From assembly GCF_009498455.1 (NCBI RefSeq), contig NZ_CP045644.1, positions 4,653,001-4,717,000 of the forward strand: DNA of 64,000 nt, in the 5' to 3' direction. The stretch comes from Variovorax paradoxus. GTDB taxonomy: Bacteria > Pseudomonadota > Gammaproteobacteria > Burkholderiales > Burkholderiaceae_C. The notes below the pieces were generated by a model, which ran no database searches, had not been told where the DNA came from, and saw nothing but the letters and a program-made list of their open reading frames with translations. A program made the translations under genes and the position numbers. Numbering within the stretch: the stretch's first letter is position 1; every line of letters starts with the position of its first letter. Shown in pieces: positions 1 to 64,000 of this stretch.

Positions 1-135
1 GGCGTCGCCCAGGCCGAAGATGGGCTCGGCGATCTCGGCGTTGGTGGAGGGATTGAAGGCGCGCTGGGTGCCTGCGCTGCCGCGCACGGCGCTGGCGCCG
101 ATGAGCATGTCGCCGGTGAGGGTCATGGTGGTCAT
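1..135 (-). CDS. Aldehyde dehydrogenase (NADP+), N-terminal fragment at window edge
   Basis: Reading the minus strand from the ATG at 135 gives 45 residues that begin MTTMTLTGDMLIGASAVRG and run on into the left edge of the window, so the gene is truncated by the window. The string GDMLIG, then QRAFNPSTNAEIAEP, is what the N-terminus of 2,5-dioxovalerate (alpha-ketoglutarate semialdehyde) dehydrogenases looks like. These enzymes oxidise the semialdehyde to 2-oxoglutarate at the end of uronate or pentonate breakdown. The start could also be the second ATG at 126. It lies one base past the stop of the Dabb gene, so it is the last visible gene of the minus-strand operon 1702 to 1. The catalytic Cys and Glu are outside the window. 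Confidence 0.7.
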   Translation of the reverse strand, partial: MTTMTLTGDMLIGASAVRGSAGTQRAFNPSTNAEIAEPIFGLGDA

Positions 136-136
136 G

Positions 137-430
137 TCAAACGGTGTAGTCGACGGCGGCCCAGTCGAAGTAGGGCTTGAGATCTGCGACCAAGGCCTGG
201 TGCAAGGGATGGAACCGGTACTCGTCGAGCGCTGCGGCGCTCTCGACCTCGGACTCCAACACGTAGTCCCAGCTGATGGGGCGCACGAGTTCGTTCGCGG
301 CCACGCGCCAGTGGCGGATCGCGGGGATCTGCGCGCCCAGGGCAGCCATTCGCTCGGCCAGCGCGCCTTCACGCGCAGGGTCCTTCTCGACGTCCGTCTT
401 GCGTCGAAAGAGCACGACGTGGCGGATCAT
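137..430 (-). CDS. Dabb-family (stress-responsive alpha/beta-barrel) small protein
   Basis: A 97-residue protein beginning MIRHVVLFRRKTDVEKD. The opening 'IRHVVLFR-K' and the later 'SWDYVLESEVESAAALDEYRFHPLHQ' match the Dabb ferredoxin-like barrel family, where the conserved His sits in the first strand and 'Y..HP.H' lies near the dimer interface. Some members act as small cyclases or isomerases, and most are uncharacterised. Its ATG overlaps the stop of the upstream NTF2-like gene by 4 bases (ATGA), so the two are translationally coupled. The partner enzymes suggest a role in sugar-acid catabolism, but the reaction is unknown. Confidence 0.8.
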   Translation of the reverse strand: MIRHVVLFRRKTDVEKDPAREGALAERMAALGAQIPAIRHWRVAANELVRPISWDYVLESEVESAAALDEYRFHPLHQALVADLKPYFDWAAVDYTV

Positions 431-879
431 TTGGCAGCCCCTTCGCTCTTGAGCGCGTAGCCACGCCCGACGTAGTCGAAGCCGACCAGTTCGTTGATCG
501 GAGTGCCCTTGTCGGCCGGCGAGGCGTAGTAGGCGCGGATCTCCTTGATCTTGCCGTTCTCGAAGTCGTACCACTCGGCGCCGCGCAGCGCCGTGCCGCT
601 CCTGTTCTTCCAGTGCGTCCACTCGATCATGGCCTCGGGCTTGTCGTGGCTGATCAGGATGCGCTCGATGGTCCATTGCGAGCCCAAGGTCTCCACGCAC
701 CAGATCCATTTCTTCGCGATGGTGTCGGCCGTGCGCCAGGGCACCTCGGGCAGGCCGGCCGGGAAGTAGTGCACAGCGTCGGGCGTGAAGCAGTCGATCA
801 GCGCCTGGTAGTCGGCCGCATTGCAGGCGTCGAAGTAGCGGCGGATCAGGCCGTCGTAGTCGTCGGGGGTGTAGGTCAT
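427..879 (-). CDS. Nuclear transport factor 2-like / SnoaL-like protein
   Basis: A 150-residue protein starting MTYTPDDYDGLIRRYFDACNA. Features typical of the SnoaL/NTF2-like cone fold are the N-terminal helix with 'YFDACNAADYQALIDCFTPDAVHYFPAG', then 'EWTHWKNRSGTALRGAEWYDFENGKIKEIRAYY' in the last strands. Family members are small isomerases, hydrolases or binding proteins. It lies 13 bases downstream of the RraA-like gene and overlaps the Dabb gene, so it belongs to the same minus-strand operon. Substrate not deducible. Confidence 0.8.
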   Translation of the reverse strand: MTYTPDDYDGLIRRYFDACNAADYQALIDCFTPDAVHYFPAGLPEVPWRTADTIAKKWIWCVETLGSQWTIERILISHDKPEAMIEWTHWKNRSGTALRGAEWYDFENGKIKEIRAYYASPADKGTPINELVGFDYVGRGYALKSEGAAK

Positions 880-892
880 GTCTCTTTCCGGT

Positions 893-1702
893 TCAGCGTG
901 CGCCGACGGGCTGCACGGGCTTGATCTCGGGGCGGCCGGCGGCCACCCATTCCTCGTGCTGGCGGCGCGTGGCGTCGCTGGGCGGGTACAGGCCCCACAG
1001 CGCCTCGCCGGCCTGCACGCGCAGGGCCAGGTAGGCCTCGATGTCGTCGCGCTTCTCGCACAGGTCGGCCATCTCCTCGGCCAGGTGGGCGGGGATCACG
1101 GTGATGTTGTCGCCGTCGCCATGGATCACGTCGCCGGGGTACACGGCCACGCCGGCGCAGCCGATCGGGACCTGCAGGTCGGCCACGTGGTGGTAGGAAA
1201 GCCGTGTGGTCGCGGTCACGCCGGTGCACCAGATCGGGAAATGCATGTCCGACAACTCGGTGCCATCGCGAAAGCTGCCGTCGGTGACCACACCGCGCGC
1301 GCCGCGCATCATCATGCGCGTGATGAGCATGTTGCCCATCGATGCGGCGCGGCCGTCCTTGTTGCTGTCGATCACCAGCACGTGGCCGGGTTCGATCTGC
1401 TCCACACCTACCCACTGCAGGTTGTCGGCGCTCGGCTCGGTCGTGAGATTGCCGTATACGTCGACGTCTTCTCGTGCAGGAATGAAGCGCATCGTGTAGG
1501 CCCGGCCTGCGAAAGGTTTGATCTTCTTGTTCAGCGGCGTCAAGCCGTGCAGCACCGGCTGGCGAAATCCCTTGATGTAGAGCTGCGTGGTGAGCGAGCC
1601 GCTCGTGGCCTTTGCGAGGCGGTCGAGCACCGCATCGGGCACGAAGGGAGCGGGTGCACGCTGGGGAATGCTGGCCAGCGGCTTGGGCGGGGACGTCGTC
1701 AT
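893..1702 (-). CDS. RraA-like / 4-hydroxy-4-methyl-2-oxoglutarate aldolase family protein
   Basis: A 269-residue protein with the RraA/HMG-aldolase (dimethylmenaquinone methyltransferase-like) fold. Visible signatures are 'GRAYTMRFIPARED', 'VLVIDSNKDGRAASMGNMLITRMMMRGARGVVTDGSFRD' and 'PIGCAGVAVYPGDVIHGDGDNITVIP'. In family aldolases the G-x-x-x-T-x-G-x-x-R-D stretch and the nearby 'GD..-.D.DG' bind a divalent metal and pyruvate or oxaloacetate. The 'VVTDGSFRD' and 'GDVIHGDGD' segments keep those Asp and Arg residues. It heads the minus-strand operon running to the aldehyde dehydrogenase, divergent from the IclR-SMP30 gene, 174 bases away. It probably catalyses a retro-aldol or decarboxylation step on a sugar-acid intermediate. 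It is not an RNase E regulator despite the name. Confidence 0.8.
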   Translation of the reverse strand: MTTSPPKPLASIPQRAPAPFVPDAVLDRLAKATSGSLTTQLYIKGFRQPVLHGLTPLNKKIKPFAGRAYTMRFIPAREDVDVYGNLTTEPSADNLQWVGVEQIEPGHVLVIDSNKDGRAASMGNMLITRMMMRGARGVVTDGSFRDGTELSDMHFPIWCTGVTATTRLSYHHVADLQVPIGCAGVAVYPGDVIHGDGDNITVIPAHLAEEMADLCEKRDDIEAYLALRVQAGEALWGLYPPSDATRRQHEEWVAAGRPEIKPVQPVGAR

Positions 1703-1876
1703 GAAGGCTGTCTCAAATGGTGGGATCGGACGAGACCACAGGTCATCGCAAGGGTGGAATGCTCACTGTAAGGAGAGAGGTCCAAAAATAGAATGGGCCG
1801 CAGTTGCGTTGCCGCCATGCACGGCACACCCAGTACCGCTATCTGAGACAAACAGGCAAACAAGGGCTTCATCACC

Positions 1877-3472
1877 ATGGCCACCACTCCCGGCGAGGGC
1901 ACCGGTGCCCTCGAAAAGGCACTCGACGTGCTCGACGCCATCGGTTCCGCGCCCGAAGGGCTGGGCCAGAGCGAGCTGGCCGAGCAGCTCGACCTGCCGC
2001 GCACCACCGTCTATCGCCTGCTTGCCACGCTGGTCGCGCGCGGGCTGGTGCGGCGCGATCCGCTGCGCAAGGTCTACTGCCTGGGTTTCCGCTGCTTCGA
2101 AATGGCGCGCCAGGCCTATGCCATGCCCGACCTGGTGGCGGCCGCCGCGTTCGAACTGCGCGCGCTGCGCGACCTCACAGGCGAGACAAGCTACCTGGCC
2201 GCGCTCGATGGACGGGAGGTCATTTCACTGGAGCGCTGCGATGGCGCCCACAGCCAGCGCTCGGCTGCCGTGCTCGGCCAGCGCAAGCCGGTGCATTGCA
2301 CCAGTCAGGGCAAGGCGATCCTCTCGGCCATGCCCGACGGGGCACGTGACGCCATCGTGCGTGATGTGGTGCTGAAGCCGCTCACGCCGCTCACCATCAC
2401 CGACCGGCGCCGCCTGCAGGCCGAGCTGCGCATCACCCGGGCGCGCGGCTACGCCATCGACGACGAGGAAATCGTGCTCGGCGTGCGCTGCGTGGGCGCG
2501 CCAGTGGTCGATGCCGCGGGGCAGGTGCGGGGGGCAATCAGTGTCGCGGGACCGGCCTATCGGCTCACGCGGGCCCGGCTCGAATTGCTCGGCCCCGAAG
2601 TGGCCGAGGCCGCGCGCCGTGTCGGTGCGCAGTTGCAGCCGGCCGGCAACGACCCGGCACCGAGCACCGAAGCAGCGTTGACGGCACTGCCGGGCCACTG
2701 GGCGTTTCATGGCGCGCACCCGCTCTGGTCGGCCGATGGCCGAAGCTTCTGGTGGGCCGATGCGCTCGCGCCCTCTGTACACCTGCATGCAAACGGGCAG
2801 GACCACGAGGTGGCGACGATCGAGGCGCCCGTGGTCGCGTTGCTGCGCCATGAACACGACGTGATCGCGGTGCACGAGCGCGGCGCGCAGCGCATCTCGG
2901 CCAACGGGCAGTCGTTGCCTTTCGAGCCATGGCTTGCGGGGCAGGTGCTCGCGGCCTGCAACGGCGAGGACAGCATGGTCTGGGCTGCGTTGGCCCTGCC
3001 CGAGGCCGGCTCCGCCATCGGCCGCCTGCGCGACGACGGCACGCTCGACGTGCAGTGGCGCATGGGCGAGACAGTGCAGGCCCTCGGCTGGCACGCGCAG
3101 GAGCAGACCCTATACGCCACGGCGCCGGGCTCTGGGACGATCCTTCGGCTTCAGCCGGGGCAGGGCGCCATGCGCCGCCTGGCGACTGTGCCCAAGGGAT
3201 CGGGACGCGTAAGCGGGTTGGCGTTCGACGCGCAGGGCGGAATCTGGACCGCGCTGTTCGACGGCTGGAGCGTGGCGCGTTTCACCGCCGACGGGCAACT
3301 CGACCGGGTAATCGGCCTGCCGGTTCCGTGCGCGACCGACCTGGCGTTTGCACCGGCTGCCGACGGCGAAAAGGGCGAGAGGCTGGTGATCACGACCGCG
3401 CGACATAGCGTGCCGCTCGACACGCTGACAAGCGCCCCGCTATCCGGGAGGTTGTTCGCTCTCGATGTATGA
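1877..3472 (+). CDS. IclR-type transcriptional regulator fused to SMP-30/gluconolactonase-like domain
   Basis: A 531-residue protein, about twice the normal IclR length. Residues about 11-75 form the winged helix ('LGQSELAEQLDLPRTTVYRLLATL'), and about 80-250 the IclR effector domain ('SQGKAILSAMPDGARDAIV', 'GVRCVGAPVVDAAGQVRGAISVAGPAYRL'). From about 270 to the end there is an SMP-30/LRE-like beta-propeller ('HPLWSADGRSFWWAD', 'VSGLAFDAQGGIWTALFDGWSVARF', 'VPCATDLAFAP'). The ORF is open throughout, with no internal frameshift, so the fusion looks genuine. SMP-30 enzymes hydrolyse aldonolactones using a divalent metal. Here the domain could be a lactone sensor or an enzyme. Divergent from the RraA operon, which it probably controls. 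ATG at 1877 chosen because upstream ORF extensions lack the HTH context. Confidence 0.85.
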   Translation: MATTPGEGTGALEKALDVLDAIGSAPEGLGQSELAEQLDLPRTTVYRLLATLVARGLVRRDPLRKVYCLGFRCFEMARQAYAMPDLVAAAAFELRALRDLTGETSYLAALDGREVISLERCDGAHSQRSAAVLGQRKPVHCTSQGKAILSAMPDGARDAIVRDVVLKPLTPLTITDRRRLQAELRITRARGYAIDDEEIVLGVRCVGAPVVDAAGQVRGAISVAGPAYRLTRARLELLGPEVAEAARRVGAQLQPAGNDPAPSTEAALTALPGHWAFHGAHPLWSADGRSFWWADALAPSVHLHANGQDHEVATIEAPVVALLRHEHDVIAVHERGAQRISANGQSLPFEPWLAGQVLAACNGEDSMVWAALALPEAGSAIGRLRDDGTLDVQWRMGETVQALGWHAQEQTLYATAPGSGTILRLQPGQGAMRRLATVPKGSGRVSGLAFDAQGGIWTALFDGWSVARFTADGQLDRVIGLPVPCATDLAFAPAADGEKGERLVITTARHSVPLDTLTSAPLSGRLFALDV

Positions 3473-3704
3473 ATGGCCTTCGGAGCAACTGCCTTCGAGC
3501 AGAGGGTCAGGGATCCCACCGTGTTCACGGTTGCATGCGATCCGGGCTGCGTGCAACCGCGCTCAGGCGCAAGTCTTGGCGATCGCGTCGAGCCTCGCAC
3601 GCGTTCTCCCGATCCCGCTTCCCCTGGACCCCGACATCGTGGGACCGTGCGGGGTGCGAAGGTTCTATCTGCCAAAACAATACTCTGAATTGCTGCGATT
3701 GCAT
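3473..3704. other. Intergenic region between IclR-SMP30 and the gentisate operon
   Basis: No convincing gene is present. The three overlapping short frames between 3465 and 3729 have no recognisable motif and contradict one another. The region marks the switch from the sugar-acid locus to the aromatic genes and could contain an old insertion boundary. Confidence 0.4.
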
Positions 3705-3732
3705 TGAGGAATTGGTGCGGAATTCCTAGACT
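3705..3732 (+). promoter_or_regulatory. Candidate promoter with inverted repeat ahead of the gentisate operon
   Basis: A perfect inverted repeat AGGAATT-N7-AATTCCT occupies 3707-3727. It overlaps a sigma-70-like pair, TTGAGG at 3705-3710 and TAGACT at 3727-3732, spaced 16 bases. The AATT-N7-AATT core also fits the T-N11-A form of LysR boxes. The nearby NahR-like LysR regulator (6921-7823) is the obvious candidate ligand, but the pairing is inferred. It leaves a 187-base leader before the ATG at 3920. Confidence 0.45.
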
Positions 3733-3919
3733 TTGCCGATGCAGGATCACCGGACCGCAGCGTCGTAGAGGAGACAGCAGGGCGTCTCGATCAACAGCGG
3801 TCAGGGCCACCCTTCGTCTTCGACATTTGGCCAATGCGCCGGTCCGTCTCCTTTTCGCCAAGGATGCAAACGGCTCGGTGCCGCATGTCCTCCAACCTTC
3901 AAATTCGATCGAGCTACTC

Positions 3920-4780
3920 ATGAAAATCTGCCGTTTTGACGATAACCGCCTTGGTCTTGTCGAGGGCGATGTCGTCCGCGATGTGAGCGCAGCGCTGGAC
4001 GTCTTGCCAACGTACAGGTATCCCCTGCCCAGCGTTGATCCATTGATCGCCCATCTGCCGCAAGTGATGGAGCGAATCCGTAGCGTCGCTGCATCCGCTG
4101 AGTCCTTGCCGCTGGCTGGTCGCCGCTTCCTTTCTCCGGTTGCCAATCCTGGAAAGGTCATCGCAGCACCTGTGAACTATCGCAAGCATCTGGAGGAAGC
4201 GCGTGCTGATGCCTCAATCCACTTCGACAGCCAGGTCGCAGAGATTCAGAGGATTGGCCTCTTCCTGAAGGCGAACAGCTCCGTCGTCGGTACCAGTCAC
4301 GGAGTCGAGATCGAGCATCCGGAACGCCGCAACGACCATGAGGCCGAACTGGTGCTTGTCATTGGCAAGCGCGGCCGAAACATTTCTCGCGAGCGTGCCT
4401 ACGAACACATCGCGGCGTATTGCGGTGGGCTCGATATGACCGTGCGAGGGCCGGAGGAGCGCAGCATGCGCAAGTCGATCGACACGTACACAGTGTTGAG
4501 CCCCTGGATCGTGACCGCAGATGAATTGCGCAATCCACAGGAACTCGATTTCTGGCTCACGGTGAACGACGAGCCCCGTCAGCGGGCGAACACCCGAGAT
4601 CTCGTGTTCGACATCCCGACGCTCATCGAGTTGGCATCTTCTTACTACACGCTCGAACCGGGAGACCTGTTCTTCACTGGCACGCCCGATGGTGTCGGCC
4701 GGGTGGTGAGCGGCGACCTGATCCGCGCCGAGTTCGAGGGCATCGGGCGTATGGAAGTCTCCGTGCGGAACGCGCTGTGA
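3920..4780 (+). CDS. Fumarylacetoacetate hydrolase family protein (probable maleylpyruvate/fumarylpyruvate hydrolase)
   Basis: A 286-residue FAH-family protein. The ATG at 3920 gives the usual N-terminus 'MKICRFDDNRLGLVEGD'; the frame stays open upstream but has no family similarity. Metal ligands are visible as E141 and E143 in 'DHEAELVLVIGKRGR' and D172 in 'GGLDMTVRGPE'. 'LEPGDLFFTGTPDGVG' is the conserved C-terminal loop. In gentisate pathways this family cleaves fumarylpyruvate (or maleylpyruvate directly) to pyruvate and fumarate or maleate. It overlaps the downstream gentisate 1,2-dioxygenase by 4 bases (GTGA), which supports that role. No maleylpyruvate isomerase is seen nearby, so direct maleylpyruvate hydrolysis is possible. 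Confidence 0.85.
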   Translation: MKICRFDDNRLGLVEGDVVRDVSAALDVLPTYRYPLPSVDPLIAHLPQVMERIRSVAASAESLPLAGRRFLSPVANPGKVIAAPVNYRKHLEEARADASIHFDSQVAEIQRIGLFLKANSSVVGTSHGVEIEHPERRNDHEAELVLVIGKRGRNISRERAYEHIAAYCGGLDMTVRGPEERSMRKSIDTYTVLSPWIVTADELRNPQELDFWLTVNDEPRQRANTRDLVFDIPTLIELASSYYTLEPGDLFFTGTPDGVGRVVSGDLIRAEFEGIGRMEVSVRNAL

Positions 4781-5835
4781 ATACACCGAACGCTTCTCTC
4801 GCCAAGGTGGGCGGCGAAGGGCAACAACTGCAGCGCCGCGCGTTCTACGACCGCATTGGGGAAGCCCACTGCACGCCACTCTGGGAAGTGCTGCATGGCT
4901 TGGTCACCAAGGAACCCAATACGCCATGCCTGCCCAACCTTTGGCAATGGCAGCAACTCTGGCCTTGGTTGCAGGAGAGCGGTCGACTGATCTCGGCCAA
5001 GGAGGCCGAGCGCCGCGTCCTGGTGCTGGAGAATCCGGGGCTGCGCGGACGAACGCGTATCACGCACAGCCTCTATGCCGGCCTGCAGTTGATCTTGCCG
5101 GGTGAACTCGCCCCTGCGCATCGCCATTCGCAATCGGCGCTGCGCTTCATGATGCACGGCTCCGGCGCCTATACGACAGTCGATGGCGAGCAAGTCACGA
5201 TGAGCGAAGGCGACTTCATCATCACTCCGTCGTGGGCCTTTCACGAACACGGCAACACCACCGATGAGCCGATGGTGTGGCTTGATGGCCTGGATCTTCC
5301 GATCGTCGAGGTGCTCGACGCCCAGTTTCGGGAAGACGGGGCCACCGAGCAGGTTGCGCAACAGCACGCCGGCACCAACCTCGCGCGGTTCGGAAACACG
5401 ATGAAGCCGATCGGATACAAGAGCCGAACGAAGACATCACCGTTGTTTTGGTATCCCTATGCACGCACGCGCGAGGCATTGGAGGTGCTGCGCAACAGCG
5501 AAGATCCGCACCCGAGCTGGGGCCACAAACTTCAGTACACGAATCCCGTCACGGGCGATTGGGCGATTCCGACCATCGGTACGTGCATGCAGTTGCTGCC
5601 GGGCGGTTTCGTTGGCGCCAGCTATGGCTCCACCGATTCCACCGTCTATGCCGTCGTGGAGGGCACTGGCCGGTGCGTCATCGACGGACGGGAACTGGCC
5701 TTCGGACCCAAGGATGTGTTCGTGTGTCCCTCCTGGATGCGCTACCGCTTGGAAGCAGACTCGGACACTGTCCTCTTCAGCTTTTCCGATCGCCCGGTGC
5801 AAGAAGCACTCGACCTCTGGCGAGAGCGGTTCTGA
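4777..5835 (+). CDS. Gentisate 1,2-dioxygenase (bicupin ring-cleavage dioxygenase)
   Basis: A 352-residue bicupin starting at GTG 4777, coupled to the FAH gene. The first cupin holds the Fe(II) site H115, H117 and H156 ('APAHRHSQSALRF', 'PSWAFHEHG'). The stretch 'LRFMMHGSGAYTTVDGEQVTMSEGDFI' and the second cupin 'MQLLPGGFVGASYGSTDSTVYAVVEGTGRCVID' are characteristic of gentisate and 1-hydroxy-2-naphthoate dioxygenases. The expected reaction is O2-dependent cleavage of gentisate to maleylpyruvate. Length is usual for the family. The FAH neighbour, and a NahR-like regulator 1.1 kb downstream, make gentisate the best substrate guess. Salicylate or 1-hydroxy-2-naphthoate are alternatives in the same family. 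Confidence 0.88.
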   Translation: MNTPNASLAKVGGEGQQLQRRAFYDRIGEAHCTPLWEVLHGLVTKEPNTPCLPNLWQWQQLWPWLQESGRLISAKEAERRVLVLENPGLRGRTRITHSLYAGLQLILPGELAPAHRHSQSALRFMMHGSGAYTTVDGEQVTMSEGDFIITPSWAFHEHGNTTDEPMVWLDGLDLPIVEVLDAQFREDGATEQVAQQHAGTNLARFGNTMKPIGYKSRTKTSPLFWYPYARTREALEVLRNSEDPHPSWGHKLQYTNPVTGDWAIPTIGTCMQLLPGGFVGASYGSTDSTVYAVVEGTGRCVIDGRELAFGPKDVFVCPSWMRYRLEADSDTVLFSFSDRPVQEALDLWRERF

Positions 5836-5917
5836 GCTAAAGAAGGCATGGGGCGCTGGCATGGGGCCCTGGGACGTGCAGGAACGTCGAAGGCAATAGT
5901 TCAAAGAGAGACAAAAA

Positions 5918-6879
5918 ATGACTCGGCTTCTCGGAATCCTCCTCGGCGTCCTGGTCATGCTGGCGGCACCTGCCCAAGCAGAGGAGTGGCCCGCCAAGCC
6001 GATCAGGATGATCGTGCCCTTCCCGGCGGGCGGCCCGACGGACTTCATCGCAAGGGAGTCCGCTGAGATCCTTCGCCGGGAATTGAAGCAACCGGTTGTC
6101 GTCGAGAACCGAGCGGGTGGCAACGGTGTGCTCGGCCTGAACGTGTTGGCCAAGGCACCCGCGGACGGCTATACCATTGGCCTCGTGTCGATCACGCTCG
6201 CGATCGCGCCGCACCTGGGACGTCCTTTGATCCATTCAAGGACTTTGCTCCGATTACCAATATTGCCTCCACGACGCCGGTTCTGATCACGCAGCCTGAC
6301 AGTTTGTTCAGAGATCTGCGCGAACTGGCCGGCTACGCCAGAGCGAACCCGGGCAAGGTTGCTTATGGCACACCGGGCGTCGGCACGGTTCCTCACTTGG
6401 CCGCTGAACTGTTCCAGATTGAAGGCCGCGTCCAACTCAATCATGTCCCCTACAAGGGGGCGACGCAGCAGATCCAGGACCTGATCGGCGGCCTCACCCA
6501 AGTCGACTTCCAGAGTTCGCTTGCGGTGGCGCTTCCGCATCTGCAGTCGGGACGCATCAAGGCGATCGCAGTGCTCTCGGAGCAGCGTTCACCCTTGTTG
6601 CCGCAAGTTCCGACGGCCAAGGAGTCGGGCTATCCGACCATGGTGGTGGCGCCCTGGTTTGGCCTCGGCGCCCCGGCCGGTGTCCCAGGCAGCATGGTCG
6701 AACGCATGCACGCCGCGTTGGTGAAGGGGCTGTCCAGCAAAGAAATCGATGCAAAGTTTGTCAGCCTCGGTTTCACGCTGTCGCCTAGCGCGTCGCCGGC
6801 AGACTTCGCAGCCCAGATCAGATCCGAGCACGCGCGATGGGGCAAGATCATCAAGGCAGCGAACGTCAAAAACGAATAG
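5918..6879 (+). pseudogene. Bug/TctC tripartite-transporter solute-binding protein, disrupted by a one-base frameshift
   Basis: The first part (from ATG 5918) has a signal peptide 'MTRLLGILLGVLVMLAAPAQA' and the Bug start 'EWPAKPIRMIVPFPAGGPTDFIAR'. After 'LAIAPHLG' the frame goes wrong at about 6218-6220. Reading from ACG at 6220 in the -1 frame restores 'TSFDPFKDFAPITNIASTTPVLITQ', and the rest of the protein then follows in that frame to 6879 ('NPGKVAYGTPGVGTVPHLAAELF', 'VPYKGATQQIQDLIGG'). A single missing base explains everything; both halves are intact otherwise, so this is a recent mutation or a sequencing error. The family binds carboxylates for TctAB or acts as a sensor. Located just after the dioxygenase, with an RBS-like stretch before 5918. 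Confidence 0.85.
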
Positions 6880-6920
6880 TGACGGCGCGGCGCCGTAACG
6901 CCGCGCGTTGTCCACTGGAA

Positions 6921-7823
6921 CTACCCGCGACCGAAGAGCAAGGCGACCTGTTCGCGCAGCCACCTGTTTCGTGGATCTTGGTCGTAGCGGCGGTGCCAGT
7001 GTTGCTGTATTGGGAACTTGGGGATCTGGTAAGGGGGGGCTACGACCACGACGCGGTCAGTGCCCGCGAACACGCGGCCCACAGGCGTGGGAACTGTCGC
7101 AATCATGTCCGTCGAAGCGACGATGATCGGCAGCGTGAGAAAGTGCGTGCTGCGAAGGCGGACCTTGCGCACGATGTTCCTGCGGTCCAGATAGTTGTCC
7201 ACCAGTTCCTGGCTGCGAGTCGGAGACTCCACGACCACGTGCTCGAGTTCGGAGAAGGCGGCCTTGGTGAGATGGCTTGCCACAGGATGCCCCGCTCGCA
7301 GGATGCAGGAAAAACCATGCAGCATCAATCGCTGCTTCAAGAACGCGCTGCTCCTGAGGTCTGGAAGGTAGCCCAGCGCCAAGTCGACCTGGCCCGCCTC
7401 CATCGCCACTTCGAGTTCTCGTGGCGAATAAGACGCGGCTTGGAAAGTTGCATGCGGAGCAAGGCTTCGAAAGGCCTCCACCAGCGTCGGGAGGAAAACC
7501 ATTTCACCTACGTCTTGCATCGCAAAGCGAAACTCCGTCTTTGCCTCGGCTGCAACAAAGAAAGGGGCTTTCAAGACCTTCTCGTGGATACGGTGCAGCA
7601 TCGCACGGGCTTCATCCGCAAGTTCCAATCCACGGGCTGTGGGCTGCATTCCCCCTGCGGCTCGAACGAACAGTGGGTCGCCAAATTGCTGGCGCAAACG
7701 AACGAGGGCCGAACTCAGCCCCGGCTGGCTCATCTTCAATTTTTGAGCGGCGCGCGTAACACTGCGCGTCTCGTCCAGCGCGGCAATAACGGCCAGCAAA
7801 TTCAGGTCAAAAGTGCCCTTCAT
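6921..7823 (-). CDS. LysR-family transcriptional regulator, NahR/NagR-like
   Basis: A 300-residue LysR protein. The ATG at 7823 gives 'MKGTFDLNLLAVIAALDETRSVTRAAQKLKMSQPGLSSALVRLRQQFGDPLFVRAAGGMQPT', the LysR winged helix with the 'FDLNLL' start typical of the NahR/NodD branch. The effector half 'FRFAMQDVGEMVFLPTLVEAF' and 'VDLALGYLPDLRSSAFLKQRLM' also resembles NahR, the salicylate-responsive activator of naphthalene operons. Longer upstream starts run into the MarR gene and lack similarity. Convergent with the Bug pseudogene and downstream of MarR on the same strand. Probably activates the gentisate operon (3920-5835) or the long operon from 8489 in response to an aromatic acid. Confidence 0.85.
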   Translation of the reverse strand: MKGTFDLNLLAVIAALDETRSVTRAAQKLKMSQPGLSSALVRLRQQFGDPLFVRAAGGMQPTARGLELADEARAMLHRIHEKVLKAPFFVAAEAKTEFRFAMQDVGEMVFLPTLVEAFRSLAPHATFQAASYSPRELEVAMEAGQVDLALGYLPDLRSSAFLKQRLMLHGFSCILRAGHPVASHLTKAAFSELEHVVVESPTRSQELVDNYLDRRNIVRKVRLRSTHFLTLPIIVASTDMIATVPTPVGRVFAGTDRVVVVAPPYQIPKFPIQQHWHRRYDQDPRNRWLREQVALLFGRG

Positions 7824-7890
7824 GCGGGGATCCTGTCGATGGTGGTGAAGACGCCGGCATTGCCGCCCCCAGGGCTTGTGACGCGCTGTG

Positions 7891-8370
7891 CTACGCCTCG
7901 TCGGGAGCCACTTTGGCCAACAGCTCCAGCAACTGCTGGCGTTCCTTCGAGGTGAGGCGCTCCGCGATGTTTTTTTCACATGCGGCGAATGCAGCTTGGT
8001 AGCGCTTGAGATCGATCTGGCCGGATTCGCTCAGATGAAGGGCATATACGCGGCGGTCCGACGTTGCGGCTCGCCGCACAAGACCTCTTCGCTCGAGGTC
8101 GTCCACCACCTTGACGACGCTCGGTCCGGCAATGTTCAGCAGACCGCCGAGCGCAACCTGGCTGATGCCAGCGTTGGCCCCGATGGTCAGGAGTGCGGCA
8201 AAGCGCGCCGGGGAAATTCCCGGGTCGACGAAGCGGGCGAGCGACTCGTCACAACGGACTTGCGCGCGCTTGATCGCAAAGGCCATTGACGCGGCCAACA
8301 CGGGACTTGGTTTGGGCGTCTGTTCGGCGCCAGCCTGGGGCGCACTGGCTGAAAGAGAGGATTTCAACAT
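7891..8370 (-). CDS. MarR-family transcriptional regulator
   Basis: A 159-residue MarR protein with winged-helix signature 'ISPARFAALLTIGANAGISQVALGGLLNIAGPSVVKVVDDLERRGLVRRAATSDRRVYALHLSESGQ'. It has the 'DxRxxxLxLTxxG'-like wing. It is transcribed divergently from the long catabolic operon starting at 8489. The shared 118-base intergenic region holds a promoter and a perfect 15-bp palindrome (8461-8475). MarR repressors such as CouR, FerR and HcaR answer to hydroxycinnamoyl-CoA thioesters in comparable operons, so a CoA-thioester ligand is a reasonable guess. 67 bases separate its stop from the LysR start, so they may be co-transcribed. Confidence 0.88.
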   Translation of the reverse strand: MLKSSLSASAPQAGAEQTPKPSPVLAASMAFAIKRAQVRCDESLARFVDPGISPARFAALLTIGANAGISQVALGGLLNIAGPSVVKVVDDLERRGLVRRAATSDRRVYALHLSESGQIDLKRYQAAFAACEKNIAERLTSKERQQLLELLAKVAPDEA

Positions 8371-8412
8371 CGTGGCGTAAGGGTAAGTACGAGGGGGGAG
8401 TTGGCTTCATTC

Positions 8413-8444
8413 TAGTTGACGACTAATCATGAGCCATCTACATT
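8413..8444 (+). promoter_or_regulatory. Sigma-70-like promoter of the long catabolic operon
   Basis: TTGACG (8416-8421), 17 bases, TACATT (8439-8444): a good sigma-70 match on the plus strand, 45 bases before the thioesterase ATG. The -35 box sits inside a short dyad TAGT-TGACG-ACTA (8413-8425), a possible second operator. Confidence 0.55.
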
Positions 8445-8460
8445 CTGAACATCGTTAATC

Positions 8461-8475
8461 GTTAGCCAGGCTAAC
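8461..8475. promoter_or_regulatory. Perfect palindrome, probable MarR operator
   Basis: GTTAGCC-A-GGCTAAC, a perfect 7+1+7 palindrome. It starts 17 bases after the -10 box and ends 13 bases before the ATG at 8489. This position around or just after the transcription start suits a repressor that blocks transcription. The adjacent divergent MarR gene is the natural candidate protein. Confidence 0.6.
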
Positions 8476-8488
8476 AAGTAAACAAGCT

Positions 8489-8911
8489 ATGTATAGCTAC
8501 ACATATATCCGACGACTTCATTGGAGCGAGTGCGATCCGGGCGGAATCATCTTCTTTCCGAACTACGCACGCTGGATGGTGGAGGGGCTCAACGAGATGT
8601 TCCTGAGGCTCGGCATCGACCCCAACGCAGTCAAGGACGCTAGCACCCGTGGCGGACTGCCGGTCCTCGGGCTGTCCATGAAATTTCTCAGTGCGCCCGC
8701 GCTTCACGAGTCCGTCACGCATCGAATCCTGGTCGAGAAGGTGGGTGGTAAATCCATCGCCTTCCTTCATCAGTTTCTCCGGGGCGACGAGCTCTTGATG
8801 GAGGCGCAGGAGACCCGCGTCTGGGCCGAACACCTGCTTGGCCCCGGAGGCGGCCTCCGCACCCTCCCTGTGCCTGACGACGTCCGGGCGCTGCTCGAAC
8901 GTACCCACTAA
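8489..8911 (+). CDS. Acyl-CoA thioesterase, 4-hydroxybenzoyl-CoA thioesterase (hotdog) family
   Basis: A 140-residue hotdog protein. The motif 'WSECDPGGIIFFPNYARWM' carries the catalytic Asp (D16) seen in the 4-hydroxybenzoyl-CoA thioesterase branch ('DPAGI..(Y/F)PNYxRW'). First gene of the long operon, followed after 18 bases by the BKACE gene. Likely hydrolyses an aromatic or beta-keto acyl-CoA. In L-carnitine catabolism a related thioesterase accompanies BKACE and a 3-hydroxy-acid dehydrogenase, exactly the trio found here. In a gentisyl-CoA route it would release gentisate. Which thioester is used cannot be decided from sequence. Confidence 0.82.
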   Translation: MYSYTYIRRLHWSECDPGGIIFFPNYARWMVEGLNEMFLRLGIDPNAVKDASTRGGLPVLGLSMKFLSAPALHESVTHRILVEKVGGKSIAFLHQFLRGDELLMEAQETRVWAEHLLGPGGGLRTLPVPDDVRALLERTH

Positions 8912-8929
8912 CCCAACCGAGGAAAAGCA

Positions 8930-9808
8930 ATGCGTAACAACAAGATCATCATCACGGTCGCGCCCACCGGTGGCATGGCCAAGAAGTCCCAAAACCCCCA
9001 TCTGCCCACGCAGCCTGACGAGATTGCCGAATCCGTCTACCGCAGCTACAACGCCGGCGCGTCGGTGGTCGCGCTCCATGCGCGGCGCCCGGACGATGAG
9101 GCGACCTGCAGCCCGGAAATCTATGGACGGATCAACAGTCTCATCCGGGAAAAATGCAACATCGTCATCAACAACTCTACCGGCGGCGGCATCGATGGCG
9201 ACATGGTCATCGAGCGTCCCGACGGTCTTTGTGAATCGAACTTCGAGGAGCGGCTCAAGGGTCTCGATGCGGGTGCGGAGATGGCGACCTTCGATTGCTT
9301 CACCGTTGCCGCCCTGCAAGGCAAGCGGGAGATGCTGGTCCCCACGACGCCCAGCCAATGCGATCGCATGGCTGCGCGCTTCATCGAGCGGGGCATCAAG
9401 CCCGAGTGGGAGGTCTTCAGTCCTGCGCACATCCTCCAGGAAGTGACTCGCCTTATTCCCGTGTGTGACAAGCCTCCGTACTTCATCAATATCGTGTTGA
9501 ACGCGGACCGGGGTTTCCAGGGCGCCATGCCGTACACGCCGGAGATCCTGCAGATGATGGTCAAGCTCCTGCCGAAGGACTCGATCTTCAATGTGTCGGC
9601 GATCGGAACGGCGCAGCTACCGGCCACGACCCACGCCATTCTGCTGGGCGGGCACGTGCGTGTGGGCCTGGAAGACAACCTGTACTACAGCAAAGGAAAA
9701 CTGGCCACCAACGAGATGCTGGTGGAGCGCCAGGTCCGGATCGTGCGGGAGCTTGGCTTCGAACCGGCGACGCCCGAAGAAGCGCGGCAGATGATGGGTC
9801 TGGCTTGA
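8930..9808 (+). CDS. BKACE (beta-keto acid cleavage enzyme, DUF849 family)
   Basis: A 292-residue TIM-barrel protein with 'KIIITVAPTGGMAKKSQNPHLPTQPDEIAE' and 'HVRVGLEDNLYYSKGKLATNEMLVERQVRIVRELG', both hallmarks of the BKACE family. Members exchange a beta-keto acid with acetyl-CoA to give acetoacetate and a new acyl-CoA. The Zn site usually has an HxH at the end of strand 2 ('V-H-x-H'). Here the strand reads 'ASVVALHARRPDD', so the second His is H50 but the first is replaced by A48. The Glu of the third ligand region ('GLEDN') is kept. Overlaps the next gene by 4 bases. An altered zinc site could mean changed substrate range or altered metal use. Confidence 0.88.
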   Translation: MRNNKIIITVAPTGGMAKKSQNPHLPTQPDEIAESVYRSYNAGASVVALHARRPDDEATCSPEIYGRINSLIREKCNIVINNSTGGGIDGDMVIERPDGLCESNFEERLKGLDAGAEMATFDCFTVAALQGKREMLVPTTPSQCDRMAARFIERGIKPEWEVFSPAHILQEVTRLIPVCDKPPYFINIVLNADRGFQGAMPYTPEILQMMVKLLPKDSIFNVSAIGTAQLPATTHAILLGGHVRVGLEDNLYYSKGKLATNEMLVERQVRIVRELGFEPATPEEARQMMGLA

Positions 9809-10803
9809 CCGTGGCGCCGGATCTTCTTCCTTTGGAGGCCATCCGGGTCGTCGGCCTGGCCGGGGCCGGCTCGGTCGGAACTGCGTGGGCGGCGCTCTTG
9901 CTGGCACATGGCTACGAGGTCCTCTTCTATGACCCGGATGCGCAGGCTGGCACGCGATTGAAAGATGGAGTCCGGGAGGCCTGGCCGGCGCTGCGGGCGA
10001 TCTATTCGGGATTGGATCCGCTGCCGCCGCTGGAGCGCGTTGGCGTCGCCGCCACCCTCGAGGACCTCGCACGTGGCAGTGACCTTGTGCAGGAAAACGC
10101 AGGCGAGTCGTTGGAAACCAAGCGCAGCGTGTTGAGCACCATCGACGCCGCCCTACCCGCCAACAAGCTGATCCTCTCCAGTAGTGGCGGAGTGCCTCCG
10201 AGCCGGCTGCAGGAGTTTTGCGCGCGCCCCGAGCGGCTGCTGCTAGGGCATCCGTTTCATCCGGCCTACCTGGTTCCGCTGGTGGAAGTGGTGGGAGGCG
10301 AACGCACGCGCGAGGACGCCGTCGACTTGGCGATGCGCTTCTACACCGCCTTGGGCAAGCACCCGATTCGTTTGAAGAAGGAAATGGTCGGTCATCTGAC
10401 CAACCGGCTGCAGTTTGCAGTCTTGCGAGAGGCCATTCATTGCCTCAGCGAGGGCGTGGCTTCTGCGGACGACATCGACGCTTCCATGCGCTGGGGTTTG
10501 GGGCTGCGCTGGGCCATGGTGGGGCCGCTCATGACCTTCAATCTCGCGGGAGGTCCGGGTGGCATCGAGCAGCTCATTGACCGCTTTCGCAGCGATGTGG
10601 AGCAGTGGTGGGGTGCGTTGGGGGCTCCCATGCTCACCGACCAGGTCTGCGAAAAGCTCTTCGCCGGCGTACGCGAGCTTCGCCACGGGATATCCAACGA
10701 CGAATGGGCGCGTTGGCGCGACTCGGCGCTCGTCGAACTCCTGCGATTCCGGTCGGCGCTGCCGTACCCGGCGGATGCAATTCAACCAAGACAGGAGAAC
10801 TGA
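9805..10803 (+). CDS. 3-hydroxyacyl-CoA / L-carnitine-type 3-hydroxy acid dehydrogenase
   Basis: A 332-residue single-polypeptide 3-hydroxyacyl dehydrogenase. Residues about 12-40 are the NAD-binding Rossmann fold ('VVGLAGAGSVGTAWAALLLAHGYEVLFYDPD'). 'ILSSSGGVPPSRLQ' and the catalytic-His segment 'LLGHPFHPAYLVPLVEVVGGE' resemble L-carnitine dehydrogenase and lambda-crystallin-type enzymes. The start is uncertain: TTG at 9805 overlaps the BKACE stop, GTG at 9811 is an alternative. Function: NAD-dependent oxidation of a 3-hydroxy acid or its CoA ester to the 3-keto compound, the substrate of the adjacent BKACE. Confidence 0.82.
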   Translation: MTVAPDLLPLEAIRVVGLAGAGSVGTAWAALLLAHGYEVLFYDPDAQAGTRLKDGVREAWPALRAIYSGLDPLPPLERVGVAATLEDLARGSDLVQENAGESLETKRSVLSTIDAALPANKLILSSSGGVPPSRLQEFCARPERLLLGHPFHPAYLVPLVEVVGGERTREDAVDLAMRFYTALGKHPIRLKKEMVGHLTNRLQFAVLREAIHCLSEGVASADDIDASMRWGLGLRWAMVGPLMTFNLAGGPGGIEQLIDRFRSDVEQWWGALGAPMLTDQVCEKLFAGVRELRHGISNDEWARWRDSALVELLRFRSALPYPADAIQPRQEN

Positions 10804-12525
10804 GTGGACACCGGATACGGCTATCACGCCGAACTCATCCAGCGACACATCGAACTGGTGCCTGGCTATGCAGCAGTCCGCGAAGCGTTGACGTCTGACA
10901 TCGATGTGGGATCCGACACGCTGCGTGAAGTGCTCGGCGCCGCCGCCACGTTCGCCGAAGAACGGCTTGTGCCGATGAACATCGCGGGCGACCGGCAAGG
11001 CTGCCGCCTCGAGGAGGGAAGGGTGCGGATGCCTGATGCCTACAAGCCGGTGTGGGCGGAGCTTGCCGGCAACGGGTGGAACAGTGTCGATCAGCCAACG
11101 CGTTTTGGCGGCCAGGGCTTGCCTGCCTTTGTGAATGCAGGTTGCCGCGAACTGTTCGACCGTGCGTGCATGGCAGTCGGCATGCTGACGGGGCCAACGC
11201 GCGCCGGGACGTTGGTGCTGCTGGAATTCGCTGACGAAACTCTGCAGCAGGAATGGATCCCCAAGTTCGTCTCTGGCCAGTGGTCCGCGACGATCTGCAT
11301 TTCCGAGGCGGATGCAGGCTCGGACGTCGGACGTATCCGTACTCGCGCGGTGCGCGGTGAGGATGGGGCCTGGATGGTGACAGGCGAGAAGATGTGGACC
11401 TCCTTTGGCGACAACGATCTCGTCGAACGAATCGGCCATCTGATGCTGGCGCGCACCCCCGATGCCCCGGCCGGCTCTGCGGGGCTGAGTCTCTTCCTCG
11501 TGCCGAGCAATGTGCGTGACGGTGTCGGGAACTGGGTTTCCAACGGCGTCACACCACGCCGCATCGAGGAGAAGCTGGGGCTTCACGGCTCGCCGACCTG
11601 CGCAATGGGTTTCGAGAATTCACGCGCGTACTTGCTGGGCGAGGTGAATCGAGGATTGCCTCAGATGTTCGTGATGATCCAGAGCATGCGCTTGATGGTG
11701 GCCATCGAAGGCGTGGGCATCTCCTTCGGTGCGGAGCAGACCGCGCTTCGCTACGCCGCGGATCGGCGCCAGGGCGGTGCGTCGTCTCGCCCGCCGGTGA
11801 CCATCAACTCGCACGCGGATATCCAGCGGCAGCTCCTGTCCATGGCGGCACGCGTGGAGGTGCTGCGCGCATTGGTCTACGAGCTTGCAGTGCGGATCGA
11901 CGCGGAAAGGACGGGCGTTGCGACAACCGCCGCCCACGCGAACGTGACCCAGTGGCTACTGCCGATCGTCAAGGCCAGTTGCGCCGAAGCCGCCTTCGAC
12001 GTGCCCAACGCAGCGATTCAGGTCCTGGGCGGTGCCGGCTACACGCAGGAGTGGCCCTGCGAGCAGTGGCTGAGGGACGCACGCATGATGTCGATCGCCG
12101 AGGGGTCCACCGGCATCCAGGCGCTCGACCTGGTGCATCGCCGTCTACTCAAGGACGGTGGTCGGACGCTGAGTCATTTCATCGAGACGGTGTACCGCGA
12201 AGTGAGTAGCGCCGACCGATCGCTGGCCGAACCAGCGGTCAATGTGATCGAGCGCCTGAAAAACGCGGGGGCGACGCTGCTGTCGTGGGCCGGGCAGCCG
12301 CGCGATATCGAAGCTGGCGCAGTTGCGTTTCTCCATTTGTCCATGTTGGCCTGTACAGCGTGGATGGCCGTTCGTATCGCCCATGGAGAGAGCAACGATG
12401 CGATCGGAAGGCGCCTGGCCGCAGCCGGCCGGTTCTGGCTCCACGATCTTGATGCTCGAGCCGCCTTCCACGAAGCCGAGATCCTGCGCGGTGCAGAGCG
12501 CCTTGGCGAATTCCAAAACATTTAG
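10804..12525 (+). CDS. Acyl-CoA dehydrogenase (long form, about 570 residues)
   Basis: A 573-residue flavoprotein starting with GTG 10804, immediately after the previous stop. Core motifs: 'ICISEADAGSDVGRIRTRAV' (flavin/substrate loop), 'MWTSFGDNDL' and 'WLRDARMMSIAEGSTGIQALDL', where the Glu of 'IAEGSTGIQ' is the likely catalytic base as in DmdC-like long acyl-CoA dehydrogenases. A C-terminal extension of about 130 residues ('LSHFIETVYREVS...') is usual for this branch. It would introduce the alpha,beta double bond in an acyl-CoA side chain. Followed after 13 bases by the crotonase. Confidence 0.9.
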   Translation: MDTGYGYHAELIQRHIELVPGYAAVREALTSDIDVGSDTLREVLGAAATFAEERLVPMNIAGDRQGCRLEEGRVRMPDAYKPVWAELAGNGWNSVDQPTRFGGQGLPAFVNAGCRELFDRACMAVGMLTGPTRAGTLVLLEFADETLQQEWIPKFVSGQWSATICISEADAGSDVGRIRTRAVRGEDGAWMVTGEKMWTSFGDNDLVERIGHLMLARTPDAPAGSAGLSLFLVPSNVRDGVGNWVSNGVTPRRIEEKLGLHGSPTCAMGFENSRAYLLGEVNRGLPQMFVMIQSMRLMVAIEGVGISFGAEQTALRYAADRRQGGASSRPPVTINSHADIQRQLLSMAARVEVLRALVYELAVRIDAERTGVATTAAHANVTQWLLPIVKASCAEAAFDVPNAAIQVLGGAGYTQEWPCEQWLRDARMMSIAEGSTGIQALDLVHRRLLKDGGRTLSHFIETVYREVSSADRSLAEPAVNVIERLKNAGATLLSWAGQPRDIEAGAVAFLHLSMLACTAWMAVRIAHGESNDAIGRRLAAAGRFWLHDLDARAAFHEAEILRGAERLGEFQNI

Positions 12526-12538
12526 GTGAAGAACATAC

Positions 12539-13321
12539 ATGTCTGAACGTGACAACCACATTTCCTACGAAGTACGCGATGGCGTTGCCTTGATCGGCAT
12601 CGATCGCGCAGCCAAGCGCAACGCCATGAATCAAGGCATGTTCGAGGCGCTTGGCCGGGCGGCAGCGCGTGCGCAGAACGAAGCGCGCGTCGGCATCATC
12701 CATAGCCACGGCCCCAACTTCTCCGCCGGGCTGGATCTGGCCGAGCATCTGGAGCGTGACCCGCTCGCGTCCATGCACGAATCGCGTGCCCAGCATGCGA
12801 TCCTCAACGTGATCGAACAGGGACGGATCCCGTTCATCGCCGCCCTGAGTGGCGCCACCATCGGGGCCGGCCTGGAGATTGCCGCATCGGCACACCTGCG
12901 CGTCGGCGACGAGACGACCTTCTTTGCACTGCCCGAAGGCAAGCGTGGCATTTTCGTCGGGGGAGGCGGATCGGTGCGGATCTCTCGGCTGATCGGCGTG
13001 GCACGCATGATGGAGATGATGCTGACGGCTCGGACGCTGGCAGCTGCAGAAGGTGCTGCTTGCAACTTGCTGCAGTTCACGACCCCACCGGGCGGCGCGC
13101 TCGAGAAGGCGCTCGAGCTTGCGGCCGGAATCGCGAAGAACTCTGCCGTCTCCAACTTCGCGATCATCAACGGGCTCCCGCGTCTTCGGGATGCTTCGCA
13201 CGACGACGGGCTGTTCTTCGAGTCCGTGCTCGCAGCCATCACCCTGGCCAGCCCCGATGCTCAGGCGGGCCTTCGCGAGTTCCTCGAAAAGCGCGCGGCC
13301 CGACTCGCGCCGTCCAACTGA
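12539..13321 (+). CDS. Enoyl-CoA hydratase/isomerase (crotonase) family protein
   Basis: A 260-residue crotonase. Motifs: 'NAMNQGMFEAL', oxyanion-hole region 'NFSAGLDLAEHL', 'ALSGATIGAGLEIAASAHLRVGDETTFFALPEGKRGIFVGGGGSVRI'. The Glu in 'GLEIAAS' and the Glu in 'ALPEGKRGIF' occupy the two catalytic Glu positions of hydratases. Likely hydrates the enoyl-CoA produced by the acyl-CoA dehydrogenase, to be oxidised by the upstream dehydrogenase. A carbon-carbon bond-cleaving (Ech/feruloyl-CoA type) action is possible. Confidence 0.88.
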   Translation: MSERDNHISYEVRDGVALIGIDRAAKRNAMNQGMFEALGRAAARAQNEARVGIIHSHGPNFSAGLDLAEHLERDPLASMHESRAQHAILNVIEQGRIPFIAALSGATIGAGLEIAASAHLRVGDETTFFALPEGKRGIFVGGGGSVRISRLIGVARMMEMMLTARTLAAAEGAACNLLQFTTPPGGALEKALELAAGIAKNSAVSNFAIINGLPRLRDASHDDGLFFESVLAAITLASPDAQAGLREFLEKRAARLAPSN

Positions 13322-13335
13322 ACAGGAGAGGAGCG

Positions 13336-14475
13336 ATGAAAATCAATATTCTCGGCGGCGGTCCTGCTGGCTTGTATGCGGCTTACCGGATCCGGACGCA
13401 ACTCCCCCATTCCACGGTCACGGTGTTCGAGCAGAACGAGGCGGACACAACCTTCGGATTCGGCGTGGTGTTCTCCGACAAGGCGCTCGAGTTCCTGAGC
13501 GCCGACGATAGTGAAACGCTCGCCCTGATCACTGCGGGCCTTGAGAAGTGGAGCGACATCGAGCTGCGCATCCACGGCGAAAAGATCCGGATCGACGGAA
13601 TCGGATTCACCGCGATCGCTCGCCTTCGCCTGCTAGGCATCCTGCGGCAGAGGGCACTGTCGGTTGGCGCCAACCTTGTCAATGGCCGGGTCGTGCAGTC
13701 GCTTGAAGAACTTGAGGGTGCCGATCTGATCATCGGTTGCGACGGCGCCAACTCGCTGGTGCGCAAGACCCACGAAGCCGAATTCGGCACCGAGATTCGT
13801 CTTCTGGACAACCGCTTTGCCTGGTTCGGCGCCACGCGCGCATTCGACGCACTCACTCAGACATTCAAGACCACGCCGAAAGGCACTTTCAACGCACACC
13901 ACTACCGCTATGCGCCATCGATGAGCACGTTCCTCGTCGAAGCCGATCCGCAGACCTTTGACAGCGTGGGTTTCGCGTCCATGTCGGAGGAACAGTCGCG
14001 GGCCTACTGCGAGGACGTATTCGCCGAGGAACTCGACGGAGCGCACCTGGTGACGAACAAATCGCTGTGGCGCCGCTTCCCCGTGATCAGCAATCGCAAC
14101 TGGTCCGTGGGTAACAAGGTTCTGGTCGGAGATGCACTGCGCACAGCGCACTTTTCGATCGGCTCGGGCACGCGTTTGGCGCTGGAAGACGTTCAGGCTC
14201 TATCGCACGCACTGGTGCAGCATCCGAACAGCGCGCGTGATGCCCTGGCCGAGTTCGAGGCCAAGCGCCGTCCCATCGTCGACAAGCTCGCCGGCGCGGC
14301 CGCGCGCAGCGCAGAGTGGTATGACCATTTTCACGAGCACATGGCTTTGCCCGCGTGGGACTTCGCGATGAGCTATATCAGCCGGTCCGGCCGCATCGAT
14401 TCGGCGCGGCTGCGCGCGATGTCGCCGGCATTCGTGGACGGCTATGAGGCGTACAAAGCCAAGGTGTCTTCATGA
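13336..14475 (+). CDS. FAD-dependent monooxygenase, salicylyl-CoA 5-hydroxylase-like
   Basis: A 379-residue single-component flavin hydroxylase. ATG 13336 follows an AGGAGAGGAG RBS; upstream codons belong to the crotonase region. FAD motifs: 'ILGGGPAGLYAAYRI' at residues 5-19, 'GCDGANSLVRK', and 'VLVGDALRTAHFSIGSGTRLALEDVQAL'. The segment 'DTTFGFGVVFSDKALEFL' is typical of salicylyl-CoA 5-hydroxylase and of the N-terminal half of 2-aminobenzoyl-CoA monooxygenase/reductase, rather than of phenol hydroxylases. Such enzymes hydroxylate the ring of an aroyl-CoA. Linked to an acyl-CoA ligase (overlap of 4 bases) and to a gentisate dioxygenase upstream, the likely product is gentisyl-CoA. Confidence 0.82.
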   Translation: MKINILGGGPAGLYAAYRIRTQLPHSTVTVFEQNEADTTFGFGVVFSDKALEFLSADDSETLALITAGLEKWSDIELRIHGEKIRIDGIGFTAIARLRLLGILRQRALSVGANLVNGRVVQSLEELEGADLIIGCDGANSLVRKTHEAEFGTEIRLLDNRFAWFGATRAFDALTQTFKTTPKGTFNAHHYRYAPSMSTFLVEADPQTFDSVGFASMSEEQSRAYCEDVFAEELDGAHLVTNKSLWRRFPVISNRNWSVGNKVLVGDALRTAHFSIGSGTRLALEDVQALSHALVQHPNSARDALAEFEAKRRPIVDKLAGAAARSAEWYDHFHEHMALPAWDFAMSYISRSGRIDSARLRAMSPAFVDGYEAYKAKVSS

Positions 14476-16055
14476 CGGTATCCCGGAGCAACGTTCCTGC
14501 CACGTTCGGCGGCGTTGTCCTTCAACAGGCCCGCTTCGGCGCCAAGATCGCGTTCGCCGATACGCAGCGATCGGTGACCTTTGCGCAGTTCTCCGAACGG
14601 GTCGACCGGCTCGCCGACTCATTCTTCCGGCTGGGCCTCAAGCCCGGAGCGCGCATCGGCATCCTCAGCCGCAATTGCGTCAGTGCGGTCGAATGTGTCG
14701 CCGTCATGAAGGCGGGCTTCGTTCCGGTTCCGCTGAACTGGCGCCTGACGCCACCCGAATTGGCCTCTTTGCTGCGCGACTGCAAGCCCGATGCGCTTGT
14801 CTGTGACGAGCAGGGCGCCAAGATCGCTGATGAAGAAATCCTTCCGCACGTTGCAATTCCTCATCGCATCGCTTTCGGCTCCTCGCGTGCCGGCTGGTTG
14901 GACTTTGAAGCGTTCCTCGGTGCCGGCGTCGCGGATGCGATCCATCCTGCCGCGGCCGAGGACGCCACGGCCCTGCTGATCTACACGAGCGGCACGACAG
15001 CGGCACCCAAGGCGGCCATGATCAGCCATAAAGGGTTGGTCGCGAACGCCCTTGCATCCGCGTCCGAGGCCATCGGCGTGTCCGAAGATGACACGGTCCT
15101 GTTCGTCATGCCGCTGTTTCACGTCGGCGGGCTGTGCTACTACCTGCTCGCGAGCTACATGGCAGGTGCCAGTTGCGTGCTGCGGCCGATGTTCGAGGTC
15201 AGCGACCTGGTGACCAGCATCGAGCGACTGGGCGTTACCAACGTGCACCTGGTGCCGACGATGATCTCCGACCTGGTCGGTCATCCGGGTGCGGCGCAGG
15301 CCGCCTCGAAGCTCCGGCGCATCGTCTATGCCGGCTCCGCCATGCCCGTGGCGCTGTTGGAGAGAGCGATGGCTGCCTTCGGGAACTGTTCGTTCTCGCA
15401 GTCCTACGGCTCGACGGAAGGCGGCATCATCACGGCCCTCGGCCCAGCCGAGCACCGGATGGCAGCAACGCAGCCGGACAAGGCCCACCTCCTGCGATCG
15501 TGCGGGCAGTTGCTCAGCGGCACAGACCTGCGCATCGTCGATCCCGATGGCGGCGATTGCCGGAACGGGAGTCCGGGTGAAGTGCTCGTCCGCAGCGCTC
15601 GGACCATGTCGGGCTACTGGGCGTCGCCCGAAAAGACCAGGGACACGTTCGTCGGCGAACACCTGCGCACCGGCGATATCGGTTATCGCGACGCCGATGG
15701 CTACCTGTACCTCGTCGACCGGAAGAACGACATGATCGTGACGGGAGGAGAGAACGTTTTTCCGTCCGAGGTCGAACAGGTTCTCTACCGCTCCCCCGAC
15801 GTGGCGGAGGCGGCCGTCTTCGGTGTACCAGATCCGCGCTGGATCGAGAAGGTGGCTGCGGCGGTCGTACTGCGCGAAGGATCGCGAGCGACGCCGGAGT
15901 CGCTCCTTGCCTTCTGCAAGGCTCACCTCGCCCCCTACAAGTGTCCCAAGTCAGTTCTCGTCATGGAGCAACTGCCGAAGACCGGCGTGGGAAAGATCTC
16001 TCGCAAGCTGCTCCAGCAGGCCGTCGTCCACGCGGCGAACGACGCCAAAACCTAG
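14472..16055 (+). CDS. Acyl-CoA ligase (AMP-forming, class I adenylate-forming enzyme)
   Basis: A 527-residue ANL-superfamily ligase. Core motifs: A3 'LIYTSGTTAAPKAAMISH' around residues 170-185, 'SQSYGSTEGG', 'LRTGDIGYRDADGYLYLVDRKNDMIVTGGENVFPSEVEQ', and the catalytic Lys motif 'PKTGVGKISRK'. It activates a carboxylic acid with ATP and CoA. Its ATG overlaps the FAD hydroxylase stop (ATGA). The order fits activation of an aromatic acid such as salicylate or a hydroxyphenylpropanoate before ring hydroxylation. Exact substrate not readable. Confidence 0.9.
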   Translation: MTVSRSNVPATFGGVVLQQARFGAKIAFADTQRSVTFAQFSERVDRLADSFFRLGLKPGARIGILSRNCVSAVECVAVMKAGFVPVPLNWRLTPPELASLLRDCKPDALVCDEQGAKIADEEILPHVAIPHRIAFGSSRAGWLDFEAFLGAGVADAIHPAAAEDATALLIYTSGTTAAPKAAMISHKGLVANALASASEAIGVSEDDTVLFVMPLFHVGGLCYYLLASYMAGASCVLRPMFEVSDLVTSIERLGVTNVHLVPTMISDLVGHPGAAQAASKLRRIVYAGSAMPVALLERAMAAFGNCSFSQSYGSTEGGIITALGPAEHRMAATQPDKAHLLRSCGQLLSGTDLRIVDPDGGDCRNGSPGEVLVRSARTMSGYWASPEKTRDTFVGEHLRTGDIGYRDADGYLYLVDRKNDMIVTGGENVFPSEVEQVLYRSPDVAEAAVFGVPDPRWIEKVAAAVVLREGSRATPESLLAFCKAHLAPYKCPKSVLVMEQLPKTGVGKISRKLLQQAVVHAANDAKT

Positions 16056-16106
16056 ATTCCGCAGAAACCGCAGCGGCCGATTCGTCGCTGCAATAGAGGA
16101 GACATC

Positions 16107-17240
16107 ATGAAACTGATTCGAACCGTCACGCTGCCCGCGCTTCTCGCCGCGTTATCGCTTCCCGCGCTCGCGGTGAAAGTAGGGGTTATCACTGCGGCAA
16201 CGGGGCCAGGCGCATCCCTGGGCATTCCCTACAAGAACACCTTCGCGGCATTGCCGGCGACGCTGGGTGGCGAACCCGTGAGCTACATCATCCTCGACGA
16301 TGCGACCGATCCCGCGAACGCCGCCCGACTCGCGCGAAAACTCGTCTCCGAGGAGCAGGTGGACCTGATCATCGGCTCAGGCAATGTCCCCACGGCTTCG
16401 GCAATCAGCTTCGTGGCATCGGAGACAAAGACGCCGCAGATCGCACTTTCGCCATTGACCGGCGAGCCGGCGAAGAACCCGTGGGTGTACTCGGTTTCCC
16501 TCCCGACCACGCTGCAGGTGGGGGCCCTGGCAGAGCACTTTGCTGCCGCCGGTGGCAAGCAGATGGGCTACATCGGATTCAGTGACGGCTGGGGCGACCA
16601 GGCCTACGGCGCATTGATGGAGCATGCCGCTAAACGCGGGTTCCAGGTCACCACCAACGAGCGCTTCGCGCGCCTGGACACCAGCGTCAACAGCCAGGTG
16701 CTTAAGGTCATCGGAAGCAAGCCCGAGGCCGTCATGTTGGGCGTATCCGGCACGCCCGGCGCGCTTCCGCATACCGCCCTCGTTGAGCGCGGATTCAAAG
16801 GGAAGATCTATCACACGGCGGCAATCGTGAACCCGGACTTTCTGCGCATCGGGGGCAAGGCAGTTGAAGGCGCCTTGGTTGCCGCAGGTCCGGTGATCGT
16901 GGCTGAGCAGCTGCCCGAAAGCAACCCGGTCAAGAAGCAGGGCCTCGAGTTCACGAAGGCCTACGAGGCCAAGTACGGCGCAGGCTCGCGCAACTCGTTC
17001 GCCGCCTACTCATGGGACGCGTACCTGATCGCAGACCGCGCGGTTGCTGCCGCACGTCGCAAGGCCAAGTCGGGCACGCCGGAGTTCCGTCAGGCGTTGC
17101 GTGACGCGCTGGAGCAGACCTCGGAACTGGCCGGGGCGCAGGGGGTGTACACGATGAGTCCGACGGATCACGCTGGGTCCGACAAGCGTTCGGTGGTGCT
17201 GCTTCGCATCACGAATGGGGCCTGGATGCTCAACAAGTGA
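16107..17240 (+). CDS. ABC transporter periplasmic substrate-binding protein (LivJ-type)
   Basis: A 377-residue protein with a cleavable signal 'MKLIRTVTLPALLAALSLPALA', then 'VKVGVITAATGPGASLGIPYKNTFAALPATLGG', a Leu/Ile/Val-binding (peripla_BP_6) fold. RBS AGGAGA precedes the ATG. It is the binding component of the LivHMGF-type system at 19006-22642. In aromatic clusters this family usually imports aromatic acids rather than amino acids. Confidence 0.88.
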   Translation: MKLIRTVTLPALLAALSLPALAVKVGVITAATGPGASLGIPYKNTFAALPATLGGEPVSYIILDDATDPANAARLARKLVSEEQVDLIIGSGNVPTASAISFVASETKTPQIALSPLTGEPAKNPWVYSVSLPTTLQVGALAEHFAAAGGKQMGYIGFSDGWGDQAYGALMEHAAKRGFQVTTNERFARLDTSVNSQVLKVIGSKPEAVMLGVSGTPGALPHTALVERGFKGKIYHTAAIVNPDFLRIGGKAVEGALVAAGPVIVAEQLPESNPVKKQGLEFTKAYEAKYGAGSRNSFAAYSWDAYLIADRAVAAARRKAKSGTPEFRQALRDALEQTSELAGAQGVYTMSPTDHAGSDKRSVVLLRITNGAWMLNK

Positions 17241-17314
17241 TCGACGCATATGGCGCGGTGCCTCGGAACCTTCGAGGCTCAACGCGACAAAGTAGCAATT
17301 TTCAGGAGACATCA

Positions 17315-18430
17315 ATGAGTGAGAAAACCATGCGTGCGGCACGGCTGCATACGATCGGCGGCCGCTTCCAGATTGACCAGGTGCCCATTCCCGAAGTCCG
17401 CGAGCTGGACGTGCTTGTCGAGGTGAAGGCCGCGGGTGTCGTGCCGAATCTGCGCAACGTCGTGACGCACTTTCCCACATGGTTCCCGTACCTGCCGCTC
17501 CCGAAGCTGCCTGCGATCTACGGCCTCGACTCTGCTGGCGTGGTCAAGGCCGTGGGAAGTCGGGTCCGAACCGGCGTGAAGCCCGGCGATCGTGTCTACG
17601 TCAACCCTGGCCTGTCCTGTGGGACCTGTCCGGCCTGCAGGAATGATGACCCAGTCAATTGCACGTCCTATACCTTCATGGGCTACTTCGGATTCGGACC
17701 GGGCTCACAGAAGATCTACGAGGACTACCCGTATGGTGGGTTCGGTGAGTACCTGACGGCACCCGCATCGAGCTTGGTGACGCTGCCGCAGAGCGTGAGC
17801 TTCGAAGAGGCAGCACGCTTCGGTTACATCGGCACGGGGTACTCGGGTCTTCGCAAGGCGCGCCTGCAAGCTGGCCAGACCGTGCTGGTCGATGGCGGCA
17901 CCGGCACGCTGGGCGTCGGCACGGTGATCTCGGCGCTGGCCATGGGTGCCTCGAAGGTGTTTGCGACCGGACGAAACAAGCTGCTGCTGGAGAAGCTGAA
18001 GGCGATTGATCCGAAGCGCATTCATACCATCGCACTCGGCGACGGACCGGCCTCGGCCGCCGTGATGAAGGCGACGGACGATCTGGGTGTCGACGTGGTG
18101 ATGCAGGCGCTCGGTCCTAGCGCGCCCGCAAGTGCGGTCGTTGACTCCATTCATGCGCTTAAGCGCGGCGGCGTAATGGTCAACATCGGCGGGGTTTCCG
18201 AAACCCTGCCGATCGATCCTATTCCGATGATGACTCAGCAGAAGAGTTTCGTTGGATCGTGTTGGTTCACGACGAAAGAGGGTCAGACCATGGCCGATCT
18301 TGCGGACGCGGGTTTGCTGAACCTGGGTGTCTTCGAGCACGAGCGCTTCGGTCTCGACTCCGTCAATGAAGCACTGGACGCGGTCGAGCAGCGAACGGGC
18401 GGCTTTTCCAACGTGGTTGTTGTCCGGTGA
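17315..18430 (+). CDS. MDR-family zinc-type alcohol dehydrogenase-like oxidoreductase
   Basis: A 371-residue medium-chain dehydrogenase/reductase. ATG 17315 with AGGAG at 17304-17308; the longer frame from 17237 lacks similarity. GroES-like N-terminal and Rossmann C-terminal halves are present ('GQTVLVDGGTGTLGVGTVISALAMGASKVFATGRN'). The structural-zinc lobe is intact: four Cys with spacing 3, 3 and 8 in 'CGTCPACRNDDPVNC'. The usual catalytic-zinc ligands (Cys of 'GxCGxD' and the His-Glu of 'GHE') are replaced ('GVVPNLRN', 'IYGLDSAG'). It therefore probably reduces or oxidises its substrate without a catalytic zinc. Position between the ABC binding protein and cupin gives no direct substrate hint. 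Confidence 0.8.
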   Translation: MSEKTMRAARLHTIGGRFQIDQVPIPEVRELDVLVEVKAAGVVPNLRNVVTHFPTWFPYLPLPKLPAIYGLDSAGVVKAVGSRVRTGVKPGDRVYVNPGLSCGTCPACRNDDPVNCTSYTFMGYFGFGPGSQKIYEDYPYGGFGEYLTAPASSLVTLPQSVSFEEAARFGYIGTGYSGLRKARLQAGQTVLVDGGTGTLGVGTVISALAMGASKVFATGRNKLLLEKLKAIDPKRIHTIALGDGPASAAVMKATDDLGVDVVMQALGPSAPASAVVDSIHALKRGGVMVNIGGVSETLPIDPIPMMTQQKSFVGSCWFTTKEGQTMADLADAGLLNLGVFEHERFGLDSVNEALDAVEQRTGGFSNVVVVR

Positions 18431-18450
18431 GGACGGCCGGGGAGAAGATC

Positions 18451-18990
18451 ATGAACATTCGCAGAGTCGTGACCGGCCACAGCGACGCCGGCAAGTCGGT
18501 CGTGGTGTCGGACGGTCCGCCCCCACGCTCGGTCGACTTCAAGCACGTGCCCGGCATGAGCGCTTCGCTGATGTGGGAGACGACAACTGGACAGCAGGTC
18601 GGCGCGAGCGCCGTCGACGGCACCCCTTCGAGCTCCTGGATGCCGGGCGTGGGTGGAACCAATCTGATGATGCTGGTGTTCCCGCCGGACTCCGTGATGG
18701 CAGACCCGAGCTTCGATGCATTTGCTGCAGGGATGGAGTACGTGCAGAACTTGCCCGGGTTGGCCGAAAAGTTCGAGCGGGATTCGCCGGGCATGCATAC
18801 GACAGACACCGTCGACTATGCCGTCGTGCTGGACGGCGAGATATGCCTCGAACTCGACGACGGGCAGGTCGTGAGTCTGAAGAAGCACGATGTCGTTGTG
18901 CAGAACGGAACCCGTCACGCCTGGCGCAACCGGTCCGACAGACCGGTGACGATGCTTTTCGTTCTGACCGGCGCGGTCCGGTCGCGATAG
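18451..18990 (+). CDS. Cupin-domain protein
   Basis: A 179-residue cupin. ATG 18451 follows a GGGAG-like RBS (an in-frame GTG exists at 18427, overlapping the MDR gene). The beta-barrel has the cupin motifs 'GMHTTDTVDYAVVLDGEICLELDDGQVVSLKKHDVVVQNGTRHAWRN'; the first His and the His in 'GTRHAW' are likely metal ligands. Small cupins of this shape occur in many aromatic clusters as uncharacterised isomerases or dioxygenase-like proteins. No ring-cleavage function can be assigned. Confidence 0.78.
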   Translation: MNIRRVVTGHSDAGKSVVVSDGPPPRSVDFKHVPGMSASLMWETTTGQQVGASAVDGTPSSSWMPGVGGTNLMMLVFPPDSVMADPSFDAFAAGMEYVQNLPGLAEKFERDSPGMHTTDTVDYAVVLDGEICLELDDGQVVSLKKHDVVVQNGTRHAWRNRSDRPVTMLFVLTGAVRSR

Positions 18991-19005
18991 CGGGAGCAGC
19001 CTGTC

Positions 19006-20043
19006 ATGGATATGTCCGTCTTCTCCCTGCTGGCCATCGATGGCATGACCAACGGCGCGGTGTATGCGCTGCTGGCAATGACAATCGTGCTGGTCTTTGC
19101 GGTGACCCGGGTTCTCTTCATCGCCCAGGGCGAGTTCGTGGTGTTTGGCGCACTGACGCTCGCGGAACTGTCCAGTGGAAAGCTGCCGTCGGCAGTCAGC
19201 CTGTTGTCCGTTCTCCTGGCCGCAGCCGTGATGCAGGAAGTGGTGGGCGCCGCGCGCCACAGGACTTCACTGGCGGCCACCTTGAAGTCCCTATCGAGGC
19301 TCGCCATGCCGCCTCTGGCTGCGATCTTCCTCACCTGGGCGGCAATGAAGGCGCAGCCGCCGTTGTGGGCGAACGCCATCCTGACACTCGTGCTCGTCAC
19401 GCCGATGGGGCCCTTGCTTTACCGCGTGGTGTACCGCTCGCTGGCATCGTCGAGTGTCCTGACGTTACTCATCGTCTCCGTCGGGGTGCATTTTTCCTTG
19501 GTCGGACTGGGTCTTGTCTTCTATGGGCCTGAAGGCTATCGCACGCCAGCGTTTGCCGACGGGACGCTGGAGATCTTCGGCGTTCCTGTGTCGATGCAAG
19601 CGGCCCTGGTGGTAGCGATTGCAGTCTTGCTGATATCTGTGCTCTCCTGGCTGTTTGCATTCACCTTCCGAGGCATGGCGCTTCGGGCCACGGCAGTCAA
19701 TTCGCTCGGAGCCAGGATTGTCGGCCTCTCGACAGAGCGCGCGGGGGAGACCAGTTTCGCCTTGGCAGCGGCCATTGGTGCGCTGTCAGGGCTGCTGATG
19801 GGTTCCACCACAACGCTGTACTACGACACCGGCTTTCTGATCGGCCTCAAAGGCTTCATTGCGGCGGTGTTTGCCGGGCTGGCCAGCTTTCCAGGTGCGA
19901 TGGCAGGCGCGATGGCCGTCGGGCTGATCGAGTCCTTCGGTTCGTTCTGGTCCAGCGCTTTCAAGGAGTCGATCGTCTTCGGCGCCGTCATTCCCATTCT
20001 GCTTTGGCGTTCGGTCCTCCATGGCACATCAGAAGAACACTGA
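19006..20043 (+). CDS. Branched-chain amino-acid-type ABC transporter permease (LivH-like)
   Basis: A 345-residue polytopic permease with many hydrophobic spans. The opening '[48 protein letters not shown]' and '[22 protein letters not shown]' are standard LivH signatures. Middle section 190-250 has an extra hydrophilic stretch. Gene spacing to the cupin is 15 bases, and it abuts the LivM-LivG fusion. One of two membrane subunits of the uptake system. Confidence 0.88.
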
Positions 20044-20044
20044 G

Positions 20045-21886
20045 ATGAATTTGCTCATTCGCGCCACGCCCTCGTCGGCCAAGAACGCCTCCGCGTCGCG
20101 CGGCATCCTTGGCAGCTACCGGTGGGGTGTGGTCATGGTGGTTGCATTGGTACTCGTGTTGCCACTGCTCCCGGTGCCCGAGTTCATCATCACGCAGATG
20201 AACTACATCGGCATCGACGCGCTGGTGGTTCTCGGTCTTGTTCTTCTGACCGGCGTGTGCGGGTTGACTTCCTTCGGGCAGGCAGCGTTTGTGGGCATCG
20301 GCGCCTACTGCACTGCCTACGCGACAACCGCGTTGGGATGGAACCCTTGGATGGGTCTGGCGCTCGGCCTGGTGGTCACGCTTTTTGCCGCTCTACTGCT
20401 GGGGGCTGTGACCCTGCGCATGTCGGGTCACAACCTGCCGCTGGCCACCATCGCATGGTGCATCGCGCTGTACTACGTGATCGGAAACCTGGGCCCGCTG
20501 GGGCGCTACGACGGACTCGTGAACGTGCCGGTGATCGATATCGCTGGCTGGAGCTTGCAGAGTGGCCGGCGGTACTACTACTTGGTCTGGCTGATCGCGG
20601 GCGCCGGCGCCTTTGCGTTGTTTCGGCTGCTGGATTCGCGCACGGGCCGCGTCCTGCGCGCCATGAACCCCGACCATGGCGGTGGAGCGACGATGCCGGA
20701 AGCCATGGGTGCATCCGTCTTCCGGCACAAGCTTCTGGCTTTCGTGATCGGGGCCGTCTACGCAGCGGTAGCAGGGTGGCTGTTTGCGCACCTGCAGCGT
20801 GCCGTCAATCCCTCCCCGTTTGGAATTGGAAAGAGCCTTGACTACTTGTTCATGGCCGTGCTCGGGGGTGTCGGCCACATCTGGGGTGCCTTCGCTGGAG
20901 CGGCGTTCACCACGGTGCTCCGCGACGTGCTCCAGGACTGGCTGCCAAGACTCGTGGGACGCAGCGGAAACTATGAAACCATCGTGTTCGGTGTGCTGCT
21001 GATCGTCATCCTGAAAGTGTCCTCCGGAGGGCTGTGGTCGTTGGTCGATCGATGGATGAAAAAGTCGCAGCGGCCGAAGGCCATTGCAGCATCCGGCAGG
21101 TTGCCCGCACGAGGCAAACCTGCCAAGGGAAATCCACTGCTTGAAGTGCGATCCATCTCCAAGCGCTTCGGAGGCCTTGCTGCCGTGCGCGACATCAGCT
21201 TCTGCCTGCGCGCCGGCGAGATCGTCGGCCTGATCGGTCCGAACGGGGCCGGTAAGTCGACGACTTTCAACCTCCTTTCCGGCGTGCTGCCGTTGTCGGA
21301 GGGGGAGGTGCATTTCGCTGGTCAGCGCATTGACGGCCGGTCCTCGCGCGAGATCGCCCAGCTCGGCATGAGCCGGACATTCCAGCACGTCAAGCTGGTC
21401 CCAGAGATGACGGTGCTTGAGAACGTCGCCATTGGCTGCTTCATCCGCACCGACGCCGGTCCTCTCTCGGCCGTGATGGGATTGGATGCGCGGCAGGAGG
21501 CCATCGCCTTCGCAGAGGCAGAGCGGCAATTGATCCGAGTGGGTTTACGCGACGTGGTCCACGAATACGCGGGCAACCTCTCGCTGGGGCAGCAGCGTCT
21601 GGTCGAGGTCGCGCGTGCCCTGGCCAGCGATCCGGCGTTGCTGCTCCTGGACGAGCCGGCTGCAGGCTTGCGTCACGCCGAGAAATTGGCGCTTGCCCGC
21701 GTGCTGACTCAATTGAAAGACGAGGGTTTCAGCCTGCTGCTGGTCGAGCACGACATGGGCTTCGTGATGAGCCTCGTGGATCGAATCGTCGTGATGGAGT
21801 TCGGTCAACGGCTGATGGAGGGGACACCTGACGAAGTTCGCGGGAGCCCCGAAGTCCGCGCGGCCTACCTGGGCGTGGAGGGCTGA
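20045..21886 (+). CDS. LivM-LivG fusion: ABC transporter permease and ATP-binding subunit in one chain
   Basis: About 613 residues. The first ~340 form a LivM permease ('TGVCGLTSFGQAAFVGIGAYCTAYATTALG', 'FLFMAVLGGVGHIWGAFAGA'-like region). From about 360 there is a LivG ATPase with Walker A 'GPNGAGKST' near residue 398, signature 'LSLGQQRLVEVA' near 512 and Walker B 'LLLLDEPAAGL' near 532. A 20-residue basic linker joins them. The start could be the ATG at 20021 (overlapping LivH) or 20045. Permease-ATPase fusion of this order is uncommon but recurrent in aromatic transport systems. Confidence 0.88.
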   Translation: MNLLIRATPSSAKNASASRGILGSYRWGVVMVVALVLVLPLLPVPEFIITQMNYIGIDALVVLGLVLLTGVCGLTSFGQAAFVGIGAYCTAYATTALGWNPWMGLALGLVVTLFAALLLGAVTLRMSGHNLPLATIAWCIALYYVIGNLGPLGRYDGLVNVPVIDIAGWSLQSGRRYYYLVWLIAGAGAFALFRLLDSRTGRVLRAMNPDHGGGATMPEAMGASVFRHKLLAFVIGAVYAAVAGWLFAHLQRAVNPSPFGIGKSLDYLFMAVLGGVGHIWGAFAGAAFTTVLRDVLQDWLPRLVGRSGNYETIVFGVLLIVILKVSSGGLWSLVDRWMKKSQRPKAIAASGRLPARGKPAKGNPLLEVRSISKRFGGLAAVRDISFCLRAGEIVGLIGPNGAGKSTTFNLLSGVLPLSEGEVHFAGQRIDGRSSREIAQLGMSRTFQHVKLVPEMTVLENVAIGCFIRTDAGPLSAVMGLDARQEAIAFAEAERQLIRVGLRDVVHEYAGNLSLGQQRLVEVARALASDPALLLLDEPAAGLRHAEKLALARVLTQLKDEGFSLLLVEHDMGFVMSLVDRIVVMEFGQRLMEGTPDEVRGSPEVRAAYLGVEG

Positions 21887-21889
21887 ACC

Positions 21890-22642
21890 ATGTCAAAGAT
21901 CTTGCAGGTTCGGGGACTTTCCGCTGGTTACGGCAAGGCGCTTGTTCTCGAGAACCTTTCCCTCGAGGCTCATGTCGGCACGATCGTGTCAGTGCTCGGT
22001 CCCAACGGCGCCGGAAAGAGCACTCTGCTGAATTCGCTGGGAGGCGTACTGCGCTCCAAGGGCATCGTCTTGTTCGAAGGAGAGGACGTGTCGGCGCTAC
22101 CGGTCGAGCAGCGCTTGATGCGCGGCATCGCCTTGGTGCCGGAACGTCGAGAACTCTTCGGGACCATGACCGTGGAGGAGAACCTCCTGCTCGGTGGCTA
22201 TCGCCCCCGGTCGATGGGCGATCTCACCTGGCGCAACGGCCTCGAGAACGTCTACGACCTGTTCCCGCGGCTGCTGGAGCGCCGCAAGCAAAGGGCAAAC
22301 ACCATGTCGGGCGGTGAGCGGCAGATGCTCGCCGTCGGCCGGGCCCTGATGAGCAAGCCGAAGTTGCTGCTGCTCGACGAGCCAAGCCTGGGCCTTGCTC
22401 CGCTGATCGTCGCGGACATCATGGCCGCGATCATGCGCCTGAGTCGAGACGGCCTGAGTGTCCTGCTCGTCGAGCAGAACGCCAGGGCGGCGCTGGCCAT
22501 CTCTCGGTATGGCTATGTGCTCGAAACGGGAAAGTTCGCCGTGGAAGGCGAGGCTGCGCAACTGATGCACGACGAGCGACTGATCTCGACGTACTTGGGT
22601 GCCGAGAGCCCGCAGACAGCGGGGGCGGTTTTCAGCGGCTAA
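21890..22642 (+). CDS. ABC transporter ATP-binding protein (LivF-like)
   Basis: A 250-residue ATPase with Walker A 'GPNGAGKST' near residue 37, signature 'MSGGERQMLAVGRALMSKP', Walker B 'LLLLDEPSLGLAP' and the LivF-type 'VLLVEQNARAALAIS'. Three bases after the LivMG stop. Completes the Liv-type importer (binding protein 16107-17240, permeases 19006-21886). Confidence 0.9.
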   Translation: MSKILQVRGLSAGYGKALVLENLSLEAHVGTIVSVLGPNGAGKSTLLNSLGGVLRSKGIVLFEGEDVSALPVEQRLMRGIALVPERRELFGTMTVEENLLLGGYRPRSMGDLTWRNGLENVYDLFPRLLERRKQRANTMSGGERQMLAVGRALMSKPKLLLLDEPSLGLAPLIVADIMAAIMRLSRDGLSVLLVEQNARAALAISRYGYVLETGKFAVEGEAAQLMHDERLISTYLGAESPQTAGAVFSG

Positions 22643-22700
22643 GAGGTCGTGAATTGCGGTGCGATTCCTACTACAGCATTCCTCAGGAGACAAAAAAGAA

Positions 22701-23033
22701 ATGAAAAGAGTTATCAAGCGTGTCGTGGTTGCCGCGTCCATCGCTGGCGTAGTTGGAGGAGGCGCAATTGCCTCGGCGCAAGACCAGTCGATACCGCGCG
22801 TTGGGTTCGTTGCCGGTGCGGGAGGCTATCCCAGGATGGCCGTCACCAACCAAGCCTTTTTTGATGAGTTGTCCAGTGCTGGATACCAGGACGGCTTAAC
22901 TATGAAAGTGGTTTTCCGGAGTGCGGAAGGCAACATGGGCCTCATGCCTCAGCTGGTCGGGCCGAAAGAGGCAACGATGAGAACAAGCGGTCGCGCAGTG
23001 AAAGCCTTCGAGCTCGAGGGAGCATCGAGGTAG
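22701..23033 (+). pseudogene. Truncated ABC-type substrate-binding protein (PF04392-like) remnant
   Basis: 110 residues: signal-like 'MKRVIKRVVVAASIAGVVGGGAIASAQ', then 'RVGFVAGAGGYPRMAVTNQAFFDELSSAGYQDGLTMKVVFRSAEGNMGLMPQLV'. This resembles the N-terminal lobe of the ABC_sub_bind family ('VG...AF...L...GY..G.....RSAEG....P.L'), which normally spans 300+ residues. After residue 85 the similarity stops and the frame ends. An AGGAG RBS at 22684 is present. Probably a decayed binding protein; the remaining 23034-23255 has no gene. Confidence 0.6.
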
Positions 23034-23255
23034 TCGAAGGAACAGCGCGGATTTGGATTCGCGTTCGAATTGATCGGGACGGAAACCCGAAAAGAAAGGC
23101 TAACGAACTCATGACGGAGAGGATCTGTCGTGGGCTGTGGCATCGATCGACTTGGGCGGCCAAGCGGTATTCCCGCTGCGTTGCCCAAGAAATGGGGCAT
23201 GCAGTGAACCCTATCGGCTCGCGCACGACGAGCTGAATATAAATGAGGAGACAAG

Positions 23256-24905
23256 ATGGAGTTCGGAACAAGACAAAACGCCGCGCAAAGGCTTCAGTCG
23301 CGCGCCTTGATGGGGTCGTGCATTCTCTTTGCGGCCTCTGCGATGCCGCTCGATGCCGCCGCCTCCCAGATTGAGACGGATGATCCTGATCTCAAGATGC
23401 GCTGGGACAACACGGTCAAGTACAGCAACGCATTTCGATTACGGGAACGATCTGAGCGGATCATGTCCGACGCACGCACGGACGATGGCGACCGCAACTT
23501 CGGCAAGGGCCTGATCTCCAACCGCGTCGACCTTTTTAGCGAGTTCGACCTCAGCTACCGCAACTTTGGGGGGCGCATCAGCGCGGCCGGATGGTACGAC
23601 TCCGTCTATCACGGCAGCAACGACAACAATTCCCCTTGGACGAGGAACACCAACGGTCTTCCTTCCAACGAGTTCTCTCGAGAGACGCGGCGGAGGATGG
23701 GTGGAAAGCTCGAGTTATTCGACGCGTTTGTCTTTGGCAAGGGAGAGATCGGCGGCTTGGCGGGCACGGTTCGCGCGGGCCGTCACAGCGTGATCTTCGG
23801 AGAGACGCTGTTCTTCGGAGCCAACGGCATCGCCAATGCGCAAGGTCCGATCGACCTGGTCAAGCTGCTCGCCGTTCCAGGCACCCAGTTCAAGGAGGTG
23901 CTGCGCCCGGTCCCACAGATTTCAGGGCAGCTGCAACTGGGTTCCGGGCTCTCCCTGAGTGCCTACTATCAATTTGGATGGGCAAAGACTATCTTGCCGC
24001 CTGCCGGCAGCTACCTGAGCACTTTGGACCTGGTGGGCGAAGGTGCGGAAAGTGCCTTGCCCGGAGGAATCTTTCCTCGGGGTCCTGACCTCAAGCCCAA
24101 GAATTCGGGTCAATGGGGTATGCAGCTGCGATACCGCATCGAAAGCCTGGATGCAGACCTCGGTCTGTATGCGGCCCGATACCACGACAAGACGCCGCAG
24201 TTGTATCTCACATTGGATCCAGCCTTCACTCCTTCCCATTTGGTACACGCGTATGCGCAGGGCATCAAGACTTACGGCGCGAGCTTGAGCAAGACCGTGG
24301 GCGAGGCGAACATCTCGGCTGAAGTCTCCGTTCGACGTGGCGCGCCGCTGGTCACCGATCCCCAGACCATCCTTCCGACCGCGCCGAAGGACAATGTCGC
24401 CCACCCTGCCTACGCAATCGGCAATACGCTTCATGCGAACTTGTCGATGGTCTACAACGTGCCGAAGAGCCCGCTGTGGGACAGTGGTTTCCTCCTGGGT
24501 GAACTCGCCTGGAACCGCACCCTGAGTGTGAGGGCGAATGCCGCGGCGCTGGATCCCAACACCACGCGCAGCGCGCTGGCCCTGCGGTTGCTCTTCCTGC
24601 CGACTTACTACCAGGTGTTGCCGGGTCTCGACCTGACGATTCCGATCGGATTGGGTTACGTCCCGAAGGGCAAGTCGTCCGCAGTGTTCGCGTTCAACGG
24701 TGGAGTACAGCGCGGTGGCGATGTGAGCATCGGTATTACTGGCAACTACCGGAACACCTGGGAGTTCGGCATCAATTACGTCCACTACCTGGGCAGGGCC
24801 GATTCGTTCCTGACCCCTCCCAATAGCCAGACTGCCGTCTTGTCGTATGGGCAAGCACTGAAAGATCGCAACTTCGTGTCCTTCAATGTGAAGCGCACGT
24901 TCTGA
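23256..24905 (+). CDS. DUF1302 family outer-membrane protein
   Basis: 549 residues with a signal region ('LMGSCILFAASAMPLDAAAS') followed by 'DPDLKMRWDNTVKYSNAFRLRERSE', 'SNRVDLFSEFDLSYRNFGGRISAAGWYDSVYH' and a C-terminal Phe ('NVKRTF'), the outer-membrane beta-barrel ending. DUF1302 proteins occur with DUF1329, YCF48-like and RND proteins in operons for steroids and other hydrophobic compounds. Its partners follow directly here. AGGAG lies 8 bases before the ATG. Likely an outer-membrane channel or assembly component. Confidence 0.88.
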   Translation: MEFGTRQNAAQRLQSRALMGSCILFAASAMPLDAAASQIETDDPDLKMRWDNTVKYSNAFRLRERSERIMSDARTDDGDRNFGKGLISNRVDLFSEFDLSYRNFGGRISAAGWYDSVYHGSNDNNSPWTRNTNGLPSNEFSRETRRRMGGKLELFDAFVFGKGEIGGLAGTVRAGRHSVIFGETLFFGANGIANAQGPIDLVKLLAVPGTQFKEVLRPVPQISGQLQLGSGLSLSAYYQFGWAKTILPPAGSYLSTLDLVGEGAESALPGGIFPRGPDLKPKNSGQWGMQLRYRIESLDADLGLYAARYHDKTPQLYLTLDPAFTPSHLVHAYAQGIKTYGASLSKTVGEANISAEVSVRRGAPLVTDPQTILPTAPKDNVAHPAYAIGNTLHANLSMVYNVPKSPLWDSGFLLGELAWNRTLSVRANAAALDPNTTRSALALRLLFLPTYYQVLPGLDLTIPIGLGYVPKGKSSAVFAFNGGVQRGGDVSIGITGNYRNTWEFGINYVHYLGRADSFLTPPNSQTAVLSYGQALKDRNFVSFNVKRTF

Positions 24906-24923
24906 AACTTTGAGGTACCCGAA

Positions 24924-26282
24924 ATGAAATCGAGCTCTATCTTCACCGCCGCTCTCCTGTGCTTCGCCCAACTCGGGCAGGGCGCGATTGCCGCCGTCAG
25001 CGCAGAGGAAGCGGCGAAACTCAAGTCCACGCTGATGCCCCTCGGAGGGGAACGTGCAGGCAACAAGGCGGGAACGATTCCGGCATGGGATGGTGGCTAC
25101 ACGAAGCCGTCTCCTGGATGGAAGTCGGGGCAGCCTCGCCCCGACCCGTTCGCCGGCGAGAAGCCGTTGTTCTCCATCACAGCAAAGAACGTCGATGAGT
25201 ACGCCAACGCGCTCTCCGAAGTCTCGAAAGCGCTGTTCAAGAGGTATCCCGGCTATCGCATTGACGTCTATCCGAGCCACCGCACTGCGGCCGCGCCCCA
25301 GTGGGTCTACGACAACACGTTCAAGAACGCGATCCGCGCAATGACGACTGAGGGCGGCAACAGCCTCGAAGGTGCTCATGGCGGCATTCCGTTTCCCATT
25401 CCCAAAGACGGCTACGAGGTTCTTTGGAATCACCGCATGTCGTGGGTCGGGGAGGAGACCTTCTTTCCTTTCTCGGGGTGGATCGTTACGGCGGATGGAA
25501 AGCGCGTTCTGGCCACGAAGGCGGAGGAGTGGAGCACCTATCCCGTGTACTACAAGGAAGGCTCGCCGGACTCATTTCAAGGCGTTTTCCTGAAAACAAA
25601 GTTGACCACCCTCGAACCGGCTTCCAAGGCCGGGGAAGGTGTTCTCGGCTGGCAGGTGACACAGATGGAACGAACCGGATACTGGCAGTACCTCGTCGGC
25701 CAGCGCCGGGTCCGCCGCTCGCCATCTCTTGCCTACGACACGCCGAACTTCATCGTTTCCGGCATCGGTCTGATGGACGAAGCGTTCTCCCTGTATGGGC
25801 CGATCGACAGACACGAGATCAAGCTGGTCGGAAAGCGGGAAATGATAGTGCCCTACAACAACAACAAGGCAGCGCTCGCCAAGTCAGAGGACCTCATCCA
25901 ACCGAACTTCCTGAATCCTGACCTGGTGCGATGGGAACTGCACCGGGTCTGGGAGGTGGAAGCCACGCTCAAGCCAGGCAAGCGTCACGTCATGCCCAAG
26001 CGTAGGTACTACGTCGATGAAGACAGCTGGAGCATTCTCCAGTGGGATGGCTGGGATGCTCAGGGAGCTCTTTGGCGCGGCGGATACGCACTGACCCTGC
26101 TTGCGCCCGATATTCCGGCGCTGGTCGGCAATGTCGTCAACTGGGGCGGGTACAACATTCAGACCGGTGAGTACTACATGAGCGTGTCGACCAACGATGC
26201 TCGGATCCAGTACCAGGTATTGCCCCGCAAATCCGAGTCGTTCTATACGCCGGAAGCGCTTGGGTCAGACGGAGCTCGTTGA
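24924..26282 (+). CDS. DUF1329 family protein
   Basis: 452 residues, signal peptide 'MKSSSIFTAALLCFAQLGQGAIAA', then the DUF1329 opening 'EEAAKLKSTLMPLGGERAGNKAGTIPAWDGGYTK' and 'PKRRYYVDEDSWSILQWDGWDAQGALWRGGYA'. LolB/lipoprotein-chaperone-like fold by family. Secreted, probably periplasmic or outer-membrane attached. Lies between DUF1302 and the YCF48-like gene with small gaps, as in known clusters. Confidence 0.9.
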   Translation: MKSSSIFTAALLCFAQLGQGAIAAVSAEEAAKLKSTLMPLGGERAGNKAGTIPAWDGGYTKPSPGWKSGQPRPDPFAGEKPLFSITAKNVDEYANALSEVSKALFKRYPGYRIDVYPSHRTAAAPQWVYDNTFKNAIRAMTTEGGNSLEGAHGGIPFPIPKDGYEVLWNHRMSWVGEETFFPFSGWIVTADGKRVLATKAEEWSTYPVYYKEGSPDSFQGVFLKTKLTTLEPASKAGEGVLGWQVTQMERTGYWQYLVGQRRVRRSPSLAYDTPNFIVSGIGLMDEAFSLYGPIDRHEIKLVGKREMIVPYNNNKAALAKSEDLIQPNFLNPDLVRWELHRVWEVEATLKPGKRHVMPKRRYYVDEDSWSILQWDGWDAQGALWRGGYALTLLAPDIPALVGNVVNWGGYNIQTGEYYMSVSTNDARIQYQVLPRKSESFYTPEALGSDGAR

Positions 26283-26287
26283 CCGGC

Positions 26288-27415
26288 ATGCCAAACAATG
26301 CAACGGTTATGGGGCCGGAAAGCGCTGGGCTGTCCCGGAGGCGGCGCGCGCTTCTTGGCTATGCGCTCGGAAGCGTTGGAGCCGCGCTGGCGGAGCCTGT
26401 GATGGCAGCCTCGCCGCCCGGCCGGATCCTCGCTGCGCTGCGCGAGCCTGCACTGAAAACCGCACGGATGACTTCGGTCGCTCTGCTCGCGTCTGCGAAG
26501 GCGGGAGAACGGCTGGTATGCGTCGGCGAGCGCGGCATCGCGATCTATTCCGATGACAGCGGCCAGTCATGGATGCAGGCGCACGTGCCCGTGAGTGCGA
26601 CGCTGACCGCAGTCAACTTCGTGTCGCCATCGCTAGGGTGGTGTGTCGGGCATCTGGGTGTCGTGCTGAACACCCAGGATGGAGGGCGCACTTGGACGAA
26701 GCAGCTCGATGGACTGCAGCTGCCCGCGGTGATCAATGCGCTGGCGGACGATCCCGCGTCGAGTCTGGGCTTGGACGCGAAGGCTCGACTGAAGAGTCAG
26801 GCGGTGGCACTTGAGAGTGACGGGCCCGACAAGCCATTTTTTGATCTCGACTTTCGTGACGAGCGGCAGGGCGTGGTCGTTGGTGCCTACAACCTCGCGT
26901 TCCGTACAGGTGACGGCGGACGCACATGGAAGCCGTTCTCCCACGATATTGACAATCCCAAAGGGATGCATCTCTATGCGCTAGCAAGGCGGGGCTCAGA
27001 TCTCTTTGCTGTTGGCGAGCAGGGGATCGTTCTTCGCGCATCAGGCGAAGGTACCGCGATGAAAGCGGCCATTTCGCCTTACAAGGGCACCCTTTTCGGT
27101 GCCGTGAGCACCGAGGGGTCGCTCGTTGCTTACGGACTTCGGGGAAAAGCCTTCGCATCCATCGACGGCGCGACGACCTGGCACGAGTCGATCACTGGCG
27201 TCGGCAGCTCGATCGGCTGCGGTGTTGCCCTGGGGGAGGAGCGCATTGCGTTGGCCACGCATGCCGGTGACCTGCTGCTGAGCGAGAACGGCGGCAGGAT
27301 CTTCAAGCGCCAATCAATGCCCGAGGCGCTCGCCTTCACAAGTCTTCTCTTCGTCAAGCCGGGCCTGCTGATCGGCACGACCTTGCGAGGCGTGCGACGA
27401 GTCAGCCTCGCCTGA
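26288..27415 (+). CDS. YCF48-related BNR-repeat (WD40/YVTN-like) secreted protein
   Basis: 375 residues. ATG 26288 chosen; a TTG at 26279 overlapping DUF1329 is possible. N-terminal 'SRRRRALLGYALGSVGAALAEPVMA' is a twin-arginine-like signal. Repeated BNR-type blades follow, e.g. 'IYSDDSGQSW', 'LNTQDGGRTWTKQ', 'FRTGDGGRTWKPF' and 'ASIDGATTWHESI', giving a beta-propeller as in YCF48/HCF136. Partner of DUF1302/DUF1329/RND in hydrophobic-substrate operons; probably an assembly or periplasmic scaffold factor. Confidence 0.85.
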   Translation: MPNNATVMGPESAGLSRRRRALLGYALGSVGAALAEPVMAASPPGRILAALREPALKTARMTSVALLASAKAGERLVCVGERGIAIYSDDSGQSWMQAHVPVSATLTAVNFVSPSLGWCVGHLGVVLNTQDGGRTWTKQLDGLQLPAVINALADDPASSLGLDAKARLKSQAVALESDGPDKPFFDLDFRDERQGVVVGAYNLAFRTGDGGRTWKPFSHDIDNPKGMHLYALARRGSDLFAVGEQGIVLRASGEGTAMKAAISPYKGTLFGAVSTEGSLVAYGLRGKAFASIDGATTWHESITGVGSSIGCGVALGEERIALATHAGDLLLSENGGRIFKRQSMPEALAFTSLLFVKPGLLIGTTLRGVRRVSLA

Positions 27416-27442
27416 GGCCATCAATGACCCAGGACCGGCTGA

Positions 27443-29884
27443 ATGCCGGTCCAACACATCCGAGTTCTCAACATGCCTTCAAGCGAAGCTTCTGCAGGTG
27501 CTGCCGCAGCCGATCTTCATTTCGATCGCCAATCCGGCTCGATCGTCGAACGACTGCTTTTCAACAATCGCCCGTGGCTGATCCTCATTTGCTTCATCGT
27601 GACAGTGCTGCTTGGGTGGCAAGCCACCGGGCTGCGACTGAACGCAAGCTATGAAAGCACCATCCCGGTCAAGCATCCATACGTGGCCAGCTACCTGGCC
27701 CACAAGAAGGAGCTGGCCGGCCTCGGCAACTCGCTCCGCATCGCAGTAGTGCAGAAGCAGGGCACGATCTACGAGAAGGAGTATCTCGAGACACTCTCCA
27801 AGATCAACGACGAAGTGTTCCTGCTTCCGGGGGTTGACCGTCCATTCATGAAGTCGTTGTGGACGCCAACGACCCGGTGGACCGCGGTGACGGAGGAGGG
27901 ACTCGACGGAGACACTGTGATTCCAGAACGCTACGATGGCTCTCCCGAGACGCTGGAGCAGGTGCGAGTCAATGTCGAACGCTCCGGTGAGATCGGTCAA
28001 CTGGTTGCCGGCGACCATCGCTCTTCAGTCATCTTTGTGCCGCTGCTGGCCAGGGACACGACAACGAACAAGCCCCTGGACTACGCCGCTCTGTCCACAA
28101 GGATCGAGGAGATCCGGAAGAAGTACGAAAGCGACCGGATCGGCATTCACGTGACCGGATTCGCCAAGGTCGTCGGCGACCTGATCGAAGGCTTGCGTGA
28201 GATTCTGTTGTTCTTCGCAATCGCGACTGCGGTCACGGTTGCAATGATCTACTGGTTCAACCGCGATGTGCGCAGCACTCTTCTTGTCACGCTGACCACG
28301 CTCGTCGCCGTCCTATGGCTACTGGGTGCTCTGCCGGCACTGGGCTTCGAACTCAATCCCTATTCGATTCTGGTGCCCTTTCTCGTGTTCGCGATCGGCG
28401 TGAGCCACGGCGCGCAGAAGATGAACGGCATCATGCAGGACATCGGGCGCGGCGTCGATAAGCTCGTCGCGGCCCGCTTCACATTTCGTCGGCTATTTCT
28501 TCCCGGGCTCACGGCTCTGCTGGCGGACGCGGTCGGATTTGCGGTTCTCTTCGTCATTGACATCCCGGTGATTCGCGAACTCGCACTGTCCGCCAGCATC
28601 GGAGTGGCTGCGCTGATCTTCACGAATCTGATCTTGCTTCCCATCCTGCTTTCGTACACGGGCGTCAGCAAGACTGCCGCGCGTCGTTCGTTGGCCGCTG
28701 AAGGTAAGTCTGGAGCGGACCAGCATGTCGTCTGGCGGTTCCTCGTGATGTTCACGCAACGCCGGTGGGCGGCCGTCGCCGTGTGCCTGGGCTGCGTGCT
28801 GGCGGTTGGAGGGTTCGCCGTCAGCACGCAGTTGCGCATTGGAGACCTTGACGCGGGAGCACCGGAGCTGCGCCCGAACTCCCGCTACAACCGCGACAAC
28901 GCCTTCATGGTCTCTTCGTACGCCGCGAGCTCGGACATTCTCGTGGTCATGATCGAAACGCCCCCGGACCAGTGCACCTCATACGACACGCTCGAGAAAA
29001 TGGACAGGCTTGCCTGGCGACTGGAGCAGCTTCCGGGCGTCGAGGCGACGAACTCGATGGCTGCCTTGTCGAAGTTCGCGACGATGGGCTACAACGAAGG
29101 GGCACTCAAGTGGTTTGAGTTGGTCCCCAACCAAGGTGCACTCGGAGCAGTGCAAACACGCGCGCCAAGAGAGCTGTTCAACCAGAATTGCTCGCTGCTC
29201 TCCCTGTATGTTTACTTGCGGGACCACAAGGCCGAGACGCTCAGCCGAGTGGTTTCCGAAGTCGAAGCGTACATCCCAATCGCGAACAGCAAGGACGTCA
29301 ATTTCAGATTAGCTGCCGGAAGCGCAGGCATCGAGAGTGCGACCAATATCGTCGTGAAGAAGGCGTGGACACAGATGCTCTTCTTGGTCTACGCCGCTGT
29401 GGCCCTTCTTAGTCTGATCACATTCCGTTCATGGCGCGCGGTTCTGGTTGCTGTGTTCCCGCTGATGCTCACTTCCATCTTGGCTGAGGCACTGATGGTC
29501 GCATTGGGGATGGGCGTCAAGGTCGCGACACTTCCGGTGATCGCGCTGGGTGTGGGTATCGGCGTTGACTATGCGCTCTATGTACTCAGCGTGACATTGG
29601 CGCGCCTGCGCGAGGGGAGGAGTCTTGCTACGGCTTATCGGGACGCGCTTCTCTTTACAGGGAAGGTGGTCATGCTGACCGGATTCACGCTTGCGATAGG
29701 TGTCGGGACCTGGGCGTTCTCCGAGATCAAGTTCCAGGCGGACATGGGACTACTGCTCGCCTTCATGTTCCTTGTGAACATGGTCGGGGCGCTCGTTCTC
29801 ATTCCGGCGCTCTCTTACTTTCTTCTTCGAGAGGCATCTCTAGCCGTTCCTGTCGGTGCGCTGAACCAGGCGCCGAGCCGATGA
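27443..29884 (+). CDS. RND-superfamily (MMPL-type) transporter
   Basis: 813 residues with two six-helix halves. First TM near residues 35-60 ('RPWLILICFIVTVLLGW'), sterol-sensing-like block about 255-420 ('AIGVSHGAQKMNGIMQDI', 'LTALLADAVGFAVLFVIDIPVIRE'), and a second about 640-800 ('LPVIALGVGIGVDYALYVLSV', 'LTGFTLAIGVGTWAFSEIKFQADMG'). Periplasmic loops lie between TM1-TM2 and TM7-TM8. Start at ATG 27443 or 27473. Last gene of the long operon; likely moves a lipid-like or aromatic substrate across the inner membrane with the DUF1302/1329 partners. Confidence 0.9.
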   Translation: MPVQHIRVLNMPSSEASAGAAAADLHFDRQSGSIVERLLFNNRPWLILICFIVTVLLGWQATGLRLNASYESTIPVKHPYVASYLAHKKELAGLGNSLRIAVVQKQGTIYEKEYLETLSKINDEVFLLPGVDRPFMKSLWTPTTRWTAVTEEGLDGDTVIPERYDGSPETLEQVRVNVERSGEIGQLVAGDHRSSVIFVPLLARDTTTNKPLDYAALSTRIEEIRKKYESDRIGIHVTGFAKVVGDLIEGLREILLFFAIATAVTVAMIYWFNRDVRSTLLVTLTTLVAVLWLLGALPALGFELNPYSILVPFLVFAIGVSHGAQKMNGIMQDIGRGVDKLVAARFTFRRLFLPGLTALLADAVGFAVLFVIDIPVIRELALSASIGVAALIFTNLILLPILLSYTGVSKTAARRSLAAEGKSGADQHVVWRFLVMFTQRRWAAVAVCLGCVLAVGGFAVSTQLRIGDLDAGAPELRPNSRYNRDNAFMVSSYAASSDILVVMIETPPDQCTSYDTLEKMDRLAWRLEQLPGVEATNSMAALSKFATMGYNEGALKWFELVPNQGALGAVQTRAPRELFNQNCSLLSLYVYLRDHKAETLSRVVSEVEAYIPIANSKDVNFRLAAGSAGIESATNIVVKKAWTQMLFLVYAAVALLSLITFRSWRAVLVAVFPLMLTSILAEALMVALGMGVKVATLPVIALGVGIGVDYALYVLSVTLARLREGRSLATAYRDALLFTGKVVMLTGFTLAIGVGTWAFSEIKFQADMGLLLAFMFLVNMVGALVLIPALSYFLLREASLAVPVGALNQAPSR

Positions 29885-30164
29885 GTGCTGTCGACCCGTG
29901 GCTGTTGATAGCTGCCGAAATTTGACCCGGTTACCCGGCCACGAAATGCTGTCCGATTGGGTCGTGCGCGCGAAGAAGGCATCATTCTTCCCGTCCAGGC
30001 CATTCGGCGCGGCAAGCACGGCATCAGCAAGATGCGTCAGCGTGGGCGTCCGTCGCGGCGAGGAAGATATCGCATATGTATCGCCGGCGTTGTGTCGCTA
30101 GCGCAGGAGATGGGGCAACTAGGCCGCGACGCGTTGCAGTAGCGATGAGAAGGAGCGCCGCTAT
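29885..30164. other. Gap between RND gene and IS66; possible degraded sequence
   Basis: No complete gene. On the minus strand, about 29890-30060 reads without interruption as a protein-like stretch (…THLADAVLAAPNGLDGK and then NDAFFARTTQSDSISWPG…) but without clear start and with the IS inserted nearby, so it may be a remnant. Not identified. No terminator found for the long operon. Confidence 0.3.
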
Positions 30165-30172
30165 GCTGCAAC
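30165..30172. repeat. IS66 target-site duplication, left copy
   Basis: GCTGCAAC directly before the left terminal repeat; identical 8 bases follow the right end at 33300-33307. Eight bases is the usual IS66 duplication, proving a transposition event. Confidence 0.9.
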
Positions 30173-30193
30173 GTAATAGTCCGCTCGAGGCCG
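30173..30193. repeat. IS66 left terminal inverted repeat
   Basis: GTAATAGTCCG-N4-AGGCCG; matches the right end in reverse complement with 17 of 21 positions identical. Confidence 0.85.
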
Positions 30194-30212
30194 TTGTTGA
30201 CGGTTGGGTGGT

Positions 30213-30731
30213 TTAAGGCGTGATGTCGGTGACGTGTTGAAGCAGAGCGAACGCCACGCGCCATGCACGGTCGTCGCAGTGAACCGTGGCTGTGCGTTGG
30301 TTGATCCGAACGATTTCTCCGACGTGCCGCTTCAGGCTTTGGTCGGAGAAGCTCACGCGCTGGCCGACGCGGAAGTCCTGCTTGTGATGGATCTCCGGCG
30401 GCGGCCTCAGCGGCGCTGCAGTCGCCGGTGAGGATGACGTGCCTGCCTGCTGATCATCGACAGGCACGACGGCCGCGTACAGCACGCTGAAGCGCTGTTT
30501 GCTTTGCTCGTCGATCAGCGTGACCTGCCGGTCCTTCATCGCCGCGATGCGAGCCTCACGCAGCTTGCCGGTCCCCCAGTCCCAGTACTTCACCAGTTGG
30601 CCCATGTGCAGCTGAGAGCGCGCCTGCACGATGCGCCTGGGGTCGGCCATGAGCTGCTCGATGACCCAGCTGAGCTGGTACAGCTCAGCGCTTGTGGCCA
30701 TGGGGAGATCTTCGATCTGCTTGACACGCAT
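30213..30731 (-). CDS. IS66 passenger hypothetical protein
   Basis: 172 residues from ATG 30731 ('MRVKQIEDLPMATSAELYQLSWVIEQLMADPRRI'). A basic/aromatic middle ('LVKYWDWGTGKLREARIAAMKDRQVTLID') and two small SH3/KOW-like segments ('RVGQRVSFSDQSLKRHVGEIVRINQRTATVHC') look like nucleic-acid-binding barrels. No transposase motif. Located inside the IS between the left repeat and tnpC, 28 bases downstream of tnpC, so it is a cargo or accessory gene. Function unknown. Confidence 0.65.
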   Translation of the reverse strand: MRVKQIEDLPMATSAELYQLSWVIEQLMADPRRIVQARSQLHMGQLVKYWDWGTGKLREARIAAMKDRQVTLIDEQSKQRFSVLYAAVVPVDDQQAGTSSSPATAAPLRPPPEIHHKQDFRVGQRVSFSDQSLKRHVGEIVRINQRTATVHCDDRAWRVAFALLQHVTDITP

Positions 30732-30759
30732 GCTGGCGATTTTGCCAGCGGCGATGTGC

Positions 30760-32382
30760 TCAGGCCGCGAGCCTGTCGGTCGGCTGTGAGCTCGTCGGCG
30801 CCACCTTGGCAAGCTCACTCGCGACAGCCCACGGCAGCAACTCGTCGATACGGTTGCTCGGATGGTCGGCGATACGCTCGAGCACGTGGCGCAAGTAGGC
30901 CTGCGCATCGATGCCGACGAGTTTGGCCGAGCCGATCAAGGTGTAAATCACCGCCGCGCTGTGCCCGCCGTTGTCGGAGCCGAGATGCAGGTAGTTTTTG
31001 CGCCCAATCGCCACGCCGCGCAGCGCGCGCTCGGCCGCGTTGTTGTGCGCCTCGATCCGCCCATCGTCGACGAAGCGCGTCAGCGCCGTCCAGTTGCTCA
31101 GCGAATACCCGATCGCCAACGCCATCGGCGACTTCGCCGAGACCTGCGACAGCGCAGTGTCGAACCAAGCCTTCAGGTCGCCCAGCATCGCAGCGGTGCG
31201 TTCCTGGCGAACCCGCATTCGCTCGTGTGGCGGCTTGCCTCGGATCTCCGCCTCCACGCCGAAGACCTTGCCGATGCGCTGCAGCGCCTGGTGCGCCAGC
31301 GTTCCGCCGAGCTTGTGCTGGCGCTCGTGAATGTCCCACAGCTTGCGTCGTGCATGGCTCCAGCAAGCCGCCTCGACCACCCGGCCGTCCTCATACAAGG
31401 GGTGGTAGCCAGCGAAGGCGTCAGCCTGCAGGATTCCCTTGAAGTGCCGCAGGTGGCGCACGGGGTGTTCGCCCTTGCGATTCGCCGAGTACTGGAACCA
31501 CACCGCCGGCGGCACCGTGTCGCCGCTGGGGCGGTCATCCCTCACGTACACCCACAGACGGCCAGTGCGCGCCTTGGCACCGGCGCCGCCGAGCACACGG
31601 ATCGGTGTGTCGTCGCCGTGGATCTTGTCGGCCGCCAACACGTAGCGGCCAATGGCGTCGGCCAGCGGGCTCAGCAGGCGTGCCGCCTGCGCCACCCAGT
31701 CCGCCAGAGTCGAGCGCTGCAGATCCACGCCTTCACGGGCGTAGATCTGGCACAGCCGGTGCAAGGGCGTGTGGTCGCAATACTTGCTCACCAACACGTG
31801 CGCGAGCAGGCCGGTGCCGGCCATGCAGCGATCGACGGGGCGACTCGGCGCGCGCGCCTGGGTGATCGTGCTGCAGCGGGTGCAAGCGAGCTTGGGACGA
31901 ACGTGGCGCACGACATGGAAGCTGCCCGGCTCATAGTCGAGTACCTCCGAGACGTCCTGGCCGATCTCGCGAAGGCCACGGCCGCAGGCCTCGCAGCTGC
32001 AACCGCTGTGCGGCGTGTGCATCACGGTGCGCCGCGGCAGGTGGTCCGGAAGATCACGCATGCCGGTGCGCTCTCGCGCCTGGCGCTTCTTGCGGCCTAG
32101 ATCGATGGACGTGACGTTGGAAGGATGCTCGCGATCCGCGTCGTCCTCGCCCGGCACCGCGGGGGTCACCGCCGGCTGCGCGAGCTGCCCGCCCACGAGC
32201 TCAAGCTGAGCGTGTTCCAGCTGCTCGCTGGAGCGGCCGTACTTCATGCGCCGCAAGTACGCCACTTCGACCTTGAGCTTCTCGACGGTCAGCAGCGCGA
32301 TCTTCAATGCCTCTTGCGAGCGCTGCGCTTCGCCGCTGAGCGCGGCGTGGGCGGCAAGCAGTTCCTGCGAGGTCATGGGCAT
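30760..32382 (-). CDS. tnpC: IS66 transposase TnpC (DDE)
   Basis: 540 residues. N-terminal leucine-zipper-like region and '[14 protein letters not shown]', zinc-finger-like '[10 protein letters not shown]', then the catalytic core: Asp in '[12 protein letters not shown]', Asp in '[14 protein letters not shown]' with '[15 protein letters not shown]', and Glu in '[30 protein letters not shown]'. This is the full IS66 family transposase. Uninterrupted. Confidence 0.95.
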
Positions 32383-32446
32383 GACTGTGCCGGCCGGTAG
32401 TTGGCCCTACAACGGGGGTTGTCCTGTCAACTTGGCCGTCGGTCCG

Positions 32447-32794
32447 CTACGCCGCTGCGCGCGGCTGCCAGGTGCGCTCGGGGCGGCGCCAGTCGATGCC
32501 TTCGAGCAGCATCGACAGCTGTGCGGCGCTCAGCGAGATCGAGCCCGACTCGGCCTGCGGCCAGATGAAGCGGCCACGCTCCAGGCGTTTAGCCAGCAGG
32601 CACATCCCATCGCCGTCACTCCACAGCAGCTTGACCAGGTCGCCGCGGCGCCCGCGGAAGACGAAGACATGGCCGGAGTACGGGTCCTCGGTGAGCGCTG
32701 TCTGAACCTTCGCCGCCAGCGTGTCCGTGCCGCAGCGCATGTCCGTCACGCCCGCGGCCAACCAGACGCGGGTGCCCGGGCGCGGGCCGATCAT
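32447..32794 (-). CDS. tnpB: IS66 accessory protein TnpB
   Basis: 115 residues starting '[34 protein letters not shown]', with '[39 protein letters not shown]', the standard IS66 Orf2. ATG overlaps the tnpA stop by 4 bases. Required for transposition in the family; role unclear. Confidence 0.95.
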
Positions 32795-33201
32795 GCACTC
32801 TGGCGCAGTGCGCGCAGGACGCTGCACAGGCTGTCTTCGTCGACAGCGCCACGCAGTCGCAATTGCGCGCCGGCGAACTCCAGCTCGATGACGCCGGTCC
32901 GCGGCGCCGGTCTCGACTGCGCGGGCGTGGACCCGATCGAATTGGCCATCGCCATGACCTCTGCGGCCGGAGCGACCTCTATCGGCAACAGTACAGCGGC
33001 CGCCGTGCCGCCGGCAGCCCGAAGATGCTCCCTGCGCCACTTGAACAGCATGTTGGCGTTGATGCCACCTCGCAGTGCGATCGCCGATACGGACGCGCCT
33101 GGCTCCAGGCTTTGTCGCACCAGCTCCTGCTTGAACGACCGGTCGTGATATCGCCGGCTGCCCTTCGCTGGGTCTTGCTCAATCTTCATGGTGTGCACCA
33201 T
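32791..33201 (-). CDS. tnpA: IS66 accessory protein TnpA (HTH)
   Basis: 136 residues ('[60 protein letters not shown]'), an IS3/IS66-type helix-turn-helix. Start possibly the second Met at 33189. First gene of the IS operon. Confidence 0.92.
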
Positions 33202-33278
33202 CTCCTCTTAGCGCACACCTCCAAGCGGGTCTGCGATTCGGGTCAGATGCTTCCCGCAGCCTGCGCATCAGGCAAGGG

Positions 33279-33299
33279 CGGCCTTCGTCGGACTATTAC
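33279..33299. repeat. IS66 right terminal inverted repeat
   Basis: Reverse complement of the left repeat with four mismatches. Directly followed by the duplication GCTGCAAC. Confidence 0.85.
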
Positions 33300-33307
33300 G
33301 CTGCAAC
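33300..33307. repeat. IS66 target-site duplication, right copy
   Basis: GCTGCAAC identical to 30165-30172. Confidence 0.9.
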
Positions 33308-33367
33308 TCATGGCCGCTTTCACCCGTGCAGACCGGGCAAGACATCGTGCGAAACCGGCCTTGCGCC

Positions 33368-34168
33368 TTAGCTGGTGACGCCTGGCGAAAGGTTTCTAAG
33401 ACTATCCGTCGAGAGACGCTCCAGGCTCGACGGGAAGCGAGATGTGTTGCCACCCAGCGCCGAGGTCGCGGCCCGTGCCGTCTCGAGCACATGGCGACAT
33501 GCGGCGAGCATCGCTTCTGGCGAAGTAAGTCTCTCGCGAGGGCCGCTGACAGCCAGCGCGCCTTGCAGTTCGCCGGTTACCCCGAACACTGGCGCCGCCG
33601 CTGACGCAGTCTCGGGGTCACGCTCCCCATACGAGACGGCCCACAACTGTTCTCGAATGGCGTCATAGCCTGGAAGAACTGGCAGCGAGAACGCAAGCAG
33701 CACCTTGCCAGAGGCACCCTGAGCGATGGCGTATTCCTGGCCGATCTGCACTGATGCGCGAACCGACCGGGCTGGCTCGACACGGAACAGCGCAATCCGC
33801 TTGTCACCGTGCCTCACGTAGAAAGACGCAGTCTCCCCGGTTGTTGCGCTGAGTTGCTTGAGGAGAGGCTCGATGGCATGGCCAACCTGGAACGACCGCT
33901 GGTAGATCGAGGCGAGACGAAGAGGCTCCGGGCCAATCGAGTACTGGCCGTCCTGCAGCTTCCGGATGAATCCTCCGTGCTCCAAAGCAGCAAGCAGCCG
34001 CAACACCGTGCTCTTGTAAAGGCCCGTCCTCTTGGAGAGCTCGGTCAACGTGAGGCGGCTGTCATCTGGGCCAAAAGCAGCAAGCAGCGAAAACGCTCTG
34101 TCCAAAACCGCGACGCCGCTGGATTCGGCGGTCTCGGTTGGCGTTGAAGGCGGGGTTGACTCTGTCAT
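33368..34168 (-). CDS. IclR-family transcriptional regulator
   Basis: 266 residues from ATG 34168 (the longer frame to 34231 is not supported). HTH 'LTLTELSKRTGLYKSTVLRLLAALEHGGFIRKLQDGQYSIG', effector domain with 'GASGKVLLAFS' and 'GVTGELQGALAVSGPRERL'. Divergent from the amidohydrolase operon (34373 on). The intergenic region holds two tandem operator-like sites at 34306-34342. Probably represses or activates that operon in response to an aromatic or aliphatic acid. Confidence 0.88.
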   Translation of the reverse strand: MTESTPPSTPTETAESSGVAVLDRAFSLLAAFGPDDSRLTLTELSKRTGLYKSTVLRLLAALEHGGFIRKLQDGQYSIGPEPLRLASIYQRSFQVGHAIEPLLKQLSATTGETASFYVRHGDKRIALFRVEPARSVRASVQIGQEYAIAQGASGKVLLAFSLPVLPGYDAIREQLWAVSYGERDPETASAAAPVFGVTGELQGALAVSGPRERLTSPEAMLAACRHVLETARAATSALGGNTSRFPSSLERLSTDSLRNLSPGVTS

Positions 34169-34305
34169 GGAAAGGGAGAGGGGCAGAAGTTGAGGCGCTC
34201 TTTTTTGAGCCGCCAAGGCGAAGTGTGACACGCACTCCCAGAGGAGCCGTCGTGATCAGGATCAAGGGTTAACCCCAATTCAAGCGATCTCTTGCGACCC
34301 GTATA

Positions 34306-34342
34306 GTTCTGTGGAATAGACCATGGTTCTATCAAATAGAAC
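34306..34342. promoter_or_regulatory. Tandem IclR-type operators
   Basis: Perfect dyad GTTCTAT-CAA-ATAGAAC at 34326-34342. A weaker copy GTTCTGT-GGA-ATAGACC at 34306-34322 begins exactly 20 bases upstream, i.e. about two helix turns, so two dimers could sit on one face. Lies between the IclR gene and the amidohydrolase, 31 bases before the latter's start. Confidence 0.65.
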
Positions 34343-34372
34343 TTAGACGGAAGGCCCAGGAGACGCACAACC

Positions 34373-35392
34373 ATGAGCACCAACAACTACTTGGTCGTTC
34401 GCGAGGACTGGCTCGCGTTGCACGAGGAGCAAATTCTCGAGCCGAGCCTGCGGATCGTCGACGCCCATCACCACTTCTATGACCGCCCGGGCTGGATCTA
34501 TCTGGATCACGAGTACTTGGCCGACGCAAGGTCGGGTCACAACGTGGTCGCTTCCGTATACATGCAGGCGCAGACGCGCTATCGGCCAGACGGACCCCGA
34601 GCGCTCCAGCCGGTCGGAGAAACCGAATACGTTGCCGCGGTTGCCCAGAAGCACGCCAGCGGCATACCGGAAGCTGCCAAGGGCATCGTGGGTCATGTCG
34701 ATCTGAGGCTCGGCGCCGAGGTTCGTGAAGTCTTGGAGGCCCATATCCAAGTGGGGCAGGGCCGATTCAAAGGCGTCCGTCACCTGACCACCTGGGATCC
34801 AGATTCATCCCTGGTCAACCCGCTATCTGCCACGCCGCGTGGTCTCTTGCTGGACAAGGCCTACGGCCAAGGCGTAGCCCAGTTGTCCGAACTACAGCTC
34901 TCGTACGACGCATGGCTGTTCTTTCATCAGCTGCCGGAACTCTTTGAACTGGCCAGGTCGGTACCGCACACGCCGGTGGTCATCAACCACTGCGGCGGCA
35001 TTTTGCGCATCGCGGCCTACGAGGCATTGCGCGCCCAGGTGTTCGATACATGGTTGCACTCGATGCGCCAGCTTGCCAAGTTGCCCAATGTCTACGTCAA
35101 GCTGGGCGGGCTGGGAATGCGCATCAACGGCTTCGACTTTGAGAAACGCGAGCGCCCGCCCAGTTCGGACCAGTTGGCCCAGACGTGGAAGCCCTGGATG
35201 GAGCCATGCATCGAGGCCTTTGGCGCCGACCGCTGCATGTTCGAGAGCAATTTCCCTGTCGACAAAGGCTCCTACAGCTACACCGCATGCTGGAACGCCT
35301 TCAAGCGACTGACCTCGGGCGCCAGTGCCGAGGAGCGCCAAGCACTTTTCGAAGGGACGGCGACCCGGGTTTATCGCCTCGCCCAGTCCTAA
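34373..35392 (+). CDS. Amidohydrolase-family (TIM-barrel) metal-dependent hydrolase
   Basis: 339 residues. 'LRIVDAHHHFYDRPGW' provides the HxH metal motif; 'FHQLPELFELARSVPHTPVVINHCGG' and 'CMFESNFPVDKG' supply the later His and Asp, as in 2-pyrone-4,6-dicarboxylate hydrolase and related lactonases or decarboxylases. First gene of the IclR-linked operon with Bug, CoA transferase and citryl-CoA-lyase-like genes. Likely hydrolyses a lactone or decarboxylates a small acid; substrate unknown. Confidence 0.82.
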   Translation: MSTNNYLVVREDWLALHEEQILEPSLRIVDAHHHFYDRPGWIYLDHEYLADARSGHNVVASVYMQAQTRYRPDGPRALQPVGETEYVAAVAQKHASGIPEAAKGIVGHVDLRLGAEVREVLEAHIQVGQGRFKGVRHLTTWDPDSSLVNPLSATPRGLLLDKAYGQGVAQLSELQLSYDAWLFFHQLPELFELARSVPHTPVVINHCGGILRIAAYEALRAQVFDTWLHSMRQLAKLPNVYVKLGGLGMRINGFDFEKRERPPSSDQLAQTWKPWMEPCIEAFGADRCMFESNFPVDKGSYSYTACWNAFKRLTSGASAEERQALFEGTATRVYRLAQS

Positions 35393-35541
35393 CCTCCTGC
35401 CGATCCCCTTGCCCACCGTTCCGTCTGGAGATCTAGCTGGCACCTTTCTGTGGAGCACGCAGGTTCGCTGGGAAACCGCAGTCCGCAAGCCGGGCGTGAA
35501 GCTCGACTGAACCCATTCAACACGAAGCCTTGGAGACCATT

Positions 35542-36504
35542 ATGAAGTTCCGCACCATTCGTCGCGCCATCATCCTCACCGGCGCCGCATGCCTCTTCAG
35601 CGCCTCTGCGCTCGCTCAAAAGCCCATCACCATCATCGTGCCTTACGCGCCCGGCGGTAGCGCCGATCTGGTCACGCGTGTCATTGCACAGTTCGCAGCG
35701 CCCGGCGTCGGCGCGCCGTTGATTGTCGACAACCGCACTGGCGGAGGAGGCGTGGTGGGCTGGGGTGCAGCTGCCCGTTCCGCACCCGATGGCAACACAC
35801 TTCTGACGGTTGAGCTCTCCTATGCCATTGCCGCAGGGCTGATAACAACGCTGCCGTTCGATCCGCAAAAGGCGTTCACCCAGGTGACGACGGCGGTCAA
35901 GGTTCCGCATGTTCTGGTGGTGAATCCAGCCGTGCCTGCAAAGACCGTCCAGGAGTTCATTGCACTGGCCAAGGCTCAGCCTGGCAAGCTCAACTATGGT
36001 TCCGGCGGCAACGGCACCAACACGCACCTGGCCGGAGAGCTCTTCAAGAGCACCACTGGCGTCGACATCGTCCATGTCCCGTACAAGGGCGCTGGCGCCG
36101 TCCTGACCGACCTGATGGGCAACCAGGTGCAGGCGCTTATCACATCCGTGCCCACCGCGCTTCCCCATATCAAAAGCGGGAAGCTTCGCGCCCTGATGGT
36201 GACGGGCTCCGAGCGCAATGCCATGCTGCCTGATGTGCCTTCGGCGAAGGAGGCCGGCATTCCCAAGATGGACATGGACTACTGGATTGGCATCGGGGCC
36301 CCTGCCGGAACGCCCCAAGCGGTTGTAGACAAGTTGAACAGGGAGCTCAATGCCTCGCTCTCGCAGCCGGAAGCGAAAAAGAAGATTGCCGAGATGGGTC
36401 TGACGGTCGTGGCCAATACGCCGGCGCAGGCGAAGCAGCTGGTCACCAGCGAGATTCAGCGGTGGAGCACGGTCATCAAGCAGGCCGGCATCAAGGCCGA
36501 CTAA
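35542..36504 (+). CDS. Bug/TctC solute-binding protein
   Basis: 320 residues from ATG 35542 (RBS TGGAGA). Signal peptide 'MKFRTIRRAIILTGAACLFSASALAQ', then 'PITIIVPYAPGGSADLVTRVIA', 'VDNRTGGGGVVGWGAAARS', 'VPYKGAGAVLTDLMGNQVQA': classic Bug family. No tctA/tctB next to it, as is usual for Bug 'orphans', so it may act as a sensor or use a distant permease. Located between the amidohydrolase and CaiB genes; ligand probably the acid degraded by the operon. Confidence 0.9.
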   Translation: MKFRTIRRAIILTGAACLFSASALAQKPITIIVPYAPGGSADLVTRVIAQFAAPGVGAPLIVDNRTGGGGVVGWGAAARSAPDGNTLLTVELSYAIAAGLITTLPFDPQKAFTQVTTAVKVPHVLVVNPAVPAKTVQEFIALAKAQPGKLNYGSGGNGTNTHLAGELFKSTTGVDIVHVPYKGAGAVLTDLMGNQVQALITSVPTALPHIKSGKLRALMVTGSERNAMLPDVPSAKEAGIPKMDMDYWIGIGAPAGTPQAVVDKLNRELNASLSQPEAKKKIAEMGLTVVANTPAQAKQLVTSEIQRWSTVIKQAGIKAD

Positions 36505-36514
36505 GGAGAGCGCA

Positions 36515-37714
36515 ATGTCCAACGCGCTACGAGGAATTCGCGTTCTCGATCTCACCAATGTTCTTGCGGGACCCTTCGCATGCCACCAGCTCGCCCACAT
36601 GGGCGCCGACGTCATCAAGGTGGAAAGCCGCAATGGCGGGGATCTGGCCCGTCAGCTTGGCGCCGACGCCGAATTGAACAAGCGCTACATGGGCGTCTCG
36701 TTTCTCGCGCAAAACCCTGGCAAGCGCTCCATCACAATCGACTTCAAGCACCCCGCCGGAAAAGAGGTTTTTCGCAACCTGGTGCGCACGGCCGACGTGC
36801 TGGTGGAAAATTTTCGCCCCGGTGTTATGAAGCGCCTGGGGCTTGGATTCGAGGAGCTGCTCAAGGAGAACCCGAAGCTCATCTACTGTGCCATTTCGGG
36901 CTTTGGCCAGGACGGTCCGCTTCGTGACCTGCCGGCCTATGACCAGATCATCCAGGGCATGTCCGGCGTCATGAGCATCACCGGGGCGCCCGAGAACGCG
37001 CCATACCGGGTCGGCTACCCGGTAGCCGACACGATTGGCGGCATCACTGCCGCCTTCGCTGTTGCGGCTGCGCTGGCCGACGGCCAGCGCACGGGTGGAA
37101 CCTTCATTGATGTCTCGATGTTGGAAGCCGTCATGGCGACCATGGGATGGGCTGTATCGAACCACCTCATTGCCGGCCGTGAGCCCAAGCCCATGGGCAA
37201 CGAGAACGTCACCGCCAGTCCGTCCGGGACATTCCGTACAGGGGACGGCCTCCTCAATATCGCTGCCAACAAGCAAGAGCAGTTCGAGGCGGTTTGCCAG
37301 GTGGTAGGCAGGCCCGAGCTGGTTGCCGACCCTCGGTTTAGTGAGCGGCAGGCACGTCTGCAGCATCGCTTCGAGCTGAAGGCAGTCCTTGAGGAAGCTA
37401 TGGCCGCGAAGTCCACCGACGAATGGTGGAGGCTCTTCAACGAAGCCGGCGTGCCGGCCGGGCCCGTCTACTCAGTGCCTCAGGCGCTCGACCATCCACA
37501 GGTGGCTGAGCGCGGGATGGTGGGCAGCTTCACGAACGCGCCGGGTGTTGGAAGAGACATTCGCTTGGTCCGAACCGGATTCAAGGTGAACGGCCAAGCA
37601 CCTCGTGTCGATGCACCGCCACCGACCCTCGGTCAGCACTCAGAAGAAATCCTGACGGACCTGGGCTACTCATCTGCGCAAATCCAAGCGCTAAAAGAGG
37701 AGAAGGCCGTATGA
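36515..37714 (+). CDS. CaiB/BaiF (class III) CoA-transferase
   Basis: 399 residues. 'ALRGIRVLDLTNVLAGPFACHQLAHMGADVIKVE', 'PGKRSITIDFKHPAGKEVF', 'ADVLVENFRPGVMKRLGLGFEEL', 'ISGFGQDGPLRDLPAYDQIIQGMSG'. The catalytic Asp is D172 in 'PVADTIGG'. Transfers CoA to a carboxylic acid. Overlaps the citryl-CoA-lyase-like gene by 4 bases, suggesting it makes the CoA ester which that enzyme then cleaves. Confidence 0.9.
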   Translation: MSNALRGIRVLDLTNVLAGPFACHQLAHMGADVIKVESRNGGDLARQLGADAELNKRYMGVSFLAQNPGKRSITIDFKHPAGKEVFRNLVRTADVLVENFRPGVMKRLGLGFEELLKENPKLIYCAISGFGQDGPLRDLPAYDQIIQGMSGVMSITGAPENAPYRVGYPVADTIGGITAAFAVAAALADGQRTGGTFIDVSMLEAVMATMGWAVSNHLIAGREPKPMGNENVTASPSGTFRTGDGLLNIAANKQEQFEAVCQVVGRPELVADPRFSERQARLQHRFELKAVLEEAMAAKSTDEWWRLFNEAGVPAGPVYSVPQALDHPQVAERGMVGSFTNAPGVGRDIRLVRTGFKVNGQAPRVDAPPPTLGQHSEEILTDLGYSSAQIQALKEEKAV

Positions 37715-38550
37715 CGGACACAACGCCTGACGCACGCAAGGCCACCGAGGACTGGTGGCGCACCAGCATCATTGACATGTCCCCGGGCGTGATCCGCTAT
37801 CGGGGATATCCCATCGAGGACTTGATTCGCCAGCGCGTGAGCCTGGCACAAATGATCTGGCTGATGACACGCGGAGAGCTTCCGAGCCGCGTCCAAGGGG
37901 AACTGCTGGAGGCCGCACTGATGTCTGCGGTCGACCACGGACCGCAGGCACCCAGTATCGCCATCGCCCGGATGGCAGCAACCTGCGGCGTTGGCTTGAA
38001 CAGCGCGATGGCCTCCGCCGTCAACGTTCTCGGCGACGTACACGGCGGCGCCGGTGAACAAGCGGTGGAACTCTACGAGGATATTGCAGCGCGGATGGAC
38101 ACCGGGGCCACGGAGGAGGATGCCGCGGTTGCCGGGCTCCGAAGTTTCGTGGAAGCCCACGGGAAGGTCATCCCGGGGTTCGGTCATCGCTTCCATCCAA
38201 TTGACCCCCGAAGCGAGCCACTTCTCGACCTCGTCGATGCGGCAGCCCGCAATGGCGAGGTCAGCGGGAAGTTTGCCCGCATCGGCCGGGCCGTTGAGGC
38301 GAAGCTCGGTGCAGCCAAGGGCAAGCCGATTCCGATGAACATCGACGGCGCGACCGCTGTGATCTATGCGGAGCTTGGTTTTCCTCCTCCACTTGCTCGC
38401 GGGCTCTTCTGCTTGTCCAGGTCAGTGGGCGTGCTCGCACATGCCTGGGAGCAAACGCAGCAAGGCGGTCGCATCAAGGGCCCGATACCGCGGCAATACA
38501 TCCCTACGTACGACGGCCAGCAGAAGCGCGAAGTGCCTTCGCAAGCGTGA
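37711..38550 (+). CDS. Citryl-CoA lyase-like (citrate-synthase-fold) enzyme
   Basis: 279 residues, about two thirds of a citrate synthase, as in citryl-CoA lyases. The three catalytic positions of citrate synthase are kept: H111 ('GDVHGGAGE'), H159 ('GFGHRFHPID') and D212 ('NIDGATAV'). Such proteins cleave (or condense) citryl-CoA or related beta-hydroxyacyl-CoA to an acyl-CoA plus oxaloacetate or pyruvate. Coupled to a CaiB transferase. Substrate unknown. Confidence 0.82.
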   Translation: MTDTTPDARKATEDWWRTSIIDMSPGVIRYRGYPIEDLIRQRVSLAQMIWLMTRGELPSRVQGELLEAALMSAVDHGPQAPSIAIARMAATCGVGLNSAMASAVNVLGDVHGGAGEQAVELYEDIAARMDTGATEEDAAVAGLRSFVEAHGKVIPGFGHRFHPIDPRSEPLLDLVDAAARNGEVSGKFARIGRAVEAKLGAAKGKPIPMNIDGATAVIYAELGFPPPLARGLFCLSRSVGVLAHAWEQTQQGGRIKGPIPRQYIPTYDGQQKREVPSQA

Positions 38551-38919
38551 CAAGCCTTCAGTGAGAACGCGAATGACAGGAAAACGTGCTATCGGCACAT
38601 GTCCTAGACTCTGTGACCGACCCATTGCAGCGTCTTGTCCAGTGAATGGCGTTCGAACAGAGCCAGCACATTTTTACTGAAGAAGTGTTGCTTGTGCTTG
38701 ATGACCGAGGAAGCCTCCCGTGGCGCCTGCGCGAGGTCTCATTCAACATTTTGGAGATGCCGGAGCCAGAGGAGTCCGGCAGGTCGCAACTGTAGGAGCA
38801 GGTTTTCGATCACTTTGCAGGGCTTGTTGCGATGACCACGCCGGTGAGCGAGCAGAGCTCCTGGAACCTAGGGTGAATTCGGAACTCTGTAGCGCGCCAA
38901 ATCTTCTACATTGCTCGAT
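38551..38919. other. Intergenic region after the IclR-linked operon
   Basis: About 370 bases without a supported gene; only short shadow frames. It holds the end of one operon and the promoter area of the LysR gene at 38920. No clear hairpin terminator was found. Confidence 0.4.
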
Positions 38920-39831
38920 ATGCCAAGAGCCTTGCCACCACTAAACGCGTTGCTCGCTTTCGAAGCGACTGCCAGACACCAGAGCTTTACCCGTGCCGCG
39001 ACCGAGTTGAATCTCACTCAGACCGCCGTCAGCCATCGCATCAAAGAACTTGAAAGCTTGTTGGAGGTCCAGCTGTTCACGCGAAAGCAGAGCACCACGC
39101 GCCTGACCGACGAAGGTCGTACCTATCTCGAGTGCATCCGTCCAGCACTTTCGCAGATTGCCGCGGCGACGGAGAGCGTTTCGTCGGTACACGACAACCG
39201 GTTGACGATCGCGTGCCTGGTTGCATTCTCGTCCAGATGCCTCATGCCTGCCTTGCGCGAGTTCAAACAACTGCACCCGCATATCGAGCTGCGTCTGACG
39301 CCCTTGGCGCCCACTGATCGGCTCGCGCAGCGCGAGTTCGATGTCGCAATTTGGTATGGAGTCGACGATTGGCGTGACTTTGACGCGGAGCGGATCGCCC
39401 CTGAGGAACTATTTCCTGTGTGTGCGCCCAGTCTTTTGGAGGAGGGCCCACCTCTATCTGAAATTCAGGACTTGCGACACTATCCAATAGTTCGCACCGT
39501 CTCACCGATCATCACGGATGACTGGACGATGTGGCTCCACCAGGCTGGGTCGGACATTGAGAAATTCTCCAGCGAGATATTCTGCGAGACGATGCTGTTC
39601 TCGATGAACGCGATCATCGAAGGCCTTGGGATAGGCATCGCTCGGTCTGTATTAGTCGAAGAGGATCTGGCGAACGGGCGCCTGGTTGCCCCATTCGAGT
39701 TCCGATGCTTCTCGCCAGCGGGTTACCACGTCCTCAGCCGGCCCGAGCGATCCGGCCTTCCTAAGGTTCAGCTTTTCAAGCGCTGGCTTTTGTCCAGGTT
39801 CGAGTCCACATGGAAGTCGGTTGCCGTCTAG
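38920..39831 (+). CDS. LysR-family transcriptional regulator (GcvA-like)
   Basis: 303 residues from ATG 38920 ('MPRALPPLNALLAFEATARHQSFTRAATELNLTQTAVSHRIKELESLLEVQLFTR'). The opening 'LPPLNAL-AFEAxARHxSFxxAAxELxxT' is the GcvA/AmpR branch of LysR. Effector domain ends 'FKRWLLSRFES'. Convergent with the RidA gene; its target may be the RidA-SBP-Bug cluster (minus strand) or the molybdenum hydroxylase operon beyond. Confidence 0.85.
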   Translation: MPRALPPLNALLAFEATARHQSFTRAATELNLTQTAVSHRIKELESLLEVQLFTRKQSTTRLTDEGRTYLECIRPALSQIAAATESVSSVHDNRLTIACLVAFSSRCLMPALREFKQLHPHIELRLTPLAPTDRLAQREFDVAIWYGVDDWRDFDAERIAPEELFPVCAPSLLEEGPPLSEIQDLRHYPIVRTVSPIITDDWTMWLHQAGSDIEKFSSEIFCETMLFSMNAIIEGLGIGIARSVLVEEDLANGRLVAPFEFRCFSPAGYHVLSRPERSGLPKVQLFKRWLLSRFESTWKSVAV

Positions 39832-39859
39832 ACACGATGGATGCGCAGCAGTATTCCAG

Positions 39860-40249
39860 TCAGGTCAAGGCGACAGCTTCTACTTCGAGGGCGCAGCCAT
39901 AGTGCAAGGTAGGGACGGGGACGACTGCACGAGCTGGCCGCGCAGTGCCAGCCCATTCTTCGTAGAGCTTGTTGAACGTGGGCCAGTTATCGATATCGGT
40001 GATATACACGCGAACGTGGAGCAGCCGATCGACCGCGCTGCCCGCCCCGGCGACAGCAGCCGAGACATTTGCGAGCACCTGCCTCGCCTGAACCTCGAAC
40101 GGTGCCTCGCTCAGCACCGAGCCATCCGGTGACACTGGGAGCTGGCCCGAGACGAAAACGAGACCTCCGCCGCTGGTCGCGTGACTGTAGTGCCCACGGG
40201 GCATGGCCATACCTGCTGGCTGAAGGAATGACTGCAATTCGTTGTTCAT
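39860..40249 (-). CDS. RidA/YjgF/UK114 family protein
   Basis: 129 residues from ATG 40249. 'HYSHATSGGGLVFVSGQLPVSPDGSV' and 'VGRLLHVRVYITDIDNWPTFNKLYEEW', 'ARPARAVVPVPTLHYGCALEVEAVAL' match the RidA fold, including the conserved Arg of 'PARAVVPV'. Family members hydrolyse imines/enamines or release ammonia from intermediates. Seven bases after the solute-binding protein stop on the same strand. Confidence 0.88.
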   Translation of the reverse strand: MNNELQSFLQPAGMAMPRGHYSHATSGGGLVFVSGQLPVSPDGSVLSEAPFEVQARQVLANVSAAVAGAGSAVDRLLHVRVYITDIDNWPTFNKLYEEWAGTARPARAVVPVPTLHYGCALEVEAVALT

Positions 40250-40256
40250 GGAGTTC

Positions 40257-40991
40257 TCACAAGGTTGAGGTTGGAGCGACCTGTGCGCCCGCAATGCCGT
40301 GTCGCTTGAGGGCGCGAGCGACAAAACCATCAGCCTTCATGTCTTCGACAAACTGCTGAACGGCTGCGAGAGTCTCGTCACTCCGGTCCGCAGGAACGCC
40401 CATGGCCTGCTGAATAGTCATGAAGTTGCCGGGCAAGAGACGCAAGCCCGGAATGCGTTGCGTATCTGCCTCCAGCTGCTGCCGCACGCCGGCGGCGACA
40501 TCTGCGTCGATACGTAGAAACTCATCGACCACCGTCGGTGAAGTCTTGGCGCGTTCGATCATTGCTTGCTGCAGTCCGCGCGAAAGATACAGGTCATACG
40601 CGCTCCCTCGGCCCACCACCACGCGGTGCCCGGGGCGGTCGACTTCATCCATTGCTTGAAGCGGAGAACTCTCCCTGACGAGGTAGCTTCCCTGGATCAG
40701 GACGTAGGGTGTGGTGAAGCGTATCTGGTTCGCACGGTCAGGATCCAGTGCAAAGAAGCCGATATCCGCCTCTCCTCTTGCAACGAGCTCCACCGACCTG
40801 CCTGCGCTATCGACAACGATCGGCTGCAGGGCGAGGCCGAGTCTGCCAGCAAAGGCACGCGCGAGGTCCAAAGAGACTCCACGAGGATCGCTGTTCGGAT
40901 CAGGCCGACTCGCCAACACAGGGTTGCCCAGATTGATCGAGGCTCGGAGCACTCCTTTGGGAGCGATCTCCCGTGCGATTTTCGTGTTCAT
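40257..40991 (-). CDS. Transporter substrate-binding (SBP_bac_3-type) protein without signal peptide
   Basis: 244 residues, 'APKGVLRASINLGNPVLASRPDPNSDPRGVSLDLARAFAGRLGLALQPIVVDSAGRSVELVARGEADIGFFALDPDRANQIRFTTPYV', an amino-acid-binding fold (peripla_BP_3). No hydrophobic signal segment at the N-terminus, so it is probably cytoplasmic and might be an enzyme or sensor. Such signal-less members accompany RidA-type genes in this bacterial group. Confidence 0.8.
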   Translation of the reverse strand: MNTKIAREIAPKGVLRASINLGNPVLASRPDPNSDPRGVSLDLARAFAGRLGLALQPIVVDSAGRSVELVARGEADIGFFALDPDRANQIRFTTPYVLIQGSYLVRESSPLQAMDEVDRPGHRVVVGRGSAYDLYLSRGLQQAMIERAKTSPTVVDEFLRIDADVAAGVRQQLEADTQRIPGLRLLPGNFMTIQQAMGVPADRSDETLAAVQQFVEDMKADGFVARALKRHGIAGAQVAPTSTL

Positions 40992-41105
40992 TCAAGTGTC
41001 CACTTCTGTTGAGGATTCGTCCCCAGCCCAAGCCCAACTGGAAATGAGAGCATTCTTGGCCGTGCCGGGACACAGCCGATCTGGAATTTTTTCTTCCGCA
41101 ACGCG

Positions 41106-42101
41106 CTATTCCGGCTTGATGTTGCCCTTCTTGACCACATCCTTGTAACGGCTGGCGTCCTTGCGGATACGGTCTGCGAATGCTAGCGAGGACATTCCGC
41201 CCACTTCTGCGCCAGCATCGGCAAAGCGTTTCTTCACATCCGGCTGTTGAAGCGTCGAAGAAACCTCCGCTTGAAGTTTGGACACGATGCCAGCAGGAAC
41301 GCCCTTGGGCGCAAAGAGGCCAACCCAGTTGGAAGCATCGATCTTGATGCCGCTTTCGCTGGCGGGAACCCAATCGTCCTTGTATGCGGCCCGTCGGCTC
41401 GTCGTGACGCCCAGAACCTTCACGCGCCCAGACTGCACATGGGGCATGACCGCCGGAACCGCAACAACGCCAAGAGGAACTTCTCCCGAAGCAACCGCGG
41501 CAACCGCGGGGGCGCCGCCTTTGTACGGGACGTGGAGCAACTTGACCCCGGCTTCAATGGCAAACCACTCACCAGCAATGTGATTCACGCTGCCATTGCC
41601 CGGGGAAGAGAACGCCACTTTTCCTGGCTCCTTCTTTGCAGCGGCAACGAGTTCAGGGATCGTGTTGTAAGGCTCCTTGGCGTTGGCCACCAACAGCATA
41701 GGCGTGTCGCTGATCATCGTGATAGCACTGAAATCACGGTCGAGGTCGTACGGAACGTTTGCGAAAAGAGCGGGGTTGACCGCGAACTCGCCTGTGTGCG
41801 CGGCCAGCAGCGTGTATCCGTCTGGCGCCGCCTTTGCTGCTTGGGTTACCGCGATAAACCCGTTGCCGCCGGGCTTGTTCTCCACGATGAAGCTCCAGCC
41901 AAGACGCTCGGTCATTTTCTGCGTCAGCAGTCTTGCGGTGACATCTACCACGCCGCCTGGCGCGAAGGGGACGATCACGCGGATCGGTCGATTGGGATAG
42001 TCCTGCGTCTGCGCAGCGGCGAAGCTGCCGCACAAAGTCTGGGCGAGGAGTGCCCCGGCGGCCAGCAGCACGCGGCGTCGATAGAGAGACTGGTTGGTCA
42101 T
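41106..42101 (-). CDS. Bug/TctC solute-binding protein
   Basis: 331 residues from ATG 42101; an ATG at 42110 is also possible, with AGGAG around 42113-42117. Signal 'RRRVLLAAGALLAQTLCGSFAAAQ', then 'DYPNRPIRVIVPFAPGGVVDVTARLL', 'VENKPGGNGFIAVTQAAKAAPDGYTLL', 'VPYKGGAPAVAAVASGEV'. Divergent from the alpha/beta hydrolase-molybdenum hydroxylase operon with a 227-base intergenic region. Confidence 0.9.
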   Translation of the reverse strand: MTNQSLYRRRVLLAAGALLAQTLCGSFAAAQTQDYPNRPIRVIVPFAPGGVVDVTARLLTQKMTERLGWSFIVENKPGGNGFIAVTQAAKAAPDGYTLLAAHTGEFAVNPALFANVPYDLDRDFSAITMISDTPMLLVANAKEPYNTIPELVAAAKKEPGKVAFSSPGNGSVNHIAGEWFAIEAGVKLLHVPYKGGAPAVAAVASGEVPLGVVAVPAVMPHVQSGRVKVLGVTTSRRAAYKDDWVPASESGIKIDASNWVGLFAPKGVPAGIVSKLQAEVSSTLQQPDVKKRFADAGAEVGGMSSLAFADRIRKDASRYKDVVKKGNIKPE

Positions 42102-42328
42102 GATGATCATTGCTCCTGGAATGCCGGAGGTCATCCGGTGAGCCGGGATGCTCGCGGCCGGGGCGAGACGCGTCAAACGAGATTTTTCGCTAGGTACCAC
42201 CAACTTTCCTCATGTACTTGTGTGGCGGAGCGTGAGGAAGGGCAACTTCGATATGAGCGAATTTCATTGCCCCCCCACAAATTTCTCGTTGGACGTTGCG
42301 GTGGGGCAGGCCGAACAATTCGCCCACT

Positions 42329-43162
42329 ATGACCGACCATGGAACCAACCCAGCGCTCCTGAACGCCAGTGATGGCGTCCCCATCGCCTACCGCGTACAC
42401 GGGGCTGATCGCGCACTGCCTTTCGTCGGGCTTGTGCATTCGCTTGCAATGGACCATCGGTTCTGGAACCCGGTCGCGGAGCGGCTGGCGGGCAGGGCCA
42501 ACGTGATCGCGATCGACGCACGAGGCCACGGACGCTCCGGCGTCAGCAATCCGCCATACACAGCCGATCGCATGGCCCAAGATCTTTTGGAGGTCATGGA
42601 TCATCTGCAGGTGGACAAGGCCGTCGTGGGTGGCGCGTCCATGGGCGGGTGCATCGCGCTCACCTTTGCAGGGAAGCACCAGGATCGGACATCCGGCCTC
42701 GCGCTCATCGATACAACCGCGTGGTACGGACCGACTGCGCCGAAAGATTGGGAGGATCGAGCGATGAAAGCTGTCTCCCAAGGTCTCGGTGCACTCGTTG
42801 GTTTTCAGAAGAGTCGCTGGTTCAGCGATGCCTTCTGCGCCAGAGAGCCTGGGGTCGTTCAAAACTGTGTCGATACCTTCCTGGCCAACGACCTGAACGC
42901 ATACGTTTCGACATGCCGGATGCTCGGCGTCTTCGACGGTCGCACCTTGCTTCCGCAGATTCGAGTGCCCACGCGTATTTTGGTCGGCGACGAGGACTAT
43001 GCGGCGCCCATAGAGATGGCTCAGGCATTGCACGCGGGTATCCGGCATTCGAGCTTGACGGTCATCCCAGGGGCGCGACATCTGACACCGTTGGAAGTGC
43101 CGGACATCATCGCAGGCGCGTTGGACGAACTTTGCCTGGAGAGTCGCAATGACGCCATTTGA
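42329..43162 (+). CDS. Alpha/beta hydrolase (3-oxoadipate enol-lactonase-like)
   Basis: 277 residues from ATG 42329. 'VHSLAMDHRFWNPVAERLAGRANVIAIDARGHGRSG' is the oxyanion/strand region, 'VVGGASMGGCIALTFA' the nucleophile elbow (G-A-S-M-G), and the 'ILVGDEDYAAP'/'IPGARHLTPLE' segments carry Asp and His. Overlaps the medium subunit of the molybdenum hydroxylase by 14 bases. Probably a lactonase or carbon-carbon hydrolase acting on a product of the hydroxylase. Confidence 0.85.
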   Translation: MTDHGTNPALLNASDGVPIAYRVHGADRALPFVGLVHSLAMDHRFWNPVAERLAGRANVIAIDARGHGRSGVSNPPYTADRMAQDLLEVMDHLQVDKAVVGGASMGGCIALTFAGKHQDRTSGLALIDTTAWYGPTAPKDWEDRAMKAVSQGLGALVGFQKSRWFSDAFCAREPGVVQNCVDTFLANDLNAYVSTCRMLGVFDGRTLLPQIRVPTRILVGDEDYAAPIEMAQALHAGIRHSSLTVIPGARHLTPLEVPDIIAGALDELCLESRNDAI

Positions 43163-44018
43163 ATTCCTGTTGCCCTACTCGTTGGAGGAAGCACTGTCGC
43201 TGCTGGACGCCGAGGATCCGGATATTCGACCTGTGGGAGGGGGCACCGCCGTGATGCTCATGATGAAGGCCGGCGTACTACGGCCGACCCGCCTTGTGAG
43301 CCTGCAGAAGATTGGCGAACAGCACAGTGCGGTGACTGTCGGCGGTGACGGCGAGTTGATTCTTGGTGGCATGGCAAGGCTCGCCGACATCGAGCGCCAT
43401 CCTGCGGTGCGTGAGAAGTGGCCTCTTCTGAGCCAGGCGCTTCGCGGCGTTGCCAACCCACGCGTGCGGGCCGTGGCCACGATTGGCGGGAATCTCAGCC
43501 ATGCGGATCCGCACATGGACATGCCGCCGGTGCTCGCGGCGCTGGAGGCGCGGATCATCGTCACTGGACCGAAAGGCTCACGAACCGTCATCGCGGAAGA
43601 CCTCTGCACTGGCTACTACGAAACCGTCATTCGACGCGACGAACTCATAACCGAGATCCACATTCCGCCGCAGTCGGGACCAGGTGCGTACCTAAAGATG
43701 ACCACGCGTGCTGTGCACGATTGGCCTGCACTAGGTTTGGCGGTCGTTCTGAAGATGGTGGGAGGGCAGTTCGATCAGGCGAGCATCTTCGTAGGTGCGG
43801 CCACGGATCGACCGACGCGTCTACGCCACGCTCAGGCGGCATTGAAGCAGAACGGCCTCGAAGAATCTGCTAAGCGTGCCGCCGCTGAAGCGGCTGTCGC
43901 TGAAGCCCAGCTGATGGGCGATGGCCATGGCTCAGCCGCGTACAAGAGCCAGTTACTCAAAGTCGCACTCCCGCGAGCTATCGAGACCGCGCTGCGCAAC
44001 GGCCGGAGCCACACATGA
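43149..44018 (+). CDS. Molybdenum hydroxylase, FAD-binding medium subunit (CoxM/HcrB-like)
   Basis: 289 residues with 'DIRPVGGGTAVMLMMKAGVLRPTRLVSLQKIGE' and 'RVRAVATIGGNLSHADPHMDMPPVLAAL', the FAD-binding loops of the xanthine-oxidase family. It lacks the extra Cys-rich [4Fe-4S] insert that 4-hydroxybenzoyl-CoA reductases carry here. Overlaps the large subunit by 4 bases. Confidence 0.9.
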   Translation: MTPFEFLLPYSLEEALSLLDAEDPDIRPVGGGTAVMLMMKAGVLRPTRLVSLQKIGEQHSAVTVGGDGELILGGMARLADIERHPAVREKWPLLSQALRGVANPRVRAVATIGGNLSHADPHMDMPPVLAALEARIIVTGPKGSRTVIAEDLCTGYYETVIRRDELITEIHIPPQSGPGAYLKMTTRAVHDWPALGLAVVLKMVGGQFDQASIFVGAATDRPTRLRHAQAALKQNGLEESAKRAAAEAAVAEAQLMGDGHGSAAYKSQLLKVALPRAIETALRNGRSHT

Positions 44019-46306
44019 ATAAAAGCCCCAACTCTCAACCCCAGGTCGGCCGACGTCTCGACCGTCTCGAGTCCCGCGCGAAGGTGACGGGAACGGCCGA
44101 CTACACCCACAACGTCGAGCTCCCGCGCATGCTGCACGCGAAGATTGTTCGCAGCACGCAAGCGCATGCGCGAATCTTGTCCATCGACACGTCCACCGCA
44201 GCGGGCACGCCTGGTGTGTTCAAGGTTGTCACGGCGCAAGATGTGCTCAAGCTCATTCCGGATCCGCACTACGGCCCGGCTTTCCACGACCAACCCATTC
44301 TCGCGATCGAGAAGGTTCGCCATATCGGCGAACCTGTCGCCGTCGTACTTGCCTCCGATGTCCATGTGGCAGAGGCAGCAGCCGGTTTGGTGAACGTGGA
44401 ATACGAGTCGCTGCCCGCGGTGTTCGATGAGGTGGAGGCTGCGACAAGCAACGACGTTTTGGTGCACGACGTGCTCAAGCCCGCAGGTACGTTCCCTGAC
44501 CTGAAACATCTTGCTGGCCGCAAGGCGACCAACGTGGCATTGGACTATCGGCTACGCCACGGAGACGTTGAGAAGGCCTTTGCGGAAGCCCACCAGGTCT
44601 TCGACCACACGTTCCGCACGCAGCAGGTCATGCACGTGCCACTCGAGCCAATGATCTCCATCGGAGAGCCAACAGATCGCGGGATCGTTCTCCACACGGC
44701 GTCGCAGAGCCCATCATTTGTGCGGCTCGAGATTGCGCGGCTGCTCGGATGGCCCGAGAACCGTGTGCAAGTGAAGACCCGGCTCCTGGGCGGAGGGTTC
44801 GGCGCGAAGCTCTACATCAAGCTGGAGGCGCTCGCTGCTGCACTGGCCCTCATTGCGCGGCGCCCAGTACGGGTTGCACTGACGATGGAGGAGCAGTTCT
44901 ACACCACCACCAAGCACGCAACGACCTTCCGCATCCGCAGCGCGGTGGATGCAAGCGGTCGGATCATCGGACGCCACTGTGAGGTCTATTGGAATGGCGG
45001 GGCCTACGCCGATATCGGTCCGCGGGTCACGCAAAAATCCGGCTTCACCGCAGGCGGTCCCTACGACATCGCCAACTTGAATATCGACTCGTACCAGGTC
45101 TACACCAACCTTCCCCCCGCTGGTGCGTTCCGTGGTTTCGGTATCACTCAGGTGGTATGGGGCTACGAATCCCAGGCGGATCTCATTGCGCGCGAAATCG
45201 GTATGGATCCGGTGAAGTTTCGTCGATTGAACCTGCTGGAGGATGGCCGGCCCCATGGGACCGGGACTGTCATGAAGGATGCAGCGCTCGGCCTCGTGTT
45301 GGATCGAGTGGCAAGCCGCATGGATTGGCACAAGCCGATTGAACGCGGCAGCGGCAACGTTCGTCGCGGGCGCGGCATCGGGCTCGGGTTCAAGGCAATG
45401 GTTGCGCCAACTACCTCAGTTGCGACCATCACCATCGGTGGCGATGGGAGCTGCACGCTTCTGATCAGCACAGTAGACATGGGCCAAGGCTCCGACACAG
45501 CCATGGCGATCGTTGCGGCCGATGTGCTCGGCCTGCGCGCGGAAGATATCCGTGTTGTTCATCCCGATACTGATGTCACGCCCTACGACATGGCAACCTT
45601 GGGATCGCGCTCGACCTTCTCCATGGGCAACGCCGTCAAGCTTGCTGCACAAGACCTGCTGCAGAAATTGCGCGGTCTGGCTGACGAGGTGGGTATCAGC
45701 TTCGAAGGCATTGAAGGTGTCTCTAGACTTCTGAAGAAGAAGTTCGGCATGCAGGCCGGCACGGTGATCGGGACGGGGAGCTTCATCCCATCGTACCAAT
45801 CGCCGGATTCCGACGGCCGCTCACCCGACATCACACCCAATTGGATGGTTGGCGGCACGGGGGTGGAACTGGAGGTGGATGTTGAAACCGGTCACTTTCG
45901 ACTGCTGCGCATGGAGAACGTGGTGGACTGTGGCACGCCTCTCAACCCGAAGGTGGTCGACACACAGATCTCCGGCGCCGCCATCATGCAGTTGGGCGCC
46001 ACCTACCTCGAGAAGATGGAGTTCGATGCCGAAGGCCAACTGAGGAATGCCTCGTTCTCGGAATACAAGATTCCGGGCATCTTGGACTATCCCGCACAGC
46101 TCGCCTGCGAGGCAGTCGAATCGCAACAAGGCACAGGCGCATACGGAGCCAAGGGTATCGGCGAAAGCGGGTGCTTCGGCGTCGCTTCTGCGATCGCAGA
46201 GGCCATCCAAGACGCAGTGGGCGTGCGAATCATGTCTCTGCCCATCACTCCCGAGGCGGTATTCCGCGCGCTGTGCGAAAAGCGCGGTGAGCCACTTGCT
46301 GCCTGA
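44015..46306 (+). CDS. Molybdenum hydroxylase, molybdopterin-binding large subunit
   Basis: 763 residues. 'VGRRLDRLESRAKVTGTADYTHNVELPRMLHAKIVRS', 'LLGGGFGAKLYIKLEALAAALAL', 'NLPPAGAFRGFGITQVVWGYESQAD' and 'GTGAYGAKGIGESGCFGVASAIAEA' are xanthine-dehydrogenase-family signatures. The active-site loop reads 'GAFRGFG', not the AYxCSFR of true CO dehydrogenase, so CO oxidation is unlikely and hydroxylation of an aromatic or N-heterocycle is expected. The catalytic Glu region 'KGIGESG' is present. Confidence 0.92.
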   Translation: MNKSPNSQPQVGRRLDRLESRAKVTGTADYTHNVELPRMLHAKIVRSTQAHARILSIDTSTAAGTPGVFKVVTAQDVLKLIPDPHYGPAFHDQPILAIEKVRHIGEPVAVVLASDVHVAEAAAGLVNVEYESLPAVFDEVEAATSNDVLVHDVLKPAGTFPDLKHLAGRKATNVALDYRLRHGDVEKAFAEAHQVFDHTFRTQQVMHVPLEPMISIGEPTDRGIVLHTASQSPSFVRLEIARLLGWPENRVQVKTRLLGGGFGAKLYIKLEALAAALALIARRPVRVALTMEEQFYTTTKHATTFRIRSAVDASGRIIGRHCEVYWNGGAYADIGPRVTQKSGFTAGGPYDIANLNIDSYQVYTNLPPAGAFRGFGITQVVWGYESQADLIAREIGMDPVKFRRLNLLEDGRPHGTGTVMKDAALGLVLDRVASRMDWHKPIERGSGNVRRGRGIGLGFKAMVAPTTSVATITIGGDGSCTLLISTVDMGQGSDTAMAIVAADVLGLRAEDIRVVHPDTDVTPYDMATLGSRSTFSMGNAVKLAAQDLLQKLRGLADEVGISFEGIEGVSRLLKKKFGMQAGTVIGTGSFIPSYQSPDSDGRSPDITPNWMVGGTGVELEVDVETGHFRLLRMENVVDCGTPLNPKVVDTQISGAAIMQLGATYLEKMEFDAEGQLRNASFSEYKIPGILDYPAQLACEAVESQQGTGAYGAKGIGESGCFGVASAIAEAIQDAVGVRIMSLPITPEAVFRALCEKRGEPLAA

Positions 46307-46321
46307 TTCCCGGATCTCACC

Positions 46322-46813
46322 ATGAGCACTACTAGCAATCTGATCCAGTTTCGCCTCAATGGCGAGCCCGTCGCTCGACAAGTCGAGGCCTACAACACGC
46401 TGGTGGAGGTCGTGCGCGACTGCGGTCTGCACGGCGCAAGAGAAAGCTGCGGCCAGGGACTGTGCGGTTGCTGCACGGTGGTCGTCGATGGCAAAGCTGT
46501 CACCGGGTGCATCTATCCCGCGATGCACGCCAACGGATGCGACGTCGCGACCATCGAAGGTGTCGAGCAGGACGGCCAGCTCGATCCTGTGCAACAAGCC
46601 TTCATCGACGCTGGTGCATTCCAGTGTGGTTTTTGCACGCCTGGTTTCATTCTGATGGCCCGTCAGTTGCTGGACCAGAACCCTGATCCTTCAGAGCACG
46701 AGATTCGCCATTATCTGGCGGGCAACCTTTGCCGGTGCGGCGCGTATCCGGAGATCGTGAAGGCAGTGAAGTTGGCCGGCGATCGAATCCGCGCAGGCGC
46801 AACCAACATTTGA
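46322..46813 (+). CDS. Molybdenum hydroxylase, [2Fe-2S] small subunit
   Basis: 163 residues with both iron-sulfur motifs. Plant-type cluster C43, C48, C51, C63 ('SCGQGLCGCC...C'), second cluster C102, C105, C137, C139 ('QCGFC', 'NLCRCGAYPE'). 15 bases after the large subunit. Electron-transfer component of the hydroxylase. Confidence 0.95.
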   Translation: MSTTSNLIQFRLNGEPVARQVEAYNTLVEVVRDCGLHGARESCGQGLCGCCTVVVDGKAVTGCIYPAMHANGCDVATIEGVEQDGQLDPVQQAFIDAGAFQCGFCTPGFILMARQLLDQNPDPSEHEIRHYLAGNLCRCGAYPEIVKAVKLAGDRIRAGATNI

Positions 46814-46829
46814 ATCAGAGATAAAAATC

Positions 46830-47492
46830 ATGGAAATCCAAGGCGAAAAGCTTCTCTCGGTGCCTCGTTCCGAGGTATGGCACGCATTGAACGATCCCAA
46901 GGTGCTGCAGAGATGCGTCCCGGGCTGCGACACGTTCGAGCCCGAAGGGGAAAACAAGTTTCGGGTCGCCATGCAGGCTGCTGTGGGCCCGGTGCGTGCT
47001 CGCTTCTCGGGCAAGCTGCAACTTCGCGATGTGATTGCGCCCACTTCCTACGCGCTCGCCTTTGAAGGATCTGGAGGCGTGGCCGGCTTTGGCAAGGGAA
47101 CCGCAGAAGTTTCTCTTGAAGACGCGGATGGTGGGACGCGCTTGCGCTACATCGCGCAGGCCCAGGTTGGCGGGCGGCTAGCGCAAGTTGGAGCGCGCCT
47201 GATCGATGGCGTCACAAAGCGGATGGCAGACGATTTCTTCACTCGCTTCGTCAAGGAACTGACCCACAAAGACGCTGCAGAAGAGGCGGCTCAGAGCGTG
47301 GCCACGTCGCATGGCACTACCTCGACCGTACGAGCCCCGGCCATCTCGCCAGGCTTCCCAAGCACTTCTTCCTACCCGCCCGCACCTTCTTCGACGAGCA
47401 CGCAGATCGCTGTTGTTGCCGCCGCGGTGTCCGCGACTGCCGCAGCCATCGCCGTACTCGCAACGGTGTTCGTTCTGCAGATCGGGCGCTAG
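46830..47492 (+). CDS. CoxG-like SRPBCC-domain protein with C-terminal membrane anchor
   Basis: 220 residues. 'MEIQGEKLLSVPRSEVWHALNDPKVLQRCVPGCDTFEPEGENKFRVAMQAAVGPVRARFSGKLQLRD' is the CO-dehydrogenase subunit G family. A Ser/Pro/Thr-rich linker (about 150-185) leads to a C-terminal hydrophobic helix 'IAVVAAAVSATAAAIAVLATVFVLQIG', which would tether the enzyme to the membrane. Belongs to the hydroxylase operon; CoxG homologs recruit the oxidoreductase to the membrane and may bind quinone. Confidence 0.88.
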   Translation: MEIQGEKLLSVPRSEVWHALNDPKVLQRCVPGCDTFEPEGENKFRVAMQAAVGPVRARFSGKLQLRDVIAPTSYALAFEGSGGVAGFGKGTAEVSLEDADGGTRLRYIAQAQVGGRLAQVGARLIDGVTKRMADDFFTRFVKELTHKDAAEEAAQSVATSHGTTSTVRAPAISPGFPSTSSYPPAPSSTSTQIAVVAAAVSATAAAIAVLATVFVLQIGR

Positions 47493-47755
47493 AGATCTGC
47501 GTTTTTCAGATCACCATGGTGCTCTCCGCCGGCCATGTCATTCGAAATCTCGCGACTCCACTGTTGCCGGAAACCAGATGGCAGCGGTCCGGGCCCCCCG
47601 GGGACGAAGAGCAGGCGGTCGCTTTCGCGTCCCGAAGCCTCAACTCGCACGGTGATTTGTGAGTTCACTTGATGTTGGTGCTTCGTAAGTTCTTGGTCCG
47701 CGTTGTGCGCCGAGAAATGAGTAACCATATTCTTATGGGAGCGCATTGAGCCACG

Positions 47756-48643
47756 ATGATTGAACTTCGCCATCTTCGCTATTTCGTTGCCGTTGCCGAA
47801 GAACTTAGTTTTCGAAAGGCTGCAGAGCGTGTTCACATCGACCAGACGCCGTTGTCGCGGGCCGTCCGCGATCTGGAGGAGCGGATGGGCGTGACGCTCT
47901 TTGTTCGCACGCAGCGCCGGCTGCAACTCACACCCGCCGGCGCCAAACTGCTTGAACACGCCCGGGCTATTTTTATCCGCCTGGAGCGCACCATGCGCGT
48001 CGTGCGAGAAACTGATGCTCGCCATCGAGAACCTTTGCGTGTAGGTGTGGACGACAGCACCGCGCAGCCTAAGCTGGCAGAGTGGTTGTCCCGCTGGCGA
48101 GAGGTGGCTCCTGACATTCCAGTAAATCTCACGGAAATGTGCCCGGCAGAACTCCTGGCAGCGCTGCGCAGCGAGGAGGTGGATGCAGGCTTTTCGTTCG
48201 GCGTGCCGGATGATGAAACTATTGCCCGGCAAGTGGCCTGGGTGAGCCCCATCGTGGCACTGCTTCCGGCGGCACACGAACTCGCGTGCCGCGAGGTGGT
48301 TTCCCTCGCCGAGCTGTTGTCTTTCCCCGCCATCGCCTGCAATGCCGCCTACCACCCAGGACTGTGTCAGCAGATGGAGGCGATATTTCGGCGGTATTCC
48401 TTGGCGCCGACGATCGCAGGGGAGGCCCGGACATTGACCGGCTACCTGACCCGCGTGGCGGCAGGCCAGGGCGTCGGCATGGCAGATGCCGATCACATGC
48501 GAGCACTGCGGCGAACGGACGTTGTGATTGTGCCGCTCGCCGAACCAGTGCACATCACAACCTACGTGCTGCACAAGAACCAGCCCAACGGCCTGTCCGA
48601 ATCGCTGCAACGATTCCTTGCCCACGCCACAGTTCTGCACTGA
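47756..48643 (+). CDS. LysR-family regulator of the conjugation module
   Basis: 295 residues ('MIELRHLRYFVAVAEELSFRKAAERVHIDQTPLSRAVRDLEERMGVTLFVRTQRRLQLTPAGAKLL'). This form, with 'HIDQTPLSRAVRDLEE' and a C-terminal 'LQRFLAHATVLH', recurs just upstream of traG in Tn4371-like ICEs. So it is likely the ICE backbone regulator rather than part of the catabolic cargo. A dyad CCATA-TTCT-TATGG at 47725-47738 lies 17 bases upstream of the start. 264 bases separate it from traG. Confidence 0.85.
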   Translation: MIELRHLRYFVAVAEELSFRKAAERVHIDQTPLSRAVRDLEERMGVTLFVRTQRRLQLTPAGAKLLEHARAIFIRLERTMRVVRETDARHREPLRVGVDDSTAQPKLAEWLSRWREVAPDIPVNLTEMCPAELLAALRSEEVDAGFSFGVPDDETIARQVAWVSPIVALLPAAHELACREVVSLAELLSFPAIACNAAYHPGLCQQMEAIFRRYSLAPTIAGEARTLTGYLTRVAAGQGVGMADADHMRALRRTDVVIVPLAEPVHITTYVLHKNQPNGLSESLQRFLAHATVLH

Positions 48644-48907
48644 ATGTTACGGTGCCCGCCTGCCAAGGCGTGCCGACTCGCGCCAACGGCCATGGACCTG
48701 TCGGGCTGCCGGCGGAATGCTCCCTGCCGAGACAGCCTGAAGGCTCGTGCACTCGGCAGAAGAAGGAGTCGCAGCCAGCCCCACGCCAGCGTACGCCGCG
48801 CCACGCCGCCATGGGTGTGCCGCGCGGCGGCTTGATTCCAGACTCATGCCTGCGTGCCGTAGCGGCATGCATGTGCTGGAACACAAGCGCCTGGGAGGTG
48901 GCGCCCT

Positions 48908-50908
48908 ATGCCGACAGCAGCGACCGGCGTCCTGTTCGGACAGATTCTCGTGGTGCTTGGCGTCACCTTGGGCGGGATGTGGGCCGCCACGCAGTCGACG
49001 GCGCATGCTCTGGGCTACCAGCAAAGGCTTGGCCCCCGGTGGTTCGAGGTTTCCGGTGTGCCGGTCTACGAGCCGTGGAAGCTGTTCGAGTGGTGGTACT
49101 TTTACGACGCCTATGCGCCCCAGGTTTTCGAGCGTGGCGGGGCCATTGCCGCATTGAGCGGGATGTCGGCCACAGGCGCGGCCATCGCGATGGCCGTATG
49201 GCGCGCGCGGATGGCCAGACGCGTTACGACCTATGGCTCCGCCCGCTGGGCTGAGTGCGACGAGATCACCAAGGCCGGTCTGATGAGGCCGGCAGGTGTG
49301 TTCCTCGGCAGGACATCGGACAAGAGCGGCGCCTATCTGCGTCATGGCGGTCCTGAACATGTGATGGCTTTTGCCCCCACGCGCTCCGGCAAGGGCGTCG
49401 GGCTCGTGGTGCCCACGCTGCTGTCCTGGCCGGGATCGGCGGTGATCCACGACATCAAGGGTGAGAACTGGAATCTCACAGCCGGCTGGCGCGCGCGCTT
49501 CTCGCACTGTCTGCTGTTCAACCCGACCGATGCGCGCTCGGCCGCCTACAACCCGCTGCTCGAAGTGCGGCGCGGTGCGCATGAGGTGCGAGACGTGCAG
49601 AACATCGCGGACATCCTGGTCGATCCCGAAGGCGCGCTGGAGCGGCGCAATCACTGGGAGAAGACCAGCCATGCACTGCTGGTAGGTGCGATCCTCCATG
49701 TGCTCTATGCATGCGAGGACAAGACGCTGCGCGGCGTGGCCAACTTCCTGTCCGATCCGGCGTGTCCCTTCGAGGTCACGCTGCACCGGATGATGACGAC
49801 ACGGCACCTAGGGCAGGAAGTCCATCCGGTCGTTGCCTCTGCCGCCCGTGAGGTGCTCAACAAGAGCGACAACGAACGCTCGGGCGTGCTTTCCACCGCG
49901 ATGAGTTTCCTGGGCCTGTATCGCGACCCGACGGTGGCCGAGGTCACCTCGCGCTGCGACTGGCGCATCGCCGACCTGATCTCTGCCGAACACCCGGTGT
50001 CGCTGTATCTCGTGGTGCCGCCCTCCGACATCAGCCGCACCAAGCCGCTGATCCGCTTGATCCTCAACCAGATCGGCCGGCGCCTCACCGAATCGCTCGA
50101 CGGCTCCGACGGCATCGCGCGCCTCCACAAGCTGCTGCTGATGCTCGACGAGTTCCCGGCGCTGGGTCGGCTGGACTTTTTCGAGTCGGCGCTGGCGTTC
50201 ATGGCCGGCTACGACCTGCGTGCCTTCCTGATCGCGCAGTCTCTCAATCAGGTCGACAAGGCCTATGGCCCGAACCACTCGATCCTCGACAACTGCCATG
50301 TGCGCATCGCGTTCGCCACCAATGACGAGCGCACGGCCAAGCGCATCTCGGAGGCGCTGGGGACGGCCACCGAGTTGCGTGCGCAGCGCAACTACGCGGG
50401 ACACCGGCTCGCGCCGTGGCTGGGCCATCTGATGGTCTCGCGCCAGGAGACGGCTCGGCCGTTGCTGACACCGGGCGAGGTGATGCAGTTGCCGCCCGAC
50501 GAGGCGGTGGTGATGGTCTCGGGCCATCCGCCGATCAAGGCCAAGAAGGTGCGCTACTACCAGGACCACAATTTCACGCGGCGTGTGCTGGCGCCGCCGG
50601 TGCTGGCTTCGGGCTTTTATGCCGATCGTCCTGCGACACGGCCCGACGATTGGAGCGGACTGGCGCCGCCGACCGCGCTCGAGCCTTTGTCGTTAGCCGA
50701 TGCGGCTGGTTTCGCCGACGAGGGCGGCCACCAGCGCAAGCCCGAGCTGGAGGTCGTACGCGAGCCGTCGGTGCTACGGGAGGACGACGGGCTGCTGGTG
50801 CTCGATGACGAGGACGACGTGCCGCTGCGGCCAGGCGACCTGGACCGTCAGCTCACGCGCACCGCGCGCCTCGCCGCACTGGACCCAGACGACGGGATCG
50901 CGCTATGA
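48908..50908 (+). CDS. traG: TraG/VirD4-type conjugative coupling protein
   Basis: 666 residues. N-terminal TM helices (7-25, 80-98), then Walker A 'APTRSGKGVG' near residue 157 ('MAFAPTRSGKGVGLVVPTLLSWPGSAVIHDIKGENW'), Walker B-like 'LLLMLDEFPALGRLDFFESALAFMAGYDLRAFLIAQSLNQ'. The hexameric ATPase links the relaxosome to the trb pore. ATG overlap with the copG gene (ATGA). No relaxase gene was found in the window. Confidence 0.93.
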   Translation: MPTAATGVLFGQILVVLGVTLGGMWAATQSTAHALGYQQRLGPRWFEVSGVPVYEPWKLFEWWYFYDAYAPQVFERGGAIAALSGMSATGAAIAMAVWRARMARRVTTYGSARWAECDEITKAGLMRPAGVFLGRTSDKSGAYLRHGGPEHVMAFAPTRSGKGVGLVVPTLLSWPGSAVIHDIKGENWNLTAGWRARFSHCLLFNPTDARSAAYNPLLEVRRGAHEVRDVQNIADILVDPEGALERRNHWEKTSHALLVGAILHVLYACEDKTLRGVANFLSDPACPFEVTLHRMMTTRHLGQEVHPVVASAAREVLNKSDNERSGVLSTAMSFLGLYRDPTVAEVTSRCDWRIADLISAEHPVSLYLVVPPSDISRTKPLIRLILNQIGRRLTESLDGSDGIARLHKLLLMLDEFPALGRLDFFESALAFMAGYDLRAFLIAQSLNQVDKAYGPNHSILDNCHVRIAFATNDERTAKRISEALGTATELRAQRNYAGHRLAPWLGHLMVSRQETARPLLTPGEVMQLPPDEAVVMVSGHPPIKAKKVRYYQDHNFTRRVLAPPVLASGFYADRPATRPDDWSGLAPPTALEPLSLADAAGFADEGGHQRKPELEVVREPSVLREDDGLLVLDDEDDVPLRPGDLDRQLTRTARLAALDPDDGIAL

Positions 50909-51375
50909 GCCGCACTCGCCTGAACATCTTCATCGAGCCGGAGCACGCCAAGCGCCTGGATCGGCTGGCGGTGCACAAGGGTGTGTCGAAGTCGGCCGTG
51001 ATCGCGGCCGCGCTGGCTTCATTCCTGTCGCCCGATGGGGGCGACCAGCGCGAGGCGGCGATCGCCAAGCGTCTGGACCGGCTCTCGCGCCAGTTCGACC
51101 GGCTCGAGCGCGACCAGAAAATCCTGATCGAGACGGTAGCGCTCTATGTCCGCTACTTCCTCACCGTCTCGATCCCAGTGCCCGAAGGCCAGCAGGACGC
51201 CGCACGGGCGCAGGGGCGGGCCCGCTATGTGCAGTTCATCGAGCAACTCGGCCGGCACCTGCAGCGCGGGCGCAGCCTGGTGAGGGAAGTCCATGAGGAG
51301 ATCGAGCCCGAAGCGGCGCCAACGCACGCAGGGCAGGGAGAAGCAGAGGAGGCCGCCAATGGTCCAGTCGTCTGA
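50905..51375 (+). CDS. CopG-family ribbon-helix-helix protein
   Basis: 156 residues. 'MSRTRLNIFIEPEHAKRLDRLAVHKGVSKSAVIAAALASFL' is a ribbon-helix-helix DNA-binding domain; a basic coiled-coil follows ('RLDRLSRQFDRLERDQKIL') and an acidic tail. Standard gene between traG and trbB in this conjugation family, probably a local regulator. It overlaps trbB by 17 bases. Confidence 0.85.
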   Translation: MSRTRLNIFIEPEHAKRLDRLAVHKGVSKSAVIAAALASFLSPDGGDQREAAIAKRLDRLSRQFDRLERDQKILIETVALYVRYFLTVSIPVPEGQQDAARAQGRARYVQFIEQLGRHLQRGRSLVREVHEEIEPEAAPTHAGQGEAEEAANGPVV

Positions 51376-52414
51376 TCGTTCTTCCGGGGCGTCTCCAGGC
51401 GCCGGGGACAGCGCGGTGGCCCGGCGCATCCGCATGCTGCGCACGGCCATGGGGCCGGAGATCGCGGCGGCCCTCGCGGATCCGGAAGTTGTCGAGGTGC
51501 TGCTCAACCCCGATGGCTCACTGTGGGTGGATCGGCTCGGCGCCGGGCGCGCGCCAACTGGCGCGGCGCTGCCACCCCCGGTGGCCGAACGCATCATCCG
51601 CCTCGTCGCCACGCACGTGCGCGCCGAGGTGCATGCCGGTACACCAATCCTCTCGGCCGAACTGCCCGAGACCGGCGAGCGTTTCCTGGGCGTGCTGCCG
51701 CCGGTGGTGCGCGCGCCCTCGTTCGCGATCCGCAAGCGGGCGCTGCGCATCATGAGCCTGGCGCAGTACATGGCGGACGGGATCCTGACGGGGGACCAGG
51801 CCACATTCCTGCGGCAGGCGGTGCGCGAACGCCTGAACATCGTGGTGGCGGGCGGCACCAGCACGGGCAAGACGACGCTCGCGAACGCGCTGCTCAACGA
51901 GATCGCCGAGACGCGCGATCGGGTGCTGATCCTCGAGGACACGGTGGAGCTGCAATGCCGCTCCGACGACCACGTGAGCCTACGCACCGAGCCGGGCGTG
52001 ACCACCATGGCCGACCTGGTGCGCGCCACCTTGCGCCTGCGGCCCGACCGCATTGTCGTGGGTGAAGTCCGTGGTGCCGAGGCGCTGGACCTGCTCAAGG
52101 CCTGGGGCACAGGGCATCCGGGCGGCATCGCCACCGTGCACGCCGGGTCCGCGCTGGGCGCGCTCACGCGGCTGGAGCAGCTGGTGCAGGAAGTCTCCGT
52201 GACCGTGCCGCGCGCCCTGATCGCCGAGGCGGTCCACGTCATCGTCTTCATCGCTGGCCGTGGCCGCGCCCGGCGGGTGCGCGAGATCGCGCGCGTCGTC
52301 GGCCACGACAACGAGGGCTATCAGCTGGATACCTCGGCGGTGCCTGGTTTCCCCTTGCTCTCTTCATCTCGTCCTGCCCCGTCAACCCCGTCGTCTTCTG
52401 GAGAACCGTCATGA
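51359..52414 (+). CDS. trbB: TrbB, conjugal transfer ATPase (VirB11-like)
   Basis: 351 residues from ATG 51359. Walker A 'GGTSTGKTT' at 165-173, 'LILEDTVELQC' (Asp box), 'LRLRPDRIVVGEVRGAEALDLLKAWGTGHPGGIATVHA' (Walker B and His box). Powers assembly of the mating pore. Overlaps trbC by 4 bases. Confidence 0.95.
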   Translation: MVQSSDRSSGASPGAGDSAVARRIRMLRTAMGPEIAAALADPEVVEVLLNPDGSLWVDRLGAGRAPTGAALPPPVAERIIRLVATHVRAEVHAGTPILSAELPETGERFLGVLPPVVRAPSFAIRKRALRIMSLAQYMADGILTGDQATFLRQAVRERLNIVVAGGTSTGKTTLANALLNEIAETRDRVLILEDTVELQCRSDDHVSLRTEPGVTTMADLVRATLRLRPDRIVVGEVRGAEALDLLKAWGTGHPGGIATVHAGSALGALTRLEQLVQEVSVTVPRALIAEAVHVIVFIAGRGRARRVREIARVVGHDNEGYQLDTSAVPGFPLLSSSRPAPSTPSSSGEPS

Positions 52415-52743
52415 CGATTTCACGTCTTTCCGCAAAGCCGCTGCTGCACGCGGCGGCAGCGACAACGCTCTTGCTGGCCGCTGCGCTGCCCGCGCGTGCG
52501 GCCGGCTCCAACATGCCCTGGGAAGCGCCCCTGCAGTCGATCCTCGATTCGATCCAGGGGCCCGTGGCCAAGATCGTCGCGGTGATCATCATCATCGTGA
52601 CCGGACTGACGCTGGCCTTCGGCGACACCAGCGGAGGCTTCCGCCGGCTGATCCAGATCGTGTTCGGCCTGTCGATCGCGTTCGCCGCCTCCAGCTTCTT
52701 CCTGACCTTCTTCAGCTTCTCGGGTGGGGCGGTGCTGGCATGA
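52411..52743 (+). CDS. trbC: TrbC, prepilin-like conjugal transfer protein
   Basis: 110 residues: signal 'MTISRLSAKPLLHAAAATTLLLAAALPARA', then 'PWEAPLQSILDSIQGPVAKIVAVIIIIVTGLTLAFG' and a second TM; the VirB2/TrbC pilin form. Start ATG 52411 overlaps trbB stop. Confidence 0.93.
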   Translation: MTISRLSAKPLLHAAAATTLLLAAALPARAAGSNMPWEAPLQSILDSIQGPVAKIVAVIIIIVTGLTLAFGDTSGGFRRLIQIVFGLSIAFAASSFFLTFFSFSGGAVLA

Positions 52744-53024
52744 ATGAGTCGACTGCTTTCTCAACGGGTGTTGCGCCCGGCTTCGAGATTCCACTGCACC
52801 GGTCGCTGACCGAGCCGATCCTGCTGGGCGGTGCGCCGCGCACCGTGGCGATCGCCAACGGCACGCTGGCCGCCGCAGTCGGACTGGGGCTGCAGCTCTG
52901 GCTGCCGGGCGTCGCGCTCTGGATCGTCGGCCATGCGCTGGCCGTCTGGGGTGCGCGGCTGGACCCCCAGTTCATGCAGGTCTTCGCGCGGCACATCAAG
53001 CAGCGTCCGCTGCTGGACGTATGA
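52740..53024 (+). CDS. trbD: TrbD, VirB3-like inner-membrane protein
   Basis: 94 residues, 'PGFEIPLHRSLTEPILLGGAPRTVAIANGTLAAAVGLGLQLWLPGVALWIVGHALAVWGARLDPQFMQVFARHIKQ', the VirB3/TrbD pattern with one or two TM helices. ATGA overlap with trbC. Confidence 0.93.
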   Translation: MNESTAFSTGVAPGFEIPLHRSLTEPILLGGAPRTVAIANGTLAAAVGLGLQLWLPGVALWIVGHALAVWGARLDPQFMQVFARHIKQRPLLDV

Positions 53025-53043
53025 GGCGAGCAGTGAGGACACC

Positions 53044-55536
53044 ATGCTGAATCTCGCCGAGTATCGCAAGCGCCCGGCGCTGCTGGCCGACTGGCTGCCC
53101 TGGGCCGGGCTGGTCGCGCCCGGGGTCGTGCTGAACAAGGACGGCGCGTTCCAGCGCACGGCGCGGTTCCGCGGGCCGGACCTGGACAGCGCGACGCAGG
53201 GCGAACTCGTCGCCACTTCGGCGCGGCTCAACAACGCGCTGCGCCGACTGGGTTCAGGCTGGGCGCTGTTCGTGGCGGCCGAGCGTCGCGAGGCGGCCGG
53301 CTATCCCGAGTCGTCGTTCCCCGAGGCGCTGTCCTGGCTGGTCGACGAGGAACGCCGCGCCGCGTTCGAAGCGGACGCCAGCCACTTCGAGAGCCGCTAT
53401 CACCTGACCTTGCTGTACCTGCCGCCGGAGGAGTCGAAGGCGCGCGCCGCGGGGCTGCTCTATGAGCGCGCTGGGACCGACGTCCAGGATGGATCGAGTG
53501 CGTCGGACGGGTCGGATTGGAAGGGACGGCTGGAGACCTTCGTATCCGAGACCGAGCGCTTCCTCGGCCTGCTCGAAGGCGTGATGCCGGAGGTCGAGTG
53601 GCTCGACGATGCGCAGACCTTGACCCACCTGCATGGCTGCGTGTCCACGCGCCGGCATGCGGTCGCGGTGCCCGAGGTGGCGATGCACCTCGATGCGCTG
53701 CTGGCCGACGAGCCGCTGACGGGCGGGCTGGCGCCGATGCTCGGAAGCCGGCACCTGCGCGTGCTGACGGTGCGCGGCTTCCCGACCGCGACCTGGCCGG
53801 GGCTGCTCGACGACCTGAACCGGCTGGGCTTCGCCTACCGCTGGAGCACGCGCTTCCTCTGCCTGGACAAGGCCGAGGCGGAGAAGGAGCTCGTGCGCCT
53901 GCGCCGCCAGTGGTTCGCCAAGCGCAAGAACATCGTGGCGCTGCTGCGCGAGACCATCTTCCAGCAGGAAAGCGCGCTGGTCGACTCGGACGCCTCGAAC
54001 AAGGCGGGGGATGCCGACGCGGCGCTGCAGGAACTCGGGAGCGACCAGGTGGCCTTCGGCCATGTGACGGCCACCGTGACCGTGCTCGATGCCGACGCCA
54101 CCGTTGCCGACGGGAAGCTGCGCGCGGTCGAGCGCGCGATCCAGGGCCGCGGTTTCGTGACGATCCCGGAGACCCTCAACGCCGTCGAGGCTTGGTTGTC
54201 GTCGATCCCGGGCCACGCCTATGCGAACGTGCGCCAGCCGATCGTCTCGACCTTGAACCTTGCGCACATGATGCCAGTGTCGGCCGTGTGGGCGGGACCG
54301 GAGAGGAATGCGCATCTGGACGGCCCGCCGCTGATCGTGACGCGCACCGACGGCGCCACGCCGTTCCGGCTGGTCACGCACATCGGCGACGTCGGGCACA
54401 CGCTCGTGGTCGGACCGACCGGCATGGGCAAGTCGGTGCTGCTCGCCACCCTCGCGCTGCAGTTTCGCCGCTACGCCGGATCGCGGATCCTCGCGTTCGA
54501 CATGGGGCGCTCGTTGCGGGCCACGATCCTCGGGCTCGGAGGCGAGCACTACGACCTCGGTACGGACGGCGCCATTGCCTTCCAGCCGCTCGCGCGCATC
54601 GACCAGGGCGGCTACCGCGCGTGGGCGGCCGAATGGGTGGAAGGACGGCTTCGCCAGGAAGGCCTCGAGGTCGGGCCGGCCGAGCGGGAGATGGTGTGGT
54701 CGGCACTGGCCAGCCTCGCCACCGCGCCGCCTGAGCAGCGCACGATGACAGGCCTGGCAGTGCTGTTGCAGTCGAATGCCCTGCGCCAGGCGCTGGCGCC
54801 CTATGTGCTCGGCGGTGCGCACGGTCGGCTGCTGGACGCGGACCGGGATCGGCTGGGAGCCTCCTCCATCCAGTGTTTCGAGATGGAGGAACTGATGCAC
54901 AGCAAGGCGGCCGTGCTGGCCGTGCTGGGCTACCTGTTCGCGCGTTTCGACGAGCGTTTTGACGGTGCACCGACGCTGCTGATCCTCGACGAGGCCTGGC
55001 TGTTCCTCGATGACCCGGTGTTCGCCGCACGCATCCGCCAATGGCTCAAGACGCTGCGCAAGAAGAACGTCTCGGTGATCTTCGCCACGCAGAGCCTGGC
55101 CGACATCCAGAACTCCAGCATCGCGCCGGCCATCGTGGAGAGCTGCGCGAGCCGCATCTTCCTGCCCAACCCGCAGGCCACTGAGCCTCAGATCCGAGTG
55201 ATCTACGAGGGCTTCGGGCTGAACCGCCGGCAGATCGAGATCGTCGCGACGGCGCAGCCCAAGCGCGACTACTACTACCAGTCGCGTCTGGGCAACCGGG
55301 TCTTCGAGCTCGGTCTCGGTCCGGTGGCACTGGCGTTTGCCGGCGCAGCCTCGCCCGAGGACCAACGCGAGATCGATCGCGTGCGGGCCTCGGTCGGGGC
55401 GTCGCCGTTCGCTCGCATGCCTTCGGCCTTCGCGGCCGCCTGGCTGCGCCACCGCGGGCTCGGCTGGGCGGCCGACCTCATTCCGTCGTTTCCAACTTTG
55501 TCCTCTCCCTCAACCCCGCAGGAGCCAATGCCATGA
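53044..55536 (+). CDS. trbE: TrbE, VirB4-like conjugal transfer ATPase
   Basis: 830 residues from ATG 53044. Walker A 'GPTGMGKSV' around 457-464, Walker B 'GAPTLLILDEAWLFLDDPVF', plus 'IRQWLKTLRKKNVSVIFATQSLADIQNSSIAP'. Full length for VirB4 of this family. Its stop overlaps trbJ by 4 bases. Confidence 0.95.
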   Translation: MLNLAEYRKRPALLADWLPWAGLVAPGVVLNKDGAFQRTARFRGPDLDSATQGELVATSARLNNALRRLGSGWALFVAAERREAAGYPESSFPEALSWLVDEERRAAFEADASHFESRYHLTLLYLPPEESKARAAGLLYERAGTDVQDGSSASDGSDWKGRLETFVSETERFLGLLEGVMPEVEWLDDAQTLTHLHGCVSTRRHAVAVPEVAMHLDALLADEPLTGGLAPMLGSRHLRVLTVRGFPTATWPGLLDDLNRLGFAYRWSTRFLCLDKAEAEKELVRLRRQWFAKRKNIVALLRETIFQQESALVDSDASNKAGDADAALQELGSDQVAFGHVTATVTVLDADATVADGKLRAVERAIQGRGFVTIPETLNAVEAWLSSIPGHAYANVRQPIVSTLNLAHMMPVSAVWAGPERNAHLDGPPLIVTRTDGATPFRLVTHIGDVGHTLVVGPTGMGKSVLLATLALQFRRYAGSRILAFDMGRSLRATILGLGGEHYDLGTDGAIAFQPLARIDQGGYRAWAAEWVEGRLRQEGLEVGPAEREMVWSALASLATAPPEQRTMTGLAVLLQSNALRQALAPYVLGGAHGRLLDADRDRLGASSIQCFEMEELMHSKAAVLAVLGYLFARFDERFDGAPTLLILDEAWLFLDDPVFAARIRQWLKTLRKKNVSVIFATQSLADIQNSSIAPAIVESCASRIFLPNPQATEPQIRVIYEGFGLNRRQIEIVATAQPKRDYYYQSRLGNRVFELGLGPVALAFAGAASPEDQREIDRVRASVGASPFARMPSAFAAAWLRHRGLGWAADLIPSFPTLSSPSTPQEPMP

Positions 55537-56297
55537 ACCTCCCGTCTTCCTTCAAGCCCCGGATCGCCGCGCTGGTCGCAGTCAGTGCGATCGCCTTCGG
55601 TGTGGCCCCACCGGCGCATGCCATCTTCGGCGTCGGCGACACCGTGTTCGATGCGTCCAATTTCATCCAGAACATGCTGACGGCGGCCCGGGCGCTGGAG
55701 CAGATCAACAACCAGGTCGAACAATTGCAGAACGAGGCGCAGATGCTGCGCAACCAGGCGAGGAACCTTCAGGGCCTGGACTTCAGTGCGCTGTCCGAGC
55801 TCAAGTCGACGCTGGCAGCGACCAATCAGCTGATCCAGCAGGCGCAGGGGCTCGCGTTCAACGTCTCGCGCATGGAGGACGAGTTCAGGCGGCTCTATCC
55901 GGAATCGTTTTCGGCGGCGATGTCCGGTGCGCAGATGGCCGGCGATGCGCGCCAGCGCTGGCGCAATTCGCTGGAAGCCCTGCGCACCGCGACCCAGGTG
56001 CAGTCGCAGGCGATGCAGAACTTCACCTCTGACGAACGGGCGCTCACGGATCTGGTGAACCGCAGCCAGTCGGCCGCGGGCGCTTTGCAAGCGATGCAGG
56101 CAACCAACCAGCTGCTGGCGCTGCAGTCACGCCAGGCGATCCAGGCGCAGCAGCTGCAGATCACGCAGGACCGCGCCGCGGCGCTGGAGCAGGCGCGGCA
56201 GGTGGCGGTGCAGGAGCGTGCGCGCGAGGTGCGCCGGCGCTTCATGGGCAGCGGCACGCCGTACACGCCCTACAGCGTGAATTTCTATGGCAGCTGA
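55533..56297 (+). CDS. trbJ: TrbJ, VirB5-like conjugal transfer protein
   Basis: 254 residues, signal 'RIAALVAVSAIAFGVAPPAHA', then 'IFGVGDTVFDASNFIQNMLTAARALEQINNQVEQLQNEAQMLRNQARNLQGLDF', a coiled-coil typical of TrbJ, with a second coiled region near 175-220. Confidence 0.92.
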   Translation: MNLPSSFKPRIAALVAVSAIAFGVAPPAHAIFGVGDTVFDASNFIQNMLTAARALEQINNQVEQLQNEAQMLRNQARNLQGLDFSALSELKSTLAATNQLIQQAQGLAFNVSRMEDEFRRLYPESFSAAMSGAQMAGDARQRWRNSLEALRTATQVQSQAMQNFTSDERALTDLVNRSQSAAGALQAMQATNQLLALQSRQAIQAQQLQITQDRAAALEQARQVAVQERAREVRRRFMGSGTPYTPYSVNFYGS

Positions 56298-56307
56298 GGG
56301 GACGTCC

Positions 56308-56607
56308 ATGAAGAGCCTTTTCATCATCGTTGCCACTGTCGCCCTGATGCTCGCCGGCTGCGGCAAGTCCGAGCCGACCCAGCCCGCGATCGAGTCCATC
56401 GAGTCGCTGGTCGCGAATCCCGAGCGGCTGAAGGATCTGCGCGCGCAGTGCAAGGCCGACCATGCCCAGATGGGCGACGCGCAGTGCCAGGCAGTGGCCG
56501 AGGCCACGCGCCAGCGCTTCATGAGCGGCGGCCCATCGCCGTATGCGAGCGACCCGGTCCTGCCGCCGGCCGCCTCATCGCCGATCGGCACGGGCGCCAA
56601 GGACTGA
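56308..56607 (+). CDS. TrbK-like entry-exclusion lipoprotein
   Basis: 99 residues from ATG 56308: 'MKSLFIIVATVALMLAGCGKSEP', a lipobox with Cys 18, then a hydrophilic domain ('LVANPERLKDLRAQCKADHAQMGDAQCQAVAEATRQRFM'). Position between trbJ and trbL and the 'LKDLRAQCK-D' motif match the small TrbK family. The earlier in-frame start at 56287 is not needed. Confidence 0.78.
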   Translation: MKSLFIIVATVALMLAGCGKSEPTQPAIESIESLVANPERLKDLRAQCKADHAQMGDAQCQAVAEATRQRFMSGGPSPYASDPVLPPAASSPIGTGAKD

Positions 56608-56611
56608 CGCG

Positions 56612-57985
56612 ATGAACGATGTCGCGGTCATCGATCGCTTCCTCGACGTCTTCTCGCGCTACATCGACTCGGGGTTCGGGCTGCTGCATGGTGAGGTGGC
56701 GTTCCTCACGGCCACGCTGGTCGTGATCGACATGACGCTGGCCGGACTGTTCTGGGCCATGGGCCATGCGGCGGGGCAGGGCGACGACGTGATTGCGCGG
56801 CTGATCCGCAAGGTGCTTTACGTGGGGGCGTTCGCTTTCATCATCGGCCACTTCAATCAGCTGGCCGGTGTCCTGTTCCGTTCGTTCGCGGGGCTCGGCC
56901 TGGTGGCCTCGGGCTCTGGGTTGACACAGGCGCAGTTCCTGCAGCCCGGCCGGCTCGCGCAGGTCGGCATCGAGGCGGGCCGGCCGATCATTGAGCAGAT
57001 CGGCGAGATGACGGGCTTCCCCGAAACCTTCGCGCATCTGGACACCATCGCCGTGCTGTTTCTGGCCTGGCTGGTGCTGATCGTGAGCTTCTTCGTGCTC
57101 GCGGTGCAGCTGTTCGTCACCCTGATCGAGTTCAAGCTGACGACGCTCGCGGGCTTCGTGCTGGTTCCCTTCGCGCTGTGGAACAAGACCGCGTTCCTCG
57201 CCGAGAAGGTGCTGGGCAACGTCGTGTCCTCGGGCATCAAGGTGCTGGTGCTGGCTGTGATCGTGGGGATCGGGACCGGCCTTTTCGCGGAGTTCCGCAC
57301 GCCGCCCGGGGTCGAGCCGTCCATCGACCATGCGCTGACCGTCATGCTGGCGGCACTCGCGATGCTGGGCCTGGGGATCTTCGGACCGGGGATCGCGACG
57401 GGGCTCGTGTCCGGCGCGCCGCAGCTCGGTGCCGGCGCGGCGGCGGGCACCGCCCTGGGTGCGGCGGGCCTGGCGGTCGCTGGTGGCGCGGCCGTGGCGA
57501 GTGCGGGTTCCGCCGTGGCCGCGGGCGCGCGCATAGCGCCCGCCGCAGCGCGCGCGGCGATCGGCGGCGGCGCGGCGGCCGCGCGTTCGGCCAGCGGCGT
57601 GGCGAGCGGTGCGAAGTCGGCCTACCAGGCGGGTGTCGTGGCATCCAGCGGTGGCGGTGCCCGCGCGGCCGGCGCCGGTCTCGCCCATCTCGCGCAAACC
57701 GGTGCCGGCGCCGTCGGCCAGCGCGTCGCGTCCGGTGCCAAGGCCGTGAAGGATCGCGTGGCGAACTTCGTGGCCGATGCCGCGGCGCCTATGACAACGG
57801 CGCATGCGGGATCCTCCGGCGCGGACGAGGCCGGTGGACCACCTCCCGAACCGGCATGGGCCCGGCAGATGCGCCGCAAGCAGCAGCTGAGCCATGCGGC
57901 CTCGACCACGGCGCACGTGCTGCGCTCGGGCGACCACGGCGGCAGCGGCACGGGCCCGACCCTGCGTGACGAGTCCAACGGCTGA
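56612..57985 (+). CDS. trbL: TrbL, VirB6-like polytopic conjugal transfer protein
   Basis: 457 residues from ATG 56612. First half polytopic ('FLTATLVVIDMTLAGLFWAMG', 'VLFLAWLVLIVSFFVLAVQLFVTLIEFKLTTLAGFVLVPFALWNKTAFLAEKVLGNVVSSGIKVLVLAVIVGIGTGLFAEF'), second half Ala/Gly-rich low-complexity (290-440) as common in TrbL. Confidence 0.93.
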   Translation: MNDVAVIDRFLDVFSRYIDSGFGLLHGEVAFLTATLVVIDMTLAGLFWAMGHAAGQGDDVIARLIRKVLYVGAFAFIIGHFNQLAGVLFRSFAGLGLVASGSGLTQAQFLQPGRLAQVGIEAGRPIIEQIGEMTGFPETFAHLDTIAVLFLAWLVLIVSFFVLAVQLFVTLIEFKLTTLAGFVLVPFALWNKTAFLAEKVLGNVVSSGIKVLVLAVIVGIGTGLFAEFRTPPGVEPSIDHALTVMLAALAMLGLGIFGPGIATGLVSGAPQLGAGAAAGTALGAAGLAVAGGAAVASAGSAVAAGARIAPAAARAAIGGGAAAARSASGVASGAKSAYQAGVVASSGGGARAAGAGLAHLAQTGAGAVGQRVASGAKAVKDRVANFVADAAAPMTTAHAGSSGADEAGGPPPEPAWARQMRRKQQLSHAASTTAHVLRSGDHGGSGTGPTLRDESNG

Positions 57986-58010
57986 TCCGGCTTCTTGAGG
58001 AGAACCATCC

Positions 58011-58724
58011 ATGCGATTCAAGCGACCTCAGGTGCGGTACTCGGACACGCCCGAGCCCGTCACCCCGTATCAAGCTGCGGCGCAGGTCTGGGACCAGCGC
58101 ATCGGCAGCGCGCGCGTGCAGGCGAAGAACTGGCGGTTGATGGCCTTTGGCTGCCTCTCGCTGGCTTTGCTGATGGCCGGTGGGCTGGTCTGGCGCTCGG
58201 CGCGGTCCATCGTGACGCCCTATGTCGTCGAGGTCGACAGCGCGGGCCAGGTGCGTGCCGTGGGCGAGGCCGCCACGCCCTACAAGCCCAGCGACGCGCA
58301 GATCGCGCACCACCTGGCGCGCTTCATCACCGACGTGCGCTCGCTGTCGATCGACCCGATCGTGGTGCGGCAGAACTGGCTCGAGGCCTACGAGTACACG
58401 ACGGACCGCGGCGCCGCGACGCTGAACGATTACGCGCGTGCCAACGATCCGTTCTCGCGCATCGGGGAGAGCTCGGTGGCGGTGCAGATCAACAGCGTGG
58501 TGCGCGCAAGCGATTCGTCATTCCAGGTGCGCTGGACGGAGCGGCGTTATGTCAACGGCGAGGCGGCCGGCCTGGAGCGCTGGACCGCGGTGCTCGCGAT
58601 CGTGCTGCAGGCGCCGCGCACCGAGGAGCGGCTGCGCAGGAACCCGCTGGGCATCTACATCAACGGTCTGTCCTGGAGCCGCGAGCTCGATGCGACAGAG
58701 ACAGCCAAAGGAGCCAAACCATGA
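58011..58724 (+). CDS. trbF: TrbF, VirB8-like conjugal transfer protein
   Basis: 237 residues, 'TPYQAAAQVWDQRIGSARVQAKNWRLMAFGCLSLALLMAGGLVWRS' (TM around 44-62) then the periplasmic NTF2-like domain ('PYVVEVDSAGQVRAVGEA', 'VQINSVVRASDSSFQVRWTERRYVNGE'). Confidence 0.94.
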   Translation: MRFKRPQVRYSDTPEPVTPYQAAAQVWDQRIGSARVQAKNWRLMAFGCLSLALLMAGGLVWRSARSIVTPYVVEVDSAGQVRAVGEAATPYKPSDAQIAHHLARFITDVRSLSIDPIVVRQNWLEAYEYTTDRGAATLNDYARANDPFSRIGESSVAVQINSVVRASDSSFQVRWTERRYVNGEAAGLERWTAVLAIVLQAPRTEERLRRNPLGIYINGLSWSRELDATETAKGAKP

Positions 58725-59761
58725 AGACGGATTTCCGTGAACACGCATTTGCACCGATCCTGATGGGGGCAGCCGTCCTTGCCGGCTGTGCCACGCAGGG
58801 CAAGCCGCCGCCGGTGATCCCGCTGGACGAGCCGGTGGCCGCCGCCGCGCAGCCGCTGCCCGAACCGGCGCCTCCCGTCGAGGTGGTGGAGGTGCCGAAG
58901 CCCTTGCCGCTGCCCGGCCAGATGAAGGCGCTGCCGAACGCGCAGGAAGCCAAGTCGGCGCCGGAACCCGTCGACGAGAAAGTCCGTGTTTCTCGGGCCA
59001 ACGAAGAGGCCCGCGTTGCGCCGACGCGCGAAGGCTACGTCAACGCGATCCAGGTCTGGCCGTATGCCGACGGCGCGCTGTACCAGGCCTACACGAGCCC
59101 GGGTCGCGTGTCGGTGATCGCGCTGCAGGAGGGCGAGGAGCTGGTGGCGGTCTCGGCCGGCGACACGGTGCGCTGGATCGTGGGCGACACGGTCAGCGGC
59201 AGCGGTGCGAGCCAGCGTGTCCATGTGCTCGTGAAACCCACGCGCGTGGGGCTGAAGACCAACCTGGTCATCACGACGAACCGGCGCACCTACCTGCTGG
59301 AGCTGTCCTCGACGCCACAGGCCTGGATGGCGTCGGTGTCCTGGGACTATCCGAAGGAGCGGATACTGGCGCTGCAGAAGCAGGCGAGGGAGGCGCAGGC
59401 TGCGGCGCCGGTGGATGCGGGTCTGTCGGTGGAACAGATCCGGTTCCGCTATGCGATCAGCGGCGATGCGCCGTCCTGGAAGCCGCTGCGCGCCTTCGAC
59501 GACGGGCAGAAGGTCTACATCCAGTTTCCGGGCGGCATCGCACAGGTCGAGCTGCCACCGCTGTTCGTGATCGGGTCGCAGGGCGACGGGCAACTCGTGA
59601 ACTACCGCTTCCGCTCGCCGTACTACGTGGTGGACCGGCTGTTCGGCGCGGCGGAGCTGCGGCTGGGCGGCTTCAAGGGCGGCAAGGCCGAGGTGGTGCG
59701 GATCGAGCGCACGGATGGCGCGATCGGCAGCGTACAGGGTGCACGGAGCGATGGGTCATGA
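58721..59761 (+). CDS. trbG: TrbG, VirB9-like outer-membrane complex protein
   Basis: 346 residues from ATG 58721 (ATGA overlap). Lipobox 'VLAGC' at Cys 23, Pro-rich linker, then 'YVNAIQVWPYADGALYQAYTSPGRVSVIALQEGEELVAVSAGDTVRWIVGDTVSG' and 'RFRYAISGDAPSWKPLRAFDDGQKVYIQFP', the VirB9/CagX fold. Confidence 0.94.
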   Translation: MKTDFREHAFAPILMGAAVLAGCATQGKPPPVIPLDEPVAAAAQPLPEPAPPVEVVEVPKPLPLPGQMKALPNAQEAKSAPEPVDEKVRVSRANEEARVAPTREGYVNAIQVWPYADGALYQAYTSPGRVSVIALQEGEELVAVSAGDTVRWIVGDTVSGSGASQRVHVLVKPTRVGLKTNLVITTNRRTYLLELSSTPQAWMASVSWDYPKERILALQKQAREAQAAAPVDAGLSVEQIRFRYAISGDAPSWKPLRAFDDGQKVYIQFPGGIAQVELPPLFVIGSQGDGQLVNYRFRSPYYVVDRLFGAAELRLGGFKGGKAEVVRIERTDGAIGSVQGARSDGS

Positions 59762-61071
59762 GTGGAGAAGACACGGTGCCACCACCGGCACCCCAGATCA
59801 CACCCAAGGTCGCGCCAGAGACCGTGGCACTGCGCGCACAGCCCCGGCCGATCGTGCGGCTCAACCGCCGCATGCTGGCGGTCGGTGCCGGCACCCTGGC
59901 CGCCGCCGTGCTGGGTGGCACGATGTGGTCGCTGCAGTCGCAGAAGCGCGAGCGCAACCCGGCCGCCGAGCTGTACAACGTGGACCGTGTGGCCCGGGCG
60001 GACGGGCTGGAGCAACTGCCGAAGGACTATGCCGGAATGCCGCCGGCGCCGAAGCCGGCGCCACCGGTGCTGGGGCCGCCATTGCCGGGAGACCTCGGGT
60101 CGGCCATGGCGAAGGCACAGCAGCCGATAGAGGCGAGGGCGGGCCATGGCGTCGATCCGGTGCAGGCCGAGCGGTTGGCAGACGAGGAGGCGGCGCGGTC
60201 GTCGGTGTTCTTCCGGCGCAGCGGTGACGGTGCTGCGGCGAAGCGAGGGGCTGTTGCCGAGAACGCTATGTCCACGACTGCTACCGATGCGTCTGGACTG
60301 ACGGCGGGTCAGCAGCCGTTCAATCCGTTGGGCGCGATGAACCCTGCCGTGGATTCGCCGGCTGATCCTGTGATGGCGCAGAACCGCCAGGACCGCAAGG
60401 AAGCGTTTCTTGCGAACGCCGGTGACTCGACTACGCGCAATCCGGGCAACCTGCAACTGCCGGCTTCGCCATACCAGGTGATGGCGGGAACCATCATTCC
60501 GGCGGCGCTGGTGACCGGCATCAACTCCGACCTGCCGGGGCAGGTGATCGCCACGGTGACCGAGGCTGTCTACGACACAGCCACGGGGCGCCATCTGCTG
60601 ATCCCGCAAGGTTCGCGGCTCATCGGGCGCTACGACAGCCAGGTGGCCTTCGGCCAGAGACGTGTGCTTCTGGTGTGGATACGGCTGATCCTGCCGGACA
60701 CGTCGTCCGTGGCGCTGGATCGGTTGCCGGGGATCGATCCAGCGGGCTATGCGGGGCTGGAGGACGGAATCGACTGGCATTGGAATCGTATCCTGGCGGG
60801 CGCGGCGCTGTCGACACTGCTCGGCGTGGGGGCTGAGTTGGCGGCGCCGCAGAACCGGACGGACCAGGACGGCAACCGCCTCGTGATCGCCGTGCGCGAG
60901 GGGGCGCAGGACACCGTGAACCAGGTCGGGCAGGAAATCACCAAGCGCAATGCGAGCATTCAGCCGACGCTGACGATCCGGCCCGGGTTTCCGATGCGGG
61001 TGACGGTGAGCAAGGACCTCATCCTGCGGCCGTACCAGCCGCTGTTCTTCAAGCGCGGGAGTTCGCAATGA
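59758..61071 (+). CDS. trbI: TrbI, VirB10-like conjugal transfer protein
   Basis: 437 residues. One TM about 39-58 ('MLAVGAGTLAAAVLGGTMWSLQ'), a Pro-rich stretch, then 'SPYQVMAGTIIPAALVTGINSDLPGQVIATVTEAVYDTATGRHLLIPQGSRLIGRYDSQVAFGQRRVLLVW', the VirB10 beta-barrel. Ends coupled to DUF2274. Confidence 0.95.
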   Translation: MSGEDTVPPPAPQITPKVAPETVALRAQPRPIVRLNRRMLAVGAGTLAAAVLGGTMWSLQSQKRERNPAAELYNVDRVARADGLEQLPKDYAGMPPAPKPAPPVLGPPLPGDLGSAMAKAQQPIEARAGHGVDPVQAERLADEEAARSSVFFRRSGDGAAAKRGAVAENAMSTTATDASGLTAGQQPFNPLGAMNPAVDSPADPVMAQNRQDRKEAFLANAGDSTTRNPGNLQLPASPYQVMAGTIIPAALVTGINSDLPGQVIATVTEAVYDTATGRHLLIPQGSRLIGRYDSQVAFGQRRVLLVWIRLILPDTSSVALDRLPGIDPAGYAGLEDGIDWHWNRILAGAALSTLLGVGAELAAPQNRTDQDGNRLVIAVREGAQDTVNQVGQEITKRNASIQPTLTIRPGFPMRVTVSKDLILRPYQPLFFKRGSSQ

Positions 61072-61310
61072 GCAAAGCGGTGAGTCGATTGAGCCTGGGC
61101 GCGCTGCCACGAGCTGAGAGCGTGAAGCTGACGATCACAGTGCCAGTGGAACTGAAGGTGCAGCTTGATGCTTATGCGGAGTTGCACAGTCGGCTGCATG
61201 GGCCGGTAGAGGCCGTGGCATTGATCCCCCACATGCTCGCTGCGTTCATCGCGCGAGACAGGGGGTTCAAGGCGCTAAGCGCCAAGGCAGCGAAACCGAA
61301 GACGGAATGA
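61068..61310 (+). CDS. DUF2274 family protein, last gene of the trb operon
   Basis: 80 residues ('LSLGALPRAESVKLTITVPVELKVQLDAYAELHSRLHGPVEAVALIPHMLAAFIARDRGFKA'), the DUF2274 partner that always follows trbI in this ICE group; resembles a small ribbon-helix-helix. ATGA overlap with trbI. Confidence 0.9.
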   Translation: MSKAVSRLSLGALPRAESVKLTITVPVELKVQLDAYAELHSRLHGPVEAVALIPHMLAAFIARDRGFKALSAKAAKPKTE

Positions 61311-61620
61311 CAATGGCGCTCTCCAAGCAGCCATACTGCTAGAGCCCGATGCCAACACCTCAGTTGCGACGCAGTGGTTTCGCGGTTGAGCGACCAGCGA
61401 GACACGAGTGGCCGTCGCGGGAAATGGAAAATGGGACATGCCGAAAGAAAGCAATGAGGGCAGCAAGCTCAAAACGTCATCCAAACCTCAAATGTTGACG
61501 AACAAGAGTGTTGATTGCCACCGAAAATTGATAATCATCTAGCCTGCGAGGTCGGCCTCCGTTCACAGGCCTATCGTTTGGATTGCGATTCAACCGATGA
61601 CGCCCACGAAGGAGACCGAC
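61311..61620. other. Gap between the trb operon and the IS110 remnant
   Basis: About 310 bases with no supported gene; short frames are shadows. It contains the upstream non-coding part of the IS110 fragment (roughly from 61490), but its end is not identifiable because IS110 elements have no clear inverted repeats. Confidence 0.4.
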
Positions 61621-61908
61621 ATGGAACTGTATGCGGCGATTGATTTGCATTCCAACAACAGCGTTTTGACCGTGCTCGACGAGCAAGATCGAACGGTTTA
61701 CGCCAAGCGTTTACCGAACGATCTCGGCACGATCGTCTCGGCGCTTCGGGCGTACGCGGGAGCCCTGCGCGGCGTGGCGGTGGAATCCACCTACAACTGG
61801 TACTGGCTGGTCGACGGGCTTCAAGCCGCTGGCTTCACCGTGCACCTGGTCAACACCACTGCAGTCAAGCAATACGACGGACTCAAGCACAGCGGGGATT
61901 TCAGCGAC
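61621..61908 (+). pseudogene. Truncated IS110-family transposase
   Basis: From ATG 61621: 'MELYAAIDLHSNNSVLTVLDEQDRTVYAKRLPNDLGTIVSALRAYAGALRGVAVESTYNWYWLVDGLQAAGFTVHLVNTTAVKQYDGLKHSGDFSD', the RuvC-like N-terminal domain of IS110 with the first Asp ('AIDLHS') and Glu ('AVESTYNWYW'). The normal protein continues for over 200 residues; here it changes to unrelated sequence at about 61908. The C-terminal Tnp20 domain is lost, so it is inactive. Confidence 0.88.
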
Positions 61909-62020
61909 CGGCCTTCACCGATCGCGGAAAGATGCCCCTGCGCATTTGTTCGTAGATGGCTGACCTGCGCAGGCCGGTGAGGCGCTCGACTTCAGGCAGT
62001 CTCAGAAGCCTGTCGTGGGC
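61901..62020 (-). pseudogene. AlpA-type excisionase/regulator fragment
   Basis: Minus strand, 62020 to 61901, reads AHDRLLRLPEVERLTGLR then RSAIYEQMRRGIFPRSVKAGR-stop, a clear match to the AlpA winged-HTH core ('RLLRLPEVExxTGLSRSxIYxxIxxGxFPxPVK'). The start region is missing in this frame and the C-terminus ends at the IS110 junction. AlpA proteins control integrases of prophages and ICEs. The frame was too short for the ORF threshold, so it is easy to miss. Confidence 0.7.
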
Positions 62021-62709
62021 AATGCCTGATCGTCTGCGCCAGCGGCAGCGTTGAGTCGGGGCAAAGGAGCATGAGCGCCTCCTGCAGCAGACGAGCCGCC
62101 TGCAGGGCTCGTTGAGCGGTTAGGTCGGCGGCGGCGCACGCGCTCGACTCACGGTTGGTTGCGGCTCGCACGGGCAATGCCTTTCGGTTTTTCCGCAGCG
62201 CGCCAATGCCGTTGCGGGACGTCCATAGGTTGCCAGGGATGTCTGATGAGACCGACTCGCTGTAGGGGTGCGAGGCGTACCGGAGCGGGGGCGTGCGAAA
62301 TTGGAGAGGGCGTTCAGCACATGGCGAACATTCGTGCACTCCACTCTAACCAAGGTGGGTGCTGGGCCGATATCCTTCAATTTCCTCCCTTTCTCCTTTG
62401 CAGCAGAAACGCCTTGCGCTCGGCTCGTGCTTCTGCACGCAGATCTTGCCGGCCGCGAAACGGGTCCAATAGGGTAAACAGCGCGTGAGGTCTCCCCCTT
62501 GGACCCCGGGAAGCCAAATCGTCGGTGGCGGCTTGCTGGGAGCGTCTGCAGGCGCGACCGGACTCCAAGGCCGATGGCTGCGCAAGCGGGCGCCGCCAAG
62601 GCGCAGGGGTGTCCTCGACTCCCGCACCGGACATCAGGCCCGATCGTCCTTGATCACCAACGCCGATCTTCCGCGCCTGGAAGCTCAAGGAGAGACGCGC
62701 CACTGCGTC
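62021..62709. other. Region between the AlpA fragment and the TctA permease
   Basis: About 690 bases. Long minus-strand frames (62120-62599, 62377-62703) have no recognisable domain and biased composition; possibly degraded sequence. This is where the right boundary of the inserted element would be if regions 3.7-62.7 kb are foreign. Confidence 0.35.
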
Positions 62710-64000
62710 TCAAGCATCGTCGCCCTTGAATCGCTTAAGTTCCTTGAAGATCAGCGGCGCAACCAGCGCGAACAACGCCAGCCCCAGCAGCGTGGCCGAG
62801 CCCGCATGCTTGAAGAACACCAGCCCGTCGCCCAGGCTGATCTGCAGTGCGCGCCGAAACTGGCTCTCCGCCATCGGTCCGAGGATGAGTCCGACGATCA
62901 TCGGTGCCACCGGGTAGTCCCAGCAACGCATGAGATAGCCGCAGATCCCGAAGGTCACGAGCATCACCAGTTCCACCGTGGACGGGTTGGCTGCCAACGT
63001 GCCCATCACTGCGAACACGAGGATGCCCGCATACAGCCACGGTTGTGGCACCTTCAGCAGGCGCACCCACAGGCCGACAAGCGGCAGGTTCAGTACCAGC
63101 AGCATCAGGTTGCCGATGAGGAAGCTCGCAATCAGCCCCCAGACCAGATCGGCGTTGGTCACGAACAGCAGCGGGCCCGGTACCAGCCCGTATTGCTGAA
63201 AGCCCGCAAGCATCATCGCGGCAGTGGCCGATGTGGGAAGGCCCAGCGCCAGCAGCGGCACCAGTGTCCCGGTGGCGGCCGCGTTGTTGGCCGCCTCGGG
63301 ACCCGCCACGCCTTCGATCGCGCCCTTGCCGAATTCTTCGGGCTTCACCGCGAGCTTGCGCTCGAGCGTGTACGACAGCAGCGTCGGCACTTCGGCGCCG
63401 CCCGCAGGCAGGGCGCCGATCGGAAAACCCAACCCGATGCCACGCAGCCATGGCTTCCATGAGCGCTGCCAGTCTTCCTTCGTCATCCAGAGCGAACCGC
63501 GCACGGCCTCGATCTTTTCCTGCACGCCGGTGAAGCGCGAGGCAATGTAAAGCGTCTCGCCCATCGCGAACAAGCCGACGGCCAGTGTCGTGATGGACAC
63601 GCCGTCCAACAGGGCAGGGACGCCGAACGCCAGGCGCGACTGTCCCGTGAGCTTGTCGATGCCGACGAGGCCGAGCACCAGGCCCAGCGCAAGGCTCGTG
63701 ATCCCGCGCAGCACCGAGTCGCCGAAGGTGGCCGACACGGTGACAAAGGCCAGCACCATGAGCGCGAAGTAGTCCCACGGACCGAACTGCACTGCGAAGT
63801 CGACAAGCCACGGCGCGAGCACCGAGATGCCGATCGTCGCGATCAGCCCTGCGACAAAAGAGCCGATGGCCGCCGTGGCGAGCGCAGGCCCGCCGCGCCC
63901 GGCCTTCGCCATTCGGTGCCCTTCGATGGCAGTGGCAATCGAGGCCGCCTCGCCCGGCGTGTTGAGCAGGATCGCAGTCGTCGAGCTGCCGTACATACCG
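62710..64000 (-). CDS. TctA-family tripartite tricarboxylate transporter permease, C-terminal part
   Basis: At least 428 residues, entering from the right edge of the window; stop at 62710. '[50 protein letters not shown]' is the conserved TctA motif ('[14 protein letters not shown]'), with about ten TM helices to the C-terminus ('[60 protein letters not shown]'). Large membrane subunit of Bug-dependent uptake. The rest of the gene and any tctB/tctC lie outside the window. Convergent in orientation with the IclR-SMP30 gene at the far left. Confidence 0.93.

Follow-up and report, generated by a model that had tools for sequence, protein, structure and literature searches.

How does a bacterial gene cluster come to hold enzymes for shortening a side chain beside enzymes for hydroxylating an aroyl-CoA and cleaving gentisate, and which substrate would connect them? 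We considered this question for a cluster of Variovorax paradoxus lying in a stretch of 64,000 nucleotides (hereafter the window). Based on the placement of its FAD monooxygenase next to the CehH branch and the occurrence of the whole set as a single operon in Variovorax boronicumulans, we propose that the cluster probably serves to import an ortho-hydroxyphenylpropanoate (melilotate, 3-(2-hydroxyphenyl)propanoate, or perhaps o-coumarate) and to cleave its ring, via a beta-keto acid cleavage enzyme (BKACE), salicylyl-CoA and gentisate. A scheme combining side-chain oxidation, aroyl-CoA hydroxylation and gentisate cleavage, as advanced in a first-pass annotation, is thus retained as the best reading, with a proposed substrate.

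Gene content, conservation and regulation

Domain and family profile scans recovered every gene that the first-pass annotation had named between 3920 and 16055 (Table 1). Its "beta-oxidation set" holds for HAD, ACAD and ECH, but the gene at 8930-9808 that had been folded into this set encodes a BKACE. No thiolase domain was detected in the 17 cluster proteins scanned (3920 to 21886, LivF at 21890-22642 lying outside the scan). Furthermore, the operon extends past the end given earlier, up to 22642, and takes in LivK, ADH, the cupin, LivH, LivMG and LivF.

Table 1. Features of the cluster, in window coordinates
Feature	Position	Strand	Supporting evidence
FAH-family hydrolase, probable maleylpyruvate/fumarylpyruvate hydrolase	3920..4780	+	PF01557 177 bits
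Gentisate 1,2-dioxygenase (GDO)	4777..5835	+	TIGR02272
LysR-family regulator, start codon inferred	6921..7826	-	PF00126, PF03466
MarR-family regulator	7891..8370	-	PF12802/PF01047
Predicted promoter and palindrome (putative MarR operator)	8416..8475	+	
4HBT thioesterase (THIO), probable gentisyl-CoA thioesterase	8489..8911	+	PF13279/PF03061
Beta-keto acid cleavage enzyme (BKACE)	8930..9808	+	PF05853
HAD, lambda-crystallin/carnitine-dehydrogenase-like 3-hydroxyacid (or 3-hydroxyacyl-CoA) dehydrogenase	9805..10803	+	PF02737/PF00725
Acyl-CoA dehydrogenase (ACAD)	10804..12525	+	PF00441/PF02770/PF02771
Enoyl-CoA hydratase (ECH)	12539..13321	+	PF00378, PRK08150
Single-domain FAD monooxygenase (FADH), proposed salicylyl-CoA 5-hydroxylase	13336..14475	+	PRK08255 first half, tree
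AMP-forming acyl-CoA ligase (LIG), side-chain module	14472..16055	+	PF00501, tree
CouP-like solute-binding protein (LivK)	16107..17240	+	PF13458
MDR-family dehydrogenase/reductase (ADH)	17315..18430	+	PF08240/PF00107
Small cupin protein	18451..18990	+	PF07883
ABC permease LivH	19006..20043	+	PF02653
ABC permease-ATPase fusion LivM-LivG (LivMG)	20021..21886	+	PF02653 + PF00005
ABC ATPase LivF	21890..22642	+	67% to annotated ABC ATP-binding protein, L051

The two operons, whose joint occurrence elsewhere had been posed as a check, are united in one operon on a V. boronicumulans plasmid (L051), where the proteins are 47-85% identical (FAH 47%, GDO 48%, ACAD 63%, ADH 72%, cupin 64%) and the order and strand of 13 genes, from THIO to LivF, are kept; we therefore do not regard the cluster as a chance assemblage. 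ADH and the cupin are 67% and 62% identical to their counterparts in the sister cluster (L061). The FAH-GDO pair, at only 47-48% identity and in the reverse order relative to V. boronicumulans, may for these reasons have been recruited separately, which weighs against our reading. The composite is rare, FADH being present in two of the 20 BKACE-bearing loci longer than 7 kb, the window counted, and this speaks against our reading. GDO surpasses the gentisate equivalog cut-off in both clusters (TIGR02272, 487.5 bits versus 442.1 for the window) and falls below that of the aminosalicylate model (254 of 650 bits), while FAH reaches no NCBIfam cut-off.

The LysR regulator had been described as NahR-like, a label not borne out by the family scan, in which the best model is BsrA (198 of 480 bits); a search of the orthologous V. 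boronicumulans cluster at E 1e-6 gave no match to it, and it probably lies outside the conserved core. The MarR protein is 53% identical to that of L051 and 60% to that of L061. A predicted promoter (TTGACG-N17-TACATT, 8416-8444) is followed by the palindrome GTTAGCCAGGCTAAC at 8461-8475, and L051 has a near-identical palindrome at equal spacing, as read by eye, between MarR and the operon. The pattern derived from these two sites has its only exact match in the window at 8461-8475, and MarR would probably repress the main operon through this putative operator. The same pattern search of the window found no palindrome upstream of FAH-GDO, a point against the proposed scheme.

Two modules of different ancestry

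The FADH, LIG and HAD trees, together with the identities of THIO and BKACE, split the cluster into two modules: THIO-FADH, of the kind found in clusters that group next to the branch of the salicylyl-CoA hydroxylase CehH, and BKACE-HAD-LIG, of the kind found in side-chain clusters, one of which lies 38 kb away. FADH is a protein of 379 residues without a reductase domain. Its best NCBIfam model, PRK08255, is matched along the N-terminal half only (positions 1-385 of 768), and at 374 bits versus a cut-off of 1078 we rejected its identification as the bifunctional salicylyl-CoA/2-aminobenzoyl-CoA enzyme. The suspicion that it might cluster with unrelated hydroxylases is dispelled by the tree, where it falls in an eight-row clade (100/100) drawn mostly from clusters of the form ligase2-THIO-FADH-GDO-FAH; the sister group includes a hydroxylase of Salipiger abyssi (L080, a cehH-cehG locus) that the record annotates as CehH, salicylyl-CoA hydroxylase, to which FADH is about 50% identical, the joint 13-row clade having support of 98/91. 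FADH is separate from a further group of 13 rows, 12 of them two-domain proteins judging by their length. We accordingly propose FADH as a candidate single-domain salicylyl-CoA 5-hydroxylase of the CehH type. Within its clade the window joins clusters devoid of BKACE before it joins L051 (93/87, not starred), which weighs against our reading.

THIO is 60-75% identical to its counterparts in L032, L033, L034, L052, L093 and L094, and its nearest PDB chain is named 4-hydroxybenzoyl-CoA thioesterase. LIG and HAD group with the sister cluster L061 and with Massilia L074 (99/99 and 95/99, respectively), LIG standing apart from ligase2, the ligase of the THIO-FADH-GDO-FAH clusters; the nearest PDB entry to LIG is a feruloyl-CoA synthetase (8wev). 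Ligase2 is 62-93% alike across five clusters, and a search of the genome to which the window belongs found no close relative, the best match being 31%. The Cupriavidus and Variovorax representatives are only 26-28% identical to CehG; that ligase2 acts on salicylate is our supposition, and we count this against the proposed scheme.

A BKACE subfamily with an altered metal site

BKACE shows both the PF05853 family profile and the TIM-barrel fold, which secures its place in the fold family. Its metal site departs from the canonical one, A48, H50 and E248 occupying the positions of the zinc ligands His, His and Glu. The first ligand is alanine in all 18 rows of the subfamily and histidine in all five PDB alignments listed, and the subfamily has an arginine at position 53. 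Since this histidine is missing and zinc is catalytically requisite in BsfD, according to the available part of that account (PMC12871164), activity should not be assumed, and the mechanism of a subfamily without one of three zinc ligands becomes a question for enzymology. Activities of the family on benzoylacetate and 4-hydroxybenzoylacetate are on record in the accessible text of PMC4922564, with reference to Bastard 2014.

On plasmids of S. yanoikuyae and S. bisphenolicum the subfamily adjoins a thioesterase, a biotin-carboxylase set and pobA, which resemble genes making hydroxyphenyl-beta-ketopropionates as far as the portion of PMC9618137 at hand describes them. Elsewhere the neighbours are hydantoinase A/B genes (L055) or a VanA-type oxygenase with its reductase (L061), and three loci (L075, L077, L079) offered nothing informative as aromatic context directly beside the BKACE gene, which also weighs against our reading. 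Aryl-ketone-carboxylase-like neighbours occur at only three of 19 other BKACE loci (L053, L081, L055), a further count against our reading. Records name the subfamily "3-keto-5-aminohexanoate cleavage protein"; the proposal would give it a testable role.

The identification of HAD as L-carnitine dehydrogenase was rejected, both NCBIfam scores lying under the cut-off (PRK07066, 245 of 414 bits; PRK07531, 202 of 592), and its nearest PDB entry is lambda-crystallin. ECH exceeds its cut-off (PRK08150, 326 bits versus 232) and has two catalytic-type glutamates, assigned by the catalytic Glu motif of these enzymes.

Proposed pathway, alternatives and known systems

We infer the individual reactions, the ring position of the hydroxyl group, the order of events around HAD and the ligand of the regulator. 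The acid would be imported by the CouP-like ABC transporter and converted by LIG to its acyl-CoA, from which ACAD and ECH would form a 3-hydroxy-3-arylpropanoyl-CoA; removal of CoA, before or after oxidation of the 3-hydroxyl by HAD, would give free 2-hydroxybenzoylacetate. BKACE would convert this and acetyl-CoA to salicylyl-CoA and acetoacetate, FADH would hydroxylate salicylyl-CoA to gentisyl-CoA, THIO would release gentisate, and GDO and FAH would carry out ring cleavage. The chemistry would change, because a BKACE splits a carbon-carbon bond in a free beta-keto acid and so replaces thiolysis, and because it yields an aroyl-CoA no salicylate-CoA ligase would be needed. To the removal of CoA that must precede BKACE no enzyme of the operon is assigned, and the sole thioesterase is of the THIO-FADH type, both of which count against this reading. 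If correct, the route would explain how the cluster manages without a salicylate-CoA ligase, and would avoid salicylate in its free form, in which it acts as a signal in plant defence. More tentatively, and with somewhat less than even confidence, we posit a thiolase-free aromatic beta-oxidation, in which a subfamily of BKACEs whose metal site has been rebuilt turns ortho-hydroxybenzoylacetate into salicylyl-CoA that is hydroxylated on CoA with no free salicylate, and in which this subfamily, together with the dehydrogenase and ligase that belong to it, forms a general phenylpropanoid/aryl-ketone module.

LivK has 7ylt as its nearest PDB chain, followed by CouP (4jb0, E 1e-91) among six further chains. 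Of the CouP carboxylate contacts T102, R197 and S222, the Arg and Ser are kept and Thr102 is replaced by Val, the latter counted against our reading; the 4-hydroxyl contacts Q305 and H309 are replaced by S297 and Y301, which fits a ring lacking a 4-hydroxyl without proving it.

Flavin monooxygenases of the FADH kind hydroxylate para to the hydroxyl group, so that a meta-hydroxyphenylpropanoate, cleaved by BKACE to 3-hydroxybenzoyl-CoA, would likewise arrive at gentisyl-CoA; the low identity of ligase2 to CehG also favours this isomer, yet the branch next to FADH contains a single hydroxylase with a name, the salicylyl-CoA hydroxylase CehH, beside CehG, and we deem this isomer unlikely. The requirement of BKACE for a free beta-keto acid raises the alternative that such an acid enters directly, for instance 2-hydroxybenzoylacetate derived from a chromone or formed when the lactone of 4-hydroxycoumarin opens, with ACAD, ECH and LIG only a side branch. 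The BKACEs of L053, L081 and L055 adjoin aryl-ketone-carboxylase-like genes rather than beta-oxidation genes, and HAD resembles lambda-crystallin, whose kin act on free acids. However, LIG, ACAD and ECH are kept inside the V. boronicumulans operon, as a module also in L061 and L074, and LivK resembles CouP, which needs a three-carbon carboxylate chain, making direct entry quite improbable.

Two unrelated pathways lying side by side, a non-aromatic BKACE beta-oxidation and a salicylate-gentisate pathway, would agree with the separate occurrence of the modules in other genomes, but THIO-BKACE-HAD-ACAD-ECH-FADH-LIG are interleaved gene by gene in two distinct replicons, one predicted promoter/operator and a CouP-like transporter serve the interleaved operon, and the genome lacks a close ligase2 relative; we consider this very improbable. 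The match of FADH to PRK08255, a family that takes in the 2-aminobenzoyl-CoA monooxygenase domain, would allow an amino analogue running from 2-aminobenzoylacetate via anthraniloyl-CoA to 5-hydroxyanthraniloyl-CoA. Given that most of the long, two-domain rows form a group that does not include FADH and that GDO favours the gentisate over the aminosalicylate model, this is the least likely of the alternatives.

The ortho-hydroxyphenylpropanoate route has several parallels. Salicylate-CoA/gentisate pathways include Sdg of Streptomyces WA46 and Ceh of carbaryl-degrading Rhizobium, with a thioesterase and gentisate dioxygenase. These and the Salipiger abyssi cehH-cehG locus share with the window the one-domain aroyl-CoA hydroxylase, the thioesterase and the gentisate dioxygenase; in contrast to all of them, the window has no close salicylate-CoA ligase relative, and its salicylyl-CoA would come from side-chain cleavage by BKACE. 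Carnitine degradation uses BKACE and carnitine dehydrogenase, and the window similarly has BKACE adjoining a carnitine-dehydrogenase-like enzyme; it differs in its aromatic neighbours, ligase, ACAD, ECH and FAD hydroxylase, and in scores below the carnitine dehydrogenase cut-offs. With the aroylacetate-active BKACEs, as the available text of PMC4922564 presents them, the window enzyme shares the PF05853 fold and family and the proposed aroylacetate substrate, whereas it sits in a beta-oxidation operon and belongs to a subfamily that has Ala where the first zinc-binding His is expected, and Arg at position 53. VceA/VceB of Sphingobium SYK-6, in the parts of PMC11837543 and PMC9618137 at hand, similarly convert an aroylacetate to a CoA thioester that then meets a thioesterase, a likeness at the level of the reaction; here the aroyl-CoA would be hydroxylated before hydrolysis. 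With the CouPSTU p-coumarate transporter of Rhodopseudomonas palustris, as described in the portion of PMC3610893 available, LivK shares the binding-protein family and the carboxylate-binding Arg and Ser, but replaces Thr102 and both residues holding the 4-hydroxyl. If the proposal holds, the hydroxylation of salicylate at the CoA level and the cleavage of aroylacetates by BKACEs, two known chemistries usually described apart, would be joined in a single pathway that degrades a phenolic acid of plants.

ADH and the cupin have no step in the proposed scheme, which we count against it. Separately, a TctC binding-protein gene between the two operons is frameshifted.

Gene content and an orthologous cluster on a Variovorax plasmid

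Family scans of the cluster proteins found all the genes named in the first-pass annotation and identified the second gene of the main operon as coding for a beta-keto acid cleavage enzyme (BKACE; PF05853, 260 bits); no thiolase domain was found in the 17 cluster proteins scanned, which are encoded between 3920 and 21886. The proposed joining of side-chain oxidation, aroyl-CoA hydroxylation and gentisate cleavage stands as the best reading of these genes and is improved by the BKACE step, which that annotation had not singled out: an ortho-hydroxyphenylpropanoate would pass via its acyl-CoA to 2-hydroxybenzoylacetate, from which BKACE would generate salicylyl-CoA for conversion via gentisyl-CoA to gentisate. 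The window covers bases 4653001-4717000 of the host genome (7.29 Mb), a single contig in which a 16S search gave no match, the controls matching in 9 of 14.

Features of the window and identity of their products to the V. boronicumulans cluster (start only where no end is shown)
Feature	Position	Strand	Identity (%)	Remark
IclR-type regulator	1877-3472			fused to SMP-30/gluconolactonase-like domain
FAH, FAH-family hydrolase	3920		47	pair with GDO, separate, upstream of main operon
GDO, gentisate 1,2-dioxygenase	4777		48	
TctC/Bug solute-binding protein	5917-6879			frameshifted; between FAH-GDO pair and main operon
LysR regulator				between pair and main operon
MarR regulator		divergent	53	between pair and main operon
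Palindrome	8461-8475			
THIO, 4HBT-type thioesterase	8489	+	68	main operon, through LivF
BKACE	8930-9808	+	85	
HAD, 3-hydroxyacyl-CoA-dehydrogenase-type	9805	+	66	
ACAD, acyl-CoA dehydrogenase	10804	+	63	
ECH, enoyl-CoA hydratase	12539	+	71	
FADH, single-domain FAD monooxygenase	13336	+	71	
LIG, side-chain AMP-ligase	14472	+	58	
LivK	16107	+	79	ABC transporter
ADH, MDR-family dehydrogenase/reductase	17315-18430	+	72	
Cupin	18451	+	64	
LivH	19006	+	62	ABC transporter
LivMG	20021	+	67	ABC transporter
LivF	21890-22642	+	67	ABC transporter
DUF1302, DUF1329, YCF48-like, MMPL-family genes	23256-29884			consecutive, downstream of cluster
IS66-family transposase	30760-32382			about 8 kb downstream of cluster

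A tblastn search of plasmid records placed BKACE (85%) and FADH (71%) roughly 4 kb from each other on a plasmid (938 kb) of Variovorax boronicumulans EBFNA2, whose source is a legume root. The annotated order there is MarR (on the minus strand) followed by GDO, FAH, THIO, BKACE, HAD, ACAD, ECH, FADH, LIG, LivK, ADH, cupin, LivH, LivMG and LivF, so that 13 genes, from THIO to LivF, are conserved. By annotation and identities alike, the two operons of the window form a single operon on this plasmid, and the grouping is not a chance one. GDO and FAH are less alike than the rest and their order is swapped between the two clusters, pointing to a separate recruitment of the gentisate pair in each. 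The plasmid cluster has no LysR match, and we accordingly rejected LysR as a member of the core. The TctC gene of the window has its N-terminal and C-terminal parts in different frames.

The composite cluster is found in 2 of the 20 BKACE-bearing loci longer than 7 kb, the window included. Within the order, 7 of 399 genomes have a BKACE match at E 1e-60; in the search for further composite clusters, matches were confined at E 1e-128 to the window's own genome in the family sample (of 399), at E 1e-125 to this genome and one other, G859, in the genus sample (of 100), and at E 1e-90 to 4 of 398 in the phylum sample. The cluster looks accessory and is plasmid-borne in V. boronicumulans.

Affinities of the hydroxylase and the ligases

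We built trees for FADH, LIG and HAD, and compared THIO and BKACE without a tree. In the maximum-likelihood tree of FADH (56 rows, 50 different; matches scoring 150 bits or more and covering 80% or more, trimmed to 390 residues; loci L001, L002, L041, L083 and L084 excluded beforehand), the window enzyme belongs to an 8-row clade (100/100) that also holds the V. boronicumulans protein, that of a single further locus (L032) and those of five clusters of the order ligase-THIO-FADH-GDO-FAH that have no BKACE, namely two from Cupriavidus (L033, L034), one from V. paradoxus (L052) and two from genomes of the window's own genus (L093, L094). The sister of this clade is the group with a hydroxylase annotated as CehH beside CehG (13-row clade, 98/91), in keeping with the first-pass naming of the FAD enzyme as salicylyl-CoA-5-hydroxylase-like. 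An outer group of 13 rows includes 12 that are long, that is, two-domain by a length above about 600 residues; 7 other long rows lie elsewhere, one of which (L038) falls inside the CehH group. The two-domain 2-aminobenzoyl-CoA enzyme was rejected as the identity of FADH on the missing reductase half and the tree placement.

We infer that the five clusters are salicylate clusters; the two from Cupriavidus have an extra gene between FADH and GDO, which by eye is MFS-transporter-like. L032 was kept out of this set: it has THIO and FADH, but its GDO match is partial and a ligase match is lacking. The other FADH loci (L035-L040, L063-L072, L096-L098) have no BKACE, and a ligase in some, not all.

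The ligase of the five clusters (62-93% identical among them; hereafter ligase2) forms its own 100/100 clade apart from LIG, in a tree that carries a long-branch warning between such groups and was used solely for the close grouping of LIG from the window, V. boronicumulans, a sister cluster in the same genome (L061) and Massilia putida (L074). In this grouping LIG and HAD of the window pair with those of V. boronicumulans, followed by L061 and M. putida (LIG 99/99, HAD 95/99). The best match to ligase2 in the window's genome is 31%, none being close, and the genome thus has no close relative of the enzyme that would make the aroyl-CoA from the free acid. A plain salicylate pathway was rejected for this reason and for the placement of LIG in a different clade; a carnitine pathway was likewise rejected, its profile scores falling far below cut-offs. 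The absence of a close ligase2 relative, combined with a BKACE whose proposed product is that very aroyl-CoA, is the main argument for one joined pathway.

The M. putida plasmid locus (14001-26540) codes for BKACE, a GDO-like cupin (269 bits against a cut-off of 442 for gentisate dioxygenase), FAH, HAD, ECH, LIG, ACAD, ETF and a TesB-like thioesterase, with no FADH match, and may represent a parallel cluster for side-chain processing and ring cleavage.

Predicted chemistry and substrate

The nearest structure to HAD is lambda-crystallin, whose kin act on free acids; CoA removal before the BKACE step, to which none of the cluster's enzymes is assigned, may therefore occur by hydrolysis at the hydroxyacyl stage. 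Conserved copies of ADH and the cupin are present in the window, V. boronicumulans and L061 alike. ADH retains the structural-zinc Cys motif, but the Cys and His that usually bind the catalytic zinc are missing, and the enzyme may reduce an activated double bond. The zinc-ligand motifs used here, like those for the catalytic Glu residues of ECH and ACAD, are the general ones of the respective families.

The BKACE subfamily was aligned as 18 sequences (the window protein and 17 at 60-85% identity) plus one canonical outlier. Its neighbors at some loci point to aroylacetates. In L055 (genome G180, 9627-14921) hydantoinase A and B genes, which we take to be of the acetophenone/acetone-carboxylase-like family, directly follow BKACE, possibly giving an acetophenone-type carboxylase and cleavage pair. 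On plasmids of Sphingobium yanoikuyae and Sphingomonas bisphenolicum a thioesterase gene is followed by BKACE, a Tm-1-like ATP-binding protein, genes for biotin carboxylase parts and one resembling a HAD hydrolase; pobA is close by. PMC9618137 describes a kinase, biotin carboxylase and phosphatase that convert hydroxyacetophenones to hydroxyphenyl-beta-ketopropionates, which SYK-6 appears to convert to hydroxybenzoates via VceA and VceB; the kinase described there is of a different type from the Tm-1-like protein. Benzoylacetate and 4-hydroxybenzoylacetate activities are reported for the BKACE family in PMC4922564, and the BsfD zinc ligands follow PMC12871164. Among the other 19 BKACE loci longer than 7 kb, a HAD relative is within reach in 9 and aryl-ketone-carboxylase-like neighbors in 3 (L053, L081, L055); transposons or unrelated genes surround BKACE at L075, L077 and L079. 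Among the literature matches listed (titles and abstract openings), there is no paper that links a BKACE with oxidation of a phenylpropanoid side chain leading to gentisate.

With an E threshold of 1e-60, LivK matched seven PDB sequences, 7ylt being the nearest and CouP (4jb0) at E 1e-91. According to PMC3610893, CouP contacts ferulate through Arg197, Ser222 and Thr102 (carboxylate) and His309 and Gln305 (4-OH), and does not bind 4-hydroxybenzoate, which is without the 3-carbon chain. LivK keeps the carboxylate-contacting Arg and Ser, whereas Thr is replaced by Val, and the 4-OH-contacting Gln and His by Ser and Tyr, a pattern that would suit a C6-C3 acid lacking a 4-OH. These contacts, together with feruloyl-CoA synthetase as the nearest structure to LIG and the presence of FADH and GDO, point to an ortho-hydroxyphenylpropanoate as the probable substrate; a less likely one is a meta-hydroxy acid, from which the route would lead to gentisyl-CoA as well.

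Putative regulatory sites and the sister cluster

The 118 bp MarR-THIO intergenic region has TTGACG-N17-TACATT followed by the palindrome GTTAGCCAGGCTAAC, its V. boronicumulans counterpart has TTGACC-N17-TACATT and GTTAGCTAAGCTAAC, and that of L061 has TTGACG-N17-TACATT (hexamers and spacing by eye in all three), with no palindrome found there by script. The palindrome directly after the -10 box is likely a repressor site. The pattern was derived from two of these sites, and its exact match in the window is not independent evidence; allowing up to 3 mismatches gave 3 matches against 1.60 expected, and as two of these are one site on both strands, only the exact site is notable. An operator common to both operons was rejected, the palindrome being absent upstream of FAH.

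L061 lies 38 kb upstream and occupies the stretch some 19-39 kb before the window start. Its genes code for MarR, a transporter of the Liv type, a Rieske oxygenase (VanA_C), a reductase, BKACE (66%), HAD (47%), ECH, LIG (44%), a MenI-type thioesterase, a metallo-beta-lactamase-fold protein, ADH (67%), cupin (62%) and ACAD. It looks like a pathway for another phenylpropanoid, perhaps a methoxylated one. A third BKACE of the subfamily is present in the same genome at L062.
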